IMG/VR virus record: IMGVR_UViG_3300017763_000006
Location: 1-64,000 of that record
Source: a virus
DNA length: 64,000 bases
Reading direction: 5' to 3' (one strand)
Below, piece by piece: positions 1-64,000 of the stretch (its first letter is position 1; each line of letters starts with the position of its first letter). The notes beneath the pieces were generated by a model. It was not told the origin of the DNA. It saw only the letters and a program-made list of their open reading frames with translations, and made no database searches. A program made the position numbers and the translations under genes.

Positions 1-7291: not shown

Positions 7292-7959
7292 AGCTGGACA
7301 ATGTAACATTATTATCCATAGCTGGTATGCCTAAATACATAGATTCTAGCAAGCAAGCAATGAGGCATTGCCTAAAACAATGTGATTTTCAAGACGTTAA
7401 GTTTTTCAGCCCAATTCCAGACAATGAGTTCAGCCATGTAGATACTGGCTTTTTAGACTTAAGTTTATATAATCAATTTTGCGTAGAAGAATTACATAAA
7501 CATATTAATACAGAGTTCTGCTTGTTAGTTCAGCCAGATGGCTTTATAATTAATAAAGAATATTGGACCGATGATTTTTTAAATTATGATTATATTGGCG
7601 CACCTTGGCCCGGACATGATCACAACATAGGCAATGGAGGTTTCTGTCTTCGTAGTAAAAAATTCCTTAAAGCATCGTCTAAGCTAACCTACACGAGCGA
7701 CTCACACCTAAGAGTAGGACTTACAGTAAATCATTTTCTCTCTAAACATATAGCTCCAGAAGATTGGTTTATTATTTTACACAACAAAGAACATCTAGAT
7801 AAGGAAGGAATTAAATTTCCTAGTACTGATTTAGCTTTTCAGTTTTCCGTAGAACATCCGAGCGAACAAAAAACATTTGACAGAGACGATCTATCAACTT
7901 ATAAAAGTTTTGGTTTTCATGGGCCTTTTAATGTGGCAGGAATGAGAGAGTTATTATGA
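7288..7959 (+). CDS. DUF5672-like putative glycosyltransferase
   Basis: A 223-aa protein with the pattern 'YDYIGAPWPG...IGNGGFCLRSKKFL', 'PEDWFIILH' and 'FAFQFSVE...SFGFHG'-like elements that I associate with DUF5672, a GT-A-related group found in polysaccharide clusters. A donor-site-like segment 'LLVQPDGFII' lies near residue 78. It starts in an ATGA overlap with the deoxyribosyltransferase-like gene and overlaps the next glycosyltransferase in the same way, so the two are likely co-translated. The sugar and acceptor are unknown. Confidence 0.65.
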   Translation: MKLDNVTLLSIAGMPKYIDSSKQAMRHCLKQCDFQDVKFFSPIPDNEFSHVDTGFLDLSLYNQFCVEELHKHINTEFCLLVQPDGFIINKEYWTDDFLNYDYIGAPWPGHDHNIGNGGFCLRSKKFLKASSKLTYTSDSHLRVGLTVNHFLSKHIAPEDWFIILHNKEHLDKEGIKFPSTDLAFQFSVEHPSEQKTFDRDDLSTYKSFGFHGPFNVAGMRELL

Positions 7960-9056
7960 ATATTAATATTGTATCGCCTATAAATCAGTTAGGATATGGA
8001 ATAGCTGGTCTTAATATATGTAAAGCATTATCAAAAATATGTAAACTTAGTTTAATACCTATACCCCCCATAGATATATATAATGAAGCAGACGCTGAAG
8101 TCTTAAAAGAAGTTATTCTTAATTCTAAGTTTCTAGACTTTGACGCTCCCTGCATTAAAGTTTGGCATCAAAATGACATGACGCAGTTTGCTGGAAGAGG
8201 ACTAAGAATAGGGTTCCCCTTTTTTGAGTTAGATGTCTTTACAGACTACGAAAAACATCACCTTAACAGCTTAGACGCTATCTTTGTATCTTCAGCTTGG
8301 GCAAAAGAAATTTGTATCCAGAATTTGAATGTCAAGGAAGAAAACATATTTGTTGTTCCTTTAGGCGTAGACCGTTCCATATTCAATGAATCTTATAAAA
8401 CAAAAGATCCTACCAATAAAACTGTATTTTTCAATTGCGGTAAATGGGAAATAAGAAAAGGTCATGATGTAATTTTCCAACTTTTTAATGATGCTTTTAC
8501 AGAAGATGATAATGTAGAATTATGGATGATGAATAGTAATCCATTTTTGTCAGAAGAGGATCAAAACAAGTGGAATTCTCTGTATCTTGGCTCTAAATTA
8601 GGCTCTAAAATAACGATCATACCAAGGGCAAAGACACAGCAAGAAGTGTATAATATTATGAGCCAAATCCACTGTGGCATCTTTCCCTCTAGGGCAGAGG
8701 GCTGGAATTTAGAGTTATTAGAACTGATGTCGTGTGGTAAACACGTAATTGCCACTGACTACTCTGCACACAGTGAATTTTGTAATGATAGTAATTGTTT
8801 TATTATAAACATTAACGAGAAAGAAAAAGCATTTGATGGTAAATGGTTCTTAGGTCAAGGAAATTGGGCTAAAATCACAAAGGAAGCTAAAGATCAAGCC
8901 GTTAGACATATGAGAAATATATACGATAAACATCAAAACAATACCCTAGAAATAAATACAGCAGGCATAGAAACCTCTAAAGTTTTTTCTTGGGAAAATT
9001 CCGCTAGAAAGATAGTACAACATGTTCAACTTCTTCAAGAAAACAGATCAAAGTGA
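7956..9056 (+). CDS. Glycosyltransferase, GT4-type (GT-B fold)
   Basis: A 366-aa GT-B enzyme. The N-terminal half has 'INQLGYGIAGLNICKAL' (acceptor loop) and 'VVPLGVDRSIFNE' (about 132-144) leading into the C-terminal domain. 'NCGKWEIRKGHDVIFQLF' (about 158-175) and 'PSRAEGWNLELLELMSCGKHVIATDYSAHSEF' carry the EX7E sugar-nucleotide motif. Such enzymes retain anomeric configuration. It overlaps the previous DUF5672-like gene and the following hypothetical gene, forming a small glycan pair outside the main cluster at 40838-47292. Confidence 0.8.
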   Translation: MNINIVSPINQLGYGIAGLNICKALSKICKLSLIPIPPIDIYNEADAEVLKEVILNSKFLDFDAPCIKVWHQNDMTQFAGRGLRIGFPFFELDVFTDYEKHHLNSLDAIFVSSAWAKEICIQNLNVKEENIFVVPLGVDRSIFNESYKTKDPTNKTVFFNCGKWEIRKGHDVIFQLFNDAFTEDDNVELWMMNSNPFLSEEDQNKWNSLYLGSKLGSKITIIPRAKTQQEVYNIMSQIHCGIFPSRAEGWNLELLELMSCGKHVIATDYSAHSEFCNDSNCFIININEKEKAFDGKWFLGQGNWAKITKEAKDQAVRHMRNIYDKHQNNTLEINTAGIETSKVFSWENSARKIVQHVQLLQENRSK

Positions 9057-9387
9057 TGGCGATGATAATTCCAAAAAAGAAAAATTAGCAAGTATAGAAT
9101 TTTATATACAAGACCCAGATGACCCTAAGCCTAGAGTTAGTATTAACATTGACGACTACGACGAAGACTCAGTAAACTCACTATGTAAGATTGTGAACGT
9201 CTTAGCTGATGATACTTTAGTCCTAGAAACATATAATATCATACAAACATTTTTATTACAAGAAGAGAGAGAAGACATACTGTTAAAAGTATTAACTAAC
9301 ATTAGCCAACAAAAAACAATAAAGAGTAAATTCAAAAATGCCGATAGAAGTAGTGAACCATACATCAAACCTTCTGAATTAAAATAG
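9022..9387 (+). CDS. Hypothetical acidic protein, 121 aa
   Basis: The start lies 35 bases inside the glycosyltransferase gene. The protein is acidic (DPDDPKPRVSINIDDYDEDSVNSL) with long helices (VLADDTLVLETYNIIQTFLLQEEREDILLKVL). No family recognised. A good AGGAG site follows it for the next tiny gene, supporting expression of the whole run. Confidence 0.6.
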   Translation: MFNFFKKTDQSDGDDNSKKEKLASIEFYIQDPDDPKPRVSINIDDYDEDSVNSLCKIVNVLADDTLVLETYNIIQTFLLQEEREDILLKVLTNISQQKTIKSKFKNADRSSEPYIKPSELK

Positions 9388-9396
9388 GAGTACAAC

Positions 9397-9510
9397 ATGA
9401 GCAACGGAAAAGGAGATAAGCGAAGACCTAAAAGTGTTTCATATGAAGAATGGTCTAAAAGATACAATGATATATTTAAGAAAAAGAAAGATAAGAAGGA
9501 AGGAAAATGA
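9397..9510 (+). CDS. Very small basic protein, 37 aa
   Basis: ATG 9397 is preceded by AGGAG, and the frame ends in a 4-base ATGA overlap with the next gene. The product is strongly basic and lysine-rich (KRYNDIFKKKKDKKEGK) with a central 'SVSYEEWSKRYND'. It may bind nucleic acid, but only composition supports this. Confidence 0.5.
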   Translation: MSNGKGDKRRPKSVSYEEWSKRYNDIFKKKKDKKEGK

Positions 9511-9929
9511 GTAATATTATTGGATGGCAAAAATATGAAAGTTTAATTGAAGAACAATTATCTTCTACATTTCTGACAGAAATCATTAGAACAAGTGCTG
9601 AAAATATTTCAGATGACCTTGAAGAAAATCAAGAAGAAGATACAATATACCAAGAAGAGGAAGAAGAACAGTATGAAGATGCCAAACTGATGATGCCAGT
9701 TACTAGTAAGCTAATTGAAGACGCAGTAATGATTGCTAGCTTTGATTGTTGGATTGGTCATACTAATTTTGATATTACCCAAGAAACAAAAAGAATACTA
9801 GATTCCATTGAAGGGGTAGAAGTACTCAGGATACTGAGTAGATATAGATTCTTCATTGGGGTTGGTAAAATGTTTAAGTTTAGTGACGTAAGAAATTCTA
9901 TTGAAAAAGTACTTTTAAAGGAGGACTAA
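9507..9929 (+). CDS. Hypothetical acidic protein, 140 aa
   Basis: A helical protein with a glutamate-rich stretch (residues 30-58, 'DLEENQEEDTIYQEEEEEQYED'-type composition) between an N-terminal helix and a C-terminal domain with 'IASFDCWIGHTNFDITQETKRIL' and 'GVEVLRILSRYRFFIGVGKMF'. The last part looks globular. It ends in a TAATG overlap with the sigma-like gene under a strong AAAGGAGG site, so the two are probably co-translated. A partner or regulator role for the sigma-like factor is a guess. Confidence 0.6.
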   Translation: MSNIIGWQKYESLIEEQLSSTFLTEIIRTSAENISDDLEENQEEDTIYQEEEEEQYEDAKLMMPVTSKLIEDAVMIASFDCWIGHTNFDITQETKRILDSIEGVEVLRILSRYRFFIGVGKMFKFSDVRNSIEKVLLKED

Positions 9930-10414
9930 TGATTGATATTCAAGATTGCATAGATACCAATATTGAAAGAGCGATGAAGGACAAGGATATAAAGAACATA
10001 ATGCACAAGGCTTCATCTAGGTTTATGAAGAATTTGGACTGTGATACAATATATACCTGTCAAATAAATGCTTTATGGAAAGCGTTCGTGAACTTTAAGC
10101 CAGAAAAAAATACTAAGTTTACAACGTATTTATATAAGGGTGTCATGATTGAGTGCATAAAGGCTGTCAAGTTTGATAATAAGAATAAATGCATGAATAA
10201 GCTTCATGACAATATCACCTCAAAGCGTGATAATTGCACCCTGCTTTTCGATTTGCTAGACGAACTGGAGACCAAAGAGGATAAGGATTTGCTCATGGAC
10301 AAGTTTAATAACATGACTATTGAGGAAATGGCCCAGAAACGGACGTATAGTAGAGAGACTGTCAGAAAAAAGCTGAAAAAGATCTATTCACACTTACGAA
10401 ACAGGTCTGTTTAG
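9929..10414 (+). CDS. RNA polymerase sigma factor-like protein
   Basis: A 161-aa protein with a sigma70 region 2-like segment ('INALWKAFVNFKPEKNTKFTTYLYKGVMIECI', about 46-78) and a region 4-like helix-turn-helix at the C-terminus ('NMTIEEMAQKRTYSRETVRKKLKKIYSHL', about 128-157). Size and layout fit small phage or ECF-like sigma factors that redirect host RNA polymerase. The start overlaps the previous stop under AAAGGAGG. The gene ends inside the promoter of the following virion-type gene, so it may act on the adjacent late promoter. An alternative is a DNA-binding regulator without sigma activity. Confidence 0.72.
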   Translation: MIDIQDCIDTNIERAMKDKDIKNIMHKASSRFMKNLDCDTIYTCQINALWKAFVNFKPEKNTKFTTYLYKGVMIECIKAVKFDNKNKCMNKLHDNITSKRDNCTLLFDLLDELETKEDKDLLMDKFNNMTIEEMAQKRTYSRETVRKKLKKIYSHLRNRSV

Positions 10415-10422
10415 TGTATAAT
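10394..10422 (+). promoter_or_regulatory. Candidate late promoter with internal palindrome
   Basis: TTACGA (10394-10399), a 17-base spacer and TATAAT (10417-10422) form a promoter with a poor -35 box. GTG immediately precedes the -10. The same layout, TTACAT-17-GTG/TATAAT, occurs on the minus strand at 50008-50036. The spacer holds the dyad AAACAGGTCTGTTT (10399-10412), which could be an operator. It overlaps the end of the sigma-like gene and drives the 10491 gene. A weaker TATAAATC lies at about 10459-10466. Confidence 0.55.
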
Positions 10423-10490
10423 TAATCAGGAACAGGACATAAAAGGAAGCGGATATTGTATAAATCTACACTTTATTTTAAGGAGACATT

Positions 10491-11150
10491 ATGTCTACAG
10501 TTCAAGTATCTGATGGAGCTTCCTCCGTCACTGCTACCAGTACCGTAAATGATGGTGGCGTTGTTGTAAATGGTGGTGCTATTGCTTCTAATGGCCCAAT
10601 GACCGTCAACAAGTCTCTTACAGACATGGCTGATGGTGGTACAGATTATGGCTCTAAGGTCGTCGCTCAAGATGGTACATCTGGCGATTACGCTGGAGTC
10701 AGCACGGCGGTTGGTTCTACTGGAGGTTTGGCTTTCTATCCAAACGCTCAGGAAGGCGAACGTAATTTTCTTATTGTTGGAGCAGGCACTGCTGGTGGCA
10801 ATAATGAAATTAACAATCAAGCCAGTGGCATTTTGACAAGTCCAGCTTCTGAAGTTGGTCTGAGAAATGTCAGCCCAATGCATCTGACAGTATCGACTCG
10901 TCAGCATGGTGCGAATTCTGACGCTGAATACAATCTTCTCGCCAGACCAAGTACCGCTATGGTTCCAAACCGTACCAAGGGTACTGGCGCTGGATCAGCA
11001 GCAACTTATGTTAACCCTGTTGATGGCAGTAGCGCTGTTGATAGTGAAATTCGTCCAAGTAGAGCAGTTCCGGGTGAACTCACATACATGGCTGGATCTA
11101 CAACACCTGTTACAGATGAGTATAAGGCAAAAGATAGCCGCGAAAGCTAA
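10491..11150 (+). CDS. Putative abundant virion protein
   Basis: A 219-aa protein very rich in Gly, Ala, Ser, Thr and Val with few charged residues or cysteines. The first 60 residues are low-complexity beta-type repeats (VSDGASSVTATSTVNDGGVVVNGG), and the rest is a beta-rich domain ending in 'KAKDSRES'. The codon use appears more GC-rich than neighbouring genes. It has its own promoter, an AAGGAG site and a hairpin terminator, the arrangement expected for a highly expressed structural protein such as a decoration or tail protein. No specific family recognised. Confidence 0.6.
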   Translation: MSTVQVSDGASSVTATSTVNDGGVVVNGGAIASNGPMTVNKSLTDMADGGTDYGSKVVAQDGTSGDYAGVSTAVGSTGGLAFYPNAQEGERNFLIVGAGTAGGNNEINNQASGILTSPASEVGLRNVSPMHLTVSTRQHGANSDAEYNLLARPSTAMVPNRTKGTGAGSAATYVNPVDGSSAVDSEIRPSRAVPGELTYMAGSTTPVTDEYKAKDSRES

Positions 11151-11171
11151 TCTATATTGTTGTACTAAATT

Positions 11172-11197
11172 AATTGCCCCCTTAAATGGGGGCAGTT
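11172..11197 (+). terminator. Hairpin terminator after the 10491 gene
   Basis: AATTGCCCCC (11172-11181) pairs with GGGGGCAGTT (11188-11197) with one wobble pair across a 6-nt loop. The downstream run is only moderately T-rich (ATCTTAAACTTT), so termination may be partial and the hairpin may also stabilise the mRNA 3' end. Confidence 0.65.
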
Positions 11198-11228
11198 ATC
11201 TTAAACTTTATATATAGAAAGGCTGTCA

Positions 11229-11822
11229 ATGCTTAATATAAATCCAGAAATTGTAGCAATTATCATAGGGTCATGCAGTGGCATTCTTGGATTTTTTACG
11301 TTTGTTTGGAAAAAGTTTATCAAGCCAATCATGAAGCTGTGTCAAAATCAAGAATTCTTTGTTCAATCAGTAGAAGAGATAAGAAAAGAATTACAAACAA
11401 ATGGTGGAAGTAGCCTTAAAGATGCTATTATAGATATGAAGGATACTGTAAACAGGATAGATAGAAGACAAAAAATAATAGAACAAAGAACCAAAGCAGC
11501 ATTACATTATAGCAACGAAGCATTATTTGAAACAGATATAGCTGGCAGATTAGTTTGGAGTAATGCTCATTTTTGTCGATACGTCAGAGATAATCCAAAT
11601 GATATATCAGGATTTGATTGGTTAGCTACAATCAAAGAAGAGGAAAGAGACGAGCTATTAAAAGAATTTTTATCATGTATAAAAATGAATAGAAAATTTA
11701 GTAAAGTTACCGAAACACAGGACGGCAAAGAGATACGGATGTTAGGTTATCCTTATAAGATAACAGATGTAGAGCATGGTGGCTTTTTAGTTAGTATTAT
11801 ACCTAAAGAAGAAGAGGCTTAA
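11229..11822 (+). CDS. Membrane-anchored coiled-coil PAS-domain protein
   Basis: A 197-aa protein with one transmembrane helix (residues about 9-28, IVAIIIGSCSGILGFFTFVW), a predicted coiled coil (about 45-95, with 'VEEIRKELQ' and 'MKDTVNRIDRRQKIIEQRT') and a C-terminal PAS domain (about 96-193: 'NEALFETDIAGRLVWSNAHFCRYV', 'GFDWLATIKEEERDELL', 'YPYKITDVEHGGFLVSI'). PAS domains sense ligands, redox state or partners. No kinase, cyclase or other output domain is present. It precedes holin-like and peptidase genes, so a role in lysis timing or membrane sensing can be proposed but not shown. Confidence 0.72.
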   Translation: MLNINPEIVAIIIGSCSGILGFFTFVWKKFIKPIMKLCQNQEFFVQSVEEIRKELQTNGGSSLKDAIIDMKDTVNRIDRRQKIIEQRTKAALHYSNEALFETDIAGRLVWSNAHFCRYVRDNPNDISGFDWLATIKEEERDELLKEFLSCIKMNRKFSKVTETQDGKEIRMLGYPYKITDVEHGGFLVSIIPKEEEA

Positions 11823-11823
11823 A

Positions 11824-12042
11824 ATGGCAGACAAGAATTCAGCAGCATTTACTTTGAATGTAACAGACTTAATAGATATTGCTAAAAACACAGCACTAGT
11901 AGCACTAGCTGCTGGCTTAACGTATTTTGGCGAAAACATGGCAGACTTAGATCTGGGAAATATTGGAGTTATGCTAGTTCCTATTGCAGCAGTTGTTATT
12001 AATACTGTAGTTAAATGGGCTAAAAATAACGTACCGGAGTAA
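11824..12042 (+). CDS. Small membrane protein, holin-like
   Basis: A 72-aa protein with two hydrophobic segments (about residues 17-37, 'IAKNTALVALAAGLTYFGE', and 46-64, 'IGVMLVPIAAVVINTVV') and a short charged C-terminus (KWAKNNVPE). Size and topology fit a class II holin, and it lies directly before a putative peptidase. There is no sequence match I can name, so holin is an inference from topology and position. Confidence 0.55.
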   Translation: MADKNSAAFTLNVTDLIDIAKNTALVALAAGLTYFGENMADLDLGNIGVMLVPIAAVVINTVVKWAKNNVPE

Positions 12043-12043
12043 C

Positions 12044-12967
12044 ATGATGTTTAAAACACCAAGAGACATACTAAAAGCTTACAAGGACGGCTTCGTAGGT
12101 TCATGGTGTGATCCAAAAGACACAGACAAACTTCTAGGAGAGTTGCCGCATCCGTTGTTCGGGGCGGCAGCTTCTAATTTATACGGAACTGGAGATCGCA
12201 AATTGGCACTCCTGTATAAATCTGTTCAGAAATTTGATCCTAGTTTTGGACCACACGAAAGGCAGACCACGGGAGACTGTGTGTCACACGCGACCAGAAA
12301 CGCTGTGGATGTGACTAGATGTCACGAAATAGTCGGAGGTGATAAAGAAGACTTTGTTGCCAGAGGTGCTACTGAAGCCATCTATGGATCAAGAGGTCAT
12401 GGAGGTCAGGGTATGTCTTGCTCAAAAGCCGCAAGATTTGTACATCAGAATGGCGGTATTTTAGTAAGAAAAGATTATGGTTTTATTGATTTTAGTAAAT
12501 ATAACAGCTCTGTTGGTTCTAGATGGGGTACAAGAGGCGTTCCTTCCGACGTTGTAAAAGAAGGAAAGAAACACCAAGTAAAAACCATTAGCCTTATTAA
12601 AACCATAGAAGAAGCCAGAGACGCTCTAGCCAATGGGTATGCTTTAAGTGTGTGTAGTAATTATGGATTTTCCTCACGCCGTAGCGAACATGGTATAGCT
12701 CGCAGGAGCGGGTCATGGAATCACGCAATGTGCTGGTGTGCTATGGACGATACTAGAACAGTACATAATGAAACATTATTTTTAATTCAAAACAGCTGGG
12801 GGGCATTTAATAGTGGCCCAAAAGCCCACGACCAACCAGATGGAAGTTTTTGGGTAAGAGAAAAAGATGCAAGAGGAATGTTAGCTCAAAATGGAGCATG
12901 GGTTTTCAGCGACGTAGACGGTTTTCCACCTAGACAAGTCGAATGGACAATTAACGAGGTATTTTAA
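12044..12967 (+). CDS. Papain-like (C1 family) cysteine peptidase
   Basis: A 307-aa protein with the papain triad in order: Cys79 in 'TTGDCVSHATRN', His227 in 'SWNHAMCW', and Asn250 followed by Ser-Trp-Gly in 'LIQNSWG'. The Gln for the oxyanion hole is not in the usual QGxC form (the residues are TTGDC), though Gln74 lies five residues before the Cys. There is no signal peptide. It starts two bases after the holin-like gene and overlaps the fibre gene (TAATG). It could be an endolysin, a prohead or tail-processing protease, or an anti-host enzyme; the position next to a holin-like gene slightly favours lysis. Confidence 0.75.
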   Translation: MMFKTPRDILKAYKDGFVGSWCDPKDTDKLLGELPHPLFGAAASNLYGTGDRKLALLYKSVQKFDPSFGPHERQTTGDCVSHATRNAVDVTRCHEIVGGDKEDFVARGATEAIYGSRGHGGQGMSCSKAARFVHQNGGILVRKDYGFIDFSKYNSSVGSRWGTRGVPSDVVKEGKKHQVKTISLIKTIEEARDALANGYALSVCSNYGFSSRRSEHGIARRSGSWNHAMCWCAMDDTRTVHNETLFLIQNSWGAFNSGPKAHDQPDGSFWVREKDARGMLAQNGAWVFSDVDGFPPRQVEWTINEVF

Positions 12968-15900
12968 TGTCAACTCATTCTCAGTATCAAAATATTCAAA
13001 TTAAAAGAGATACAGACTCTAATTTTCAGCTACATAATCCAGTGCTAAAAGCAGGAGAATTTGCAAGGAGTACAGATTCTAAAAAGCTTAAAATTGGAGA
13101 TGGAACAACTGCTTGGAACGATCTTCCAGAGTTTTTAGATAGCGATAGAATAACTTACAAATTATTCCAATCAGTAACTGTGCCAGCAATAAATGCTCAG
13201 GCTGGAAAACAGCTTGCTCTTGATATTTCTGATGTAGGTTTAGATGATAATCATTTTCATTCTCCATTTTTAAATGCTGGTGATCTTCCTGATTATGTAC
13301 TTATTAAAAGTGCATTTATAAGCAATGATAAGACTACGCTATATGTTAATCTACTAAATACTGATTCCTCATTAGATGGTGGAGGTGTCTCAAGTTCTAC
13401 ACCCAACAATCCCTCCTTGTCTAAAATAATCGTCCTTTCTTGCATTTTTGTAAGACTAACTGAAATTTCTATACCATCTGTCACTACAACTCAACCTCCA
13501 GTGATTAGACCTCAACAGCTTTACTCTACTGGTAAAAATGAGTTTGGTCAACTCGCACAGTCAAACAAAATTGATCTTAACGAATTTAAAATCAACCATG
13601 ACGATGCCGACAAGTGGATTGATGCAGACTTAGGATACTATCACAGCTTGGCTGTAAAGAGCGGAGTTAGTAATGTTGGTGAACTTTATGCGGCTGGATA
13701 TAATTATTATGGACAACTAGGCAATGGCGAACACGGTGCTGGTAAAAACAAAACAGATTGGACCAACATAGGATCTTCTAGATATTTTAGAGATGGAACA
13801 GAATGGACAGAAAACACAGAAACATATGATAAAGTTAGTGCTGGATCTCATTTTTCATTTGCTGTAGATTCTAGTGGATATTTGTTTAGCTTTGGAAATG
13901 GCTCATACGGAGCTTTGGGTCAAGGAAACGTAAGTCTTTACGACAAACCTACGTTAGTTGGGAATCAATTATATTACTATCATAAAGCTGATACTAGCGC
14001 TTGGTTTAATAGTACCGCAAGTCAATCTAATTCTCCTTTTCAACACAATGGTTCAGCTGGTTCATTCTTAGATGGTGATCTTAGTAAATACATTTTACCC
14101 ACAGGTACTTTTACTATAAAAGGCGTACAATCTCAGTATGCAATTAAGTTAGAAAATTCTACTGGTAACATCGCTTTATCATCTTCCAGCACGGTAACTC
14201 ATAATAGTGAAACATATTATTATGGAGACGTTACTGTGACTGTTACAGACAAATTTGGCAAGGCTAGCCTATACTCATTGATACATGGCTATGGAGCCAA
14301 CGGTCAGGATATTTTCCTAGATACAAATCCTAACACTGGTTGGTCAGATGTTGACGGTGGAAACTCTCATTCTTTAGGCGTTAAAAATGGACAACTTTAT
14401 ACTTGGGGGCGAAATAACTGTGGTCAACTAGGAAATAACGACCACGCTCACAATGAAGTAAAAATTCCAACTGTTATTATGCCCTCTAAAACTAACTGGA
14501 TTACTGTAGCTGCTGGTAAAGAACATTCGTTGGCATTAGATTCTGACGGAGATGTTTATGCATTTGGCTGCAACGACGATGGGCAATTAGGATTTAATAG
14601 CTCAAGTAATCACGTTCATAATCCAACAAAGATAACTTTTGATTTTGCACTTGAGCAAGATGAAACATTTGAAACTTTAGCATATGAATCTTTTGCTAGC
14701 GTAGTTGATTTCAATGATGAAAAAGTTTTTGTGTTTCACAGTGGAGTAAGCGATCCTTCATACGATCCGGTAAAACGATATATAGTTCCAAGCGGTAATT
14801 ATGTAATCAAAAATGTGCCATCTCAATATCCTATTGCTATATTAAATGCAGGGCAGCAAGATAAGATTTCATATAATGGAGATAACCTTCATGGATGCAT
14901 AGAGCTAACTGATACTAATGCAGATGGAAAATATAATTTTTATTATGGTGACATTTATCTTAGTGTTAGTGGCATTTGGGAATCTGTTAGCACATACAGT
15001 TTTTATGATGGTTACATGGGCGGTCGGGGAGCTTTTCTCTCAGATAAACCACAATATGAGGTTAAAGATGTAGATGCTGGATTGTCTCATTCTGTTCTTC
15101 GTGTTAGCCCAAGCGGTAACGACAAAATAGGAACTATTCTAACATTTGGGGCCAACGGAGAAGGACAACTTGCAACTGGTGATAATCTGTCTAGAAAACA
15201 GCCCTATAGAGTTAATATAGATAATGTAAGGAGTATAGCTGCTGGTGGAAATCAAACATTAGCAATAGACAATCGAAAATACATATGGTCTATGGGTAAT
15301 AATCAATTCGGTCAACTTGGATTAGCAGATAAAGTAAATAGAAATCTACCTTCTAGAATAAATTCAGAGATCAAGTGGGATGAAGTTTACACTAACGGTT
15401 TTCATTCTATGGGTGGAGTATTTTGTTTTCAACCAAGTAGTCCTACTAGTATAGATGTTAAAAATTCTACTCAAGATTCAACAGTTGGCTATGGTCAACT
15501 AGCACTGAGCTGGGAACACTCTAGAGCATTGGAAGAAGTAGTTACTCATTACAAGGTTTCTTACCAAAAAAATGGTAGTACAACGTGGACTACTGTAAAC
15601 AATGTCCTTGCAGAAAAGTTTGAAGACGGCTACGAGGGAGGAGTTCCTCCTAATGTAGATGAGCCATTAACTCTAAAATTAGACAACTTAGTATTAGACC
15701 CACCAGATTATACTGCAAGCTATCTCATTAGAATTTCTGGAGTTAATTCTGCTGGCGATGGAGAATTTATAGAATCTTCTAGTGCAACTGTACCACAAGA
15801 AGCAGATAATGCTATATGGAATGCTGGTAGAGTTCAATTTTATTCACACCTAGATAGTGGAAATCTTTTTGATCTTACTGGAAATACTACTAGGATAGAA

Positions 15901-16485
15901 GAAGACTTTGAGACGAATGCTCCAAGATATCTCACAGGTCAGTTCGCTACGTCTCTAAGGTTATATCATTACGATAGTATATGTTATACAACTAACACTG
16001 ATGACATAGATCATGGCACAGTAGAATTTTTCTTTAGACCTAGAAATAATGCTTCTAATAGTCCTATTGTAACGCTGTCTACAGGAACTCAACAAAAACT
16101 ACAATTAATATACAGTGGTTCTAAAGATAATGGATATTCCATATCAGCTAAAGATGAAAATGACTTAGTAACATTAACGTCTCCAGTAAATACTGGTATT
16201 AGTGAAGATTCTTTTGTCCACGTAGCTTTGGTTAAGACAAGTGGAGATCCAACAGCCGCCAACGCAACTGATCCGTCTAGGATTAATCTCTTTATTGATG
16301 GAAGCGGTGTAGCTTTTGGCAAAGACTCTATAAACTATGGCAACATCACTCACATACTGCTAGGTTCTGGAACTAATTTCTATGACTTCGATGTTGATGA
16401 ATTAAGAATTTCAAACAGTTCAGTATATGATGATTACGATGGAGGCTTCTTGTCTTCAGTCCCGGTCAGGCCGTATGGCACGTAA
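12967..16485 (+). CDS. RCC1-repeat tail fibre or adhesin, 1172 aa
   Basis: The N-terminus (residues 8-58) is the phage tropism-determinant type domain, 'IQIKRDTDSNF...AGEFARSTDSKKLKIGDGTTAWNDLP', shared with the 17914 gene. RCC1-type propeller repeats follow: 'GKNEFGQLAQS', 'GYNYYGQLGNG', 'GNGSYGALGQG', 'GRNNCGQLGNN', 'GCNDDGQLGFN', 'GANGEGQLATG' and 'GNNQFGQLGLA'. Two related inserts (about 330-455 and 570-695) interrupt them and resemble degenerate cupredoxins. Then come a fibronectin-III-like domain (about 820-945) and a concanavalin/LamG-like domain (about 950-1160, ending 'DFDVDELRISN'). A receptor-binding or virion-surface role is likely. GAGG precedes the ATG, overlapping the peptidase stop. 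Confidence 0.8.
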   Translation: MSTHSQYQNIQIKRDTDSNFQLHNPVLKAGEFARSTDSKKLKIGDGTTAWNDLPEFLDSDRITYKLFQSVTVPAINAQAGKQLALDISDVGLDDNHFHSPFLNAGDLPDYVLIKSAFISNDKTTLYVNLLNTDSSLDGGGVSSSTPNNPSLSKIIVLSCIFVRLTEISIPSVTTTQPPVIRPQQLYSTGKNEFGQLAQSNKIDLNEFKINHDDADKWIDADLGYYHSLAVKSGVSNVGELYAAGYNYYGQLGNGEHGAGKNKTDWTNIGSSRYFRDGTEWTENTETYDKVSAGSHFSFAVDSSGYLFSFGNGSYGALGQGNVSLYDKPTLVGNQLYYYHKADTSAWFNSTASQSNSPFQHNGSAGSFLDGDLSKYILPTGTFTIKGVQSQYAIKLENSTGNIALSSSSTVTHNSETYYYGDVTVTVTDKFGKASLYSLIHGYGANGQDIFLDTNPNTGWSDVDGGNSHSLGVKNGQLYTWGRNNCGQLGNNDHAHNEVKIPTVIMPSKTNWITVAAGKEHSLALDSDGDVYAFGCNDDGQLGFNSSSNHVHNPTKITFDFALEQDETFETLAYESFASVVDFNDEKVFVFHSGVSDPSYDPVKRYIVPSGNYVIKNVPSQYPIAILNAGQQDKISYNGDNLHGCIELTDTNADGKYNFYYGDIYLSVSGIWESVSTYSFYDGYMGGRGAFLSDKPQYEVKDVDAGLSHSVLRVSPSGNDKIGTILTFGANGEGQLATGDNLSRKQPYRVNIDNVRSIAAGGNQTLAIDNRKYIWSMGNNQFGQLGLADKVNRNLPSRINSEIKWDEVYTNGFHSMGGVFCFQPSSPTSIDVKNSTQDSTVGYGQLALSWEHSRALEEVVTHYKVSYQKNGSTTWTTVNNVLAEKFEDGYEGGVPPNVDEPLTLKLDNLVLDPPDYTASYLIRISGVNSAGDGEFIESSSATVPQEADNAIWNAGRVQFYSHLDSGNLFDLTGNTTRIEEDFETNAPRYLTGQFATSLRLYHYDSICYTTNTDDIDHGTVEFFFRPRNNASNSPIVTLSTGTQQKLQLIYSGSKDNGYSISAKDENDLVTLTSPVNTGISEDSFVHVALVKTSGDPTAANATDPSRINLFIDGSGVAFGKDSINYGNITHILLGSGTNFYDFDVDELRISNSSVYDDYDGGFLSSVPVRPYGT

Positions 16486-16533
16486 AATAGTGTATATTAA
16501 AAGGTTAATTAATCGCAAACAAGGAGAAATAAA

Positions 16534-16776
16534 ATGGGCGTAGTTTCAACAACAGATGTAGTGACTAATCCAGATACATCCAGAGAAGTAGCAACAAACG
16601 CTAGCGTTGTTTGTTCTTGCTTTCCAACTGGTGAATCATTTACTATTGATACTAATACAGATACTAATTTCGTAAACTTCGATACGAGCTTGACTTATGC
16701 TGCTTTAGAAACCAAGTATACTGGTCGATTCGATGATATAGCATATTATAATGCTGTTGATGGAGGAAGTCCATGA
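16534..16776 (+). CDS. Small hypothetical protein, 80 aa
   Basis: A Thr-, Asp- and Asn-rich soluble protein (VSTTDVVTNPDTSREVATNAS, TIDTNTDTNFVNFDTSL) with composition like the neighbouring fibre proteins. A good AAGGAG site lies upstream. A TATATT preceded by GTG occurs at 16490-16498 but lacks a -35 box, so it is not called a promoter. It could be a fibre accessory protein. Confidence 0.55.
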   Translation: MGVVSTTDVVTNPDTSREVATNASVVCSCFPTGESFTIDTNTDTNFVNFDTSLTYAALETKYTGRFDDIAYYNAVDGGSP

Positions 16777-17213
16777 AAGCGAAGCATTTGGACTATCTAT
16801 TTATCGCTGTAGCTGTAGCCATATTGTCTGTGTCTACATTTAATAATCTTTTTCCAAACCGCACCTCTTGGGGTAATGGTTTTAATGGAGGATTTGGGTG
16901 TAACACAGAAGATATCACAAACATGTATAGCGATTATGTAGAGACATGGAGGTTAGAAATATCTAAAAGCTTTGACACGGCAGTTAAAGAAGTACTTTCT
17001 GTAGATATACCGGAAGTTAAGAAAATTGATCCAGATCCAAAGAAATGTATCTGTGGAGGAAGCGGCACAATAGTTCACGGAGATGGACACAAAACCAAAT
17101 GCCCCCATCACGGTAAGGGTCAGTTTGGAAAAGACGTTATAATTAAACCATTAAGTAAGATTAAACTGGAGGAAACATGGACACAGAAATCATTCTCAGA
17201 ATTGTCGCAGTAG
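16773..17213 (+). CDS. Signal-anchored protein with zinc-knuckle motif
   Basis: A 146-aa protein with an N-terminal membrane segment (residues 8-26, YLFIAVAVAILSVSTFNNL), a helical stretch, then a cysteine cluster near 90-112: 'CICGGSGTIVHGDGHKTKCPHH'-type spacing (Cys, Cys, Cys, His) with the C-x-C-x-G-x-G pattern of DnaJ-like zinc repeats. The soluble part may lie outside the cytoplasm. It overlaps the next gene by 37 bases. Function unknown; with the next two genes it forms a small envelope-directed trio after the fibre gene. Confidence 0.6.
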   Translation: MKAKHLDYLFIAVAVAILSVSTFNNLFPNRTSWGNGFNGGFGCNTEDITNMYSDYVETWRLEISKSFDTAVKEVLSVDIPEVKKIDPDPKKCICGGSGTIVHGDGHKTKCPHHGKGQFGKDVIIKPLSKIKLEETWTQKSFSELSQ

Positions 17214-17452
17214 TAGTGGCAGTTTTTATTCTTTGTACTGGAGTAGATTATTCACCAATAAAAAGCTTTATTACAAATCTTTTCAAGAGGAAGCCCAAGG
17301 TAATTGTGCCTGAAAATTCTTCTGTAAAATTTTTAGATATTGTAGAATCTTGGCACGTACTAAGAAATCAATGTGAAGCATACGGATTGCACGAAGCTGT
17401 AGAGAAAATAGACGAAGTATTTCCACTACTAAACGGAGGGGAAGATGTTTAG
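17177..17452 (+). CDS. Small single-span membrane protein, 91 aa
   Basis: An N-terminal transmembrane helix (residues 5-24, IILRIVAVVVAVFILCTGV) precedes a basic juxtamembrane stretch (FKRKPK) and a helical domain 'FLDIVESWHVLRNQCEAYGLHEAVEKIDEVFPLL'. GGAGG precedes ATG. It lies between two other membrane or exported proteins. Size and topology would suit an inner-membrane spanin or lysis accessory, but no motif confirms it. Confidence 0.6.
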   Translation: MDTEIILRIVAVVVAVFILCTGVDYSPIKSFITNLFKRKPKVIVPENSSVKFLDIVESWHVLRNQCEAYGLHEAVEKIDEVFPLLNGGEDV

Positions 17453-17903
17453 GAAAATAGTAATTATTGCTCTTTTGTTTTATTCTGTGTTTGGTAATTC
17501 ATTATTGTCGAATGTGGATGTAACGCCAGTTACGCCACCAACAACTATAATAGACATGGATAAGCCAGACGATAAAACTATTGAATCTGTCTCAGCCTTT
17601 TCCGATGTTATTACTGACCCAACAGATAGAACTAAAATAGCACTTTTTAATTATGAGTTTGCATCTAGAATCAATTCTTGGGAAAACATTAATAACCAAC
17701 AGATGAACGATGTGTATACTAAAGCAGGAAATAACTTTTTTAAGAACACTTTAGTCGATAAATATAATAGTTTAGCAGAGATGATTATCTCCTTAATGCA
17801 AAACTGCGTAGGCGATGATGCTCATATTCTTACTGACAAAGAAAAAGATGATATCCAAAAACATTTTTCAGCACTCGCTTGGGTGTTGGTAAATAAAAAA
17901 TAA
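17445..17903 (+). CDS. Probable exported protein, 152 aa
   Basis: The N-terminus (MFRKIVIIALLFYSVFGNSLLS) looks like a signal peptide with possible cleavage near residue 18-22; no lipobox cysteine is present. A Thr/Pro-rich spacer is followed by a helical domain (about 50-150) with 'IALFNYEFASRINSWENINNQQMNDVYTKAG'. A GGAGGGG site precedes the ATG, which overlaps the previous stop by eight bases. Function unknown. Confidence 0.6.
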   Translation: MFRKIVIIALLFYSVFGNSLLSNVDVTPVTPPTTIIDMDKPDDKTIESVSAFSDVITDPTDRTKIALFNYEFASRINSWENINNQQMNDVYTKAGNNFFKNTLVDKYNSLAEMIISLMQNCVGDDAHILTDKEKDDIQKHFSALAWVLVNKK

Positions 17904-17913
17904 GGAGCTAATA

Positions 17914-18573
17914 ATGGCTGAATCAGCAGATACAAGAATACAGTTTAGAAGAGGCACAGCAAACGATTGGTCTACGTCTAATCCCACTCTTGGAACTGGA
18001 GAACCGGGATATGATACTGATAATGGAACTTTTAAGATAGGAGACGGTACTAACGGTTGGAATGCCCTCGCAGGAGCATCAGATGGATATACAACCAGCT
18101 ATGTAGTTGCAGATATTACTGGAGTTTCTGGAAGTAAAAACGATTGGAATCTAGAAAGCACATCTGCTAACCTTCTTAAAATAACCCCAACAGGCTTACT
18201 AACTATTACTGGCATTACTGCTTCCTACAACTATAAAAAGTTTACTATTCTTAATGATTCTAATTCTGTCAATATTAATTTAGCATCATCAAATTCAAGT
18301 AGCGTTGCTGCCAATAGACTTGTCTTTACAGAGGGCGTTGGTTCTATTATATACCCCGGTGAAAAAGTAGATTTTGTATATGACTCAGTTGATAACAATT
18401 GGCTAGTCCTAAAACATGGAATACCATCTAACACAAGACCAATTATCAATAAATACAATGGAGCTGGCAGTGCCGTGGTTAGTGGAGTATTTAATATTGT
18501 AATACTTAACCAAGACACATACAATAACCAAACAAGCAAAGATCCAAATACTATATATTTTGTACCTGAATAA
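17914..18573 (+). CDS. Tail-fibre protein with Mtd-like N-terminal domain
   Basis: A 219-aa protein whose first 50 residues ('IQFRRGTANDWSTSNPTLGTGEPGYDTDNGTFKIGDGTNGWNAL') are the domain found at the start of many phage fibres and the major tropism determinant of Bordetella phage BPP-1, and also in the 12967 gene. The middle is a beta-rich Ser/Asn domain (about 65-160, 'FTILNDSNSVNINLASS', 'VFTEGVGSIIYPGEKVDFVY'). The end is short and Asn-rich, finishing 'DPNTIYFVPE'. It probably attaches to the virion via its N-terminus. Confidence 0.72.
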   Translation: MAESADTRIQFRRGTANDWSTSNPTLGTGEPGYDTDNGTFKIGDGTNGWNALAGASDGYTTSYVVADITGVSGSKNDWNLESTSANLLKITPTGLLTITGITASYNYKKFTILNDSNSVNINLASSNSSSVAANRLVFTEGVGSIIYPGEKVDFVYDSVDNNWLVLKHGIPSNTRPIINKYNGAGSAVVSGVFNIVILNQDTYNNQTSKDPNTIYFVPE

Positions 18574-18591
18574 GCATAATGAGGTTTCCCA

Positions 18592-18741
18592 ATGAGTCCC
18601 ATTTATTTTGGTGATCAACCAATAGATAAAATGTATATAGGTCAAAATCCAGACCCAGTAACAGAAGTAGAGTTTGGAGGAGTAACAGTAAGCGTTTCTG
18701 GAGAGTTTGGTGAATTCCCACCTCCACCAACACCCGAATAG
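18592..18741 (+). CDS. Very small structural-type protein, 49 aa
   Basis: ATG 18592 follows GAGG and an 18-base gap after the fibre gene. The product starts 'MSPIYFGDQPIDKMYIG', a short pattern (Y-F-G-x-x-x-I-x-K-x-Y-x-G) often seen at the start of phage tail-associated proteins, and ends in a proline-rich tail (FPPPPTPE). It could be a mini tail accessory. Confidence 0.5.
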   Translation: MSPIYFGDQPIDKMYIGQNPDPVTEVEFGGVTVSVSGEFGEFPPPPTPE

Positions 18742-18753
18742 AAAGTTTAAGCC

Positions 18754-19383
18754 ATGACCCCAAAAGAAGTTAGCGAAATAGTAAACAGTATTTTTACTGA
18801 CGGCTATGATATCAACGGGGTAACAATTCAGTCTGAAAGTCCAGTTGTTGCCCACATTCTTAATGAAGAAGGATCTACTCGTATTGATTTTGGATCTAAT
18901 AATCCTAAAGCTGTAATTAAAAGATTTATAACTTTTTATGCATACATTGAAGAAATATACTTAGGAAAAGATAAAGGTTCTATAAAACTTCGTAATTTTC
19001 CAGACATCAATTTTACTTATGAAACTGGTGTGTCTATACTTTCATTTTTAGAAGCACAATTCTCTGAAAATAGCGAAATGAAAGATCTGATTGAAGAAAA
19101 GTATTCTTGTTCAAGAGATAAAAAAATTGCAGAATCATGCTTGCAGTATGCAGAGCAATGGGCTACAATAGTTAGTCGCTCTGGCGGTTTTGCTGATACT
19201 AGAGAGTGCGACGAAAAAAGACTTAAATCGGAATGTTATAAATTTGTTATTGATAATGTTAAAAGAGATGCAAAAGAAAAAAGGTTTGGTTTTGGAATAG
19301 GCATGTACTTGCTAATATTCATTCTCATTCCTACAATATGCAAGTTCATTGTTTACAAATTGCTTGAAAAATATTTTGATTAG
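18754..19383 (+). CDS. C-terminally anchored membrane protein, 209 aa
   Basis: Residues 1-180 are soluble and mostly helical ('FITFYAYIEEIYLGKDKGSI', 'SCSRDKKIAESCLQYAEQWATIV', 'RECDEKRLKSECYKFVIDNV'), with six cysteines. Residues about 183-203 form one transmembrane helix (GMYLLIFILIPTICKFIVYKL). Only a weak ribosome site is present. No family recognised. The following 51 bases are AT-rich with no clear promoter. Confidence 0.6.
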   Translation: MTPKEVSEIVNSIFTDGYDINGVTIQSESPVVAHILNEEGSTRIDFGSNNPKAVIKRFITFYAYIEEIYLGKDKGSIKLRNFPDINFTYETGVSILSFLEAQFSENSEMKDLIEEKYSCSRDKKIAESCLQYAEQWATIVSRSGGFADTRECDEKRLKSECYKFVIDNVKRDAKEKRFGFGIGMYLLIFILIPTICKFIVYKLLEKYFD

Positions 19384-19434
19384 TTTTTAAAATATATACA
19401 ATTTAATTTACTTAAAAGAACATGAGGATCGTAC

Positions 19435-21651
19435 ATGTCACTAAAGTCATTGATGAATTATACGTTCGTTTCTAAGTACGCAAGGTGGGATGAAAACAAA
19501 GAAAGAAGAGAGACATGGGGTGAATCAGTTGGTCGTGTAAGAACAATGATGTTTGATAAGTATGTGGGTGGCAGTGTACACAAAGAGACGACTTCTCCTC
19601 CAGTTGCAGAGATTGCAAGGTATATTGATCAAGCATACGACGACATGAAGAAGAAAAAAGTTCTTGGCTCACAAAGAGCGTTGCAGTTTGGTGGCTCTCC
19701 AATATTCAAGCATAATGCTAGAATGTATAATTGTATTTCTTCATATATTGATAGAACAAGATTTTTCCAAGAATGTATGTATCTTCTGCTGTGTGGGTGT
19801 GGAACTGGATTCTCTGTACAGAAACATCACATCGCTAAATTGCCTAACTTAATTAAGGGTAAGAATGGTCAGAAGAAATTTGTTATTGAAGATTCTATTG
19901 AAGGATGGTCAGACGCAGTAGGTGTTCTCGTTTCTAGTTATTTTAAAGGAGATAATCTTTTCCCCGAATACAACGGAAAAACTGTTATTTTTGACTACTC
20001 TAAAATACGTCCAGCAGGCTCATACTTAAAGTCTAGCGGAGGTAAGGCTCCCGGCCCAGATCCTTTGAGAAATGCCCTTACGCAAATCAAGAAGACCCTT
20101 GACGGAGCTATTAAAAACGGACAGAAGAAACTAACGCCTATCCAAGCATATGATATTGTAATGTTTGGTGCTGACGCTGTAATTAGTGGTGGTGTTCGCC
20201 GTAGTGCTACAATTTGCGTGTTCTCAGCCGATGATGAAGAGATGGCGAAAGCTAAAACTGGATCATGGTTTACTGATAACCCACAGCGTGGACGTTCTAA
20301 TAATTCTGCTTTGCTTTTGCGAAACGAAACAACTAAAGAAAAATTTGCTGAACTTATGCAATCTGTAAAAGAGTTTGGCGAACCCGGATTTGTGTGGTCT
20401 GACTCTACAGAATTGATCGTCAACCCCTGTGTTGAGATTGGCATGTGGCCTGTAGACGAACAAACAGGAGAAACTGGGTGGCAGGCGTGTAACTTGTCTA
20501 CAATTAACTGCGCCAAAGTAACTACGAAAAAAGAGTTCTACGAAGCGTGTGCTTCTGCTGCTATTATTGGTACACTGCAAGCTGGATTTGCTAGCTTTCC
20601 ATATCTTGGAGAAGTATCAGAAAGAATTATTAGTCGTGAAGCTTTGCTGGGCGTATCAATGACAGGTATCATGGAACAACATGAAATTTGCCTTGACCCA
20701 GAAGTACAAAAGAAGGGTGCAGAAATAGTTAAAGAAACAAATAAGAAATTAGCTGCATTAATTGGCGTTAATCAAGCTGCACGTACTACGTGTGTTAAGC
20801 CAGAAGGAACATCAAGTTGTATTCTTGGAACATCTTCTGGTATACATCCTCACCATGCAAAAAGATACATTCGTCGCGTTCAAGCAAATAAGATGGAACC
20901 GATATATCAATATTTCAGAACAATTAATCCTAGAGCGTGTGAGGAATCTGTATGGTCTAATAATGATTCTGACGATGTAGTTTCTTTCTGTGTGGAAGTT
21001 CCAGACGGTGCAAAAATTAAAAACCAATTGGGAGCAACTGATCTTCTTGAGTACGTCAAAAGTACACAACGCAGTTGGGTTATGAATGGAAAGAATCCAA
21101 AGCAATGTACGCAACCTTGGCTAACTCATAACGTTTCCAATACAATCAATGTAATGCCTGACGAATGGGATGAGGTTACAGATTTTATTTTCAAGAACCG
21201 TAAATATTTCTGTGGCGTATCTTTGCTTCCAATTGCTGGAGATAAAGATTACGCACAAGCACCTTTCACAACTGTTTATCTTCCCAGCGAACAAATAAAC
21301 ATGTATGGAGATGCTGCCATGTTTGTAAGTGGGCTAATTGAAATTGGGTTGTCACTATACGAAGATAATCTATGGGCAGCTTGTGATAGCTTACTAGGCG
21401 TTGGTCAAAAAATTAAAGGCAATGGCAAGAAAGCCTATCTAGATAAATGTCAAAAATTCGCTGATAGATATATGGAAGGTGATCTAAAAAGGCTTACATA
21501 TTGTATGAAGGATGTATACAATTGGAAAGAATGGCTTGATATTAAACGAGAATACAAGGATGTTGATTATACTCAAGTAATAGAAAAACAGAATAATGTA
21601 AATCCAGTACAGGAAGTAGCTTGCGCTGGTGGAAAGTGTGATATCATTTAG
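19435..21651 (+). CDS. nrdJ: Adenosylcobalamin-dependent (class II) ribonucleotide reductase
   Basis: A 738-aa monomeric class II enzyme. 'LLLCGCGTGFSVQ' (Cys120/Cys122) gives the first redox cysteine, 'VNPCVEIGMWP' supplies the active-site Asn330, Cys332 and Glu334, and 'CNLSTINC' carries the second redox cysteine. 'CVKPEGTSSCILGTSSGIHP' is the finger-loop region, and the tail 'ACAGGKCDII' contains the C-terminal shuttle cysteines. It makes deoxyribonucleotides for phage replication and needs B12 from the host. No intein interrupts it. It is followed by dUTPase under a strong AGGAGG site. Confidence 0.92.
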   Translation: MSLKSLMNYTFVSKYARWDENKERRETWGESVGRVRTMMFDKYVGGSVHKETTSPPVAEIARYIDQAYDDMKKKKVLGSQRALQFGGSPIFKHNARMYNCISSYIDRTRFFQECMYLLLCGCGTGFSVQKHHIAKLPNLIKGKNGQKKFVIEDSIEGWSDAVGVLVSSYFKGDNLFPEYNGKTVIFDYSKIRPAGSYLKSSGGKAPGPDPLRNALTQIKKTLDGAIKNGQKKLTPIQAYDIVMFGADAVISGGVRRSATICVFSADDEEMAKAKTGSWFTDNPQRGRSNNSALLLRNETTKEKFAELMQSVKEFGEPGFVWSDSTELIVNPCVEIGMWPVDEQTGETGWQACNLSTINCAKVTTKKEFYEACASAAIIGTLQAGFASFPYLGEVSERIISREALLGVSMTGIMEQHEICLDPEVQKKGAEIVKETNKKLAALIGVNQAARTTCVKPEGTSSCILGTSSGIHPHHAKRYIRRVQANKMEPIYQYFRTINPRACEESVWSNNDSDDVVSFCVEVPDGAKIKNQLGATDLLEYVKSTQRSWVMNGKNPKQCTQPWLTHNVSNTINVMPDEWDEVTDFIFKNRKYFCGVSLLPIAGDKDYAQAPFTTVYLPSEQINMYGDAAMFVSGLIEIGLSLYEDNLWAACDSLLGVGQKIKGNGKKAYLDKCQKFADRYMEGDLKRLTYCMKDVYNWKEWLDIKREYKDVDYTQVIEKQNNVNPVQEVACAGGKCDII

Positions 21652-21660
21652 GAGGTTGAC

Positions 21661-22089
21661 ATGATGGGTTTTGTATCTTATAAATTACTGACTGAAACTG
21701 CACAGATGCCATTTAAAGCGCATAGATCAGATGCTGGATTTGATTTATTTGCTGACGAAGAAGCTTGGGTATTCGCAAGAGAACGACAAACAATTAAAAC
21801 TGGTATATCTTTTGATATGCCTGAGAATATGGCTGGATTAATTTGGCCCAGATCTGGGCTATCAGTTAAGAAGGGCATAGATGTACTAGCTGGAGTTGTA
21901 GACTCTGGCTACCGGGGAGAGATCATGGTTTGTTTATACAATACTTCTGATGAAGATGTAGAAATAAAACATGGGGATAGAATCGCGCAGATTATATTCC
22001 AAGAGGTTCCTAACATCTCTTTACTGTTAAGAGAAGAACTAGAAACCTCCCAACGAGGGAGTAATGGTTTTGGCAGCACAGGCACATAA
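21661..22089 (+). CDS. dut: dUTPase
   Basis: A 142-aa trimeric-type dUTP diphosphatase with all five motifs: 'RSDAGFDLFA' (I), 'WPRSGLSVKKGI' (II), 'GVVDSGYRGEI' (III), 'GDRIAQIIF' (IV) and the C-terminal 'RGSNGFGSTG' (V). It turns dUTP into dUMP, keeping uracil out of DNA and feeding thymidylate synthesis with the dCMP deaminase. There are two ATGs, 21661 and 21664. The end overlaps phoH by 26 bases. Confidence 0.93.
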   Translation: MMGFVSYKLLTETAQMPFKAHRSDAGFDLFADEEAWVFARERQTIKTGISFDMPENMAGLIWPRSGLSVKKGIDVLAGVVDSGYRGEIMVCLYNTSDEDVEIKHGDRIAQIIFQEVPNISLLLREELETSQRGSNGFGSTGT

Positions 22090-22747
22090 CAATCGAAAAA
22101 AGCGTCAACAACAAAAAGCAAGTAAACCTAACGTTCTGGAGGCTAAGACTGAAAACCAAAAAAACTATATTAGATCTATTATAGAAAACGATGTTGTATT
22201 TTGTACAGGTCCATCTGGTAGTGGCAAGTCTTTTATTGCTGCTGGCATTGCGTCACAGAAATTATTAAAAGACGAAATTGATACCATAATTGTCACGCGA
22301 CCTTTAGTATGTACTGGTAGAGATTTAGGATCTTTGCCGGGAGAACTAAATGAAAAGATTAAACCATATCTTCAACCAATGGAAGAAAACTTGCGTTACT
22401 TCTTAGGTAGAGATAGATTTGGAATGTATTTTAATCAACGTAGAATTAGATTTGAACCATTGGAGACGATGAGAGGGTCTACCTTTCACGATTCCTATAT
22501 GATACTTGACGAAGCACAAAACTGTACGTTAGAACAAATTAAAATGTTTGTCACACGTATGGGTAAACATTCTAAAGCATTAATTAATGGTGACAATAAA
22601 CAAACGGATATATCTAGAAATAGTGGGCTAGACTTTTGTATAGAAAGATTATCTGATGTTTCTGGTGTGGGAATTTCAAAATTAGAGTATCATGATATAC
22701 AGAGGAATGGTATTATTGGGGCAGTGCTTTATGCGCTAGAATCATAG
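22064..22747 (+). CDS. phoH: PhoH-like ATPase
   Basis: A 227-aa P-loop protein. Walker A 'GPSGSGKS' lies at residues 49-56 (Lys55), then 'RPLVCTGRDLGSLPG', 'EPLETMRGSTFHDSYMILDEAQNCT' (Walker B with DEAQ) and 'KALINGDNKQTD', the PhoH signature order. The protein is widespread in aquatic phages; its role is uncertain but may involve RNA or phosphate-stress metabolism. The N-terminus is basic and glutamine-rich (NNRKKRQQQKASK). Confidence 0.9.
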   Translation: MVLAAQAHNNRKKRQQQKASKPNVLEAKTENQKNYIRSIIENDVVFCTGPSGSGKSFIAAGIASQKLLKDEIDTIIVTRPLVCTGRDLGSLPGELNEKIKPYLQPMEENLRYFLGRDRFGMYFNQRRIRFEPLETMRGSTFHDSYMILDEAQNCTLEQIKMFVTRMGKHSKALINGDNKQTDISRNSGLDFCIERLSDVSGVGISKLEYHDIQRNGIIGAVLYALES

Positions 22748-22785
22748 AATACAAAGTCTCGTTATTAAATATGTCTCATAGCAAA

Positions 22786-22794
22786 TGCTATAAT
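22786..22794 (+). promoter_or_regulatory. Extended -10 promoter (TGCTATAAT)
   Basis: TGC precedes TATAAT (22789-22794), with no clear -35 box. A dyad ATAGCAAATGCTAT (22779-22792) overlaps the -10 box and might be an operator. The promoter lies 42 bases after phoH and 36 bases before the 22831 start, which argues that an ATG at 22771 is not the true start of that gene. Confidence 0.6.
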
Positions 22795-22830
22795 AAGACC
22801 CACATAACGAGCAAACACAGAGGAATAGTA

Positions 22831-23013
22831 ATGACGATTTCAGAGGAGCAAATCGCTAAAATAGTAAGACTATGTAGCGATAAAATACTTGAGCAAAGAA
22901 ACCACGAAGCTACCGCCGGATATGGCGAAGACTATGCTGACGGTAGAATTGTGGGTCAGGCTGCACTATCTAGAAGAATACTACTAATTATAAGGGGTAA
23001 TGATGTTATATGA
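22831..23013 (+). CDS. Hypothetical protein, 60 aa
   Basis: I start this gene at ATG 22831, after AGAGGA and downstream of the promoter; an in-frame ATG at 22771 lies upstream of the -10 box. The protein is helical (SEEQIAKIVRLCSDKILEQRN) with a glycine/aspartate-rich middle. It overlaps the next gene by 14 bases. Function unknown. Confidence 0.55.
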   Translation: MTISEEQIAKIVRLCSDKILEQRNHEATAGYGEDYADGRIVGQAALSRRILLIIRGNDVI

Positions 23014-23398
23014 TTATGAATGCGAAGAGTGCGGACATGAGATGAAGGATGTCCAGCAATCTATCAAAGATGATGCTTTTACTAAATGTCCTGAATGCAA
23101 AAAGGACGCTTTGATACGTATAATATATGGGGGAACATACGCATCCATTAAAAAGGAACCCACAACAATTGGTCAATTGGCAGAAAGAAGATTTGAGGAA
23201 GGCGTTCCAACTATGCCAGACGGTAGACCTATACAAAAAATAGAGTGGAAAAAAACCGACATGGTTGAGAGAGCAGAAAAGAGATCGCACGAGAAAAAAG
23301 AAAGAAGAGATAAGAACGAAGCAAAGAGGCAAAAGCTTAATAAGATCAATAAAATGACCCCAGAGCAAAAAAGAAATTATATCAAAAACGGAGATTAA
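23000..23398 (+). CDS. FmdB-like zinc-ribbon protein
   Basis: A 132-aa protein opening with 'YDYECEECGHEMKDVQ...KCPECKKDAL', the Cys4 ribbon of the FmdB / putative regulatory protein family (Cys pairs at about residues 8/11 and 32/35). The long C-terminal tail is extremely basic and charged (ERAEKRSHEKKERRDKNEAK), suggesting nucleic-acid binding or disorder. ATG 23000 or 23003 both fit AGGGG. Such proteins occur in many phage genomes with unknown partners. Confidence 0.65.
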   Translation: MMLYDYECEECGHEMKDVQQSIKDDAFTKCPECKKDALIRIIYGGTYASIKKEPTTIGQLAERRFEEGVPTMPDGRPIQKIEWKKTDMVERAEKRSHEKKERRDKNEAKRQKLNKINKMTPEQKRNYIKNGD

Positions 23399-23399
23399 T

Positions 23400-23741
23400 A
23401 TGAAATACATTGACAACGCAGAGGAAGTAAAGAAAACAATTGCAAAAACAGAAGTCAGTATGTATGATACATCTGGCCTACCAACAAAAATTGCTAAAAG
23501 GTCAGTATGCAGAAGTCAAAAAATTACAAGATTAAATGGAGACGAACAGCTTTCTTTCTTTATTAACACTCTGAATGGTACTCTGTACGATCCACATGGC
23601 GTAGATAGCACCAAGAGAATATCTATGATGTTTAAAGAAAAATCAGTTGATACAAAAACGTTTGAGAATTATCTCAAATATTTACGGAGTCGTAACAATT
23701 TATACATGACAAGAGCGCAAAGGAGCTTTATCAATGCCTAA
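23400..23741 (+). CDS. Hypothetical protein, 113 aa
   Basis: A basic, globular-looking protein ('IAKRSVCRSQKITRLNGDEQLSFFINTLNGTLYDPHG', then 'ENYLKYLRSRNNLYMTRAQRSFINA'). GGAG precedes ATG two bases after the previous stop, and it overlaps the next gene by eight bases. The run from 22831 to 24969 has no recognised enzymes and leads into recA. No family assigned. Confidence 0.6.
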   Translation: MKYIDNAEEVKKTIAKTEVSMYDTSGLPTKIAKRSVCRSQKITRLNGDEQLSFFINTLNGTLYDPHGVDSTKRISMMFKEKSVDTKTFENYLKYLRSRNNLYMTRAQRSFINA

Positions 23742-24021
23742 GACAAAAAAAGGACCATTCAGCAAAGCTGAAAATTTTTACATTGAACAAAATTACGATA
23801 AACTTTCTGTAAACGAAATTGCAGAAGATTTGAATAGATCTCAAGCTTTAATAGAAAAGAAAGTACAACAAGTAAAGGATAAGAGTCCAACCACTGTAGA
23901 AAATCAATTTATAAAACAAAGCGGTGCAACTATTATGACTGAGAATGCATCAACTATGGCTGACGCTGTTAGACAAAAAGGACCAACATTGCCTACATCA
24001 TGTGTGACAAAAATCAAATGA
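23734..24021 (+). CDS. Helix-turn-helix protein, 95 aa
   Basis: Residues 7-48 ('FSKAENFYIEQNYDKLSVNEIAEDLNRSQALIEKKVQQV') form a Myb/SANT- or resolvase-type helix-turn-helix as used in phage DNA-binding and transcription factors. The second half is polar and probably flexible ('ENASTMADAVRQKG'). AAAGGAG precedes ATG. It may be a small transcription or replication accessory protein; size resembles late-transcription coactivators, but I cannot show homology. Confidence 0.6.
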   Translation: MPKTKKGPFSKAENFYIEQNYDKLSVNEIAEDLNRSQALIEKKVQQVKDKSPTTVENQFIKQSGATIMTENASTMADAVRQKGPTLPTSCVTKIK

Positions 24022-24452
24022 GATATTTACATGGAATAGATGAATGGAGAAAGTTCAATAGGGAGTCTGGCGAAGAGGTAGTCAGGGAAACAGTTTTTAT
24101 AGTAGTTCATACTAATAGAGACACAATCTATATACCTGACTACAAAGATTGGCTAACTATTGACACATATCTTAAAAGCATTAATTGTGAGATCCATGCG
24201 GTTGGCTTTCAGTGGAAGACCCACGCTGTTGAGTTTGATATTACTGATGCTGACGGAGTTTATATTGCTCAAACCCTAAGAGGAGAAATGGGTGGTAAAA
24301 CAAAGAGATGTATGAGCGTGGGTATCATTTACGGCGACACTATGCAAAAGCAACTATGGACTGTTCCAGAATTGATTAAAGATATTGAATACGAAGATGT
24401 CCTAGATAATTGTTTAAAAGAAGCGTTGTATTTTCATGAGAAAAAAAGATAA
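24018..24452 (+). CDS. Hypothetical protein, 144 aa
   Basis: I favour ATG 24018, in an ATGA overlap with the previous stop, over ATG 24000. The protein is alpha/beta in appearance: 'ETVFIVVHTNRDTIYIPDYKDWLTIDTYL', 'HAVEFDITDADGVYIAQTLRGEMGG', 'SVGIIYGDTMQKQLWTVPELIKDIEYEDV'. No motif identifies it. It overlaps the next gene by 17 bases. Confidence 0.6.
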   Translation: MRYLHGIDEWRKFNRESGEEVVRETVFIVVHTNRDTIYIPDYKDWLTIDTYLKSINCEIHAVGFQWKTHAVEFDITDADGVYIAQTLRGEMGGKTKRCMSVGIIYGDTMQKQLWTVPELIKDIEYEDVLDNCLKEALYFHEKKR

Positions 24453-24969
24453 GCCAACACTATTTAATAAAGAGTATCAAAAGGAATGGTCTAAAGAGTA
24501 TAGGTATAAACACATCCATACTGGAGAGCATTGTACGTTTGAATCTTATGTTGCAGAGTATTTAGTGTTGAGGTGGACTGATTCCTTTAAGATGGATAAA
24601 CCATCATATAAGTTTTGGACTGTTGGAGATAAATATCATGATGTATTCATGAGAAATATGAAAGCTGCCACACAGTTAAAGAAAAAGTTTGATGAAGCTA
24701 TTATAATAGCAGCAATAAGATCAGATTACTTTGAAAACATATACCACATTGGCATCAAAGGTTATGGTCCCACAGGTTGGAAGTATAATCAAGTTGCAAT
24801 CGAAGCTATAAAGTGCTATGATAAAGTACAAAAGAATTTTTTGAAAAAGCAGAAATTAACAGAAGAAGCAGAAGTTGCTAATCCAAAATCAGAATCAAAG
24901 AAACTACAAAAACGAAACAAACAATATTCAAATAAAAAAAGCTCTTTAAACAGACTGAGGAAACAATGA
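24436..24969 (+). CDS. Hypothetical basic protein upstream of recA
   Basis: A 177-aa protein with a conserved-looking N-terminal domain ('LFNKEYQKEWSKEYRYKHIHTGEHCTFESYVAEYLVLRW', 'IIAAIRSDYFENIYHIGIKGYGPTGWKYNQVAIEAI') and a lysine-rich tail (SKKLQKRNKQYSNKKSS). It overlaps recA by four bases (ATGA). Position suggests a DNA-metabolism role, but no family is recognised. Confidence 0.6.
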   Translation: MRKKDKPTLFNKEYQKEWSKEYRYKHIHTGEHCTFESYVAEYLVLRWTDSFKMDKPSYKFWTVGDKYHDVFMRNMKAATQLKKKFDEAIIIAAIRSDYFENIYHIGIKGYGPTGWKYNQVAIEAIKCYDKVQKNFLKKQKLTEEAEVANPKSESKKLQKRNKQYSNKKSSLNRLRKQ

Positions 24970-26075
24970 GTAAAGTAAAGAAGAAAAAGGTTAACAAATT
25001 TGATACTGATGTAGTAAGCAGCTCTGTTGTAAGTAAATACGGAGATGTCGTAAGAAGTGGAACTGAGGTTTTAGAAAGCATAAATAGTCTAGAAGTTATT
25101 GGCGTTTCGCCAGCTTTAGATATCGCCCTTGGCGGTGGATTGAGGGAGGGAAGTGTCGTAGTAATGACCGGAGATCCAAAATCTGGAAAGACTACAACCG
25201 CCCTTCATTTTGCCTCTAAATGTCAGGCTAAAGGAAAACGTGTCATCTATCTTAATACTGAGGGCAGGTTATCCAAGCAAAACTTTGAAGGGATTAAAGG
25301 TCTTAAGTCAGATGATATATTAATTGTCGAATCTACTGATGACAAAATACTATCGGCAGAAGACTTTTTAAACATTGTAGAATATTATGTTAATAATGAT
25401 CCCGGCGCTCTAATAATTACAGACTCTTTGTCTAATATGGTTCCTCAAGTAGAGTTAGATGGAGAAGTTAGAACTGGTGTTCGTAATGCTTTACCAAGAT
25501 TGTTATCTATGTTCTTTAAAAGAATTAGTGGAACACTGGCTAAAAACAAAACTATCTTAGTTTGTATTACTCATAATATTGCAAACACTGGTGGGTCTCC
25601 ATATTCTCCAAATAAAATGGCAGATTGCGGAAACATGCTACAGTATCAAGCTGGAACAAACATGGTAATTACCCATAGGGGTAAGTGGCAAGTTCCAAAA
25701 GACACTGGGCCTCACATTGGTCAAATTGCAAACTGGTCCATAAAAACTTCTTGTGCTGGAGGTTTTCCTAACAGCACTGCTGAAAGTTGGATTCGTTATG
25801 GTATAGGAATTGACGAAACTCAAGAGGTTGTTCAAATAGCCTGCGAGTTTAGACTTATTAAAACTGCGGGAGCTTGGTATACAATACAATGTGCGATTGA
25901 TGACACAGAAAACCCAGTAATTTCTAAGATCTTAAAAGACAACAATATATCAGACAAGGCAGAAGACATAGAAAGATTTTTTAAATTTCAGGGAGCTAAC
26001 AATACTTTAGAATTTTTACGTGATAATCCAAACATGTCTTCGTTTGTATATGAAAAAATTAAGGAGTTATTTTAA
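24966..26075 (+). CDS. uvsX: RecA/UvsX-like recombinase
   Basis: A 369-aa P-loop strand-exchange protein. Walker A 'GDPKSGKTT' (residues 69-77, Lys75) follows 'VSPALDIALGGGLREGSVV', then 'KRVIYLNTEGRLSKQNF', Walker B 'ALIITDSLSNMVP' and 'TILVCITHNIANTGG...' match RecA loops; 'MLQYQAGTNMVITHRGK' is the C-terminal strand region. It catalyses homologous pairing for recombination-dependent replication. GAGG precedes ATG. It is followed directly by nuclease, helicase and primase genes. Confidence 0.88.
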   Translation: MSKVKKKKVNKFDTDVVSSSVVSKYGDVVRSGTEVLESINSLEVIGVSPALDIALGGGLREGSVVVMTGDPKSGKTTTALHFASKCQAKGKRVIYLNTEGRLSKQNFEGIKGLKSDDILIVESTDDKILSAEDFLNIVEYYVNNDPGALIITDSLSNMVPQVELDGEVRTGVRNALPRLLSMFFKRISGTLAKNKTILVCITHNIANTGGSPYSPNKMADCGNMLQYQAGTNMVITHRGKWQVPKDTGPHIGQIANWSIKTSCAGGFPNSTAESWIRYGIGIDETQEVVQIACEFRLIKTAGAWYTIQCAIDDTENPVISKILKDNNISDKAEDIERFFKFQGANNTLEFLRDNPNMSSFVYEKIKELF

Positions 26076-26221
26076 TGGCTCAAGTTGAGTTAAATAAAAC
26101 AGAAGCTTGGAGAATATTAGACTCTTTAAGAGGCTACAAAGAAGATTATGAGCTTACTGAATATGCTTTAAAGACTATTAGAAAGATTGAAATCAAACTA
26201 AAGAAAATAGTAAACTCATGA
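26075..26221 (+). CDS. Very small helical protein, 48 aa
   Basis: ATG 26075 overlaps the recA stop (TAATG) and follows AAGGAG, and the stop overlaps a following ATG (ATGA). The product is one or two charged helices (EAWRILDSLRGYKEDYELTEYALKTIRKIEIKLKKI). Position suggests a small recombination or replication accessory. Confidence 0.55.
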   Translation: MAQVELNKTEAWRILDSLRGYKEDYELTEYALKTIRKIEIKLKKIVNS

Positions 26222-26514
26222 ATATATATAATATATTAGAAATAGCTTTTGGAGTACTAACTGCAAAGCTAGTTATAGGAGTAATAAATGAAGGTTATAG
26301 GTTTAAATGGCAGAGAGTACACTTGGAATTTAACAGGATATTCCGTAGCGGCAAACGACAAAAGGAAAAGATCAAAATACCACGTAAGAGCAAGGGAAGT
26401 GTTGAAACAAGTGTACCACTCGTACCGGATGTTGGAGGAAGTGAAACTACCGGGAAGTACGCAAAGCCATCGAAAAGGTGTGCTTTTCCTAGATTTTTTT
26501 ATCCCCCAAATTAA
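26218..26514 (+). CDS. Doubtful overlapping ORF, 98 aa
   Basis: The frame starts in an ATGA overlap with the previous gene and its first 24 residues are hydrophobic (YNILEIAFGVLTAKLVIGVI), as in a small membrane protein. From 26288 it lies entirely under the nuclease gene in another frame, and its later residues (SGKRQKEKIKIPRKSKG) look like a shadow. Either a short real gene has a long overlapping tail, or only the coupling leader matters. Confidence 0.3.
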   Translation: MNIYNILEIAFGVLTAKLVIGVINEGYRFKWQRVHLEFNRIFRSGKRQKEKIKIPRKSKGSVETSVPLVPDVGGSETTGKYAKPSKRCAFPRFFYPPN

Positions 26515-26713
26515 ATTAGCTGTAGAAGTGCATGGTCAGCAACACTACGAGTATACTCCATTCTTTCATAAAAATAAAGCAGACTTCGCTATTGCAAAAG
26601 CAAAGGATGAAGATAAAATAGAATGGTGCGAATTGAACAAAATTGATATAATAGTATTGAGGTATTCTGACACAGATGAGCAATGGAGAGAACAAATTGA
26701 AAACGGCGAGTGA
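26288..26713 (+). CDS. Vsr/EDxHD-like nuclease
   Basis: A 141-aa protein with a C-terminal nuclease core: 'LFLDFFIPQIKLAVEVHGQQHYEYTPFFH' then 'FAIAKAKDEDKIEWCELNKIDIIVLRYSDT'. This D...E-x-H-G-x-Q-H-Y...K/D pattern belongs to Vsr-related nucleases, which include the EDxHD homing endonucleases (I-Bth0305I type). The N-terminus (KVIGLNGREYTWNLTGYSV) is a short strand-rich lead. GGAG precedes ATG by eight bases. Between recA and dnaB it may be a recombination nuclease or a mobile endonuclease. Confidence 0.68.
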   Translation: MKVIGLNGREYTWNLTGYSVAANDKRKRSKYHVRAREVLKQVYHSYRMLEEVKLPGSTQSHRKGVLFLDFFIPQIKLAVEVHGQQHYEYTPFFHKNKADFAIAKAKDEDKIEWCELNKIDIIVLRYSDTDEQWREQIENGE

Positions 26714-27161
26714 GCAGTTGGCTGACTTGAAAGCTATGGTTGACGACTTTTTAAATGCTAGCAATGCTAGGTTCAATAAGAAGTTTAGGGAGGATTGGCA
26801 TAGATGTGCTAATGCTGGCAAAGATACTATAAGCACTCTCACTAAAGACGAGCTATTCACTTGGGCTTATGAATTGTACAGTTTCTCTACACATCTACAA
26901 GATGAATTAAACATGCAGAAGATTGCACTCAACTGGTGCAATGATAAACTAGATAAAATGGTAGCTAAAAATCACGATCAATTCAGCACGTACACTAAGT
27001 TTGAACAGCGTAGGCCATTGATTATTGTAAACGATGAATACGCAGCGACAGTTGATCATTATCGTGAGATTGCAGAATCAAGAGTGCAAGCACTTGATGG
27101 TAAAATATATGAACTAAAACGTAAAGCAGATATTCTAATGGAAAAGGGGAAAAGATCATGA
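26676..27161 (+). CDS. Hypothetical helical protein, 161 aa
   Basis: A start at ATG 26676 overlaps the nuclease gene by 38 bases. The product is almost all helical, with likely coiled-coil stretches (ASEQLADLKAMVDDFLNASNARFNKKFRED; ESRVQALDGKIYELKRKADILMEKGKR) around a compact middle. A helicase-loader or scaffold role is conceivable from its place between recA and dnaB, but no family is recognised. Confidence 0.6.
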   Translation: MSNGENKLKTASEQLADLKAMVDDFLNASNARFNKKFREDWHRCANAGKDTISTLTKDELFTWAYELYSFSTHLQDELNMQKIALNWCNDKLDKMVAKNHDQFSTYTKFEQRRPLIIVNDEYAATVDHYREIAESRVQALDGKIYELKRKADILMEKGKRS

Positions 27162-27592
27162 GTATGGACGACTTCGTACAAACACTCACAGAAGAACAAA
27201 AAGCTGCATTGATAAAAGCTTTAGGCGGTAACACAGAAGTTGAGTCAAGATGGCAACATGAAGAGCCAGTGTCAGAAGCTGTAGACGGACCACAAGAAGT
27301 AGAACAAACCCCACCTCCAGATATGAATCAGAGGTACGACGAATTCGTTATGAATAGGCAAAAAGAACTGGAGAAAGCTAGTAAGAGACCAGTTACAGCA
27401 AAAGAAAACGCATGGGTTGATACGGGAGAAGACCGCCATATTGAAACTCCTGAAACAGCCAGAACGCCTAGAAACAGACAGCCTCCTAAAATGAAAAGAG
27501 TTACCTGTAGTAAATGTTCTAGTATGGACATGGTAAATGAATCTATATTGTGTGGAGAGTTTTATAGGTGCAGTAGGTGCGTGGGCAAATAA
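27158..27592 (+). CDS. Protein with C-terminal zinc ribbon, 144 aa
   Basis: Residues 1-25 are a short helical head (DDFVQTLTEEQKAALIKALGG). Residues about 30-110 are polar, proline-rich and probably disordered. The end is a Cys4 ribbon: 'VTCSKCSSMDMVNESILCGEFYRCSRCVGK'-type spacing with CxxC at each side. It overlaps both neighbours by a few bases (ATGA, TAATG) and is translated with dnaB. It could link replication proteins; no family named. Confidence 0.62.
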   Translation: MSMDDFVQTLTEEQKAALIKALGGNTEVESRWQHEEPVSEAVDGPQEVEQTPPPDMNQRYDEFVMNRQKELEKASKRPVTAKENAWVDTGEDRHIETPETARTPRNRQPPKMKRVTCSKCSSMDMVNESILCGEFYRCSRCVGK

Positions 27593-29070
27593 TGGATAAA
27601 AAACTTTTTGACATTGGAGCAGAAAGAGCAGTGCTTTCTGGCTTAATGCAATACGGTGTGGATGCCTACATCTCTGTTGCAGATTTATTGTGTCATAGTA
27701 GCTTTGGCAGTGAAAATAACCAGATCATTTTTAAATGCCTTGAGTATACTATACAGCAAGATCAAAAGCCAGACATAGCAACTATTATTTCTGCCTCTGA
27801 AAAATTAGGCTTTTCTGAACAAGTCGGCACTAAGCAAGAGCTAAATTATATTAAATCACTACTTGACTTTCCAGTGAGTCAAGAAAATGTTCTTAGTTTT
27901 GCTGTACAAGTTAAGAAGTTTGAGTTTGCTCGTAAAATACAAAAGATAACGAACAAGGTACATCACGATGTTTCTAAAATAAATGGCAATGAAAGCATTG
28001 ACGAAATCGTCAACATACTAGAAGAACCAGTAACTGATTTCTTAAGAGAAGATGATGGCGGCGAAAACCCAGAAAAGATTGGAGAAGGGGCAGAAGATTA
28101 TGTCCGATTCTTATCAGAAAATAAGTGTGATATCCTTGGTATACCGACAGGGTTCTCAAGATACGACGAAGCCATTGGTGGTGGTTTGCGAAGAAAGTGT
28201 GTTGACCTTGTTTCTGCAAGACCCAAAGTTGGTAAGTCAGTATTCGCTGATAATGTGGCCCTTAATGTATCTTCACTAGACATACCAGTTCTAGTCCTAG
28301 ACACGGAAATGTCAAAAGAAGATCACCTACATAGGCTTATAGCCAACATGAGCGGTGTGCCTATCAATGAAATTGCAACAGGAAAATTTGTAGACGATCC
28401 TGTAAAAAATGACAAAATCCAAGAAGCTGTAGCCAAATTAGAATCAATACCTTATAGCTATATCAGTGTCGCTGGGAAACCATTTGAACAAATTATGAAT
28501 CTAATTCGTCGCTGGGTAGTTCAAGAGGTTAAGACAGACGAATCAGGTAAAACTAATGAATGCTTAATTATCTACGACTACTTAAAACTCATGTCTTCTT
28601 CATCTATCACAAACAATATACAAGAATACCAAGCGTTAGGATTCCAGATTACATCATTGCATAATTTATGTGTTAAACTAGACATACCTTGTCTATCCTT
28701 CGTGCAATTAAATCGTGACGGCATCACTAAAGAAAGCACAGATGCTGTTAGTGGATCTGACAGGCTTGTGTGGCTTTGTACTTCTTTTAGCATATTCAAG
28801 TCTAAGTCTCCTGAAGAAATAGCAGAAGATGGACCAAATGCTGGAAATAGAAAATTAGTACCTATTGTTTCTAGACATGGAGCTGGAATTGATGATGGAG
28901 ACTATATTAACATGCAGATGGTTGGATCTCATGCTAAATTATTAGAGCTACAAACAAGAAATGAGTTAAAGAATGCACCCGTAGGAGATACGGGGCTAGT
29001 GAGTACGTCAGCATTAAAAAATATTAAGATAGAAAATGAATCTGAAGAAAATCAAGAAAACACTGAATGA
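27592..29070 (+). CDS. dnaB: Replicative DNA helicase, DnaB-like
   Basis: A 492-aa helicase; I start at ATG 27592 in a TAATG overlap. The N-terminal domain begins 'FDIGAERAVLSGLMQ', typical of DnaB. Walker A 'ARPKVGKSVFA' has Lys215, 'VLDTEMSKEDHLHRLIANMSGV' is motif H1a, 'CLIIYDYLKLM' is Walker B, and 'SFVQLNRDG...VSGSDRLVW' gives the Gln and Asp/Arg finger motifs. It unwinds DNA at the fork with the adjacent primase. The Walker A site, a common intein insertion point (gp41-1 type), is uninterrupted. Confidence 0.9.
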   Translation: MDKKLFDIGAERAVLSGLMQYGVDAYISVADLLCHSSFGSENNQIIFKCLEYTIQQDQKPDIATIISASEKLGFSEQVGTKQELNYIKSLLDFPVSQENVLSFAVQVKKFEFARKIQKITNKVHHDVSKINGNESIDEIVNILEEPVTDFLREDDGGENPEKIGEGAEDYVRFLSENKCDILGIPTGFSRYDEAIGGGLRRKCVDLVSARPKVGKSVFADNVALNVSSLDIPVLVLDTEMSKEDHLHRLIANMSGVPINEIATGKFVDDPVKNDKIQEAVAKLESIPYSYISVAGKPFEQIMNLIRRWVVQEVKTDESGKTNECLIIYDYLKLMSSSSITNNIQEYQALGFQITSLHNLCVKLDIPCLSFVQLNRDGITKESTDAVSGSDRLVWLCTSFSIFKSKSPEEIAEDGPNAGNRKLVPIVSRHGAGIDDGDYINMQMVGSHAKLLELQTRNELKNAPVGDTGLVSTSALKNIKIENESEENQENTE

Positions 29071-30043
29071 CGATATAAAGACAGTTTTTAAAAAGTTAGA
29101 CATTGAATATGAAGTATTCAACGATAACATTTATTCTACCTGTCCAGTACATGAGGGTAGCGATAACCCAAGGGCTTTGTCTTACTCGATGTCTAAGGGT
29201 ATCTGGCGATGCTGGACTAGAAATTGTGAGCAACATCATAACAACGACGTATTTGGATTAATACAAGGAGTTCTGTCTAATAAAGAGGGAAAAGACTTAG
29301 AATTCAAAGATGCTCTAAGATGGGTATACCAAGAGTTTGGATTGGGAACTAGCATACAAGAAATAGAAGAGCAAGTAGATGATTTTTCACAAATGGTTAA
29401 TATGCTATCATGCAAAAAAAAGATTTACCAAGACAAGTCTATAGATATACCATGTAAAATAAGTAAAGCATCTGATTATTTTTATCATAGAGGTTTTAAA
29501 AAAACTACATTAAAACATTTTGATGTAGGAGATTGTCACGAAAAAGGTATAATGAATGAAAGAGCAGTAGTACCCATACATAATGACGATGGAAGTTTAG
29601 TAGTGGGCATGATTGGAAGATCTATTAAAGAATATAGAATTCCAAAGTTCTTAATATATCCAACCGGATTCGATAAAAGATGGTATCTATATAACTATCA
29701 CAGGGCAGCAGAGAAAGCAAAAGAGACTAAATGTTTATTTATATTAGAAGGACAAGGTGACGTTTGGAGAATGAAAGAAGCTGGAGTAGATAATGCAGTT
29801 AGCGTATTTGGAAAAAGTATTACTACTGAGCAAGAACAGAAAATATCTAAACTCTGCGCCACTCATCTAATAATACTTACGGATAATGATCAAGCTGGAA
29901 GAGAAGCTAAACTACAAATACATAGACAGCTAGGCAGGATGTATAGATTAACATTTCCAAAAATAGCCAATAAAGACGTAGGCGATATGAAGGTCACGCA
30001 AATCAAAACAGAAATTTTAAACAGTCTTAAAGGAACATACTGA
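29036..30043 (+). CDS. dnaG: DNA primase, DnaG-like
   Basis: A 335-aa short primase. An N-terminal zinc finger (Cys36, His39, Cys59, Cys64 in 'STCPVHEGSDNP' and 'WRCWTRNC') precedes a catalytic core with a Toprim domain: 'LFILEGQGDVWRMKEAG' (Glu near residue 237) and 'LIILTDNDQAGREA' (DxD near 281-283). It lacks the helicase-binding C-terminal domain of cellular DnaG, as in many phage primases. The start is 35 bases inside dnaB. Confidence 0.88.
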   Translation: MNLKKIKKTLNDDIKTVFKKLDIEYEVFNDNIYSTCPVHEGSDNPRALSYSMSKGIWRCWTRNCEQHHNNDVFGLIQGVLSNKEGKDLEFKDALRWVYQEFGLGTSIQEIEEQVDDFSQMVNMLSCKKKIYQDKSIDIPCKISKASDYFYHRGFKKTTLKHFDVGDCHEKGIMNERAVVPIHNDDGSLVVGMIGRSIKEYRIPKFLIYPTGFDKRWYLYNYHRAAEKAKETKCLFILEGQGDVWRMKEAGVDNAVSVFGKSITTEQEQKISKLCATHLIILTDNDQAGREAKLQIHRQLGRMYRLTFPKIANKDVGDMKVTQIKTEILNSLKGTY

Positions 30044-30753
30044 TGAATACAAAAATAATAGGTATATCAGGAAGAAAGCAATCAGGTAAAAACACTCTTG
30101 CCAATTATATGAATGGAGACATTTTAAAAAGAAGAGAAATGGTGCAAGATTTCGCCATCAACCAAAAGGGAGAGCTTGAAATACTTACCTGCACTGAGGA
30201 CGGAAAGTCTAACTGGGGAATTTTTGATGTTACACGGAAAGACGACAGTTTTGTCTCGTATGCAGAACGAGAACTATGGCCTTTTGTAAAGCTTTACCAC
30301 TTTGCAGATTATCTTAAAAAGATGTCTATAGACTTGTTTGATCTTAGTCCAGAACAGGTATACGGCACTGACGACGATAAGAACACTCCCACTCCTTACG
30401 GAATGACTTCTAGAGAGTTTCTACAACATTTAGGAACAGATGTTATGCGTTCAATTAAAGACACCGTGTGGGTAGACTATACTATCAAGATAATCAAACA
30501 GGAAAAACCTCTTGTGTCTATTATACCAGACGTTAGATTTCCGAACGAAGTAGAAGCCATAAAAAAAGCCGGAGGCATTGTTGTGCGACTAGACAGAAAC
30601 GTCTACGACTCACCACATAAATGTGAGTCATCTCTGGACCAAGAAAATTTTGATTGGAATAACTTTGACGTTATATTGAGAAATAACAATATTAAAATAG
30701 AAGAATTTATTGCAGGGCTAGAAGAAATACAACCTTTATGGAGAAACTTATGA
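30043..30753 (+). CDS. Deoxynucleoside monophosphate kinase
   Basis: A 236-aa P-loop kinase similar to T4 gene 1 product. Walker A is 'GISGRKQSGKNTLA' (residues 7-20). 'YHFADYLKKMSIDLFDLSPEQVYG', 'TSREFLQHLGTDVMR' and 'IIPDVRFPNEVEAIKKAGGIVVRL' are the conserved dNMP-kinase blocks. It phosphorylates dNMPs for dNTP synthesis. The start overlaps the primase stop (TGATG). Confidence 0.85.
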   Translation: MNTKIIGISGRKQSGKNTLANYMNGDILKRREMVQDFAINQKGELEILTCTEDGKSNWGIFDVTRKDDSFVSYAERELWPFVKLYHFADYLKKMSIDLFDLSPEQVYGTDDDKNTPTPYGMTSREFLQHLGTDVMRSIKDTVWVDYTIKIIKQEKPLVSIIPDVRFPNEVEAIKKAGGIVVRLDRNVYDSPHKCESSLDQENFDWNNFDVILRNNNIKIEEFIAGLEEIQPLWRNL

Positions 30754-31787
30754 TAATAACTTATATTAGATCTTCAAGTTATAATAATTATGGATACTGC
30801 CAGATGCAATATTTCATTACATATGTCCTCGGACATCAATCAGATAGCGGCAAAAAAGCTGATATGGGGACTATGGTTCACAAAGTGATGGAGGTTTTGG
30901 CTGGACTCAAAAAATATGAACAGGATAAGCCTAAAGTCAAATTCCTAAAGGTTGACGACGACGCTATTGGTAAATTTAAGTGCAAGAAAGAAGAACTATA
31001 TACTGACGAGCTAGTCAATAAATTAATTGATCTTAGCATAGATGCTTATGAAAAAAACTCTCCCCATAGCTTTAACAATAAAGACAGAGGCGAAATAGCC
31101 ACAACAGCATGGTGCTTCTTAAAGCATAGCGACAGGCAGTTCGATCCGAGACTAAGAAATATACACTACCCAGAACCACATTTTGATATACCAATTGAAG
31201 AAGATTGGGCTAAGTTTGAATACGAAATAGATGGCAAGATAGTGCAAGGACAGTTAGCAATCAAGGGAACAATTGACCTTGTAACTAAAATAGACGACGA
31301 GACAATAGAGGTAGTAGATTGGAAAACTGGTAGGAGAATGGATTGGACTACTGGAGAAGTTAAGGACTACAAGAAGTTGGAAAACGACCCGCAACTTCTG
31401 CTTTATTATTATGCTATATCCAAACTATACCCAGAGTTTCCTAACAGAATTATGAGTATATTTTTCTATAAAGATAAAGATGGCAATCCTGATCCATCGC
31501 CCTTCAGTTTGTGTTTTTCCCCAGAAGATGAGGATAGGTTTCTTGATATGCTAAAAGACAGATTTCAAGAAATACAGCGAAATGTATCCCCAAAACCCAT
31601 TTCTAAGGACAGAAGCCACTGGAAATGCACTAGATTGTGCCATTTCTGTAAAAACGATTGGCCCGATAGTGGAGAAAATATGTGTATATTTATAGAGAAT
31701 CACTTAAAAGAACACGGAATGAAAAAAACTATTGCAGATTGTAGTAGGGATGGATTTGACATAGGATATTATGAAGCACCGGGATAA
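30750..31787 (+). CDS. PD-(D/E)XK exonuclease, Cas4/RecB-like
   Basis: A 345-aa protein started at ATG 30750 (ATGA overlap, GGAG upstream). 'YIRSSSYNNYGYCQMQYFITYVLG' at the N-terminus gives the first iron-sulfur-type cysteine and a RecB-family lead, 'ADMGTMVHKVMEVL' the His motif, 'IKGTIDLVTKIDDETIEVVDWKTGRR' the D...DWK core, and 'QLLLYYYAISKLYP' the QxxxY motif. A C-terminal cluster 'CTRLCHFCKNDWPDSGENMC' completes a probable 4Fe-4S site. Likely a DNA end-processing nuclease for recombination. Confidence 0.8.
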   Translation: MIITYIRSSSYNNYGYCQMQYFITYVLGHQSDSGKKADMGTMVHKVMEVLAGLKKYEQDKPKVKFLKVDDDAIGKFKCKKEELYTDELVNKLIDLSIDAYEKNSPHSFNNKDRGEIATTAWCFLKHSDRQFDPRLRNIHYPEPHFDIPIEEDWAKFEYEIDGKIVQGQLAIKGTIDLVTKIDDETIEVVDWKTGRRMDWTTGEVKDYKKLENDPQLLLYYYAISKLYPEFPNRIMSIFFYKDKDGNPDPSPFSLCFSPEDEDRFLDMLKDRFQEIQRNVSPKPISKDRSHWKCTRLCHFCKNDWPDSGENMCIFIENHLKEHGMKKTIADCSRDGFDIGYYEAPG

Positions 31788-31789
31788 AA

Positions 31790-32644
31790 ATGTCTAAATT
31801 ATTAACCATAGGAATGGCAACTTACGACGATTATAATGGAGTTTATTTCTCCTTACAATCGCTTAGAATGCATCACGATATTTGTAAATCTGAAGATGTG
31901 GAAATTATTTTAATAGATAATAATCCTGATTCTCCACACGGAAGAGCAAACGAAAATCTGATGAAATGGATAAAGAATGGTAAGTATGTACCATATACTT
32001 TAAAGCGTAGTACGTCAGTTAGAAATGAAATCTTTAGAAGAGCAGAAGGAAAATATTGTATATCAATGGACTGTCATGTATTATTCTACAATAATGCTAT
32101 CGATAGATTACTAGATTATTACAAGGCAAATCCAGATTGTAAAAACATAGTACAAGGACCATTAATTTATGATCACTTATTAGAATCCGCTGCGTCAACA
32201 CATTTTAAGCCCGAATGGGGTTCTGGAATGTATGGCAAGTGGGAGACTGATCACCAAGCACTAAAAACTGGAGAACCCTTTGAAATACCAATGCAAGGTC
32301 TAGGGGTTTTTTCCTGCGAGACAAAACACTGGGTAGGATTTAATAAAAAGTTCAGAGGATTTGGAGGAGAAGAAGGATACATACATGAAAAGTTTAGACA
32401 GTTTGGAGGCAAAGCAATATGCCTGCCAGACTTCAAATGGGTTCATAGATTCGATAGACCTGATGGAGTAAAATATCCGCTCGTATTAGAAGATAGAGTT
32501 TGGAATTATTTTGTAGGTTGGCTTGAGCTTACACAAGATCCAGAACATGAAATGATATCTCAAATTTATGAACATTTTAAAACAAGAATACCAGTAAAGA
32601 GTTTAGATACGTTATTACAAAGGGCAATCAAAGAAACTTTATAG
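31790..32644 (+). CDS. Glycosyltransferase, GT2/GT-A type
   Basis: A 284-aa enzyme. 'LLTIGMATYDDYNGVYFSLQSL' opens the Rossmann half, 'EIILIDNNPDSP' is the nucleotide-sugar strand, and 'YCISMDCHVLF' takes the DxD position with D-C-H. 'GFNKKFRGFGGEEGYIHEKFR' is the acceptor-side motif (G-x-G-G-E-E) of galactosyltransferase-like GT-A enzymes. It starts three bases after the nuclease and begins the second group of glycan genes. Confidence 0.78.
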   Translation: MSKLLTIGMATYDDYNGVYFSLQSLRMHHDICKSEDVEIILIDNNPDSPHGRANENLMKWIKNGKYVPYTLKRSTSVRNEIFRRAEGKYCISMDCHVLFYNNAIDRLLDYYKANPDCKNIVQGPLIYDHLLESAASTHFKPEWGSGMYGKWETDHQALKTGEPFEIPMQGLGVFSCETKHWVGFNKKFRGFGGEEGYIHEKFRQFGGKAICLPDFKWVHRFDRPDGVKYPLVLEDRVWNYFVGWLELTQDPEHEMISQIYEHFKTRIPVKSLDTLLQRAIKETL

Positions 32645-32654
32645 GGAGCATAAA

Positions 32655-33230
32655 ATGCCAACACCATTATCACAAGTAGATGAAGAGTTTATTCGCACTA
32701 TGTACGGATGGGAAGAAGAACTCACAGAAGAAAACTTCTATGTGCCAGCAGAAGCAGAGTACGAAGATTTTGATGAAGAAACAGAAGAACATGACGCTGC
32801 ATCATTGTGGGAAAATATTCGCAAGAAGAAGGAACGAGAAGGTAAAAACTACAAGCCAGCTAAGAAAGGCGACAAGGACAGGCCAGATCCAGAAGCTTGG
32901 AAAAAGGCACAGTCTAAGAAACCGTGCGCTTGTGGTACTGGAAAGGAAGAAAAAGAAGCAGAAGGGTGTGGATGTAAGGGTAAAGCAGCCGAGTATCAGG
33001 GGAAAAAAGTAAAATTGGGCAAGCCCTTTTTGACTCCTGATGGGCCTAAGAAAAGAAGCGTTTATGTTAAGAATGGATCTGGCAATGTAGTCAAAGTTAA
33101 TTTTGGCGACCCCAACATGAAGATTAAGAAGAATGATCCTAATAGACGTAAAAGTTTTAGAGCTAGGCACAATTGCGACAATCCCGGTCCAAGGTGGAAA
33201 GCTAGATACTGGTCTTGCAAGGCTTGGTAA
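32655..33230 (+). CDS. Phage protein with RARHxCDxPGP C-terminal module
   Basis: A 191-aa protein. The first 65 residues are acidic (EEELTEENFYVPAEAEYEDFDEETEEHD), then a lysine-rich stretch and a cysteine group 'CACGTGKEEKEAEGCGCKG'. The C-terminal 75 residues carry 'FLTPDGPKKRSVYVKNGSGNVVKVNFGD', 'NDPNRRKSFRARHNCDNPGP' and 'KARYWSCKAW', a module I recall at the ends of various proteins in aquatic phages. The Cys/His residues could bind a metal. Function unknown. Confidence 0.68.
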   Translation: MPTPLSQVDEEFIRTMYGWEEELTEENFYVPAEAEYEDFDEETEEHDAASLWENIRKKKEREGKNYKPAKKGDKDRPDPEAWKKAQSKKPCACGTGKEEKEAEGCGCKGKAAEYQGKKVKLGKPFLTPDGPKKRSVYVKNGSGNVVKVNFGDPNMKIKKNDPNRRKSFRARHNCDNPGPRWKARYWSCKAW

Positions 33231-33231
33231 A

Positions 33232-33492
33232 ATGAATTTTCACAAAAGATGGAATGAACACCTAAAAGAAAATAATATGACCTATTGGCAACACCTCAAG
33301 TTTGCCGTAGGTCATGGGTTGTGTTGTGTTAAAGCTGGTATATATTTATGCATACATGGCTTGATGCCTTGTTTTAGGCGTAGAGCCGGAAGTAGGTTGG
33401 TACGACGACTCAACAAAGACTTCACCGATCACAAGTACGATATCATAACAGAAAAAGCCAAGAAGAGGTCAGATAATGAGCCTAATAAATAA
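33232..33492 (+). CDS. DUF6356-like membrane-associated protein, 86 aa
   Basis: Start chosen at ATG 33232, just after the previous stop. The pattern 'NMTYWQHLKFAVGHGLCCVKAGIYLCIHGLMPCFRRR' matches, from memory, DUF6356 (Y-x-x-H-x-x-x-A...H-x-x-x-P), a short family of bacterial proteins with a hydrophobic core. The C-terminus is basic. It overlaps the PAP2-like gene, suggesting co-translation and a shared envelope role. Confidence 0.6.
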   Translation: MNFHKRWNEHLKENNMTYWQHLKFAVGHGLCCVKAGIYLCIHGLMPCFRRRAGSRLVRRLNKDFTDHKYDIITEKAKKRSDNEPNK

Positions 33493-34174
33493 AGTAGCTT
33501 CTATTATAAGTACGTCAAGCAACATTGATGACGTAGTATATTTAAAAAACAAAATTCAATATGACGATGATCTAAGAACCTTAGACATTGATCTAAAGAG
33601 TATTATACCAGCCCCACCCAAAAACAGTAGCAGCACAACAACTAGAGAATTAGTACAAACCTCAAAAGCAACTTTGTCTCGTACAAATGCTGAACATGAT
33701 CTAGTTTCTATAGTTGACCACGAACCTTTGTTTCTATTTTACGAATTTTGTAAAAAGAAAAATATAGTTTTTCCCACGATGAAATTTTTTGAAGCTTTTA
33801 ATATTATTGAACAATACTCTTTTGCTCTAAAGTATTTATACAACAGACCCAGACCAGAGCAACTAGCCCCTTATCACAATTTAGATATCAACGTAGTGTT
33901 TACAGAGACACACCATACACCCTCGTACCCTAGCGGTCACACTATTTACTCAGAACTTGCTGCACATATAGTTTCTGAAGAGTACCCAGAATACAAAAAA
34001 GATTTTTTTACTATATCAAACTATTGCGGACTAGCTAGAATACTACAGGGCGTACACTATGCTTCAGACAATGAAGCTAGCAAAATTGCACTAAGTAAGT
34101 TGTATCCATTATTAAAGGAGCTTGAAAATGAGAAATCAAAAAGAACCATCACGAATCCCACTGTCGGATCGTGA
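33476..34174 (+). CDS. PAP2-type phosphatase
   Basis: A 232-aa protein with the acid-phosphatase motifs in order: 'KYLYNRPRPEQLAP' (K-x6-RP, near residue 120-133), 'PSYPSGHTIYSELAAH' (PSGH) and 'ARILQGVHYASDNEAS' (R-x5-H-x3-D). Long hydrophobic helices are missing, so it looks like a soluble PAP2/haloperoxidase-fold phosphatase rather than a membrane lipid phosphatase. Substrates might be undecaprenyl, sugar or nucleotide phosphates. It lies among glycosyltransferase genes. Confidence 0.75.
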   Translation: MSLINKVASIISTSSNIDDVVYLKNKIQYDDDLRTLDIDLKSIIPAPPKNSSSTTTRELVQTSKATLSRTNAEHDLVSIVDHEPLFLFYEFCKKKNIVFPTMKFFEAFNIIEQYSFALKYLYNRPRPEQLAPYHNLDINVVFTETHHTPSYPSGHTIYSELAAHIVSEEYPEYKKDFFTISNYCGLARILQGVHYASDNEASKIALSKLYPLLKELENEKSKRTITNPTVGS

Positions 34175-34253
34175 ACCTACTAATGAACCAGTAAGACGGC
34201 CTCTTACACCTTTGACCGGAGACGAAAGGGAACAAGAACAGGATGAAAATTAA
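34128..34253 (+). CDS. Very small polar protein, 41 aa
   Basis: ATG 34128 has AAAGGAG upstream and overlaps the end of the PAP2 gene; the stop overlaps the next start. The product (MRNQKEPSRIPLSDREPTNE...) is polar, rich in Arg, Pro and Glu and probably disordered. No homology can be suggested. Confidence 0.45.
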   Translation: MRNQKEPSRIPLSDREPTNEPVRRPLTPLTGDEREQEQDEN

Positions 34254-35040
34254 AGTATTTGCTTTTCAGAAAGATGAAGACGATATACTTAGGGATTGGA
34301 TAGAATATCATAGCTATCTTTTTGGAAAAGAAAACATATATATAATTGACCATGATTCTAAAGACAGTAAGTCTATAATCACAAACAGTGGAGCTAACCT
34401 ACTTCACTTTTCTGGCCCCTTTGTTCACAATAAAGGTATTCAGTTAACTAAGGTCATGAATGATAATAAAAATTCATGTGACTTTGTAATACCTTTAGAT
34501 GTAGATGAATTTCTTATGACACAAGATGGAGGCGTAGAAAAAGAAGATGTGTTAGAATGTTTTAAAGACCTAAAGGGTTGTGGTGCTTACAAAATAGTTT
34601 CATATTCAATACCGGGGCATGATAAAGATCCACTCACTGAATTTACATCTGTAAGGGACAATCCTGATCATGGAAGACTTCGCAGATGGAAAACATTCTG
34701 GAGATCAAAAAACTTTGTAAGGACAGATCAAGGAAATCATGGCTGGGAAGAAGGCCCATACGAAAAAACAAAATTAGGAATGTTACACTTTCACGACAGA
34801 GGTTTTGAGCATTACAAAAGAAAATTTTTAAGGTGGCCTAAAGCTTATGGAGTAGTGGGCGATCAATTAAAGGGTGGCGCTCATTGGTACGAACAGTGGG
34901 AAGTAATTAAAGATATGAACAACAAAGAAATGTTTGAGCATTGGAAAAAAACTATTATTGCTCCAAAAAACAATGTAAGTAAATATGAATCATTCATGTT
35001 TAAAATAAAAGAATTAAGAAAACTAAGAGGGAAACAATGA
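34243..35040 (+). CDS. Glycosyltransferase, GT2-like (Glyco_tranf_2_4 type)
   Basis: A 265-aa GT-A protein. 'KVFAFQKDEDDILRDWIEYHSYLFG' is the typical lead of this group, 'IYIIDHDSKDSKS' the nucleotide strand, and 'FVIPLDVDEFLM' the DxD metal site (D-V-D-E). 'GRLRRWKTFWRSKNFVRT' and 'LGMLHFHDRGFEHYKRK' are acceptor-side features also seen in GT92-like proteins. It overlaps the next methyltransferase by four bases. Confidence 0.75.
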   Translation: MKIKVFAFQKDEDDILRDWIEYHSYLFGKENIYIIDHDSKDSKSIITNSGANLLHFSGPFVHNKGIQLTKVMNDNKNSCDFVIPLDVDEFLMTQDGGVEKEDVLECFKDLKGCGAYKIVSYSIPGHDKDPLTEFTSVRDNPDHGRLRRWKTFWRSKNFVRTDQGNHGWEEGPYEKTKLGMLHFHDRGFEHYKRKFLRWPKAYGVVGDQLKGGAHWYEQWEVIKDMNNKEMFEHWKKTIIAPKNNVSKYESFMFKIKELRKLRGKQ

Positions 35041-35582
35041 AGAATTACAAAGAAATCAGTGGATGGTTTAATTATGTTGATACGTTTGATTATTTAGTAA
35101 GCAACACTCCAGATGGAGGAACTTTTGTTGAATGTGGTGCATGGCTAGGTAAAAGCTCAAGTTATTTATGCAGTATTGCAGAAGCTAAAAACTTGAAAAT
35201 ATACATAGTTGATTCTTGGAAAGGATCTCCAACAAGATTAGCAACTACGCATAAGTTAGCTACAGAAACCGATATATTTGAAATTTTTAAATCAAATTTA
35301 GAAGGCGCAAATTATACAGCGATAAGAGACTTGTCGGTTAATGCATGTAAAAAATTTGAAGACAATTCATGCGACGTTGTATTTATAGACATGGATCACG
35401 AATACGAATCAGTAAATAAAGATATAGATCTTTGGTTTCCGAAGGTAAAAAAGAATGGCATAATTGCTGGTCATGACTATTCAGGTGGGTGGCCCGGAGT
35501 GATTAGAGCTGTTGATGAGCATTTTGGAAAATCTAATATCACTAAAATGGGGCAATGTTGGATATATAAAAAGGAAGCATAA
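35037..35582 (+). CDS. SAM-dependent methyltransferase (Methyltransf_24 type)
   Basis: A 181-aa enzyme: 'GTFVECGAWLGKSSSYL' is motif I, 'LKIYIVDSWKGSP' motif II, 'CDVVFIDMDHEYESVNKDIDLWFPKVKKNGIIAGHDY' covers the D-x-D-H metal-binding and product strand region. This type modifies cephalosporins, sugars or glycan ends. ATGA overlap with the preceding glycosyltransferase suggests one pathway. Confidence 0.8.
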   Translation: MKNYKEISGWFNYVDTFDYLVSNTPDGGTFVECGAWLGKSSSYLCSIAEAKNLKIYIVDSWKGSPTRLATTHKLATETDIFEIFKSNLEGANYTAIRDLSVNACKKFEDNSCDVVFIDMDHEYESVNKDIDLWFPKVKKNGIIAGHDYSGGWPGVIRAVDEHFGKSNITKMGQCWIYKKEA

Positions 35583-35585
35583 TAT

Positions 35586-36101
35586 ATGCATAAATCAGCA
35601 TACAAACATGCAGAAAATTTCTACAATAAATACTGCAAAGAAAATATAAAGAATAAAATAGTAATAGATATCGGATCTTTAGATGTGAATGGTACAGTAA
35701 ACCCAATATTTAAAGATGCTAAACAATATGTTGGCATAGATCAGTGCGCTGGTAAGAATGTAGATATAGAAGCTAGTTCTCACAGTATACCATTAGAAGA
35801 TCAACATTGTGATATTACTATGTCTTCATCTTGCTTTGAACATGATGATATGTTTTGGGTCTCTTTCTTGGAGATGTGTAGAATTACTAAACGTGGAGGA
35901 TACATATATGTACAAGCTCCGTCAGATGGAAAATACCACGCGCACCCAGTTGACAACTGGAGGTTCTATAAAGACTCTTGGGACGCGCTAAGAAAATGGG
36001 CAAAGTTAAATGATTATAACCTTGAATTAATTGAAGGATTTGTAGACGAAAAAACAGATGGACATTGGCACGACAGCATTGGAATTTATAGAAGAGTGTA
36101 A
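35586..36101 (+). CDS. SAM-dependent methyltransferase (Methyltransf_11-like)
   Basis: A 171-aa protein: 'KIVIDIGSLDVNGTVNPIF' is motif I, 'YVGIDQCAGKNVDI' motif II, 'SSHSIPLEDQHCDITMSSSCFEHDDMFWVSFLEMCRITKRGGYIYVQAP' covers motifs III-VI. 'DNWRFYKDSWDALRKWA' lies near the end. It is the last gene before the polymerase promoter. Acceptor unknown; neighbours favour a glycan. Confidence 0.78.
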   Translation: MHKSAYKHAENFYNKYCKENIKNKIVIDIGSLDVNGTVNPIFKDAKQYVGIDQCAGKNVDIEASSHSIPLEDQHCDITMSSSCFEHDDMFWVSFLEMCRITKRGGYIYVQAPSDGKYHAHPVDNWRFYKDSWDALRKWAKLNDYNLELIEGFVDEKTDGHWHDSIGIYRRV

Positions 36102-36115
36102 AAAACTCGTCATCT

Positions 36116-36124
36116 TGCTATAAT
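36116..36124 (+). promoter_or_regulatory. Extended -10 promoter for the polymerase operon
   Basis: TGC directly before TATAAT (36119-36124), with no good -35 box, matches the extended -10 at 6347 and 22786. It is 36 bases before the polymerase start in a 59-base gap that also contains AAAGGA as ribosome site. Confidence 0.62.
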
Positions 36125-36160
36125 TTAATAGGACAGGTTACACGTTGCAAAAGGATAAGT

Positions 36161-37720
36161 ATGAATTGGTTCCCGTTGCATAATTTCACACATTACAGCT
36201 TATTAAAAGGTTTCTCAAAGCCTACAGAGCTTGCCAAGATATGCGCTGATAATGATTACCCAGCCTGTGGTATCGCAGACTATAAGACTATATCTGGATG
36301 CGTTTCGTTTTATCAGGCTTGTAAGAAAGTTGGCATAAAGCCTATACTTGGATGTGCCTTCGACACCAATACTGTATTTGCAAAAAATAAAAAAGGTTGG
36401 TTTGACTTAATAGAACTAGTTTCTTCTATAGATGTATCTGGAGATTTAGACGATAAATTTTATAAAGAAGTTATGTCTAGAGATAATCTTATATCTGTAG
36501 AAAAAAATATATCTGCTAGCTATTATGTAAAATCAGAACAGGCCAGACTGCACAGAGTATTGCTATGTTCTGAACTAAAAACAAATCTACCAAAAATACA
36601 AAAACAAATACGAAAGGGAGAACTAGACAATAAATATTTAGAATATTTTACAAAAGAAGACAAGTTCGTACAGCCCCAACAAGTTACCAAACAGCTAGAA
36701 GAAATATATAACACCTGTGAAGAATATGATATTCTCAGTGGGCCAATGCTTCCTAAGTTTGTATGTCCAAACAATTTATCAGAAGAAGACTATCTAACCA
36801 ACATGGCTCGTGAAGGATATAAAAAGTTAGTAAAAAGCAAGGTGGGTAAAGATAAAGACAAACAGCAAGTCTATGGAGACAGATTTAGAAAAGAGTTAAA
36901 AGTAATTAAAGATGCAGACCTGTTTGGTTACTTTTTGATTGTACAAGATATTATTAGACACATAGAAAAAGATATGAGATGTTTAGCTGGGCCGGGAAGA
37001 GGGTCTGCTGCTGGTTGTTTAATATCATATCTGGTTGGCATTACTAAAATTGACCCTGTAGAACATGATCTATTATTTGAAAGATTCTACAATGCTGGTC
37101 GTAATACTGGAGGTCACGTTTCTCTGCCGGATATTGACATGGACGTTCCGGGCAAGAGAAGAGATGATGTTATAGATTATTTAAAAACTAAATATGGCAA
37201 AGACCATGTAAGCCAGATGATTACGTTTGGTAGATTGCAAGGACGAAGCGCTATTAAAGAAGTGCTTAGGATAAATGATGCTTGTTCTTTTGCAGAAATG
37301 AACGCTATAACAAAAAGCATACCAAACGAAGCTGACATATCAGATCAACTTGCAGAAATGGAAGACGAAGATAGATCAATTATAAGATGGTCCTTGCTAA
37401 ACCGTGCGGATGAGCTGCGAGACTTCTGCCATATTACAGAGGATGGAAAACTTGAGGGTGATTACGCTGAGTATTTTCAACAAGCGATTAATATAGAAGG
37501 AACATTTAAGACACAAGGCAAACACGCCGCTGGAGTAGTGATATCAAAAGATCCTCTCCACACTGTTTGCCCGATGGTTAAACAGAAAGGATCTGACGAA
37601 AAAATAGCGGGATTAGAAATGGCAGACCTAGAAGCTTTAGGTCATGTAAAGTTCGATGTTTTAGGAATTAACCTCTTAGACAAACTCATGAAAATTAAGG
37701 AACTAACTAATGGCAAATAG
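36161..37720 (+). CDS. dnaE: DNA polymerase III alpha, N-terminal half (PHP, palm, thumb)
   Basis: 519 aa. Residues 1-70 are a PHP domain ('LHNFTHYSLLKGFSKPTELA', 'GIADYK', 'GIKPILGCAF') in which the metal motif HxHxxYS reads H-N-F-T-H-Y-S and TDH reads ADY, so PHP chemistry is probably lost. The palm carries 'GPGRGSAAGCLISYLVGI' (about 276-293) and 'PDIDMDV' with Asp324 and Asp326; 'GKHAAGVVIS' and 'GLEMADLEALGHVKFDVLGINLL' follow, with Glu where the third acidic residue is expected. The protein stops just after KFDVLG, where normal DnaE runs on into the fingers. The rest is encoded from 38902. No intein residues occur at the end. Confidence 0.9.
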   Translation: MNWFPLHNFTHYSLLKGFSKPTELAKICADNDYPACGIADYKTISGCVSFYQACKKVGIKPILGCAFDTNTVFAKNKKGWFDLIELVSSIDVSGDLDDKFYKEVMSRDNLISVEKNISASYYVKSEQARLHRVLLCSELKTNLPKIQKQIRKGELDNKYLEYFTKEDKFVQPQQVTKQLEEIYNTCEEYDILSGPMLPKFVCPNNLSEEDYLTNMAREGYKKLVKSKVGKDKDKQQVYGDRFRKELKVIKDADLFGYFLIVQDIIRHIEKDMRCLAGPGRGSAAGCLISYLVGITKIDPVEHDLLFERFYNAGRNTGGHVSLPDIDMDVPGKRRDDVIDYLKTKYGKDHVSQMITFGRLQGRSAIKEVLRINDACSFAEMNAITKSIPNEADISDQLAEMEDEDRSIIRWSLLNRADELRDFCHITEDGKLEGDYAEYFQQAINIEGTFKTQGKHAAGVVISKDPLHTVCPMVKQKGSDEKIAGLEMADLEALGHVKFDVLGINLLDKLMKIKELTNGK

Positions 37721-38390
37721 AGATTACATCGTATTCGACTTTGAAACAGGAAGTCGTAACCCTCATAGAACACAACCAACACAAATAGCCGCAATAGCCC
37801 TAGACGGTCGAAATTTAGCCGTTAAGGGGTCATTTAATAGTGAGATAAAGCCCATACTAGATGACGAAAAAGCTTTAGAAGCTGGACTAGACCCCATAGA
37901 AGACGGAGCATTAAAAGTCACTGGTAAGAATCGTAAAGATCTAGCAAAAGCTCCAGCCTTAAAATCAGTATGGAATAAGTTTACTAAATTTGTAGACCAA
38001 TATAATTGGAAGGGCGAACCATTTTTTGCTCCTATTCCAGTGGGATATAATATCATTGGGTTTGACATGCCGATAATCAATAGACTATGTGAACAATTTG
38101 GTCAGTGGGACAAGAGCAGGAGTCAGCAAAAACTGTTTAGTAAAGTATATAAAGTAGACCTTATGGATAATATTTTCATGTGGACAGAGGGTGATCCAAG
38201 TGTAAGGTCGATTAGTATGGACTCTCTACGAGAAAGAATGGGCCTATCTTCAGAAAATGCACACGATGCCTTGCAAGATGTGAAGGATACGGCTAATATC
38301 TTTATAAAGATGTTGAAGACTCATCGGGCAGTCTACCAAGAAATTGAATTTGAAAAGGCATTTGCAAATGGACGAACATACGTATCATGA
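37710..38390 (+). CDS. dnaQ: DEDDh 3'-5' exonuclease, epsilon-like proofreader
   Basis: A 226-aa exonuclease with all five DEDDh residues: Asp10 and Glu12 in 'VFDFETGS', Asp119 in 'VGYNIIGFDMPIIN', and His184 and Asp189 in 'ENAHDALQDVKDTANIF'. It would supply proofreading for the polymerase that surrounds it. ATG overlaps the end of the first polymerase half and AAGGA lies upstream, so its translation is coupled to that half. Its place inside the polymerase gene is unusual. Confidence 0.88.
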   Translation: MANRDYIVFDFETGSRNPHRTQPTQIAAIALDGRNLAVKGSFNSEIKPILDDEKALEAGLDPIEDGALKVTGKNRKDLAKAPALKSVWNKFTKFVDQYNWKGEPFFAPIPVGYNIIGFDMPIINRLCEQFGQWDKSRSQQKLFSKVYKVDLMDNIFMWTEGDPSVRSISMDSLRERMGLSSENAHDALQDVKDTANIFIKMLKTHRAVYQEIEFEKAFANGRTYVS

Positions 38391-38901
38391 TTTGCCATAC
38401 GGTTTGAAAAAAACATATAAAATTACTCCTAATGCAGAAGCAGCAGAGTTTTTACAAGCAGAAGTTCAAGAATTTTTTGGATATAAATCTAAATCCAAGA
38501 GAGAGAAATATGCTGATATATGGATTAACGAAAACTATGGCATCAATGTTAAAACAGACAATCTAAATTCTCAACAGAACAAAGGTCGTCTTTGTACAGC
38601 AGAAGTTAATCAGTGGCTAAAAAATGAAAATAACAAATTATCATTTATATTCATTGAGTATACTAACGACAATGGTGATCTAGAAATACAAAGCGTACAA
38701 ACAAGAAACATAGAAGAGGTAGAATATGAAATAAGTAACCAAGGCAAAGGTCTACTACAACCAAAAAGGTACAGAAACAAAGTAGTGTTTAGATCAACCA
38801 TATCTAGATCGGAATGGATGGAAGAATTTAAGATTAAGTATGCGGATTTTATTGACAAGCAAATAAAACGATTTGAAGAAAAGAAAAAACATTGGTGTTA
38901 G
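38368..38901 (+). CDS. Nuclease-like ORF between polymerase halves
   Basis: A 177-aa protein (ATG 38368, AAAAGG upstream; a TTG at 38344 also opens the frame). 'YKSKSKREKYADIWINENYGINVKTDNLNSQQNKG' has a D-x(n)-V-K-T core like PD-(D/E)XK nucleases, followed by 'NKLSFIFIEYTNDNGDLEIQSVQ' (hydrophobic strands) and a basic helical tail (YADFIDKQIKRFEEKKKHWC). The stop touches the next ATG. It may be a free-standing endonuclease linked to the gene break. It is less like the Vsr/EDxHD proteins at 26288 and 47300, so the assignment is tentative. Confidence 0.6.
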   Translation: MDEHTYHDLPYGLKKTYKITPNAEAAEFLQAEVQEFFGYKSKSKREKYADIWINENYGINVKTDNLNSQQNKGRLCTAEVNQWLKNENNKLSFIFIEYTNDNGDLEIQSVQTRNIEEVEYEISNQGKGLLQPKRYRNKVVFRSTISRSEWMEEFKIKYADFIDKQIKRFEEKKKHWC

Positions 38902-40461
38902 ATGGAATATAATGACAAAAAAACTTGGCAGCTTTTTGAAGAAGGTAAAACAAAAGGTGTCTTTCAGCTAGAAAGTAACCTTGGTAAATCTTGGTCGAAG
39001 AAACTTGCTCCAAATAATATTGAAGAGTTATCAGCTTTAATTGCGATTATTCGCCCCGGATGCTTAAAAGCATTTGTTGATGGTAAATCTATGACTCAAC
39101 ATTTTATTGATCGTAAGCATGGTCGTGAAGAGGTAACATATTTGCACGAATCATTGGAAGAGGTATTATTGCCTACGTATGGAGTGCTAGTATACCAAGA
39201 ACAATCCATGCGTATTGCTCAAAAAATAGCTGGCTTCAATCTTGAAGAAGCAGATGAATTACGAAAAGCTATTGGTAAGAAGAAAGCAGACCTTATGGCT
39301 AAAGTTAAAAAGAAATTTATAGCTGGAGCTAAGAGAGTCAAAATTGTGAACAAGGAAGAGGCAGAACAAATATTTGGATGGATTCAAGCTTCAGCTAGAT
39401 ACGCATTCAACAAGTCACATAGTATATCTTATGCTGTCTGTTCATACTGGAGCGCATACGAAAAGGCTCATAACACAGAGGCTTTTTTTCTGTCTTATTT
39501 GTATTACGCCAATGAAAAGCAAGATCCTCACCAAGAAGTATATGAGTTAATATCAGAAGCAAAGCTTTTTGACATACAAGCTAGAACACCAAGCCTAATT
39601 AATTTTGAAAATAAGTTCAATGTTAGGAATCATAAAATTTACTTTGGGATTAAAGACATTAAATCGTTGACAGGTAAAACTGGAGACAAAGCTATGAGTG
39701 CGATAAAAGAAGCTGAAGAAGATATGAATAAAGATATCTCTAAATTTACATGGATTGAGATACTACTATTTTTTGGCTCAAAAGTTAGTTCTACAGCCTT
39801 CAAAGCGTTAGCTTCCATAGGGTTCTTTAGAGACTTTAATGGTAAAGTATCTAGAAATAAAGCTTTGTATGATTACGAGATTTATAGAATTTTGACCAAG
39901 GCAGAACAGAAATGGCTTCAAAATAATTATCAAGATAAAAAGTGGACAAATTTAATTGACGCACTTACCGATTTAGCCCCAACCAAAAAACAGGGAGGTG
40001 GCACTAGCAAGATAGAAAGAAAACAGCTAGTAGAGAATGAAATACAACTGCTCATAGATCCACCATACGACTTGGAAGATGATGCAGCTTGGATTATTGA
40101 TCAAGAGACTAGGCTGTTAGGATGTCCAGTAACAATGACTAGAATAGAACGGTCGGACACATCTGCCGCCAATACCACATGCAAAGAAATTGTCAATGGA
40201 AAGAAAGGCAAAAACTTGTGCGTAGCAGCTAACATACAGAGACTAGCTGAGTATAAAATCAAAAAGGGCGAATCAAAAGGCCAAAACATGGCATTTTTAA
40301 CAATAGAAGATGACACCTGCATACTGGACAGTGTTGTAGTATTCCCCAGAATAAAAGAAAAGTATAAATATATATTATATGAGGGGAACAATTTAATATT
40401 CTGCGGCTATGTTAATAAAAATGATTCCTCGTTGATTGTGGAAAATGTTCACGAAGTTTAG
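38902..40461 (+). CDS. dnaE: DNA polymerase III alpha, C-terminal half (fingers, OB)
   Basis: 519 aa continuing the polymerase. It starts 'NDKKTWQLFEEGKTKGVFQLES', where DnaE has its conserved GVFQLES, then 'ALIAIIRPGCL', 'HFIDRKHGREEVTYLHESLEEVLLPTYGVLVYQEQSMRIAQKIAGF', 'ADELRKAIGKKK' and 'FNKSHSISYAVCSYWSAYEKAH'. The C-terminal third (about 420-519, 'NLCVAANIQRLAEYKIKKGESKGQNMAFLTIEDDT') is an OB-type domain. The ATG follows the previous TAG with no ribosome site, so it depends on coupling. No split-intein C fragment precedes the host sequence. Confidence 0.9.
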   Translation: MEYNDKKTWQLFEEGKTKGVFQLESNLGKSWSKKLAPNNIEELSALIAIIRPGCLKAFVDGKSMTQHFIDRKHGREEVTYLHESLEEVLLPTYGVLVYQEQSMRIAQKIAGFNLEEADELRKAIGKKKADLMAKVKKKFIAGAKRVKIVNKEEAEQIFGWIQASARYAFNKSHSISYAVCSYWSAYEKAHNTEAFFLSYLYYANEKQDPHQEVYELISEAKLFDIQARTPSLINFENKFNVRNHKIYFGIKDIKSLTGKTGDKAMSAIKEAEEDMNKDISKFTWIEILLFFGSKVSSTAFKALASIGFFRDFNGKVSRNKALYDYEIYRILTKAEQKWLQNNYQDKKWTNLIDALTDLAPTKKQGGGTSKIERKQLVENEIQLLIDPPYDLEDDAAWIIDQETRLLGCPVTMTRIERSDTSAANTTCKEIVNGKKGKNLCVAANIQRLAEYKIKKGESKGQNMAFLTIEDDTCILDSVVVFPRIKEKYKYILYEGNNLIFCGYVNKNDSSLIVENVHEV

Positions 40462-40490
40462 TTGTGTTTTATTGCTGTTTTAGCTAATAT
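40462..40490 (+). promoter_or_regulatory. Weak candidate promoter before second SSB gene
   Basis: TTGTGT (40462-40467), 17 bases, then TAATAT (40485-40490) gives a weak sigma70-like match right after the polymerase stop. It might boost the SSB-like gene and the following glycan cluster. No terminator separates polymerase from it, so read-through is also likely. Confidence 0.35.
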
Positions 40491-40508
40491 ACAAAGATAG
40501 GAGAAAAT

Positions 40509-40841
40509 ATGAATAATTGTTGTTTTACGGGTTATCTTGTTGAAAATCCTAGAGCTAGGCATGTAAACAATGTCTTGTTGGTAGAATTTACAATGGTAAT
40601 TTATAACTATAGAAGGACCAAATCTACTGGAGAAAAAAGCAGAATACCTACGTACATTGTGTGTGAAGCTTGGCACACGGGCGCAGAGACAATAGAAAAG
40701 TTTGCAACTAAAGGAACTAAGATGACAGTTCAGGCCACAGCTAAAAATATAGACAAGGACCACGATGATATAATTTTTAGAATTAGCGAATTTGATATTT
40801 GTAAAAACGAAGATTTTGACGATTGGACGGATTTGCAATGA
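40509..40841 (+). CDS. Second SSB-like OB-fold protein
   Basis: A 110-aa protein with the SSB strand order: 'CCFTGYLVENPRARHVNNVLLVEFTMVIYN', 'SRIPTYIVCEAWHTGAETIEKFATKGTKMTVQATAKNI' and a final beta strand 'IIFRISEFDIC'. It lacks the long tail of classic SSB but ends acidic (NEDFDDWTDLQ). AGGAG precedes ATG. Lying next to the polymerase, it may act at the fork or coat a special intermediate. It differs strongly from the SSB at 5909. Confidence 0.72.
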   Translation: MNNCCFTGYLVENPRARHVNNVLLVEFTMVIYNYRRTKSTGEKSRIPTYIVCEAWHTGAETIEKFATKGTKMTVQATAKNIDKDHDDIIFRISEFDICKNEDFDDWTDLQ

Positions 40842-42493
40842 GAAAGAAAAAGATTCTTTTCTGTAGTGAAGCAACATTCTTAAATACTGGTTACGCAACA
40901 TACACCAGAGAAATCATGAATTATCTTCATAGCACCGGAAAATACGAATTAGCAGAATTAGGATCGTATGGAGAACAGGATGATCCGAGAGCTAGAAATA
41001 TACCGTGGACGTATTTTTCAGCCATGCTTCCTAAAGATCCTAGCCAAAGGGAACAAGAAATATTTAAATCTAAATATACCATGCAGTTTGGAGAGTATGC
41101 ATTTAAAGATGTATGTTTACAATTCCGTCCAGATATAGTGTGCGACATAAGAGACTTCTGGATGTTAGAATTTCAGGAAAGATCTCCATACAGAAAATTT
41201 TATAAGTGGTGCATAATGCCAACGGTTGACGCAGAACCACAAGCCACTCAGTGGATACAAACATATAGTTCTGCTGATGCTTGTTTAACTTACTCTGATT
41301 GGTCTGGAGAGTTATTAAAAAGGCAAAGCGATGGAGCAATAAATTATATAGGATCTGCACCTCCATCTGCACACTCAGCTTACTCAGTAATAAAAGACAA
41401 GAAAGAGTGCAGAAAAGAACTGGGATTACCAGAAAACGCAAAGATTATTGGCACTGTAATGAGAAATCAAAGGAGAAAATTATATCCTGATTTATTTAAA
41501 ACCTTCAAAATGATTTTAGAAACTGTTCCAGATCCAGAAAATTATTTGCTATATTGTCATACTAGTTTTCCAGACATGGGATGGGATTTGCCAGAACTAA
41601 TGATTAAAGAGGGCATAGCTTCAAAAGTAATTTTTACTTATATATGCATAGAAACAAAAAAAACATATTCCACATTCTTTGCTGGTCCTACTTCTATTTC
41701 TCCGTTTACCAATAAAATGTCAGGAGTAATAGCTAGCGTACAACAAGGTGCTTCGTATGATAGCTTATCAACAATCATGTCCTCTTTCGATCTTTATGTC
41801 CAGTATGCTAATTCTGAAGGTTTTGGATTGCCACAAGTTGAAGCTGCTGCGTGTGGTGTTCCAGTAGCTGCCGTAGACTATTCTGCAATGCATAGCGTAA
41901 TAAATCAGCTTGGAGGATTATCTTTAAAAACTAAGGCTCTATACAAAGAAATGGAAACTGGCTGCATGAGGGCTGTTCCAGACAATGAATATGCCGCAGA
42001 AGAAATATGCAAGTTTTTTAAACTAAGCGAAGATATTAGAAAAAACACAGGTAAAGATATTAAGCAAAATTTTCTTAAACATTTTCAATGGGACAAAAGC
42101 GGTCAGGTCTGGGAGAAATACTTCGATTCTGTAGAGATAGAACCAGATGAAAAAACGTGGTTATCTCAGCCAGATATACAAAGACCCGCAGCTAAACCAG
42201 AAGAATCAGAATTTAATAGTGTTACAGAAATGACTAACTTTTTAATAGACGAAGTTTTGCGTCAACCAGAACACAAAAATTCTTTTTTCAGTCTCAGGCT
42301 CAGAAGAGATTTACTTTATAGATTTTCAACTAGTGCTGTCGATGGAATATATATGAACGATAGCTCAATGGTTGGAGACCCTAGCAAAAAAGCAAACTTA
42401 TTTAATTTTGATAAAGCATACGAAATAATGAAGAATAGAAGACTAGAAATTAATATGTATGAAGACATAAGGAAAAGGGCGTTTAATCTATGA
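40838..42493 (+). CDS. Glycosyltransferase GT4, long form
   Basis: A 551-aa GT-B enzyme starting at ATG 40838 in an ATGA overlap. 'KILFCSEATFLNTGYATYTREIMNYL' is the N-terminal glycine-loop region, 'YIGSAPPSAHSAYSVIKDKKECRKELGLPENAKIIGTVMRNQRRKLYPDLF' the interdomain link, and 'NSEGFGLPQVEAAACGVPVAAVDYSAM' the EX7E motif. The last 130 residues form an extra helical domain (TEMTNFLIDEVLRQPEHKNSFF). First gene of the eight-gene glycan cluster. Confidence 0.8.
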   Translation: MRKKKILFCSEATFLNTGYATYTREIMNYLHSTGKYELAELGSYGEQDDPRARNIPWTYFSAMLPKDPSQREQEIFKSKYTMQFGEYAFKDVCLQFRPDIVCDIRDFWMLEFQERSPYRKFYKWCIMPTVDAEPQATQWIQTYSSADACLTYSDWSGELLKRQSDGAINYIGSAPPSAHSAYSVIKDKKECRKELGLPENAKIIGTVMRNQRRKLYPDLFKTFKMILETVPDPENYLLYCHTSFPDMGWDLPELMIKEGIASKVIFTYICIETKKTYSTFFAGPTSISPFTNKMSGVIASVQQGASYDSLSTIMSSFDLYVQYANSEGFGLPQVEAAACGVPVAAVDYSAMHSVINQLGGLSLKTKALYKEMETGCMRAVPDNEYAAEEICKFFKLSEDIRKNTGKDIKQNFLKHFQWDKSGQVWEKYFDSVEIEPDEKTWLSQPDIQRPAAKPEESEFNSVTEMTNFLIDEVLRQPEHKNSFFSLRLRRDLLYRFSTSAVDGIYMNDSSMVGDPSKKANLFNFDKAYEIMKNRRLEINMYEDIRKRAFNL

Positions 42494-43599
42494 AAATCTT
42501 ATATATTGCACACTACAAAGAGTCATCTGGATGGTCTAATGCCGCTATACAAAATGTATTAGCACTACGCAGCGCTGGCTTAGACGTTGTATGTAGAGAC
42601 ATAAAGCTAACGAATAAAGAACATACTCCCGATCCAGTAATAGAGGAATTAGAGCGTAAAGACCTGAAGGGCGTTACCGATTGCATACAACACGTATTGC
42701 CTCACCACATATGCGGAACTGAAAAATTTTCAGGTAAAAATATTTCTCATTACGTGGCTGAGTCTATGTTTACTCAAAAAAATACTTGGCACACATTTTT
42801 AGATTTAACAGATGAAGTGTGGGTTCCGAACGATACTCTAAAAGAAAATACCAAACAATTTGTCAATAAACCAGTACATACTATTCCATATGCTTTTGAT
42901 ACATCTGTTTATCAAAAAGAATACCAAAAAATAGATTTAGACCATCATAACAGCTCATTTAAGTTTTATACTATAGCTGATATTAACGAACGAAAAAATA
43001 TTAAATCAATAATAAGGTGCTACTATCATACGTTTAAATTTTATGAAAATACCGTACTAATACTTAAGATATCCAAATACGGAGTTCCAGAAGAAACCTT
43101 GAGGCAATCTATAGGTCAAATGTGCCAAGAGATACAAAATGAAATGAGGATGTATAAAGACGTTGGAAGATATCCACCTATTAGAATTTTTTGTGAACGA
43201 GTACCAACGGACACTATATATTCAATTCACCGAAGCTGTGATTGTTTCGTTGGCGTTTCACATGGGGAAGGTTGGTCTATACCAGCATTTGACGCTATGT
43301 GCTTTGGGAACAAGCCAATATGCAGCGACGAAGGTGGGCCAAAAATGTTTATAGATAAAAATGATAAGACTTCAGGATCATTGATTTCTGGATCTTACAG
43401 TATATGCAATCAATCTGACAGTGCTTTTGCGCATATATTTACTGGATCAGAATTCTGGTTTTCTCCTAGCGAGAAAAAGGTTTGTGAAACAATGAGAGAA
43501 AGATATAATAATCGTGAACGACACAAATCACCTTGGGAATTAGGTAAAAAATATTCTCACAAAGTTGTAGGACAACAAATGGAAGAGCTTTTAAAATGA
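42490..43599 (+). CDS. Glycosyltransferase GT4
   Basis: A 369-aa GT-B enzyme: 'ILYIAHYKESSGWSNAAIQNVLALRSAGLDVVCRDI' (N-terminal nucleotide/acceptor loop), 'HTIPYAFDTSVYQ' and 'FKFYTIADINERKNIKSIIRCYYHTF' (C-domain start), and 'GVSHGEGWSIPAFDAMCFGNKPICSDEGG' as the donor motif, with Glu then Ala where EX7E has its second Glu. This is similar to the 40838 and 7956 genes. ATGA overlaps both neighbours. Confidence 0.78.
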   Translation: MKILYIAHYKESSGWSNAAIQNVLALRSAGLDVVCRDIKLTNKEHTPDPVIEELERKDLKGVTDCIQHVLPHHICGTEKFSGKNISHYVAESMFTQKNTWHTFLDLTDEVWVPNDTLKENTKQFVNKPVHTIPYAFDTSVYQKEYQKIDLDHHNSSFKFYTIADINERKNIKSIIRCYYHTFKFYENTVLILKISKYGVPEETLRQSIGQMCQEIQNEMRMYKDVGRYPPIRIFCERVPTDTIYSIHRSCDCFVGVSHGEGWSIPAFDAMCFGNKPICSDEGGPKMFIDKNDKTSGSLISGSYSICNQSDSAFAHIFTGSEFWFSPSEKKVCETMRERYNNRERHKSPWELGKKYSHKVVGQQMEELLK

Positions 43600-44081
43600 A
43601 AACATTACAACTATTTATGTCTGATGTTAACTTGGATAACAATAATATACTCGTAATAGGACAGGGCGTTCTATCTAATGAAATTATGGAGACCAATCAT
43701 AATTTTTACATAATGACAGAAGAAAAAATAGATAACCCGTTTGAAAATTTACATCAAATAACATCTGGGCAAATACCTACTTCTATTGGCTTTGATCTTA
43801 TCATAATGCAAGATTTTAATGAACAATCTTTAAGAATTCAAGAGGGTGTGTCCAAAAGACTTAATGTGCCAACAGTCAGATTATACAGAGATGGACCACC
43901 AGAATCTGTAAATCCTCAAAATAAAGAAATCTTTAAAAGATTCTCTGGTGATATTAATGTATTTTTTGACATTCTTAACTACCAAAGGTGGATAGTAAAT
44001 CCAGAAGCTACAACAGAAATAATGACAGACGAAACGTCCAGCAAATGGAATGAAGTTTTTCAATTAGTACGTAAAGGATAA
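43596..44081 (+). CDS. Hypothetical cluster protein, 161 aa
   Basis: An alpha/beta protein: 'NILVIGQGVLSNEIMETNHNFYIMTE', 'FDLIIMQDFNEQSLRIQEGVSKRLNVPTVRLYRDGPPESVNP', 'GDINVFFDILNYQRWIVN'. The pattern resembles the N-terminal half of a GT-B glycosyltransferase without its donor domain. It may be a partner subunit of its neighbours. ATGA overlap upstream; the next gene follows after three bases. Confidence 0.55.
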   Translation: MKTLQLFMSDVNLDNNNILVIGQGVLSNEIMETNHNFYIMTEEKIDNPFENLHQITSGQIPTSIGFDLIIMQDFNEQSLRIQEGVSKRLNVPTVRLYRDGPPESVNPQNKEIFKRFSGDINVFFDILNYQRWIVNPEATTEIMTDETSSKWNEVFQLVRKG

Positions 44082-44084
44082 AAT

Positions 44085-44504
44085 ATGAATTTAAATATAA
44101 CATGGGACGAAAAACACGATATAGACAATTACATCAATATTCATGTCAGTGAAAACGACTATTTAGAAAAAATAAAGAAAATACCAGACGCTGGCTGCAA
44201 AGTAATTCATGTGTCAGAAGGGGCTTATTTACTAGATTATAAGAGTGTTTTTGAATTATTGCAAATGTGCGTAACAAAACTAAGAATGAACGGAAGAATT
44301 TCTATATCTGTATTTAATTTTGATTTAATATGCGCTGATTATATTGGCGGCTCGTTAGAATCGGAAGTTCTTAGTCGATATTTATCAAATATGAATAGCA
44401 ATGTAAGATATGACGAAGTAAGTCGAATTTTTTATCAAAATAATATCAAACTACAAGGCATAGATAGAGCAGAATACTATCAAGTGCTACACGGAAGTAG
44501 ATAA
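44085..44504 (+). CDS. Methyltransferase-fold-like protein, 139 aa
   Basis: 'CKVIHVSEGAYLLDYKSVFELLQMCVTKLRMNGRISISVFNFDLICADYIGG' resembles the C-terminal part of a Methyltransf_11 protein (product strand after 'lrpgG'), but no SAM-binding motif I is present, so it is likely degenerate or non-catalytic. AAAGGA precedes ATG. It probably has a structural or accessory role in the glycan cluster. Confidence 0.5.
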   Translation: MNLNITWDEKHDIDNYINIHVSENDYLEKIKKIPDAGCKVIHVSEGAYLLDYKSVFELLQMCVTKLRMNGRISISVFNFDLICADYIGGSLESEVLSRYLSNMNSNVRYDEVSRIFYQNNIKLQGIDRAEYYQVLHGSR

Positions 44505-44505
44505 T

Positions 44506-45258
44506 ATGAGAAGATCTAAGTGTGTTACTACAACAAAAAAAACAAGAAGAAGTAGAAAGTATGATGACTTTATTACTATAGTCTTGTTGCACGATCAAAT
44601 AATTAACAGAATGAGGTGTCACGAACCCATATGTTTTATTGAGCTTAATGATCAACAAAAATTAATAGACAAACAAATACAAGCAATAAACAGCAGATTT
44701 AAAAACTATGAGCTAATTATATCTATAGGTAATTATGCAGATAAAATCTATGATCATATAAAAAAGAAACATAAAAACAAATCCATAAGACTCATAGAAA
44801 ATATGAATTATATGGACACTAATTCCTGCGAAAGTATTAGGCTTTGCATCCACAATACAAATAACGACAAAATACTTGTTATAGACGGAAATTTATGTTT
44901 TAACGACAAAGTGTTTGACAACTTAGATTTTAACAAATCGTTTGCCTTGGTAAATAAAAACAATGAAGAGAGTTTAGAAATTGGAGTAAATGTACACAAC
45001 GAAAAGATACAATTTTTGTGCTATGGAGCTAGTCAAAAGTGGTCTGAAATATTCTTTTTAAAGGGTAGTAAAATAATACTTGATTTAGAAAGCACACTAA
45101 ACAAAAAATCTTTTAAGAAAAAATTCTGGTTTGAGGCTATAAATGAATTAGTAGCCAACCACAACATTGCTGGATTTATAAACAAAAGTGAAATACTTAA
45201 AATAAAAAATATTAAAACATACAATATAGCTAGGAGACAAAATGAAATTCTTGATTGA
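44506..45258 (+). CDS. GT-A-like or nucleotidyltransferase-like protein, 250 aa
   Basis: 'DFITIVLLHDQIINR' then 'LIDKQIQAINSRFKNYELIISIGNYADKIYDHI' and 'NDKILVIDGNLCFNDKVFDNLDF' follow the order of sugar-nucleotide-binding GT-A folds, with 'IDGNLCF' near the metal site, but without a clean DxD. A basic N-terminus (SKCVTTTKKTRRSRKYD) is added. It may be a divergent glycosyltransferase or a sugar nucleotidyltransferase. It is part of the cluster and overlaps the next gene. Confidence 0.55.
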   Translation: MRRSKCVTTTKKTRRSRKYDDFITIVLLHDQIINRMRCHEPICFIELNDQQKLIDKQIQAINSRFKNYELIISIGNYADKIYDHIKKKHKNKSIRLIENMNYMDTNSCESIRLCIHNTNNDKILVIDGNLCFNDKVFDNLDFNKSFALVNKNNEESLEIGVNVHNEKIQFLCYGASQKWSEIFFLKGSKIILDLESTLNKKSFKKKFWFEAINELVANHNIAGFINKSEILKIKNIKTYNIARRQNEILD

Positions 45259-46111
45259 CTCATATAGCAACCCAGTAAATAGTACGCAATCTATGTATTT
45301 TCACCATCATATAAATGCGATGGAAGAACATGAGTCTTACATAACAAGCCCGTCTTTGCCGCTTTTTGACACTCTTGACGCATTTGGCCCTGACGTATAC
45401 ATAACATCTGCTAAGACTTTAAGATGGGACTATGTAGAATATATCAAAGATACCGGGTCAGAAATTAAGACATTTATAAGCCTTGATGATACTAAATTAG
45501 GTAATATACATAGTGTGGTAGAAACTTTAAAAGAAAACAATATTAAAGCAAGGTTTTTCTTAAACGGAAGTACGCAGATTGGATTAAAATCTTTAAAAAT
45601 TTCTACTATTCCAATTCTTCCAGCTATAGATAGCAATTTAAATATTTACTTTAATGAGTCTCAAAGATACCAGTGGAAAAATAAAATAGATTATCTTATA
45701 GTTTCTAGCTCTGTTGAGAATTTGCACATACCATCGTCTATAGGGAATAATAGCACCTTTCATATATATTCTTCAGATGGCAAGGGAGATTTGCTTGAAA
45801 CAATAGTGACTTGCAATAACGAATTATTTCATAATTACCATAATATTATTTTCGACAATTTAGATTTAGGTGTAAGCCAAATGTTTTTACAAGCTATAAT
45901 TAGCGGAACTCCAACGTATTATTTTGATCCCAACGGTAATCATGATGAAATGTTATCTAGGATACTAAAAACTGAGCAAACATTAAATTGGTTAGATAAA
46001 TCTAAAGTTACCGATTTTTCAGACATAAGAAAACACATTCAAGAAAAACACAAATCAGAAAATAGAGTCAAATCACTACTTTCGCAACTACCACAGGTGT
46101 GCCATGCTTAA
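45242..46111 (+). CDS. Putative GT-B glycosyltransferase, divergent
   Basis: A 289-aa protein opening 'KFLIDSYSNPVNSTQSMYFHHHINAME' (similar to GT-B acceptor loops), then 'FGPDVYITSAKTLRWDYVEYIKDTG', and near the end 'LDLGVSQMFLQAIISGTPTYYFDPNGNHDEML', the position of a GT-B donor-site helix (A-x-x-x-G-x-P). The EX7E Glu is absent. AGGAG precedes ATG. Probably a distant family member or scaffold. Confidence 0.55.
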   Translation: MKFLIDSYSNPVNSTQSMYFHHHINAMEEHESYITSPSLPLFDTLDAFGPDVYITSAKTLRWDYVEYIKDTGSEIKTFISLDDTKLGNIHSVVETLKENNIKARFFLNGSTQIGLKSLKISTIPILPAIDSNLNIYFNESQRYQWKNKIDYLIVSSSVENLHIPSSIGNNSTFHIYSSDGKGDLLETIVTCNNELFHNYHNIIFDNLDLGVSQMFLQAIISGTPTYYFDPNGNHDEMLSRILKTEQTLNWLDKSKVTDFSDIRKHIQEKHKSENRVKSLLSQLPQVCHA

Positions 46112-46853
46112 ACAAGATAGAATACAAGTGCATATGCACCTATATTATAAAGATCCATCTATTTATTTGATGGACAAAATAAGACAGAAATGGGATGGAA
46201 GAGTTAATATATCCTTAAACGACGATGGAGAAGCTAATGATACAATTGTAGAATATGCACAAAAAATATTTCCAGAAGTGCGTACCGTTACAACTCCAAA
46301 CTTAGGAAATGATCAAATAGGTTTTAAAAAATCTATCGCCACAAACAAAGAGTCTGGCAAAGATTGGATATTTTATGTTCATGACAAATCTCAAGATAAA
46401 CAGAAATGGGTAGATGACATAGTAGACCCAATAATAAATCAAGAAGAAGTAGTAGATGAATTAATAGAAAAAGACGAATATGGAATTATATCATCTGCTA
46501 AAAGATGTAACAAAATATTTGATGAAGAATATCTTATAGAATTTAGTAAAAAATGCAAGCTTTCAGAAAAGAATTTAGTTGTAGGGTCAAGACATACTCT
46601 TGTGTGGTTAAGAGAATTACAATACATATTGTACGATATTCATGGGTTCATAGATAGAAAAAATATCAATTTTCAGTTTACTGCTGGAACTATGTTTCTA
46701 ATTAACGAAGATATCGTCAAGCTGTCACATGATTGTATACATGAAAATTATTTTGAAAAACAATACAGACCAGATGGAAAAGTCGAACACGCATTAGAGA
46801 GATTTTATTATTATGTTTCAGCGTGTCTTCGTAAAAAAATAATGTTTATATAA
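46104..46853 (+). CDS. Rhamnan synthesis F (RgpF)-like protein
   Basis: A 249-aa protein with 'IQVHMHLYYKDPSIYLMDKIRQKWDG' at the N-terminus, 'VRTVTTPNLGNDQIGFKKSIA' where RgpF has an N-x-G-x-D-x-x-x-F segment, 'DWIFYVHDKSQDKQKW' in place of the 'HxK' region, and 'FTAGTMFLINEDIVKL' near the end (G-x-M-F/W motif). RgpF-type enzymes transfer deoxy-sugars in streptococcal and O-antigen polysaccharides. It supports a polysaccharide-like product for the cluster. Confidence 0.68.
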   Translation: MLKQDRIQVHMHLYYKDPSIYLMDKIRQKWDGRVNISLNDDGEANDTIVEYAQKIFPEVRTVTTPNLGNDQIGFKKSIATNKESGKDWIFYVHDKSQDKQKWVDDIVDPIINQEEVVDELIEKDEYGIISSAKRCNKIFDEEYLIEFSKKCKLSEKNLVVGSRHTLVWLRELQYILYDIHGFIDRKNINFQFTAGTMFLINEDIVKLSHDCIHENYFEKQYRPDGKVEHALERFYYYVSACLRKKIMFI

Positions 46854-46863
46854 GGAAACAAAA

Positions 46864-47292
46864 ATGAAAAATTTAGCAATTATTATTGGTGATTCTGGAG
46901 TAGACATAAAAGGCATGAATACTCTTATTAGTATAATTTTAAAACACTGCGATGTTGATAATTTGTCTATTTTTTCTGATCAAATAATAGGTAATTTACC
47001 TTGTTCTAAATTTTGTTTTGCCGAAGTAGTGTCTTTTCAGGGTGAGATAATCGCATTTACTGTAAACGACGTATTAAGTATTTTAAAAATGCATCCTAAT
47101 AAAAAACCATTATTCTTGTTTGACAAGCAGAATAGAGGGAATATGATAGAATTTATGAAGTTGTTAGATAATATTAAATTAACTATAATATCAGAAGAGT
47201 GCCAAGAACTTGCATTAGAGTGTTATCGTATTACATCACAAACGCCAAAAACTCTATTACAAGCTTTAGGTATAAAAAAGGAGATAACTTGA
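46864..47292 (+). CDS. Hypothetical cluster protein, 142 aa
   Basis: 'KNLAIIIGDSGVDIKGMNTLISIILKHCDVDNLSIFSDQI' and 'HPNKKPLFLFDKQNRGNMIEFMKLLDNIKLTIISEECQELA' suggest an alternating alpha/beta fold. No catalytic motif is visible. AAGGA lies upstream. Last gene of the glycan cluster and the one preceding the homing endonuclease. Confidence 0.55.
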   Translation: MKNLAIIIGDSGVDIKGMNTLISIILKHCDVDNLSIFSDQIIGNLPCSKFCFAEVVSFQGEIIAFTVNDVLSILKMHPNKKPLFLFDKQNRGNMIEFMKLLDNIKLTIISEECQELALECYRITSQTPKTLLQALGIKKEIT

Positions 47293-47299
47293 TAATAAT

Positions 47300-48067
47300 A
47301 TGAAAGATCAAGACATAATTAAAATGTACTCTAAACAAAAAATGAGTACCTACGAAATAGCTAAACAGCTTAACACTTATCCCAACAAGATAAGAAGAGT
47401 ATTGCTAAAAAACGGTGTGCATATGAACGACAAAAGCACAGCCCAAAAAAACGCAATTAAAAATGGGACTGCAAAAATACCAACAAAAGGTAGATGCAGG
47501 AGCAAGGAAGAAAAACTCAAAATAAGTTCATCTCTAAAAAAGAGGTGGAGCGAAATATCAGAGGATGATTATAATGAACATGTAAGGAAGGCTAAAGAGC
47601 GTTGGAGTAATTTGTCAGAAGCAACTAAGAGATCCATGAATGAAGCAGCAATCAAGGCGATACAAAAAGCTGGTAAAGAGGGATCTAAGTTAGAGAAATT
47701 TCTAGTTTCAGAATTAAGAAATCATGGGTATGAAGTAAGACCTCATGTTAAAAATCTAATACCAAATGAGAATTTAGAAATTGATATGTATTTTCCAGAT
47801 ATGAAATTAATAGTAGAGATTGATGGACCGTCTCACTTTATGCCAATATGGGGAGAAGACAAGCTTAGAAAGCAGATAAAAGCAGATTCTCACAAAACTG
47901 GGTTGATTTTAAGCAAGGGTTTTGCTATAATAAGAGTAAAGAGTCTAGCTGACTCTATCTCTCTGAGTTCTAGGGAAGAGCTAAAGGATAATCTAATTAA
48001 GCTTCTAGGTGAAATAAAGAAGAAGTTTCCAAAACAGTCTGATAGGTACATTGAAATTGAAATATGA
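47300..48067 (+). CDS. Homing endonuclease, Vsr/EDxHD-type with DNA-binding motifs
   Basis: A 255-aa protein. The N-terminus 'IIKMYSKQKMSTYEIAKQLNTYPNKIRRVLLKNGVHM' is a helix-turn-helix, followed by a NUMOD3-like 'SKEEKLKISSSLKKRWSEI' element. The nuclease core 'NLEIDMYFPDMKLIVEIDGPSHFMPIWGEDKLRKQIKADSHKTGLILSKGFAIIRVKS' has the D...E-x-D-G-x-x-H...K pattern of Vsr-related endonucleases. The ribosome site is poorly spaced. It sits alone between the glycan cluster and the annealing-type gene, as expected of a mobile element. Confidence 0.8.
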   Translation: MKDQDIIKMYSKQKMSTYEIAKQLNTYPNKIRRVLLKNGVHMNDKSTAQKNAIKNGTAKIPTKGRCRSKEEKLKISSSLKKRWSEISEDDYNEHVRKAKERWSNLSEATKRSMNEAAIKAIQKAGKEGSKLEKFLVSELRNHGYEVRPHVKNLIPNENLEIDMYFPDMKLIVEIDGPSHFMPIWGEDKLRKQIKADSHKTGLILSKGFAIIRVKSLADSISLSSREELKDNLIKLLGEIKKKFPKQSDRYIEIEI

Positions 48068-48078
48068 AAGGACAAGAA

Positions 48079-48840
48079 ATGGAAGTAGCAGAAGATATGT
48101 TTGAAGGAGTAGAAGAATTGAAGACACCATCAAATACTGATACATCAGTAAAAAATGTTGTGTTAGAAGATGCGCCGTCTATGCTTTCTCCAGAGTGGCA
48201 TGACTATGCCATGACACTTTTTCAGGAAGACGAATTAATGAACGGTCATCCGCTAGTAACAGGGCTTAGAAGGGTTTCTGAGTTAGTTCTAGGGCCGATG
48301 TCTTTTAGTGGTCCAACGTGGGTAAAGCCCACAGATCGTGATGATCATCATGGAAGGGCTACTGTTATATTTACCATAGAGTTTGCTAATGGTCTAAGGT
48401 GTGCAGAAGTAGCAGATTCGTGGGAGGGCAACACTGATGACATGTTTTGCGCATTCGCTGTGGCAATTGCTAGCACAAGAGCAGAAGCTAGGGCGCTTCG
48501 TAAGGTTCTAAAGATCAAAGGTGTTGCAGCGGAAGAACTTACCAAAAAAGATACTGCTAAAATTGTAAGAGATCTATCTAAGCAAACAAGCAGTACATCT
48601 GGCGATTACGACGATTCCAGTAGAATGAGCGATGCACAATTCAATTTTATTGACGTTAAATGCAGACAACTAAACGTAAACGGCAAGAAACTATTTAAAG
48701 AAGTGTGCAATGTAGACCAAAATCGTAAAGTTTCTAAGAAAGCTGCTAGTGAAATTATTGACGTACTCAATAACTATCAAAAAGACAAAAGTTCAGTACC
48801 CGATGGTATTGTTGGTTATAACGAAGAATGGAGAAACTAA
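48079..48840 (+). CDS. Putative single-strand annealing protein (Rad52/Erf-like)
   Basis: A 253-aa protein started at ATG 48079 with AAAGGA six bases upstream; ATG 48064 overlaps the homing gene stop and is an alternative. The core 'ATVIFTIEFANGLRCAEVADSWEGNTDDMFCAFAVAIASTRAEARALRKVLKIKGV' has the A-x-T-x-A-x-x-R-A-L-R pattern of Erf/Rad52-type annealing proteins. An acidic N-terminus and a C-terminal helical domain (SDAQFNFIDVKCRQLNVNGKKLF) flank it. It would complement the RecA-like protein in recombination. The assignment rests on motif memory. Confidence 0.6.
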   Translation: MEVAEDMFEGVEELKTPSNTDTSVKNVVLEDAPSMLSPEWHDYAMTLFQEDELMNGHPLVTGLRRVSELVLGPMSFSGPTWVKPTDRDDHHGRATVIFTIEFANGLRCAEVADSWEGNTDDMFCAFAVAIASTRAEARALRKVLKIKGVAAEELTKKDTAKIVRDLSKQTSSTSGDYDDSSRMSDAQFNFIDVKCRQLNVNGKKLFKEVCNVDQNRKVSKKAASEIIDVLNNYQKDKSSVPDGIVGYNEEWRN

Positions 48841-49172
48841 TGAAGTTAACTTATACAACAGCGAATAATAGAATTAGAGCAGAATTTGATGCAGACACGC
48901 ATCGGGAACTGTTTACTCAAATTTCCAAATTCCAAGAAGTATTTGAGGAAACTAAGTGTGGAAAGTGTGGTTCTGAGAATCTTAGATTCGTAGTAAGAAC
49001 AGTAGACGAAAATGAATATTTTGAACTACGCTGCGCAGACTGTGGGGCAAAGCTAGCCTTTGGATCAATGAAGAAGGGTGGAGGGCTATTTCCCAAGCGT
49101 AAGGACGGGGATAATTGGCTACCAGATGGCGGCTGGCTAAAGTGGAATCCAAAGACAAAGGCTATGGAATAA
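48840..49172 (+). CDS. Zinc-ribbon protein, 110 aa
   Basis: ATG 48840 overlaps the previous stop (TAATG) with GGAG upstream. A Cys4 ribbon, 'CGKCGSENLRFVVRTVDENEYFELRCADCG', lies at about residues 39-68. 'KRKDGDNWLPDGGWLKWNPK' near the C-terminus resembles a tail seen in phage accessory proteins next to recombination genes. It is probably a nucleic-acid-binding partner of the annealing protein. Last plus-strand gene. Confidence 0.65.
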   Translation: MKLTYTTANNRIRAEFDADTHRELFTQISKFQEVFEETKCGKCGSENLRFVVRTVDENEYFELRCADCGAKLAFGSMKKGGGLFPKRKDGDNWLPDGGWLKWNPKTKAME

Positions 49173-49203
49173 AACCATTCCAGTGAGGGGAAAGTGAATG
49201 GTG

Positions 49204-49233
49204 GGAGGGGCTTAATCGCCCCTCCTTTTTTTT
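49204..49233 (+). terminator. Strong rho-independent terminator between convergent genes
   Basis: GGAGGGGC (49204-49211) and GCCCCTCC (49218-49225) enclose a 6-nt loop and are followed by eight T. A further stem CCATTC/GAATGG (49175-49180 / 49196-49201) lies just upstream. It ends the plus-strand block. The reverse strand has no T-tract, so the converging minus-strand transcript is not clearly stopped here. Confidence 0.92.
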
Positions 49234-49975
49234 ACAAAAAGTCTACTGTAAAATACAGAGCATATTGTTTCTTTTGACCAATCTGAGTTGGAGAGCAAGA
49301 CAAAGCTACATACCAATCGTGTTGAGTAAATCTACCACTGTCTCCCTTTCCGTAGTCGTCAGCGTTAAGAGCGAGGTCTCCAGTGATATATGTAAGGTAT
49401 GATCCTGTCATATCTGCTGCTTCTCCAGCTAAACCGCTTGGTCCGGGCGAGTTAGTCAATGAAATAGCTTGAGGTTGTGAAGAATATGTTTCTCCGACTA
49501 CTTGCCAAACATTGCTAGTGGGGAAAGCTCTGTGTTGTAACTGTGATGTTGTGTGGGGCTTACGAACTTCGTATAAATATGTAGTAACATCTACAGCATG
49601 ACTAGTAGTAGTTTGTCTATCATATATAATTACTTTTGGTTGTGATGATCTAACGGCAGTTTCATTTGTAAACCTAATATTTAGTGTAGCGTTAGCATTA
49701 CTAAGAGTACTTAAATTTACTGGAGATGAACCATTAATCTCTACAGTCCCCTGAATGCCATCTCCACCAGTGGTGGCATATGCATTATTGTGAAGCTGAA
49801 GGGTTCCATCAGCGCCGTTTTCGTCAACAATCCAAGTTGTTTCTTGGACACTATTAATAGCTATAGGGAAGCCAAAATCGCTCCCAAAAAACCCAATTCC
49901 GCTGCCGTTTTGGTAGTCAATTACCTGTTGGGCATCGCTAGTATTCAAATTTCCTCTAAATGTGATTTCTGGCAT
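49232..49975 (-). CDS. Putative tail or fibre protein, 247 aa
   Basis: A beta-rich Ser/Thr/Asn protein: 'ITFRGNLNTSDAQQVIDYQNGSGIGFFGSDFGFPI', 'DGTLQLHNNAYATTGG', 'ATLNIRFTNETAVRSSQPKVIIYDRQTTTSHAV' and 'GDSGRFTQHDWYVALSCSPTQIGQKKQYALYFTVDFL'. GGAG lies eight bases upstream of ATG. It has its own promoter-like site inside the previous gene's end (50008-50036), so it may be made in large amounts, as tail-tube or head decoration proteins are. Confidence 0.62.
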   Translation of the reverse strand: MPEITFRGNLNTSDAQQVIDYQNGSGIGFFGSDFGFPIAINSVQETTWIVDENGADGTLQLHNNAYATTGGDGIQGTVEINGSSPVNLSTLSNANATLNIRFTNETAVRSSQPKVIIYDRQTTTSHAVDVTTYLYEVRKPHTTSQLQHRAFPTSNVWQVVGETYSSQPQAISLTNSPGPSGLAGEAADMTGSYLTYITGDLALNADDYGKGDSGRFTQHDWYVALSCSPTQIGQKKQYALYFTVDFL

Positions 49976-50007
49976 GTTTTTTTCTCCGATAGTGAGGGAA
50001 CTATGTT

Positions 50008-50036
50008 ATTATACACGAAAAATTAGCTAAATGTAA
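50008..50036 (-). promoter_or_regulatory. Candidate late promoter (minus strand)
   Basis: Reading the minus strand, TTACAT (50031-50036), 17 bases, then TATAAT (50008-50013) preceded by GTG. The same TTAC-17-GTG/TATAAT pattern lies before the virion-type gene at 10491. It overlaps the stop of the 1119-aa gene and drives the 49975 gene. Confidence 0.55.
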
Positions 50037-53000
50037 CCGTTATATAGTTGTGCATTTGATACCCCGTTGTTGAGTCTGGATCTTCATGTAGGGCTATTCC
50101 TATGTCATTATGGCAGTAGGAAAATACTTCATAATATCCGGGGTGCTTATAAGTATAAGATTCTGTGACCTCGTTTTGAAGGTTGTCTTGTCCATTATCT
50201 TCCACAGAAATGCTCACACTTCTGGTCCCATATACCCTTCTCTGACCACTAGTGCTGGGTAAAGACACTCTAGTCATAGAACTCCTACGTTGTGGGGGAT
50301 GGTCACACATCGGCCTGCTTTGTACCAAGCCGTTTAAAAATGATATTACAGCTCCATCTCCTTCGGAATCCAAGGTCATTACTACTGGGAAGTTATTAGG
50401 CTCAAAGCCTTCACCAATTTCATCCCAATCGCTGTCTCCATCTACTGGGTGTGTTAATGTTCGTTTCTTAGAAAATGTAGTAGTATTAGTGTCTTTACTT
50501 TTTGCGATGTCAAAACTTACAATACCCCCATCATCATCAACTTCCGTGACTTTTATAAGCACCCCCCTGTCTCCTGCCAATATGTCGTCTACTGTATAGT
50601 CTGTTCCAGCGGTAACAACAATTTTACTTGCTTTATCTACACCGATAACTAGTTTATCCCAAAAATAACCATATCCAGTTAATAACTTACCTCTTCTGTG
50701 AAAACTTGCATTCCAGTAAGCTTCAGGTCTCAACACTGTACTTGAGTATATTTTATCATTTTCTGCTACGCTGTTTCCGTCATTGCCTGAATTATATTTC
50801 CACTTTTTTAATACTGAATCACTATTATCTGGAGTATAATCTACTTTATTTCCATATGTAGGAACTCTGTAATCTATATCTAGTTCGATGGGATGAACAT
50901 TAATTGTGGTGTCTACATATTCTGTACCGTTCCATGTAGGCACTGTTTTTTCTTCTGTAGTAGGATCAGTTGCGTCTGCATTAAAATGTAATGGAGTTGC
51001 GTACTGCGGTAGCCAAGCGGTATCTTCTCTAGGCCAACCATCCCAAACATCTATATGTACAGCTCCAGTTCCAAAAGAATATATACTGTCACTAGCACTG
51101 CCCCAAACCACCGTAGTCCCACTAATCACTCTGCCTCCGGGGTCTGAACTCCAAGCAAACATGGCTCCAAGAATAGTTACTTGTGGGCCTTGTAACCCTC
51201 CACCTCCGTAAAATACTCCTTGAGTACCAAACGTCTGACTCGTATCAACATTGAGGTCAAAGCCTCCTTTTTTGTATAATTTTCTTCTAGCCGCAGTAAG
51301 GCCAACTGCTCCCGCTCCCAAAAAAGGACCATCATCACCAAAAAATACGTATGACCCATTGGGTTTATAAAATGGTGCTTCTTTGGTAACATACGCATCA
51401 TATTTTGGACCGGCATAGCCTGCTGGAGCATCATTGTAAAGATGCCCATATGCCTCCTCTACTGTTCCGGCAATAGTGCTAAAGGAATGTCCACCAAACA
51501 AATCTGTACCCTTGGGGTATCCTGTGTGATTGGCTATATTTGCATAAAAATTTCTTCCTCTTTTCTGAGAATTATTGGTTATAGCGTCAATGATCTCAGT
51601 ATTTTGATCTTTATGTCCGTACAGCTCTCCGGTTAAAAAAGAAAATTGAATTTGATTTTCATTTGAAGGAGTGAGACTTAATCCCGCCGTCTGAGGTGTA
51701 GAGTTGGGAAGTGTTAATAGAGAAAATCGTGCAGTTTGTAAATCTGAAAGACTTCCAATATTAATGGCTTTTAGTACTTTGTCATAGTCATATATTGGCG
51801 ATCCGTCATCTGCTCTTGTTCCTAGTGTAGCAATTTCTGCTGGCAATTGTTCTGTAGGATACGATTTGCCGTCTATTGTGACTTTAGATTTTTTATAACC
51901 TAAAGGAAAAACTGGCCCCCAGAATACAGGTATATCTCTATATTCTATACTATCTAAAGCGACATTTGTTGAGTCGCCTATACCAATAGCCGTGTTAACT
52001 CGACCAACATGAGTTTTCTGAGCATCAGGAGTTCCACCCCAAGCGTGTTCGTGACCATTTAAGTTGCCTCCGGGTATTCCATTTCCCGTTTGATTAAATA
52101 TTGTATCTTGAAAATAACCATTAGCTAAACTTCTAGTCTCCGTCGTCGCTGAATAAATTTTTCTCCATATGAACTCTGGCAATTCAGTTTCTTTTATAAT
52201 GTCTCCATTAAAAGTTCTAAACCAATCGTCCGAGCTTGCTAAAAACTTACCAAACTCCCAGTGGCCCTCCCAAGCTGGAGGTCTTTCTTGAACGACAGAC
52301 TCCCCTAATTTTACTAGAATATTTTCTCCATCTATAGAATGAGCAATAGCAACTTCACCTCTAGTAAAAAGATTAGCAGATCTATTGACAACCCTAATCT
52401 TTTCTACTCTATATTCATTACTCCAAGAGCCATCTTCTTCGTTTGTTGAATGTCCAGTTCTTATAAAGTTGGGACCAAAAGCGTGGGGATTTTTATTTTG
52501 GACTTGAACTGGAGCGGCTAATCCAGTAGTAAAATTAGACATATCATTCTCTCTTTGAGAACCATAAAACTCATCAGGATTTCTATTTTCTAGATTTCCA
52601 GTATCTAAATCGCTAGCAACAATTTCTGCTCCATCTATATCTTCTAATATAGTTACCAAAAACGCTCCACCAGTTTCCCAAACTCCTAAATTATGATTGT
52701 ATATTAACTTTAAAGGAGCGGCAACCATTGAAGAATAATCTTCCTCAGTTATGTTTACATAACCAACATCTGCTGCGTGTTCGTTTGGTGTCTTTGCATT
52801 TTTTTTACTCTGTTTGTGTGCATACCTTGCTCCACTATGTCTGCGTGGGTGAGAGGCAAACAGGGTCGAAGACTTAAAGGCGGGAACTCTATCTTTACGT
52901 TCGTTGTGTCTCTTGTGAAAATATATACGAACTGATTTCTCAGTTCCAAGTTTACTTTCACCACCAATATTAGCATAGATACAACCATACGTACTATTCT

Positions 53001-53382
53001 GTATTTTTCTAATAAGCTTTTCATCTCCTGTTACATCGTCTCTTCTCTCTTGATAAGTGCTTTCATTTGTATATTCAATTAGATTCTTTATATCTTGTTC
53101 TGAGATTGTTATAGCAGTAAATGATCCATCTGTTTGTGCTAAGTCGTATTTCCATGTGGGAGTTGTTCCTATGAGGTCAGTTATCATGCCCCATATATTA
53201 CTATATAGAGTAAAGTCAATAGCGTATTGTCCTTCCTCATTTTTCGCACCCAACTTGATCGGTGCGTTTTTGAATACTTTAAAGTCTTTTTCTGACATAA
53301 CAGCTAGACCATATTTTTGCAACGGGGCTATATAAAAATAATGACCGCTATCTATAGTTGATACTGCATTTCCTTCAAACAT
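50023..53382 (-). CDS. Large tail or fibre protein, 1119 aa
   Basis: A long protein rich in Gly, Asn, Asp, Thr and Tyr without membrane segments. Recognisable stretches are an N-terminal beta domain ('FYIAPLQKYGLAVMSEKDFKVFKNAPIKLG'), a basic loop 'RHSGARYAHKQSKKNAKTPNEHAAD' near residue 180-205, 'FGKFLASSDDWFRTFNGDIIKETELPEFIWRKI' near residue 390, and a C-terminal beta domain ('RVSLPSTSGQRRVYGTRSVSISVEDNG'). AGGAG precedes ATG. The gene order places it with baseplate or fibre proteins. No family name is offered. Confidence 0.7.
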   Translation of the reverse strand: MFEGNAVSTIDSGHYFYIAPLQKYGLAVMSEKDFKVFKNAPIKLGAKNEEGQYAIDFTLYSNIWGMITDLIGTTPTWKYDLAQTDGSFTAITISEQDIKNLIEYTNESTYQERRDDVTGDEKLIRKIQNSTYGCIYANIGGESKLGTEKSVRIYFHKRHNERKDRVPAFKSSTLFASHPRRHSGARYAHKQSKKNAKTPNEHAADVGYVNITEEDYSSMVAAPLKLIYNHNLGVWETGGAFLVTILEDIDGAEIVASDLDTGNLENRNPDEFYGSQRENDMSNFTTGLAAPVQVQNKNPHAFGPNFIRTGHSTNEEDGSWSNEYRVEKIRVVNRSANLFTRGEVAIAHSIDGENILVKLGESVVQERPPAWEGHWEFGKFLASSDDWFRTFNGDIIKETELPEFIWRKIYSATTETRSLANGYFQDTIFNQTGNGIPGGNLNGHEHAWGGTPDAQKTHVGRVNTAIGIGDSTNVALDSIEYRDIPVFWGPVFPLGYKKSKVTIDGKSYPTEQLPAEIATLGTRADDGSPIYDYDKVLKAINIGSLSDLQTARFSLLTLPNSTPQTAGLSLTPSNENQIQFSFLTGELYGHKDQNTEIIDAITNNSQKRGRNFYANIANHTGYPKGTDLFGGHSFSTIAGTVEEAYGHLYNDAPAGYAGPKYDAYVTKEAPFYKPNGSYVFFGDDGPFLGAGAVGLTAARRKLYKKGGFDLNVDTSQTFGTQGVFYGGGGLQGPQVTILGAMFAWSSDPGGRVISGTTVVWGSASDSIYSFGTGAVHIDVWDGWPREDTAWLPQYATPLHFNADATDPTTEEKTVPTWNGTEYVDTTINVHPIELDIDYRVPTYGNKVDYTPDNSDSVLKKWKYNSGNDGNSVAENDKIYSSTVLRPEAYWNASFHRRGKLLTGYGYFWDKLVIGVDKASKIVVTAGTDYTVDDILAGDRGVLIKVTEVDDDGGIVSFDIAKSKDTNTTTFSKKRTLTHPVDGDSDWDEIGEGFEPNNFPVVMTLDSEGDGAVISFLNGLVQSRPMCDHPPQRRSSMTRVSLPSTSGQRRVYGTRSVSISVEDNGQDNLQNEVTESYTYKHPGYYEVFSYCHNDIGIALHEDPDSTTGYQMHNYITVTFS

Positions 53383-53391
53383 ATCAATCTC

Positions 53392-56300
53392 CTAATCGTA
53401 ATATGATATTTCGTTGTCGTCGTCAATAGAATCTTTATACAACAAAAGATCTATGGGTTGATCCATACAGGGGAAAATATTGTGCCAAGTAGAAGAAGCT
53501 GGATGAAATACTTCGTCAATGCTAGAAGATATAGAAAGCCAATACTGTTTATAATACTGAAAAGCATTTTCTGATAATACCTTACCAGCATCGCCTGTAG
53601 CCTTAGCGCTCTGAACTGCACCAGTAACGTTCGTCATAGCCTTAGACGCAAAATCTCCATTGTCTGGCTTTTCATTTGCATCTGCTACACTACCTACACT
53701 AGAAGTGGCGTTTCCTTCTTCGTCTACGCTCGTAGTATCTATACTTCCCTTTTGGACATTGACTGTCATGGCAAACTGATTTGGTGGTTGAGCTTCACCT
53801 CTATCTTCTGCTGTCAGTTTACTCCCGTAATCTTTATCTTTTTCTGCTTGAGCTTTTCTTCTAAAGATAGCCTCTTCTTTTTTCATAGTAGTATTATTAC
53901 GTGGGTTAATAATTTGATCTTTAATTAACCTATTTGTTTGATCTTTAATTTTTTGCTTATCCCTACTCATTTTTGTCATTAGGGCTTGTTTTTGTTTTTG
54001 CATTTTCCCAAAAGAAGGAGTGTAGCTATCCATAGTAACAGTCGTTCTGATACCAGTAGTTGAAAAAGAAACATTAATATTTGTTATAGCTGGACCGCCA
54101 GTTGATAAAAACCCTCCAATGCTCATGCCTCGGGGCCAACCAACCATAGTAAAAGAAGCTCTTTCTTGTTCCATGTCAGCTTCCGCAGTCTGCTCAACAG
54201 CCATGAAGCCAGCTTTATTCATATCTGCATATGATCCACCATAGTTCCAAGGGGCTAAACTTTCGTCATGACTATATTCAATTTTACCATCGCCTCCAGT
54301 TTCGTTAAACCAAGGACCATAAGATCTTTCAGTAGACCTTAAAGGAATAGCTGCCATTTCTGGAAACAAAGGTCCGGGCGAGAACATCTTAATTCTTCTA
54401 TCAAGACAAAAACTTAATCCTTCTACAGCCTTCATTAGATTGTTTCTTATCTCTGTAGAAGTAGAATCATCACCGCCCTCTAACTTTATTGCTGATGGGA
54501 TTGTTACTGTGGTGAATCCGGGCATACCCTTAACAACATCTTCTCTAAAAAAGTGTCCAACATTAGAAGCGTTAACCTTCATAGACTCTCCGTTAGTTTC
54601 CGTTCCCTCTTCTGTTAAAACAGCTCTTGGAATAGTTATTAAAGCATAAACATGATAGTAGTTTTGTGGGCCTTGTTGAAGAAGAGCTTTATCTAAATCT
54701 ATATATTTCACGATAACACCCGGAGAGCCTTCATCTTCGCCATCAATTGCGGCTTGAAAACCTCCCTGAAGCACCAGATCTGGTGTTTTTCTTGGGCCAT
54801 AAATTTTAGGCACAATTGGATTTATTACTTGCTCCTCGCCTTCTTCGTCATATATTTTTTTCTTCTCAACTTTTCCCTCAAGGTCTGCTCTACGATAGGC
54901 AGTGCAGCCATATACATTAACCGTTCCTCTTTTAAAAACAGGAGCAACAAACAATCTTTGGTCTAAATCTGCTTTTACGAAAACTGTATGTTTTGTACCA
55001 GCAGGCCAAGCTCCATTGCCTTGTTTAACCGCCTGTTTTCCAGTAATTGGATTATATGAATATTTAAAAGTAGTATCCTTGTCAAAGGAGTCCATACTTA
55101 TAGCGTCCTCATATGGAAGCCTAACATAAGGAGGTACTCTACCATTTTCTTCAAAGAAAGAACGTATGATAGGTGGAGCGTAAGTGCCATATGGAGGATC
55201 ATTACCACCAGCTGGTTCAGGATAATAATTAAACACATATTCACCCACGGCTGCATTGTATCCTATGGTTAAAGCCCCTCTTTGCCTCGCGTCGGAAAAA
55301 CTTACAGTCTTCAAGTGTTCCGTATGCTTTATGTAGTCGTATGTTCCGTCTACGCCAAGATTTAAGGCGGGTATGCTATGATCATTGTTTCTGGGAGGAA
55401 AGCCGTAAAAATATTTTTTAGACCCATAATTAAGATTTGGTTTTTGAGGTATTTTAATTAAGAATTTTTTCCCTAAACATTCATCTGCTACAGCTTTTAC
55501 AAAAGCGAAAACTTTTTTTGCATTATCTAAACCCTTTTTTGTCATATATGCTGAAACTGCATCTTCAAAGTTTTTATTTGCATCATTACTTGCTCCTCCC
55601 TTTGGAGAATTAGCTTTAGGTTTTGCTTGTCTTAATTGTTCATTAGCTGCAACACCCTTTGCATCTACAACTTTAGGGTTTTTATTACTACCGCCAGTGT
55701 TAGAACCAGTGAATAGACCAATAGCCCCAGCCCTACCCCAATATAGAGGATATCCATAAGGAGGAGAACACCACTGCTCCGTATCCTGTCCATTCTGCCA
55801 ATGAAGATGATCTATCTTACATGGTGGATGGGTACATCGAGGGACGGTACATTCTCTATTACCGATGATCGTTCCGTCTAAGCCAAGAAAATTTAGAATC
55901 GATCCAGTAACACCTTGATTAAAAAAATCTAAATTATCGATGGCTTCACCATCAAAGATAACTTCATGGAAAACCATATTATAGGATTGTAAAAATTCTA
56001 CCCATTTGTCAAAAGATATATCAGCAGCTCTTAGTTCCATTTCTGTAGTAACATAAAATTCACCAACCCCCATAGCGTTACACGAAGTAGCATCTAAAAT
56101 AATTTGAGTCCACGGGCCACGACCTCTTGGAAAAGTCACGACGTTGCTGTGCAAAAGTCCATAATATGGAATAATTTGTTTTTTTAAATTTCTGTCTATT
56201 TCATGTAGACCATGAGAACCGCCCTTGCGATCTTGTTTACCGTCAAAATAATAATGAGCTACTTCATTTGCTCCAGTTACAAATCTGTCGGTTACTTCAT

Positions 56301-59268
56301 TAGCTAACTCAACTCCAATGTCTTTGCTAGTTACATCAAATGGTAAGTCTGCAATATATGAAGCAGAAACCTTTCCAGATGGATTATTCCTATTAATGGT
56401 AGTAACCTTTATTATGCCATCGATGTCATTGTTGTTGAATATTGAATTCGCATTCGCGCCCCAAGGAGGATATGTCATTGTATTAGAAAAAGGAAGCAAG
56501 TGTACCATAATTTCGTGATTACAAGCATCTGCTAATTCCATACAAAGGTCTAATATACTCATTGTATCATAATTAATCTGATACATAGGATCTGGAATAG
56601 GTATTGCTTGTATGTCTATAGCATATTTTTTATTTCTGAACTTACAAAATCCTCCATATTGTAAGTATTGACTGCTCGGGAAGGCTGAGGTCGGAGTCCA
56701 TTTATGAAATCCGGTTAACATATTTAAGGCTTGAAGAACTCTAAAACAAGGTATTCCTAGTTCTGATCTAAGAGAGTATCCTATTCCTGTAAGTGGTCGA
56801 TCTAAATTAAAAGGACTTGTTTCAAATGTTCCGTCAGCCTTTACAATTTCTTTCGCATCTCCACCATCATCCGGTATGCTCCAGCTATTTTTCGTATAGC
56901 TTGCATTATAGAAATCTGCCAACCGTGCGCCACTAGTTTCATCTGTCAAGTAAATATGTTCTAAAAAACCATATATATTTATAAGATTATCATTACCAAA
57001 TGTAGTTCCAGTATGATTGTTTAATATCAATTGGAAGTTTTGTAGTATTTCTCTAGGATCAACAACAGTAACATTATGCATAGTTCCACCAGTAGCATCT
57101 TGATTAGTATTCCAAGACTGAAGTAGGCCACCAAAGGCAAAATGCGGAGATTGCCCAGTGCTTGTCCAACCGTACAAATCATATATTAATTTATGAAATC
57201 CGTTAACCCCATCATCAGGATAAGTAATGTTGTTGCTGTCTGGACCCCCAATGTGACTCGTATTATGCCCCGTCATAGGTTTTTGCAAGCTTTCGCCAAA
57301 ACAAAAGAATACTGGATCACCAACTTCAATATCTTGGTATTCGCTTGTATCGGTATATCCCGGTACGGAAGTCGAATTTCCTTCCTCATCAAGAGTTGTG
57401 GTGGCGTATTGCTCTTGGCCTATATAACTTGTTCCTGTAACTGTTTGTCTCCGTCCAAATTTATCTACTTTCTTATGAACAGTATTGACTACTGAGTCTT
57501 CTACAAGTGTTACGTTCATGGTCGTAACGCTATCACCGAACCCGCCGTTTAAAGAAAAATCAGCGACAGAAGCGCCTAAAAATACATGTTGCGGTAAGCT
57601 AGGATTAGAAGCGCTGCCATATGAGCCAAACTCTCTTTTTAACTGGGGGGGAAGAGTGGTAGTTGTGGTAGTTGTTATTATCCCGCTAGGTGGCTCACGA
57701 AACAAAGTCGTCTTTTGTTTTTCACCTTGAAATATTTTGTTTTCTTCATGACTATCAAGAAAAGCAGATTTAGCTTCGTTGAATTTTATTTTTTCATCAA
57801 GATAGTAATAGTCGCCATTCTGAAGTTTTACTTCTACATCTTGTTTTCCCTCCTTGGGCATTTCTTCTTCTGGTATCTCGATTGGTAAATAAATTTCTTC
57901 AAATATACCAGACACACCAGAAGGAAAAGATATCGGACTTTCATATCCTTCTTTAACTTTAATACCACGAGAAGTCGGAAGAACAGTATCATAGTTTATG
58001 CTAAGGTCTTGAACAGTTCTTCCTTCTCTTCTAAGCTTAAACCAAATAAGATTTGGTGTTCCAGAGGGATAGGAGGTTGCTGGATCTCCTGTAATAGTTC
58101 CATCTCCATATGAATTGTGTTGACTACCGCCTACTACGGATTTTGCCTCATTATAATGCAGTGGTTGAGGGTCTTGATCTTCTTCTGATTTTTTATAAAA
58201 GTAATCATTAGATACATTAAAGACTTTGACTTTTGGCTGTATGTCATAGTCACCGATTTCAATTTCTTGTGTTACTATCCCACTGTTGGTGTTCCAGCCA
58301 CCAGATGCCTGAATAATCCAATATGTTGAACCATGAAATATATGACTTTTTGGAATATCAATATAAAATTCTTTTTTATTTTCACCGGGACAAAAAACAA
58401 AATCGGATTTATATATAGTTGGTGTTTTTTGATGGAGAGGTTTATCGTTCAGTACACCTACGCCATCCTCTATTAAATTTTTATTGTATATTGTAACATT
58501 TGCTTTAACTATACCCGTTGGTCCAATGTCTACGCCTTCAAGCATAAACGTTGGATTGCTATCTAGAGTAAGTTGAATTTTATAGTCTTCTTTTACCCGC
58601 TCTCCATCGGCTATTCTTTTTGCTGAGTCATGTTTAAAGTATGAGCCACACGAAATATTGACATCTGGTTTATCTATTCCAGAAGCCTGCCTAACATCCA
58701 AATGGCGGCATAAATCTTCATCAGACATCCCCTCCAAATAACCGAACCAAGGAGGCAGGTGAGCTGGTTGTATATCATAATCATAAACAGAGAACGATTG
58801 TAAGAATTGCCCTTGGCAATTATAAGAGCCTATTACCGCGATTTTCCACTTTGTTGTCCCATGAAATTTTATACTTTTTGGAATCTCTAAATTCAATTCT
58901 ACTTTGTTTTCACCGGGACAAAAAACAACTTGACTTACTTGGTATCCACCATTAGATATAAGCCTTGGAGATTCTTGAGTTAAGAGATCTTCTGGTGGAT
59001 CTTCAGCACCAAACCTAGCGCCCTCCACGTTGTCTTCATATATATAAACTTTTGCTAAACATATTCCCTCAGAAGTTGGAATATCATTAAAAAGAAATGA
59101 AGGAGTACTTTGCAACACAATGTTAATTTTGTATTCTTCAGGGGCTTCCGGTGAATTGTGATTATAAGTCGGTTCTAGACCTTCAACGGAGACGTATGGC
59201 AAAGGTTCTATTCCACTTGCTTCTCTAGTGTCTGAATGCCAACATTCGTTGTAATCATCTATATTCAT
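53392..59268 (-). CDS. Giant tail or baseplate protein, 1958 aa
   Basis: The largest gene in the window. Two tandem copies of a ~160-residue domain (about 9-168 and 187-345) share 'R-x-ASGI', 'FCPGEN', 'IPKS..FHG.T.W.I' and 'DYDIQP'. A threonine-run linker (TTTTTTLPPQLKREFG) follows near residue 540. The centre has beta-rich stretches and a cysteine-rich region ('ECTVPRCTHPPCKIDHLHW', about 1130-1150). The C-terminal ~250 residues are highly charged with a coiled-coil stretch ('KQKQALMTKMSRDKQKIKDQTNRLIKDQ') and end near a Ser/Thr-rich tail. AGGTAA is the ribosome site. Probably a baseplate hub or tail-tip protein. Confidence 0.72.
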   Translation of the reverse strand: MNIDDYNECWHSDTREASGIEPLPYVSVEGLEPTYNHNSPEAPEEYKINIVLQSTPSFLFNDIPTSEGICLAKVYIYEDNVEGARFGAEDPPEDLLTQESPRLISNGGYQVSQVVFCPGENKVELNLEIPKSIKFHGTTKWKIAVIGSYNCQGQFLQSFSVYDYDIQPAHLPPWFGYLEGMSDEDLCRHLDVRQASGIDKPDVNISCGSYFKHDSAKRIADGERVKEDYKIQLTLDSNPTFMLEGVDIGPTGIVKANVTIYNKNLIEDGVGVLNDKPLHQKTPTIYKSDFVFCPGENKKEFYIDIPKSHIFHGSTYWIIQASGGWNTNSGIVTQEIEIGDYDIQPKVKVFNVSNDYFYKKSEEDQDPQPLHYNEAKSVVGGSQHNSYGDGTITGDPATSYPSGTPNLIWFKLRREGRTVQDLSINYDTVLPTSRGIKVKEGYESPISFPSGVSGIFEEIYLPIEIPEEEMPKEGKQDVEVKLQNGDYYYLDEKIKFNEAKSAFLDSHEENKIFQGEKQKTTLFREPPSGIITTTTTTTLPPQLKREFGSYGSASNPSLPQHVFLGASVADFSLNGGFGDSVTTMNVTLVEDSVVNTVHKKVDKFGRRQTVTGTSYIGQEQYATTTLDEEGNSTSVPGYTDTSEYQDIEVGDPVFFCFGESLQKPMTGHNTSHIGGPDSNNITYPDDGVNGFHKLIYDLYGWTSTGQSPHFAFGGLLQSWNTNQDATGGTMHNVTVVDPREILQNFQLILNNHTGTTFGNDNLINIYGFLEHIYLTDETSGARLADFYNASYTKNSWSIPDDGGDAKEIVKADGTFETSPFNLDRPLTGIGYSLRSELGIPCFRVLQALNMLTGFHKWTPTSAFPSSQYLQYGGFCKFRNKKYAIDIQAIPIPDPMYQINYDTMSILDLCMELADACNHEIMVHLLPFSNTMTYPPWGANANSIFNNNDIDGIIKVTTINRNNPSGKVSASYIADLPFDVTSKDIGVELANEVTDRFVTGANEVAHYYFDGKQDRKGGSHGLHEIDRNLKKQIIPYYGLLHSNVVTFPRGRGPWTQIILDATSCNAMGVGEFYVTTEMELRAADISFDKWVEFLQSYNMVFHEVIFDGEAIDNLDFFNQGVTGSILNFLGLDGTIIGNRECTVPRCTHPPCKIDHLHWQNGQDTEQWCSPPYGYPLYWGRAGAIGLFTGSNTGGSNKNPKVVDAKGVAANEQLRQAKPKANSPKGGASNDANKNFEDAVSAYMTKKGLDNAKKVFAFVKAVADECLGKKFLIKIPQKPNLNYGSKKYFYGFPPRNNDHSIPALNLGVDGTYDYIKHTEHLKTVSFSDARQRGALTIGYNAAVGEYVFNYYPEPAGGNDPPYGTYAPPIIRSFFEENGRVPPYVRLPYEDAISMDSFDKDTTFKYSYNPITGKQAVKQGNGAWPAGTKHTVFVKADLDQRLFVAPVFKRGTVNVYGCTAYRRADLEGKVEKKKIYDEEGEEQVINPIVPKIYGPRKTPDLVLQGGFQAAIDGEDEGSPGVIVKYIDLDKALLQQGPQNYYHVYALITIPRAVLTEEGTETNGESMKVNASNVGHFFREDVVKGMPGFTTVTIPSAIKLEGGDDSTSTEIRNNLMKAVEGLSFCLDRRIKMFSPGPLFPEMAAIPLRSTERSYGPWFNETGGDGKIEYSHDESLAPWNYGGSYADMNKAGFMAVEQTAEADMEQERASFTMVGWPRGMSIGGFLSTGGPAITNINVSFSTTGIRTTVTMDSYTPSFGKMQKQKQALMTKMSRDKQKIKDQTNRLIKDQIINPRNNTTMKKEEAIFRRKAQAEKDKDYGSKLTAEDRGEAQPPNQFAMTVNVQKGSIDTTSVDEEGNATSSVGSVADANEKPDNGDFASKAMTNVTGAVQSAKATGDAGKVLSENAFQYYKQYWLSISSSIDEVFHPASSTWHNIFPCMDQPIDLLLYKDSIDDDNEISYYD

Positions 59269-59278
59269 AATAATTTAC

Positions 59279-60805
59279 CTATGATGGATAAGGCTCGTAA
59301 ACCCAAGTGATATTTCTTACGTAACGATTCTCGTTAGGATTCCAAGTCGAACTGTCTGCTGTTGTGTAAACAAACTTATTAAGACTTGATGACGGCTTAT
59401 AACTAGTTACAATTGTAGAAGTTCCGGGTCCACTGCTATATCCCTTATTGGGAAAGTAGACAACTTCAAGTGTGAAGTCTTTCGTGCGTTCGCTAACGGT
59501 TCCTGTGTCTTGTAAAATTGGTCCTATCGATCTTCCTATTACTGGAACTATATTAAGAACAGTAGTGCCTCCACTGTCAGTGCATTCTATTTTTTCAAAA
59601 GAAGTAGCTAGTACGCCATCTACTTTAATTAGATTTTCAGGTCTAGTATTATATACTACTGTAAAATCAATGCTTCCTACATTATAATTTCTAGTTGTAT
59701 TCCAACTTAATGAACTAGAGTTAATTGAATTAGAAAAAGTGGGGAATGTGCTTTTAATTTTAGTTACAAATTGCTCGCTGAAGCTACTAAAAGCAGTTTT
59801 AGCATTGGTCATACGACTCGTTGTTGAAGAAGCTGAACTTAATCCTAGTATGCTTCCACTGATAGTAAATGAGGTATTTGGATCTTCTGCTGACGCACTA
59901 TATTCTAAATTATATTGAGCTAACGCTTTTTGAGAACGTGTAGAAGGAACTAGTATAAATGTAGAGGTTTTAGTAGCCTCTGTTGTTGTAGGGTTTACGG
60001 AAGTACCTGAAGTAAAATTCTTTACTTTATAAAGTGTTCCAGTTTCATCTCCTCTCCAACCACTTCCAGACAAATAAATATTTTCACCTGTGGACGATGA
60101 AAATCTAGACTTGCTATTTACAAAGTCAACAGCATTAACAGATCCGTGTTTGCCGCCGCCAGAAGATGCAGAAGCTGTAATGGTCTCTGTGGCTGTATAG
60201 TAACCGCCAGTTAGTAATCCTTGATTAGAAGAAGTTAGATGGTCGTAATCTTCGTTAATAGTTATTGATAAACTGTAAGAAAAATCAGTATGATAATACG
60301 TATCCTCTCTACTATGACCCGTTTCAAAAGTTATAGAATATTTTGAATAACTTACATACGGGCCTTCTTCGTGATTAATGCTTTTTACTTGGCAGCCATA
60401 AAATGTCTTTATTAACGAACCTTGGCTATCATTAATTTCTATAGTATAGCTTTTGAATTCTGTTAAAGCATCATCCAGCACTTTTTGTTTTGCAAAAATT
60501 GCACTTGCGCCAGTAGCAAAGAGATAGCCGTTCATCGTTATCGTTGTTATTACAGAAACTTCGGTATTTGCAGTACCAATACCAGTGATACTAGTAGAAG
60601 AGTCCTCAGAGGTAACAGCGTGTTGTACAGATATAAGCGGTGCGCAATGTTCAAAAGTATAATTATTTGTTGTGCCAAAGTTAGATCCAAATTTGTCATT
60701 AGGGTCATCGCTTTGTCTTTCTGGATATATATAGATGAGGTTGCTAACTTCAGGAGTATCTAAGTAATCTTGAAGTTTTTGTTCTTCTTCTTTTTTATTA
60801 CTCAT
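59279..60805 (-). CDS. Tail protein, 508 aa, paralogue of the 905-aa neighbour
   Basis: A Ser/Thr-rich beta protein. It shares with the upstream gene a series of blocks: 'FYGCQVKSINHEEG' vs 'FYNCKLNTLDFEEG', 'TFILVPSTRSQKALAQYN' vs 'TLILVPNQAPFMTAIASYN', 'PVIGRSIGPILQDTGTVSE' vs 'PVIGKLNGPRLQNTNSVTE' and 'NRYVRNITWVYEP' vs 'NTYSLTANWTYLP'. It is therefore a duplicate of the first ~520 residues of that protein. GGAG is the ribosome site. Likely a ring- or fibre-forming baseplate component. Confidence 0.72.
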   Translation of the reverse strand: MSNKKEEEQKLQDYLDTPEVSNLIYIYPERQSDDPNDKFGSNFGTTNNYTFEHCAPLISVQHAVTSEDSSTSITGIGTANTEVSVITTITMNGYLFATGASAIFAKQKVLDDALTEFKSYTIEINDSQGSLIKTFYGCQVKSINHEEGPYVSYSKYSITFETGHSREDTYYHTDFSYSLSITINEDYDHLTSSNQGLLTGGYYTATETITASASSGGGKHGSVNAVDFVNSKSRFSSSTGENIYLSGSGWRGDETGTLYKVKNFTSGTSVNPTTTEATKTSTFILVPSTRSQKALAQYNLEYSASAEDPNTSFTISGSILGLSSASSTTSRMTNAKTAFSSFSEQFVTKIKSTFPTFSNSINSSSLSWNTTRNYNVGSIDFTVVYNTRPENLIKVDGVLATSFEKIECTDSGGTTVLNIVPVIGRSIGPILQDTGTVSERTKDFTLEVVYFPNKGYSSGPGTSTIVTSYKPSSSLNKFVYTTADSSTWNPNENRYVRNITWVYEPYPS

Positions 60806-60807
60806 TC

Positions 60808-63504
60808 TTAGTCATCTCCTTGAATTTGACCCATAGGCTGTATGTTAAATTCACCTAAAATATTAACTTCATCTGGTTTCTTAATACGTAGGGTGAAAAA
60901 AGTTTTAAGTATTTTTTCCTTATGTTCGCCATCATCGTCTAATATTGGTTCTCCGTCGTCATCGTACATCATTTCTTTTTCTGTCGAAAGATCTTTAGCG
61001 CCAATCTCCACGGTGTGTAGCATGTAATGAGGAATTATTTCTGATACTTCGCCAGTTTCGTCGTCATAAATAATCTCGTCTGGCTCCCACTCTTGGTGGA
61101 CAACCCCACTTCTAATAAATAATTTTGCCGAGTACCTCCCAGTTCTAACTATTTTAAACATACCTCTTGGATTATTTTTTAAGTAAAATGTTGCATGTCC
61201 AGCCCTAATGCCTCCACTACTTTCGTTAGATGCATCATATTCATGCTGATCTAAAGAAACATCAGCCACAAAATAGTCTTGCCTAAAAATGTCAGAATGA
61301 AGTGTGACTGCTGATGGTTGTACTACTATGTTTTTTGGTTGTTTCCATTCTTTATGCACGAATAAATTATATCGAACATGCTCATAAACAGTAACGGACT
61401 GTCCTCTCTCGGCTGATAGTGATTCACTTGCTGGAGTATTTTTTGAGTAAATATTAGCCACATATTTAGTTTTATAAGCTAATGTTTCCCCTTCTTCTAC
61501 TGAAACTCCAGAGTGGGGCAAAGGATATAGCGGTTGACCAGTAAGGTATAAAGCTTTCCAAGCACCTCTCGTTTCCCAATCTGAGTTATAACTACTTTGC
61601 GGGGCTTCTCTAATCTCAAACCTACTAGCGTCCTCTCCCTTAAGTGTAAGGGACGTACTTAGTTCATCTTGATCATCATTGTGGATAAAAATATTTAATA
61701 AATGGACTGCACCGTTTTTATTGCCGTACTCTCCAATGTGTCCTTCATTTTCCAAAAATCTAGACTGAGATATTGGATTGTGAATAGCTCTTAAAAAAGT
61801 ATCTTCTATTGGATCACCATTTTCGTCAAGTTCGGGATCAAAATTATCTTGATTAACAAACTTAAACACTCTGCTATGAGGAAGCATTGTATCGCCACCG
61901 TCTTTAAAATCTTCATCCTTATACCAACCACCTCCAGTTTCCAAAGACCCAAGAGTTGGCAAAACTGGAGCTTTTGATAGATGGATGGGGTCTGAATAAG
62001 CAGGCGCAAAAGTCTGTAGTCTAGCGGGAAGGTATGTCCAATTAGCAGTGAGAGAATAGGTATTATTAGTGGGATCGTATGTTTCACTTTCAATATTAGA
62101 AAAAATTTGTTTTTGATCATAATAATTAGTAAGAGCTTGAGGTTCATGGCGTGACAATAGATCGGCAATAGATTCCCATTCAGAATTATTATTACTCCCG
62201 TTCACAAAAGTTACATCTAAATTAAGAGTTTTTAAAGCTTCTGTGACACTATTGGTGTTTTGCAATCGTGGGCCATTGAGTTTTCCTATAACTGGTATGG
62301 CAGCAAAAACATTCCTCTGCGGTGTGAGAGAAATATTTACATCTTGCTTTGTTGCATTTGTAATAATAAAATCATAATTAGATATATCATAATCAACTTG
62401 GTAACTAATGACATTGGTTGTTCGATCTAATGTAGCGCTTTTCTTTAATGCAGATCCCATGATATCCCATTCGTCATTCGTTCCATCTCCCGAAAAACCT
62501 CTTAAACTCTCCGTGTCGCCAAGAAGACTAGAGTTTAATGCATTAGAAAATATTTTATCTGCAAATTCTTTAAAATGCTCATAACGAACTGATTCCGATC
62601 CTTCGACTAAAGATTTGAATTCTCCGCTTATGGACAAAACAGAAGCAGCTGAATCAGCGCTACTTTCTCTTGACTCATTGTAGCTTGCAATCGCCGTCAT
62701 AAAGGGAGCTTGGTTCGGCACGAGAATTAGTGTTTGAGTTAATGAAATTTGCCCAGTTGTTGGGCTTGAAGAAGTTTCAGAACTGGTAACATAAACATTC
62801 CACACTACCCCTCCACTATTATATGTATCTCCATTACTTAACTCCCAATATTCCATTAGTTCTGCCATTCCCCTGTCAACTTCAGAGACTCTAGCTGTTA
62901 TCTTATATGTAGCTGTTGTGTGACCTCTAGTAGCAATTGTTTTATCTGATAGGTCGATGTAGCCTAAACCATCTTCAGAGCTTGTAGAAAAATTTTCAGT
63001 ATGCTCTAAAAATGTAGTTTCAACGCTAGACTCTGATTTAAAACTAGCAGTAAATTTGCACCATCCAAGCCAGCTACCCTCTTCAAAATCTAAAGTATTT
63101 AATTTGCAATTGTAAAAACTTCTTACGATTGTTCCATAGGCATCTGTTATATTAAATTTAAAACGCTTATAAGATGTAATATCATCATATAAATCATCTT
63201 GAGCTTCCATCAATTTGTCAATGGGCTTGGTTGGCGGGTTTTCTGCTAATTCTTCCTCAGTTAACGGTTCTCCAAACAGAACCCCATTTACAGTAATGGT
63301 AGAACTTTTAGAAACTTTGCCATAAGCAGTTTCAAGAATTTCGTTTTGTATAGAGATGCGAGGAGCCATGCCACCAAAACTAAATGTTTCGACGGCGGGA
63401 CTTTCCTCCCCGGATGCGATAGCGGCTTGTATGTCGTCCTCGGTATACCCAAATATTTCTGCGGTTAATCCGTGACGCTTATCTTCATCTTCTCTTGCTG
63501 GCAC
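60808..63504 (-). CDS. Tail protein, 898 aa, with extra C-terminal domain
   Basis: Start chosen at GTG 63504 because AGGAGG lies eight bases upstream; a TTG at 63525 would lie inside the previous gene. Residues 1-520 match the 59279 gene product, and the remaining ~380 are unique: 'IFIHNDDQDELSTSLTLKGEDASRF', 'VYEHVRYNLFVHKEW', 'RAGHATFYLKNNPRGMFKIVRTGRYSAKLFIRSG', and an acidic tail (ILDDDGEHKEKILKTFFTLRIKKPDE). Cysteines are few. It overlaps the next minus-strand gene by 20 bases. Confidence 0.7.
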   Translation of the reverse strand: MPAREDEDKRHGLTAEIFGYTEDDIQAAIASGEESPAVETFSFGGMAPRISIQNEILETAYGKVSKSSTITVNGVLFGEPLTEEELAENPPTKPIDKLMEAQDDLYDDITSYKRFKFNITDAYGTIVRSFYNCKLNTLDFEEGSWLGWCKFTASFKSESSVETTFLEHTENFSTSSEDGLGYIDLSDKTIATRGHTTATYKITARVSEVDRGMAELMEYWELSNGDTYNSGGVVWNVYVTSSETSSSPTTGQISLTQTLILVPNQAPFMTAIASYNESRESSADSAASVLSISGEFKSLVEGSESVRYEHFKEFADKIFSNALNSSLLGDTESLRGFSGDGTNDEWDIMGSALKKSATLDRTTNVISYQVDYDISNYDFIITNATKQDVNISLTPQRNVFAAIPVIGKLNGPRLQNTNSVTEALKTLNLDVTFVNGSNNNSEWESIADLLSRHEPQALTNYYDQKQIFSNIESETYDPTNNTYSLTANWTYLPARLQTFAPAYSDPIHLSKAPVLPTLGSLETGGGWYKDEDFKDGGDTMLPHSRVFKFVNQDNFDPELDENGDPIEDTFLRAIHNPISQSRFLENEGHIGEYGNKNGAVHLLNIFIHNDDQDELSTSLTLKGEDASRFEIREAPQSSYNSDWETRGAWKALYLTGQPLYPLPHSGVSVEEGETLAYKTKYVANIYSKNTPASESLSAERGQSVTVYEHVRYNLFVHKEWKQPKNIVVQPSAVTLHSDIFRQDYFVADVSLDQHEYDASNESSGGIRAGHATFYLKNNPRGMFKIVRTGRYSAKLFIRSGVVHQEWEPDEIIYDDETGEVSEIIPHYMLHTVEIGAKDLSTEKEMMYDDDGEPILDDDGEHKEKILKTFFTLRIKKPDEVNILGEFNIQPMGQIQGDD

Positions 63505-64000
63505 GTTTTGGTCCTCCTCTAGCAACTAAAGACATAGTACTATGTAAGTTTATATCATTTAGTTTGTCAACATCATTTTCAGAATGCTGGTCCACTACTG
63601 TTTGATAAGAACCGTAATAATCCGATGGAACACCACTAGCATATAAGTTGATAATTCCAGAATCTTGAACGGCACTATAGCAGTATAAGTCTGCTTTATT
63701 ATACACGGAATCACGCTCAGGCCCAAGCGATAATAGGGGCAAACTGCCAGATTCTGGGAGTCTATAAGCATCCGTAAATAAATTCATATCATTTTCAATA
63801 GGTCTTCCAAACAGGTAAGATCCTCTGACAGCTTTGATGTATGGTCTATGAGTAACGTAGCCCTTATCTAGCTTGTCTTGACCAGAAACTTCTATGAAAA
63901 TTTCACCTTCAGCATTTGCCACTACTCTTCCTCTCTGGAAGAATTGTTTATTTGGAGTAATCCCATTAGAAATATTGAAAACTGTGGATTCTATTTCAAG
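63485..64000 (-). CDS. Structural protein, partial (N-terminus beyond right edge)
   Basis: The frame has no stop or required start inside the window: it remains open from GTG 63922 back to base 64000, reading ...NISNGITPNKQFFQRGRVVANAEGEIFIEV. I therefore treat GTG 63922 as internal and the gene as partial. Visible residues include 'YIKAVRGSYLFGRPIENDMNLFTDAYRLPESGS', 'YCYSAVQDSGIINLYASGVP' and a basic end 'GGPKRASKRR'. Likely another tail-associated protein in the same operon. Confidence 0.68.
   Translation of the reverse strand, partial: LEIESTVFNISNGITPNKQFFQRGRVVANAEGEIFIEVSGQDKLDKGYVTHRPYIKAVRGSYLFGRPIENDMNLFTDAYRLPESGSLPLLSLGPERDSVYNKADLYCYSAVQDSGIINLYASGVPSDYYGSYQTVVDQHSENDVDKLNDINLHSTMSLVARGGPKRASKRR

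What the first reader, a model, noticed from the sequence alone, without database searches (positions are those of the whole stretch)
36161..40461. DNA polymerase III alpha split without an intein, around its own proofreading exonuclease
The first 519 aa end right after KFDVLG; the second 519 aa begin just before the next conserved block, GVFQLES. Together they make a full DnaE of about 1038 aa. Between them lie a DEDDh exonuclease and a nuclease-like ORF. Neither border shows split-intein residues, so the two halves must assemble without protein splicing, unlike cyanobacterial DnaE or the fractured genes described from marine metagenomes (Dassa and colleagues), which use split inteins. The break separates palm and thumb from fingers and OB domain.
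Basis: partly seen in the sequence, partly recalled or inferred. Interest (0 to 1): 0.76.

Follow-up and report, generated by a model that had tools for sequence, protein, structure and literature searches.

The report
Replicative DNA polymerase in two pieces
A large group of uncultivated phages makes its main DNA-copying enzyme as two separate proteins, with the gene for a proofreading enzyme between them and no protein-splicing element to rejoin them; the relatives capture a polymerase apparently exchanging one kind of proofreader for another.

Summary
The window encodes PHP+palm+thumb of a DnaE (36161-37720, 519 aa), a DEDDh exonuclease (37710-38390), an orphan ORF (38368-38901) and fingers+HhH+OB (38902-40461, 519 aa). 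The break falls at E. coli alpha ~575/589, near the start of the fingers. It is not an assembly error: 157 viral loci carry both halves, none joined. In 34 of 107 distinct loci both junctions are empty (overlapping or nearly abutting genes), leaving no room for split-intein or split-intron pieces; inteins elsewhere in these polymerases were easy to see. Both halves are under strong purifying selection and keep the catalytic Asp triad; no other replicative polymerase was found. A sister clade has the same break with the halves 5-12 kb apart, no exonuclease gene (9 of 10 records) and an intact nine-ligand PHP site. Clade A has the exonuclease; early branches keep most PHP ligands, the crown including the window 0-2. 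Free-standing nuclease genes repeatedly occupy the junctions. Rossellomorea phage phiT1, an isolate, has an apparently independent split at the same place. Intein-free split phage polymerases, including a minimal Pol III alpha, are known; this full-length form, its break site, extent and exonuclease/PHP series appear new. Assembly itself is inferred.

The parts
36161..37720 (+). DnaE N-half (519 aa): PHP domain with degenerate metal site (1 of 9 ligands), palm, thumb and first helix of fingers; holds all three catalytic Asp (E. coli D401, D403, D555 equivalents); ends KFDVLGINLLDKLMKIKELTNGK
37710..38390 (+). DEDDh 3'-5' exonuclease (226 aa), overlaps end of N by 11 bp; predicted trans-acting proofreader; present between the halves in all clade A loci with both halves
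38368..38901 (+). Orphan ORF (177 aa from ATG 38368; 185 aa from TTG 38344), possible PD-(D/E)XK nuclease (DIWINENYGINVKT) by eye only; occupies the exo|C junction; no relatives found, absent from other loci
38902..40461 (+). DnaE C-half (519 aa): fingers, HhH, OB fold; begins MEYNDKKTWQLFEEGKTKGVFQLES; start codon abuts the stop of the preceding ORF
40509..40841 (+). Single-stranded DNA-binding protein, conserved next gene after C in most relatives
27577..29070 (+). DnaB-like replicative helicase of the same phage (replisome context)
29036..30043 (+). Toprim primase of the same phage (replisome context)

Best explanation
This is the phage's replicative C-family DNA polymerase made as two polypeptides that assemble non-covalently: N supplies PHP, palm (all three catalytic aspartates) and thumb, C supplies fingers, HhH and OB. 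The separately encoded DEDDh exonuclease joins them as proofreader, as epsilon does in E. coli Pol III. The cut lies in a poorly conserved stretch of about 35-50 residues in which N ends and C begins, so no conserved block is lost. The split arose once in the ancestor of clades A and B. In clade A the exonuclease gene sits between the halves and the PHP exonuclease site decayed later; clade B kept the PHP site, has no such exonuclease, and its halves lie 5-12 kb apart. The junctions are a landing site for free-standing homing-type nucleases, a likely cause of the fracture as in T4-like genes in pieces. Shown: anatomy, universality of the split in the lineage, absence of intein/intron at the break, purifying selection, single ancestry, PHP/exonuclease pattern, repeated nuclease occupancy. 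Inferred: physical assembly, proofreading role, nuclease-driven origin.
For: 157 loci carry both halves, 0 joined; 107 distinct at 95% with exo between, 34 with both junctions empty; junction overlaps. Clade B: 12 of 12 tested records hold both halves, apart. Tree: A+B one clade (SH-aLRT 100), B sister of A, PHP-degraded rows one clade (99) inside A. PHP ligands 9/9 in B, 6-8/9 in early A, 0-2/9 in crown A; catalytic DDD in all complete rows. PF00929 exo in 11 of 11 clade A and 1 of 10 clade B records. No PolA or PolB in 21 records. dN/dS mostly 0.01-0.13 for N, X, C. N and C distances correlate r=0.93 in clade A (0 of 999 permutations). Each half alone models confidently and matches Pol III alpha. 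Near-identical occupied/empty pair L022/L023; EndoVII, HNH and putative PD-(D/E)XK occupants. Split gp43A/43B of phage 25 co-purify and are active (PMC2988022).
Against: No biochemical evidence and no multimer model. The two-piece state could be tolerated rather than useful. The exonuclease could serve recombination or repair. The PHP/exonuclease pattern rests on few evolutionary events, and even the early clade A PHP site (Cys to His) may be inactive, since PolC with one altered ligand is inactive (PMC5636811). The origin is undecided: many empty-junction phages have no nuclease, and no intermediate with nuclease but no exonuclease was found. The records are viral contigs, some incomplete, so absence of an exonuclease in clade B is not proven.
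Confidence: 0.85

Rival explanations
1. The halves are rejoined covalently by protein trans-splicing (split intein) or RNA trans-splicing (split intron).
For: Inteins do occur in these polymerases: split intein at PGRG|S in L027 N and contiguous inteins at three sites in clade B C halves. Cyanobacterial DnaE is a split-intein case.
Against: N ends ~20 residues after KFDVLG and C starts ~18 before GVFQLES with no intein blocks; in L002, L020, L066, L086 and others N/X and X/C overlap or abut; no Rfam hit in window 34-43 kb or in L020.
Confidence: 0.02
2. Assembly or sequencing error, or a recent pseudogene: the polymerase is really continuous or dead.
For: Single contig in the window; one isolate record (Serratia phage KKP 3709) does look frameshift-broken.
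Against: 107 distinct loci share it down to about 40% identity; low dN/dS; conserved catalytic residues.
Confidence: 0.01
3. The split came by tandem duplication or rearrangement of a dnaE-exonuclease unit with complementary loss, and nucleases only later invaded an already broken place. (A rival on origin only; compatible with the two-subunit enzyme.)
For: The constant occupant is the exonuclease, not a nuclease; clade B has unrelated glycan genes between the halves; a similar uncertainty is stated for gp43 of phages 25/44RR (PMC2988022).
Against: No remnant copies of N or C found; nuclease families recur at both junctions and an empty/occupied pair exists.
Confidence: 0.4
4. The two halves have separate functions (for example C is a regulatory or DNA-binding protein) and do not rebuild a replicase.
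For: In clade B the genes are far apart.
Against: A C-family palm without fingers lacks much of the nucleotide and template site (established structures); no other replicative polymerase found; joint inheritance r=0.93.
Confidence: 0.05

Closest known systems
Split gene 43 (gp43A/gp43B) of Aeromonas phages 25 and 44RR, and split nrdA of Aeh1 (genes in pieces; PMC2988022)
   Same: Replication enzyme in two polypeptides without splicing, homing endonuclease or untranslated spacer between; phage 25 products co-purify and are active
   Different: B-family polymerase (or RNR), a few phages; here C-family, a large clade, and a proofreading exonuclease gene as the constant occupant
Minimal split Pol III alpha of group 2.2 jumbo phages (Iyer et al. 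2021, PMC7824862)
   Same: Pol III alpha split into two separate genes, no intein
   Different: That one is a minimal core split between NTP-binding and Mg/DNA-binding parts, in phages that also have PolB; here near full length (PHP to OB), break at palm/fingers, and apparently the only replicative polymerase
Cellulophaga phage phiST gp044/gp045
   Same: Isolate with DnaE in two adjacent genes
   Different: Break lies between the PGRGS and PDIDTD motifs
Rossellomorea phage phiT1 gp20/gp18 (PV767480)
   Same: Same break (E. coli 574|576) in an isolate, short ORF between
   Different: 49-aa ORF instead of an exonuclease, 9/9 PHP ligands, groups with intact Bacillus-phage DnaE, so apparently an independent event
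Cyanobacterial split-intein DnaE and fractured genes with split inteins
   Same: DnaE encoded as two genes
   Different: Those are rejoined by a split intein at the FNKSH region (own knowledge); here no intein and another site

Membership tests
DnaE-type C-family polymerase (Pol III alpha) | Palm with three catalytic Asp plus fingers, PHP, HhH, OB | tested here: met
   met by the two chains together; C half ends after the OB region
Split-intein (fractured) gene | Intein N- and C-fragments at the break | tested here: not met
Intron-split gene | Group I/II intron halves at the break | tested here: not met
Genes in pieces split by free-standing homing endonuclease | Two ORFs that tile the intact protein | tested here: met
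   breakpoint table
Genes in pieces split by free-standing homing endonuclease | Endonuclease gene between the pieces | tested here: inconclusive
   Present at a junction in many relatives, orphan ORF in the window, both junctions empty in 34 of 107
Genes in pieces split by free-standing homing endonuclease | Pieces assemble into active enzyme | not testable with these tools
   no complex prediction or bench work available
DEDDh (DnaQ-like) exonuclease | Exo I, II, III motifs | tested here: met
   (Exo I and III motifs in all 90 loci checked, strict Exo II pattern in 75)
Active PHP exonuclease | Nine metal ligands (PMC5636811) | tested here: not met
   window 1 of 9; clade B 9 of 9
Minimal split Pol III alpha of jumbo phages | Break between NTP-binding and Mg-binding parts, other Pol III domains absent, PolB present | tested here: not met

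The most novel reading that the evidence does not exclude
A three-subunit C-family replicase (N, exonuclease, C) in which the interposed exonuclease is an obligate partner that took over proofreading from the PHP domain and perhaps bridges the two polymerase halves, with clades B, early A and crown A preserving successive steps of a cis-to-trans proofreader exchange.
Probability: 0.3. Interest if true: 0.82.

Novelty: new variant of a known kind. Interest (0 to 1): 0.66.

Why it matters
It shows that a full-length C-family replicase can be kept in two pieces over long divergence and in many phages, at a place where an isolate (phiT1) has apparently been cut independently. It gives a natural series for the question whether PHP and epsilon-type proofreading exclude each other, which was raised and not settled for bacterial DnaE (PMC3919608), and a hinge for building split polymerases.

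Tried and rejected
Relatives of the orphan ORF: none in viral contigs or phage records, no Pfam, PHROG or NCBIfam family. Cellular or prophage relatives of C in one genome per species: none by the close-relative scan. Group I/II intron in the region: none. Phage-encoded sliding clamp: none found with PF02768 in 16 records. Literature on split dnaE in phages: only the jumbo-phage case and other polymerases; the Dassa paper is not held. phiT1-like split in other viral contigs: three weak relatives from a close-relative scan, not followed up. Serratia phage KKP 3709 looked split but is broken into several frames and was discarded. The first impression from sampled isolates that all are intact (59 of 60 matched in one piece) had to be corrected by reading individual records: phiT1 is split at the same place and phiST elsewhere. 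N and C models came from alignments of 17-18 sequences; whole-chain rmsd to the PDB is large, presumably because domains move, so only fold assignment is drawn from them.

Full report
What is in the window. Four plus-strand ORFs fill 36161-40461. N (519 aa) has the PHP and DNA_pol3_alpha domains, X (226 aa) is a DEDDh exonuclease, M (177 or 185 aa) matches no family, and C (519 aa) has the fingers domain, a weak HhH and an OB region. Mapped on E. coli alpha, N ends near residue 575 and C begins near 589, so the cut is just inside the fingers, after palm and thumb. All three catalytic aspartates are on N. AlphaFold models of each half alone (pLDDT 80 and 85) match Pol III alpha structures over their length. 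The window is part of a 94,543-base virus record, and also encodes a DnaB helicase, Toprim primase, RecA-like protein, class II RNR and PhoH. No PolA or PolB family polymerase was found in this record or in 20 related ones, and no sliding clamp in 16.

It is not an artefact. Scans of IMG/VR with each half and with an alignment gave 157 loci holding both halves, none joined. After removing near-copies, 107 loci have N, X, C in this order. dN/dS between relatives is mostly 0.01-0.13 for N, X and C, and N and C distances correlate with r = 0.93 within clade A.

No splicing element. In many relatives N and X overlap by 8-11 bp and X and C overlap or are a base or so apart, so there is no room for intein or intron pieces. 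Rfam finds nothing in 34-43 kb. Inteins are visible where they do occur: a split intein at PGRG|S inside the N half of L027, and contiguous inteins at GPLE|, LRK| and FNK| in the C halves of several clade B phages. None is at the break.

Insertion hot spots. M is private to this window. Elsewhere the X|C gap holds EndoVII-like proteins (22 of 42 occupied junctions), HNH proteins or others, and the N|X gap holds an HNH family or a 163-aa family with PD-(D/E)XK-like motifs. That 163-aa family also sits beside unrelated genes in other phages. L022 and L023 have almost identical flanks, one with and one without the HNH gene at N|X. 34 of 107 loci are empty at both junctions. Only a part of the occupants is identified as nuclease; short ORFs and modification-type genes also occur.

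A sister clade. Records of 43-181 kb (clade B) carry the same break, but N (about 785 aa) and C (about 615-650 aa, longer where inteins are present) are separate genes 5-12 kb apart, with glycosyltransferase- and methyltransferase-like genes between in the record read in detail. A tree of N+C with bacterial and phage DnaE puts A and B together with full SH-aLRT support, B beside A, so one ancestral split is the simplest reading. The tree is a quick one with long outgroup branches.

The proofreader exchange. The nine PHP metal ligands known from M. tuberculosis DnaE1 (PMC5636811) are all present in the clade B members with a complete N. Early clade A branches mostly have 8 of 9 (Cys to His; one has 6). 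The crown of clade A, one clade in the tree, has 0 to 2; the window has 1. The DEDDh gene is present in 11 of 11 clade A records and 1 of 10 clade B records, the latter elsewhere in the genome. The order implied is: split, exonuclease present in the ancestor of A, then PHP decay; loss of the exonuclease in B is not excluded. This is a pattern over few events, and whether the 8/9 site is active is unknown, since PolC with one altered ligand is inactive (PMC5636811). Whether PHP and epsilon proofreading exclude each other is discussed and not settled for bacteria in PMC3919608.

Relation to what is known. Intein-free split phage enzymes exist: gp43A/43B and Aeh1 nrdA (PMC2988022), the OM43-phage DNA polymerase (PMC10580990) and a minimal split Pol III alpha in jumbo phages (PMC7824862). 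Reading isolate records showed further DnaE splits. phiST is cut between the PGRGS and PDIDTD motifs. phiT1 is cut at the same place as here, with a 49-aa ORF between, and groups with intact Bacillus-phage enzymes, so the site seems to have been used twice. Most sampled isolates are intact across the site. I therefore file this as a new variant of a known kind.

What remains inferred. That the halves bind each other, that X proofreads for them, and that a nuclease caused the fracture. The first follows from there being no other replicative polymerase found and from strong selection on both; the second from position and the PHP pattern; the third is about as likely as a rearrangement that nucleases later exploited.

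Noticed in passing
L027:3160-3600: Genuine split intein at PGRG|S inside the N half of this relative: N-intein starting CFLPDTRV and ending in a stop, C-intein restarting MKLTKKKV and ending VEGLGVHN|S.
   Followed up: partly
L194, L195, L197, L199, L201 (clade B C halves): Contiguous in-frame inteins at three sites (GPLE|C, LRK|C, FNK|C...CN|SHA); the last is close to the cyanobacterial DnaE intein site; one C half carries two.
   Followed up: partly
L047:3491-4474 and L048:3704-4777: DUF1559 prepilin-like gene, typical of Planctomycetota (own knowledge), inside the X|C gap: a host hint for this subgroup.
   Followed up: partly
L184, L225, L231: Named phage DnaE genes interrupted within conserved blocks (FNKGH, LRKAIG, LFQIE) by ORFs, endonuclease-annotated in MMB025 and KLEB27-3; probably intron or intein sites, no Rfam hit.
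   Followed up: partly
L226: Gordonia phage Terapin: PHP domain (gene 65) and polymerase part (gene 67) are separate genes with a small ORF between.
   Followed up: no
12967-16485: 1172-aa putative tail-fibre protein with an Mtd_N domain and RCC1 repeats.
   Followed up: no
33476-36101 and 40823-46853: The polymerase operon is embedded in genes that look like glycosyltransferases, methyltransferases and a PAP2 phosphatase; glycosyltransferase-like genes also follow C in most relatives.
   Followed up: no
47300-48067: Free-standing HNH/homing endonuclease-like gene in the window (PHROG 559, 9084).
   Followed up: no
49000-50000: GC skew changes sign where gene orientation flips to the minus strand.
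   Followed up: no
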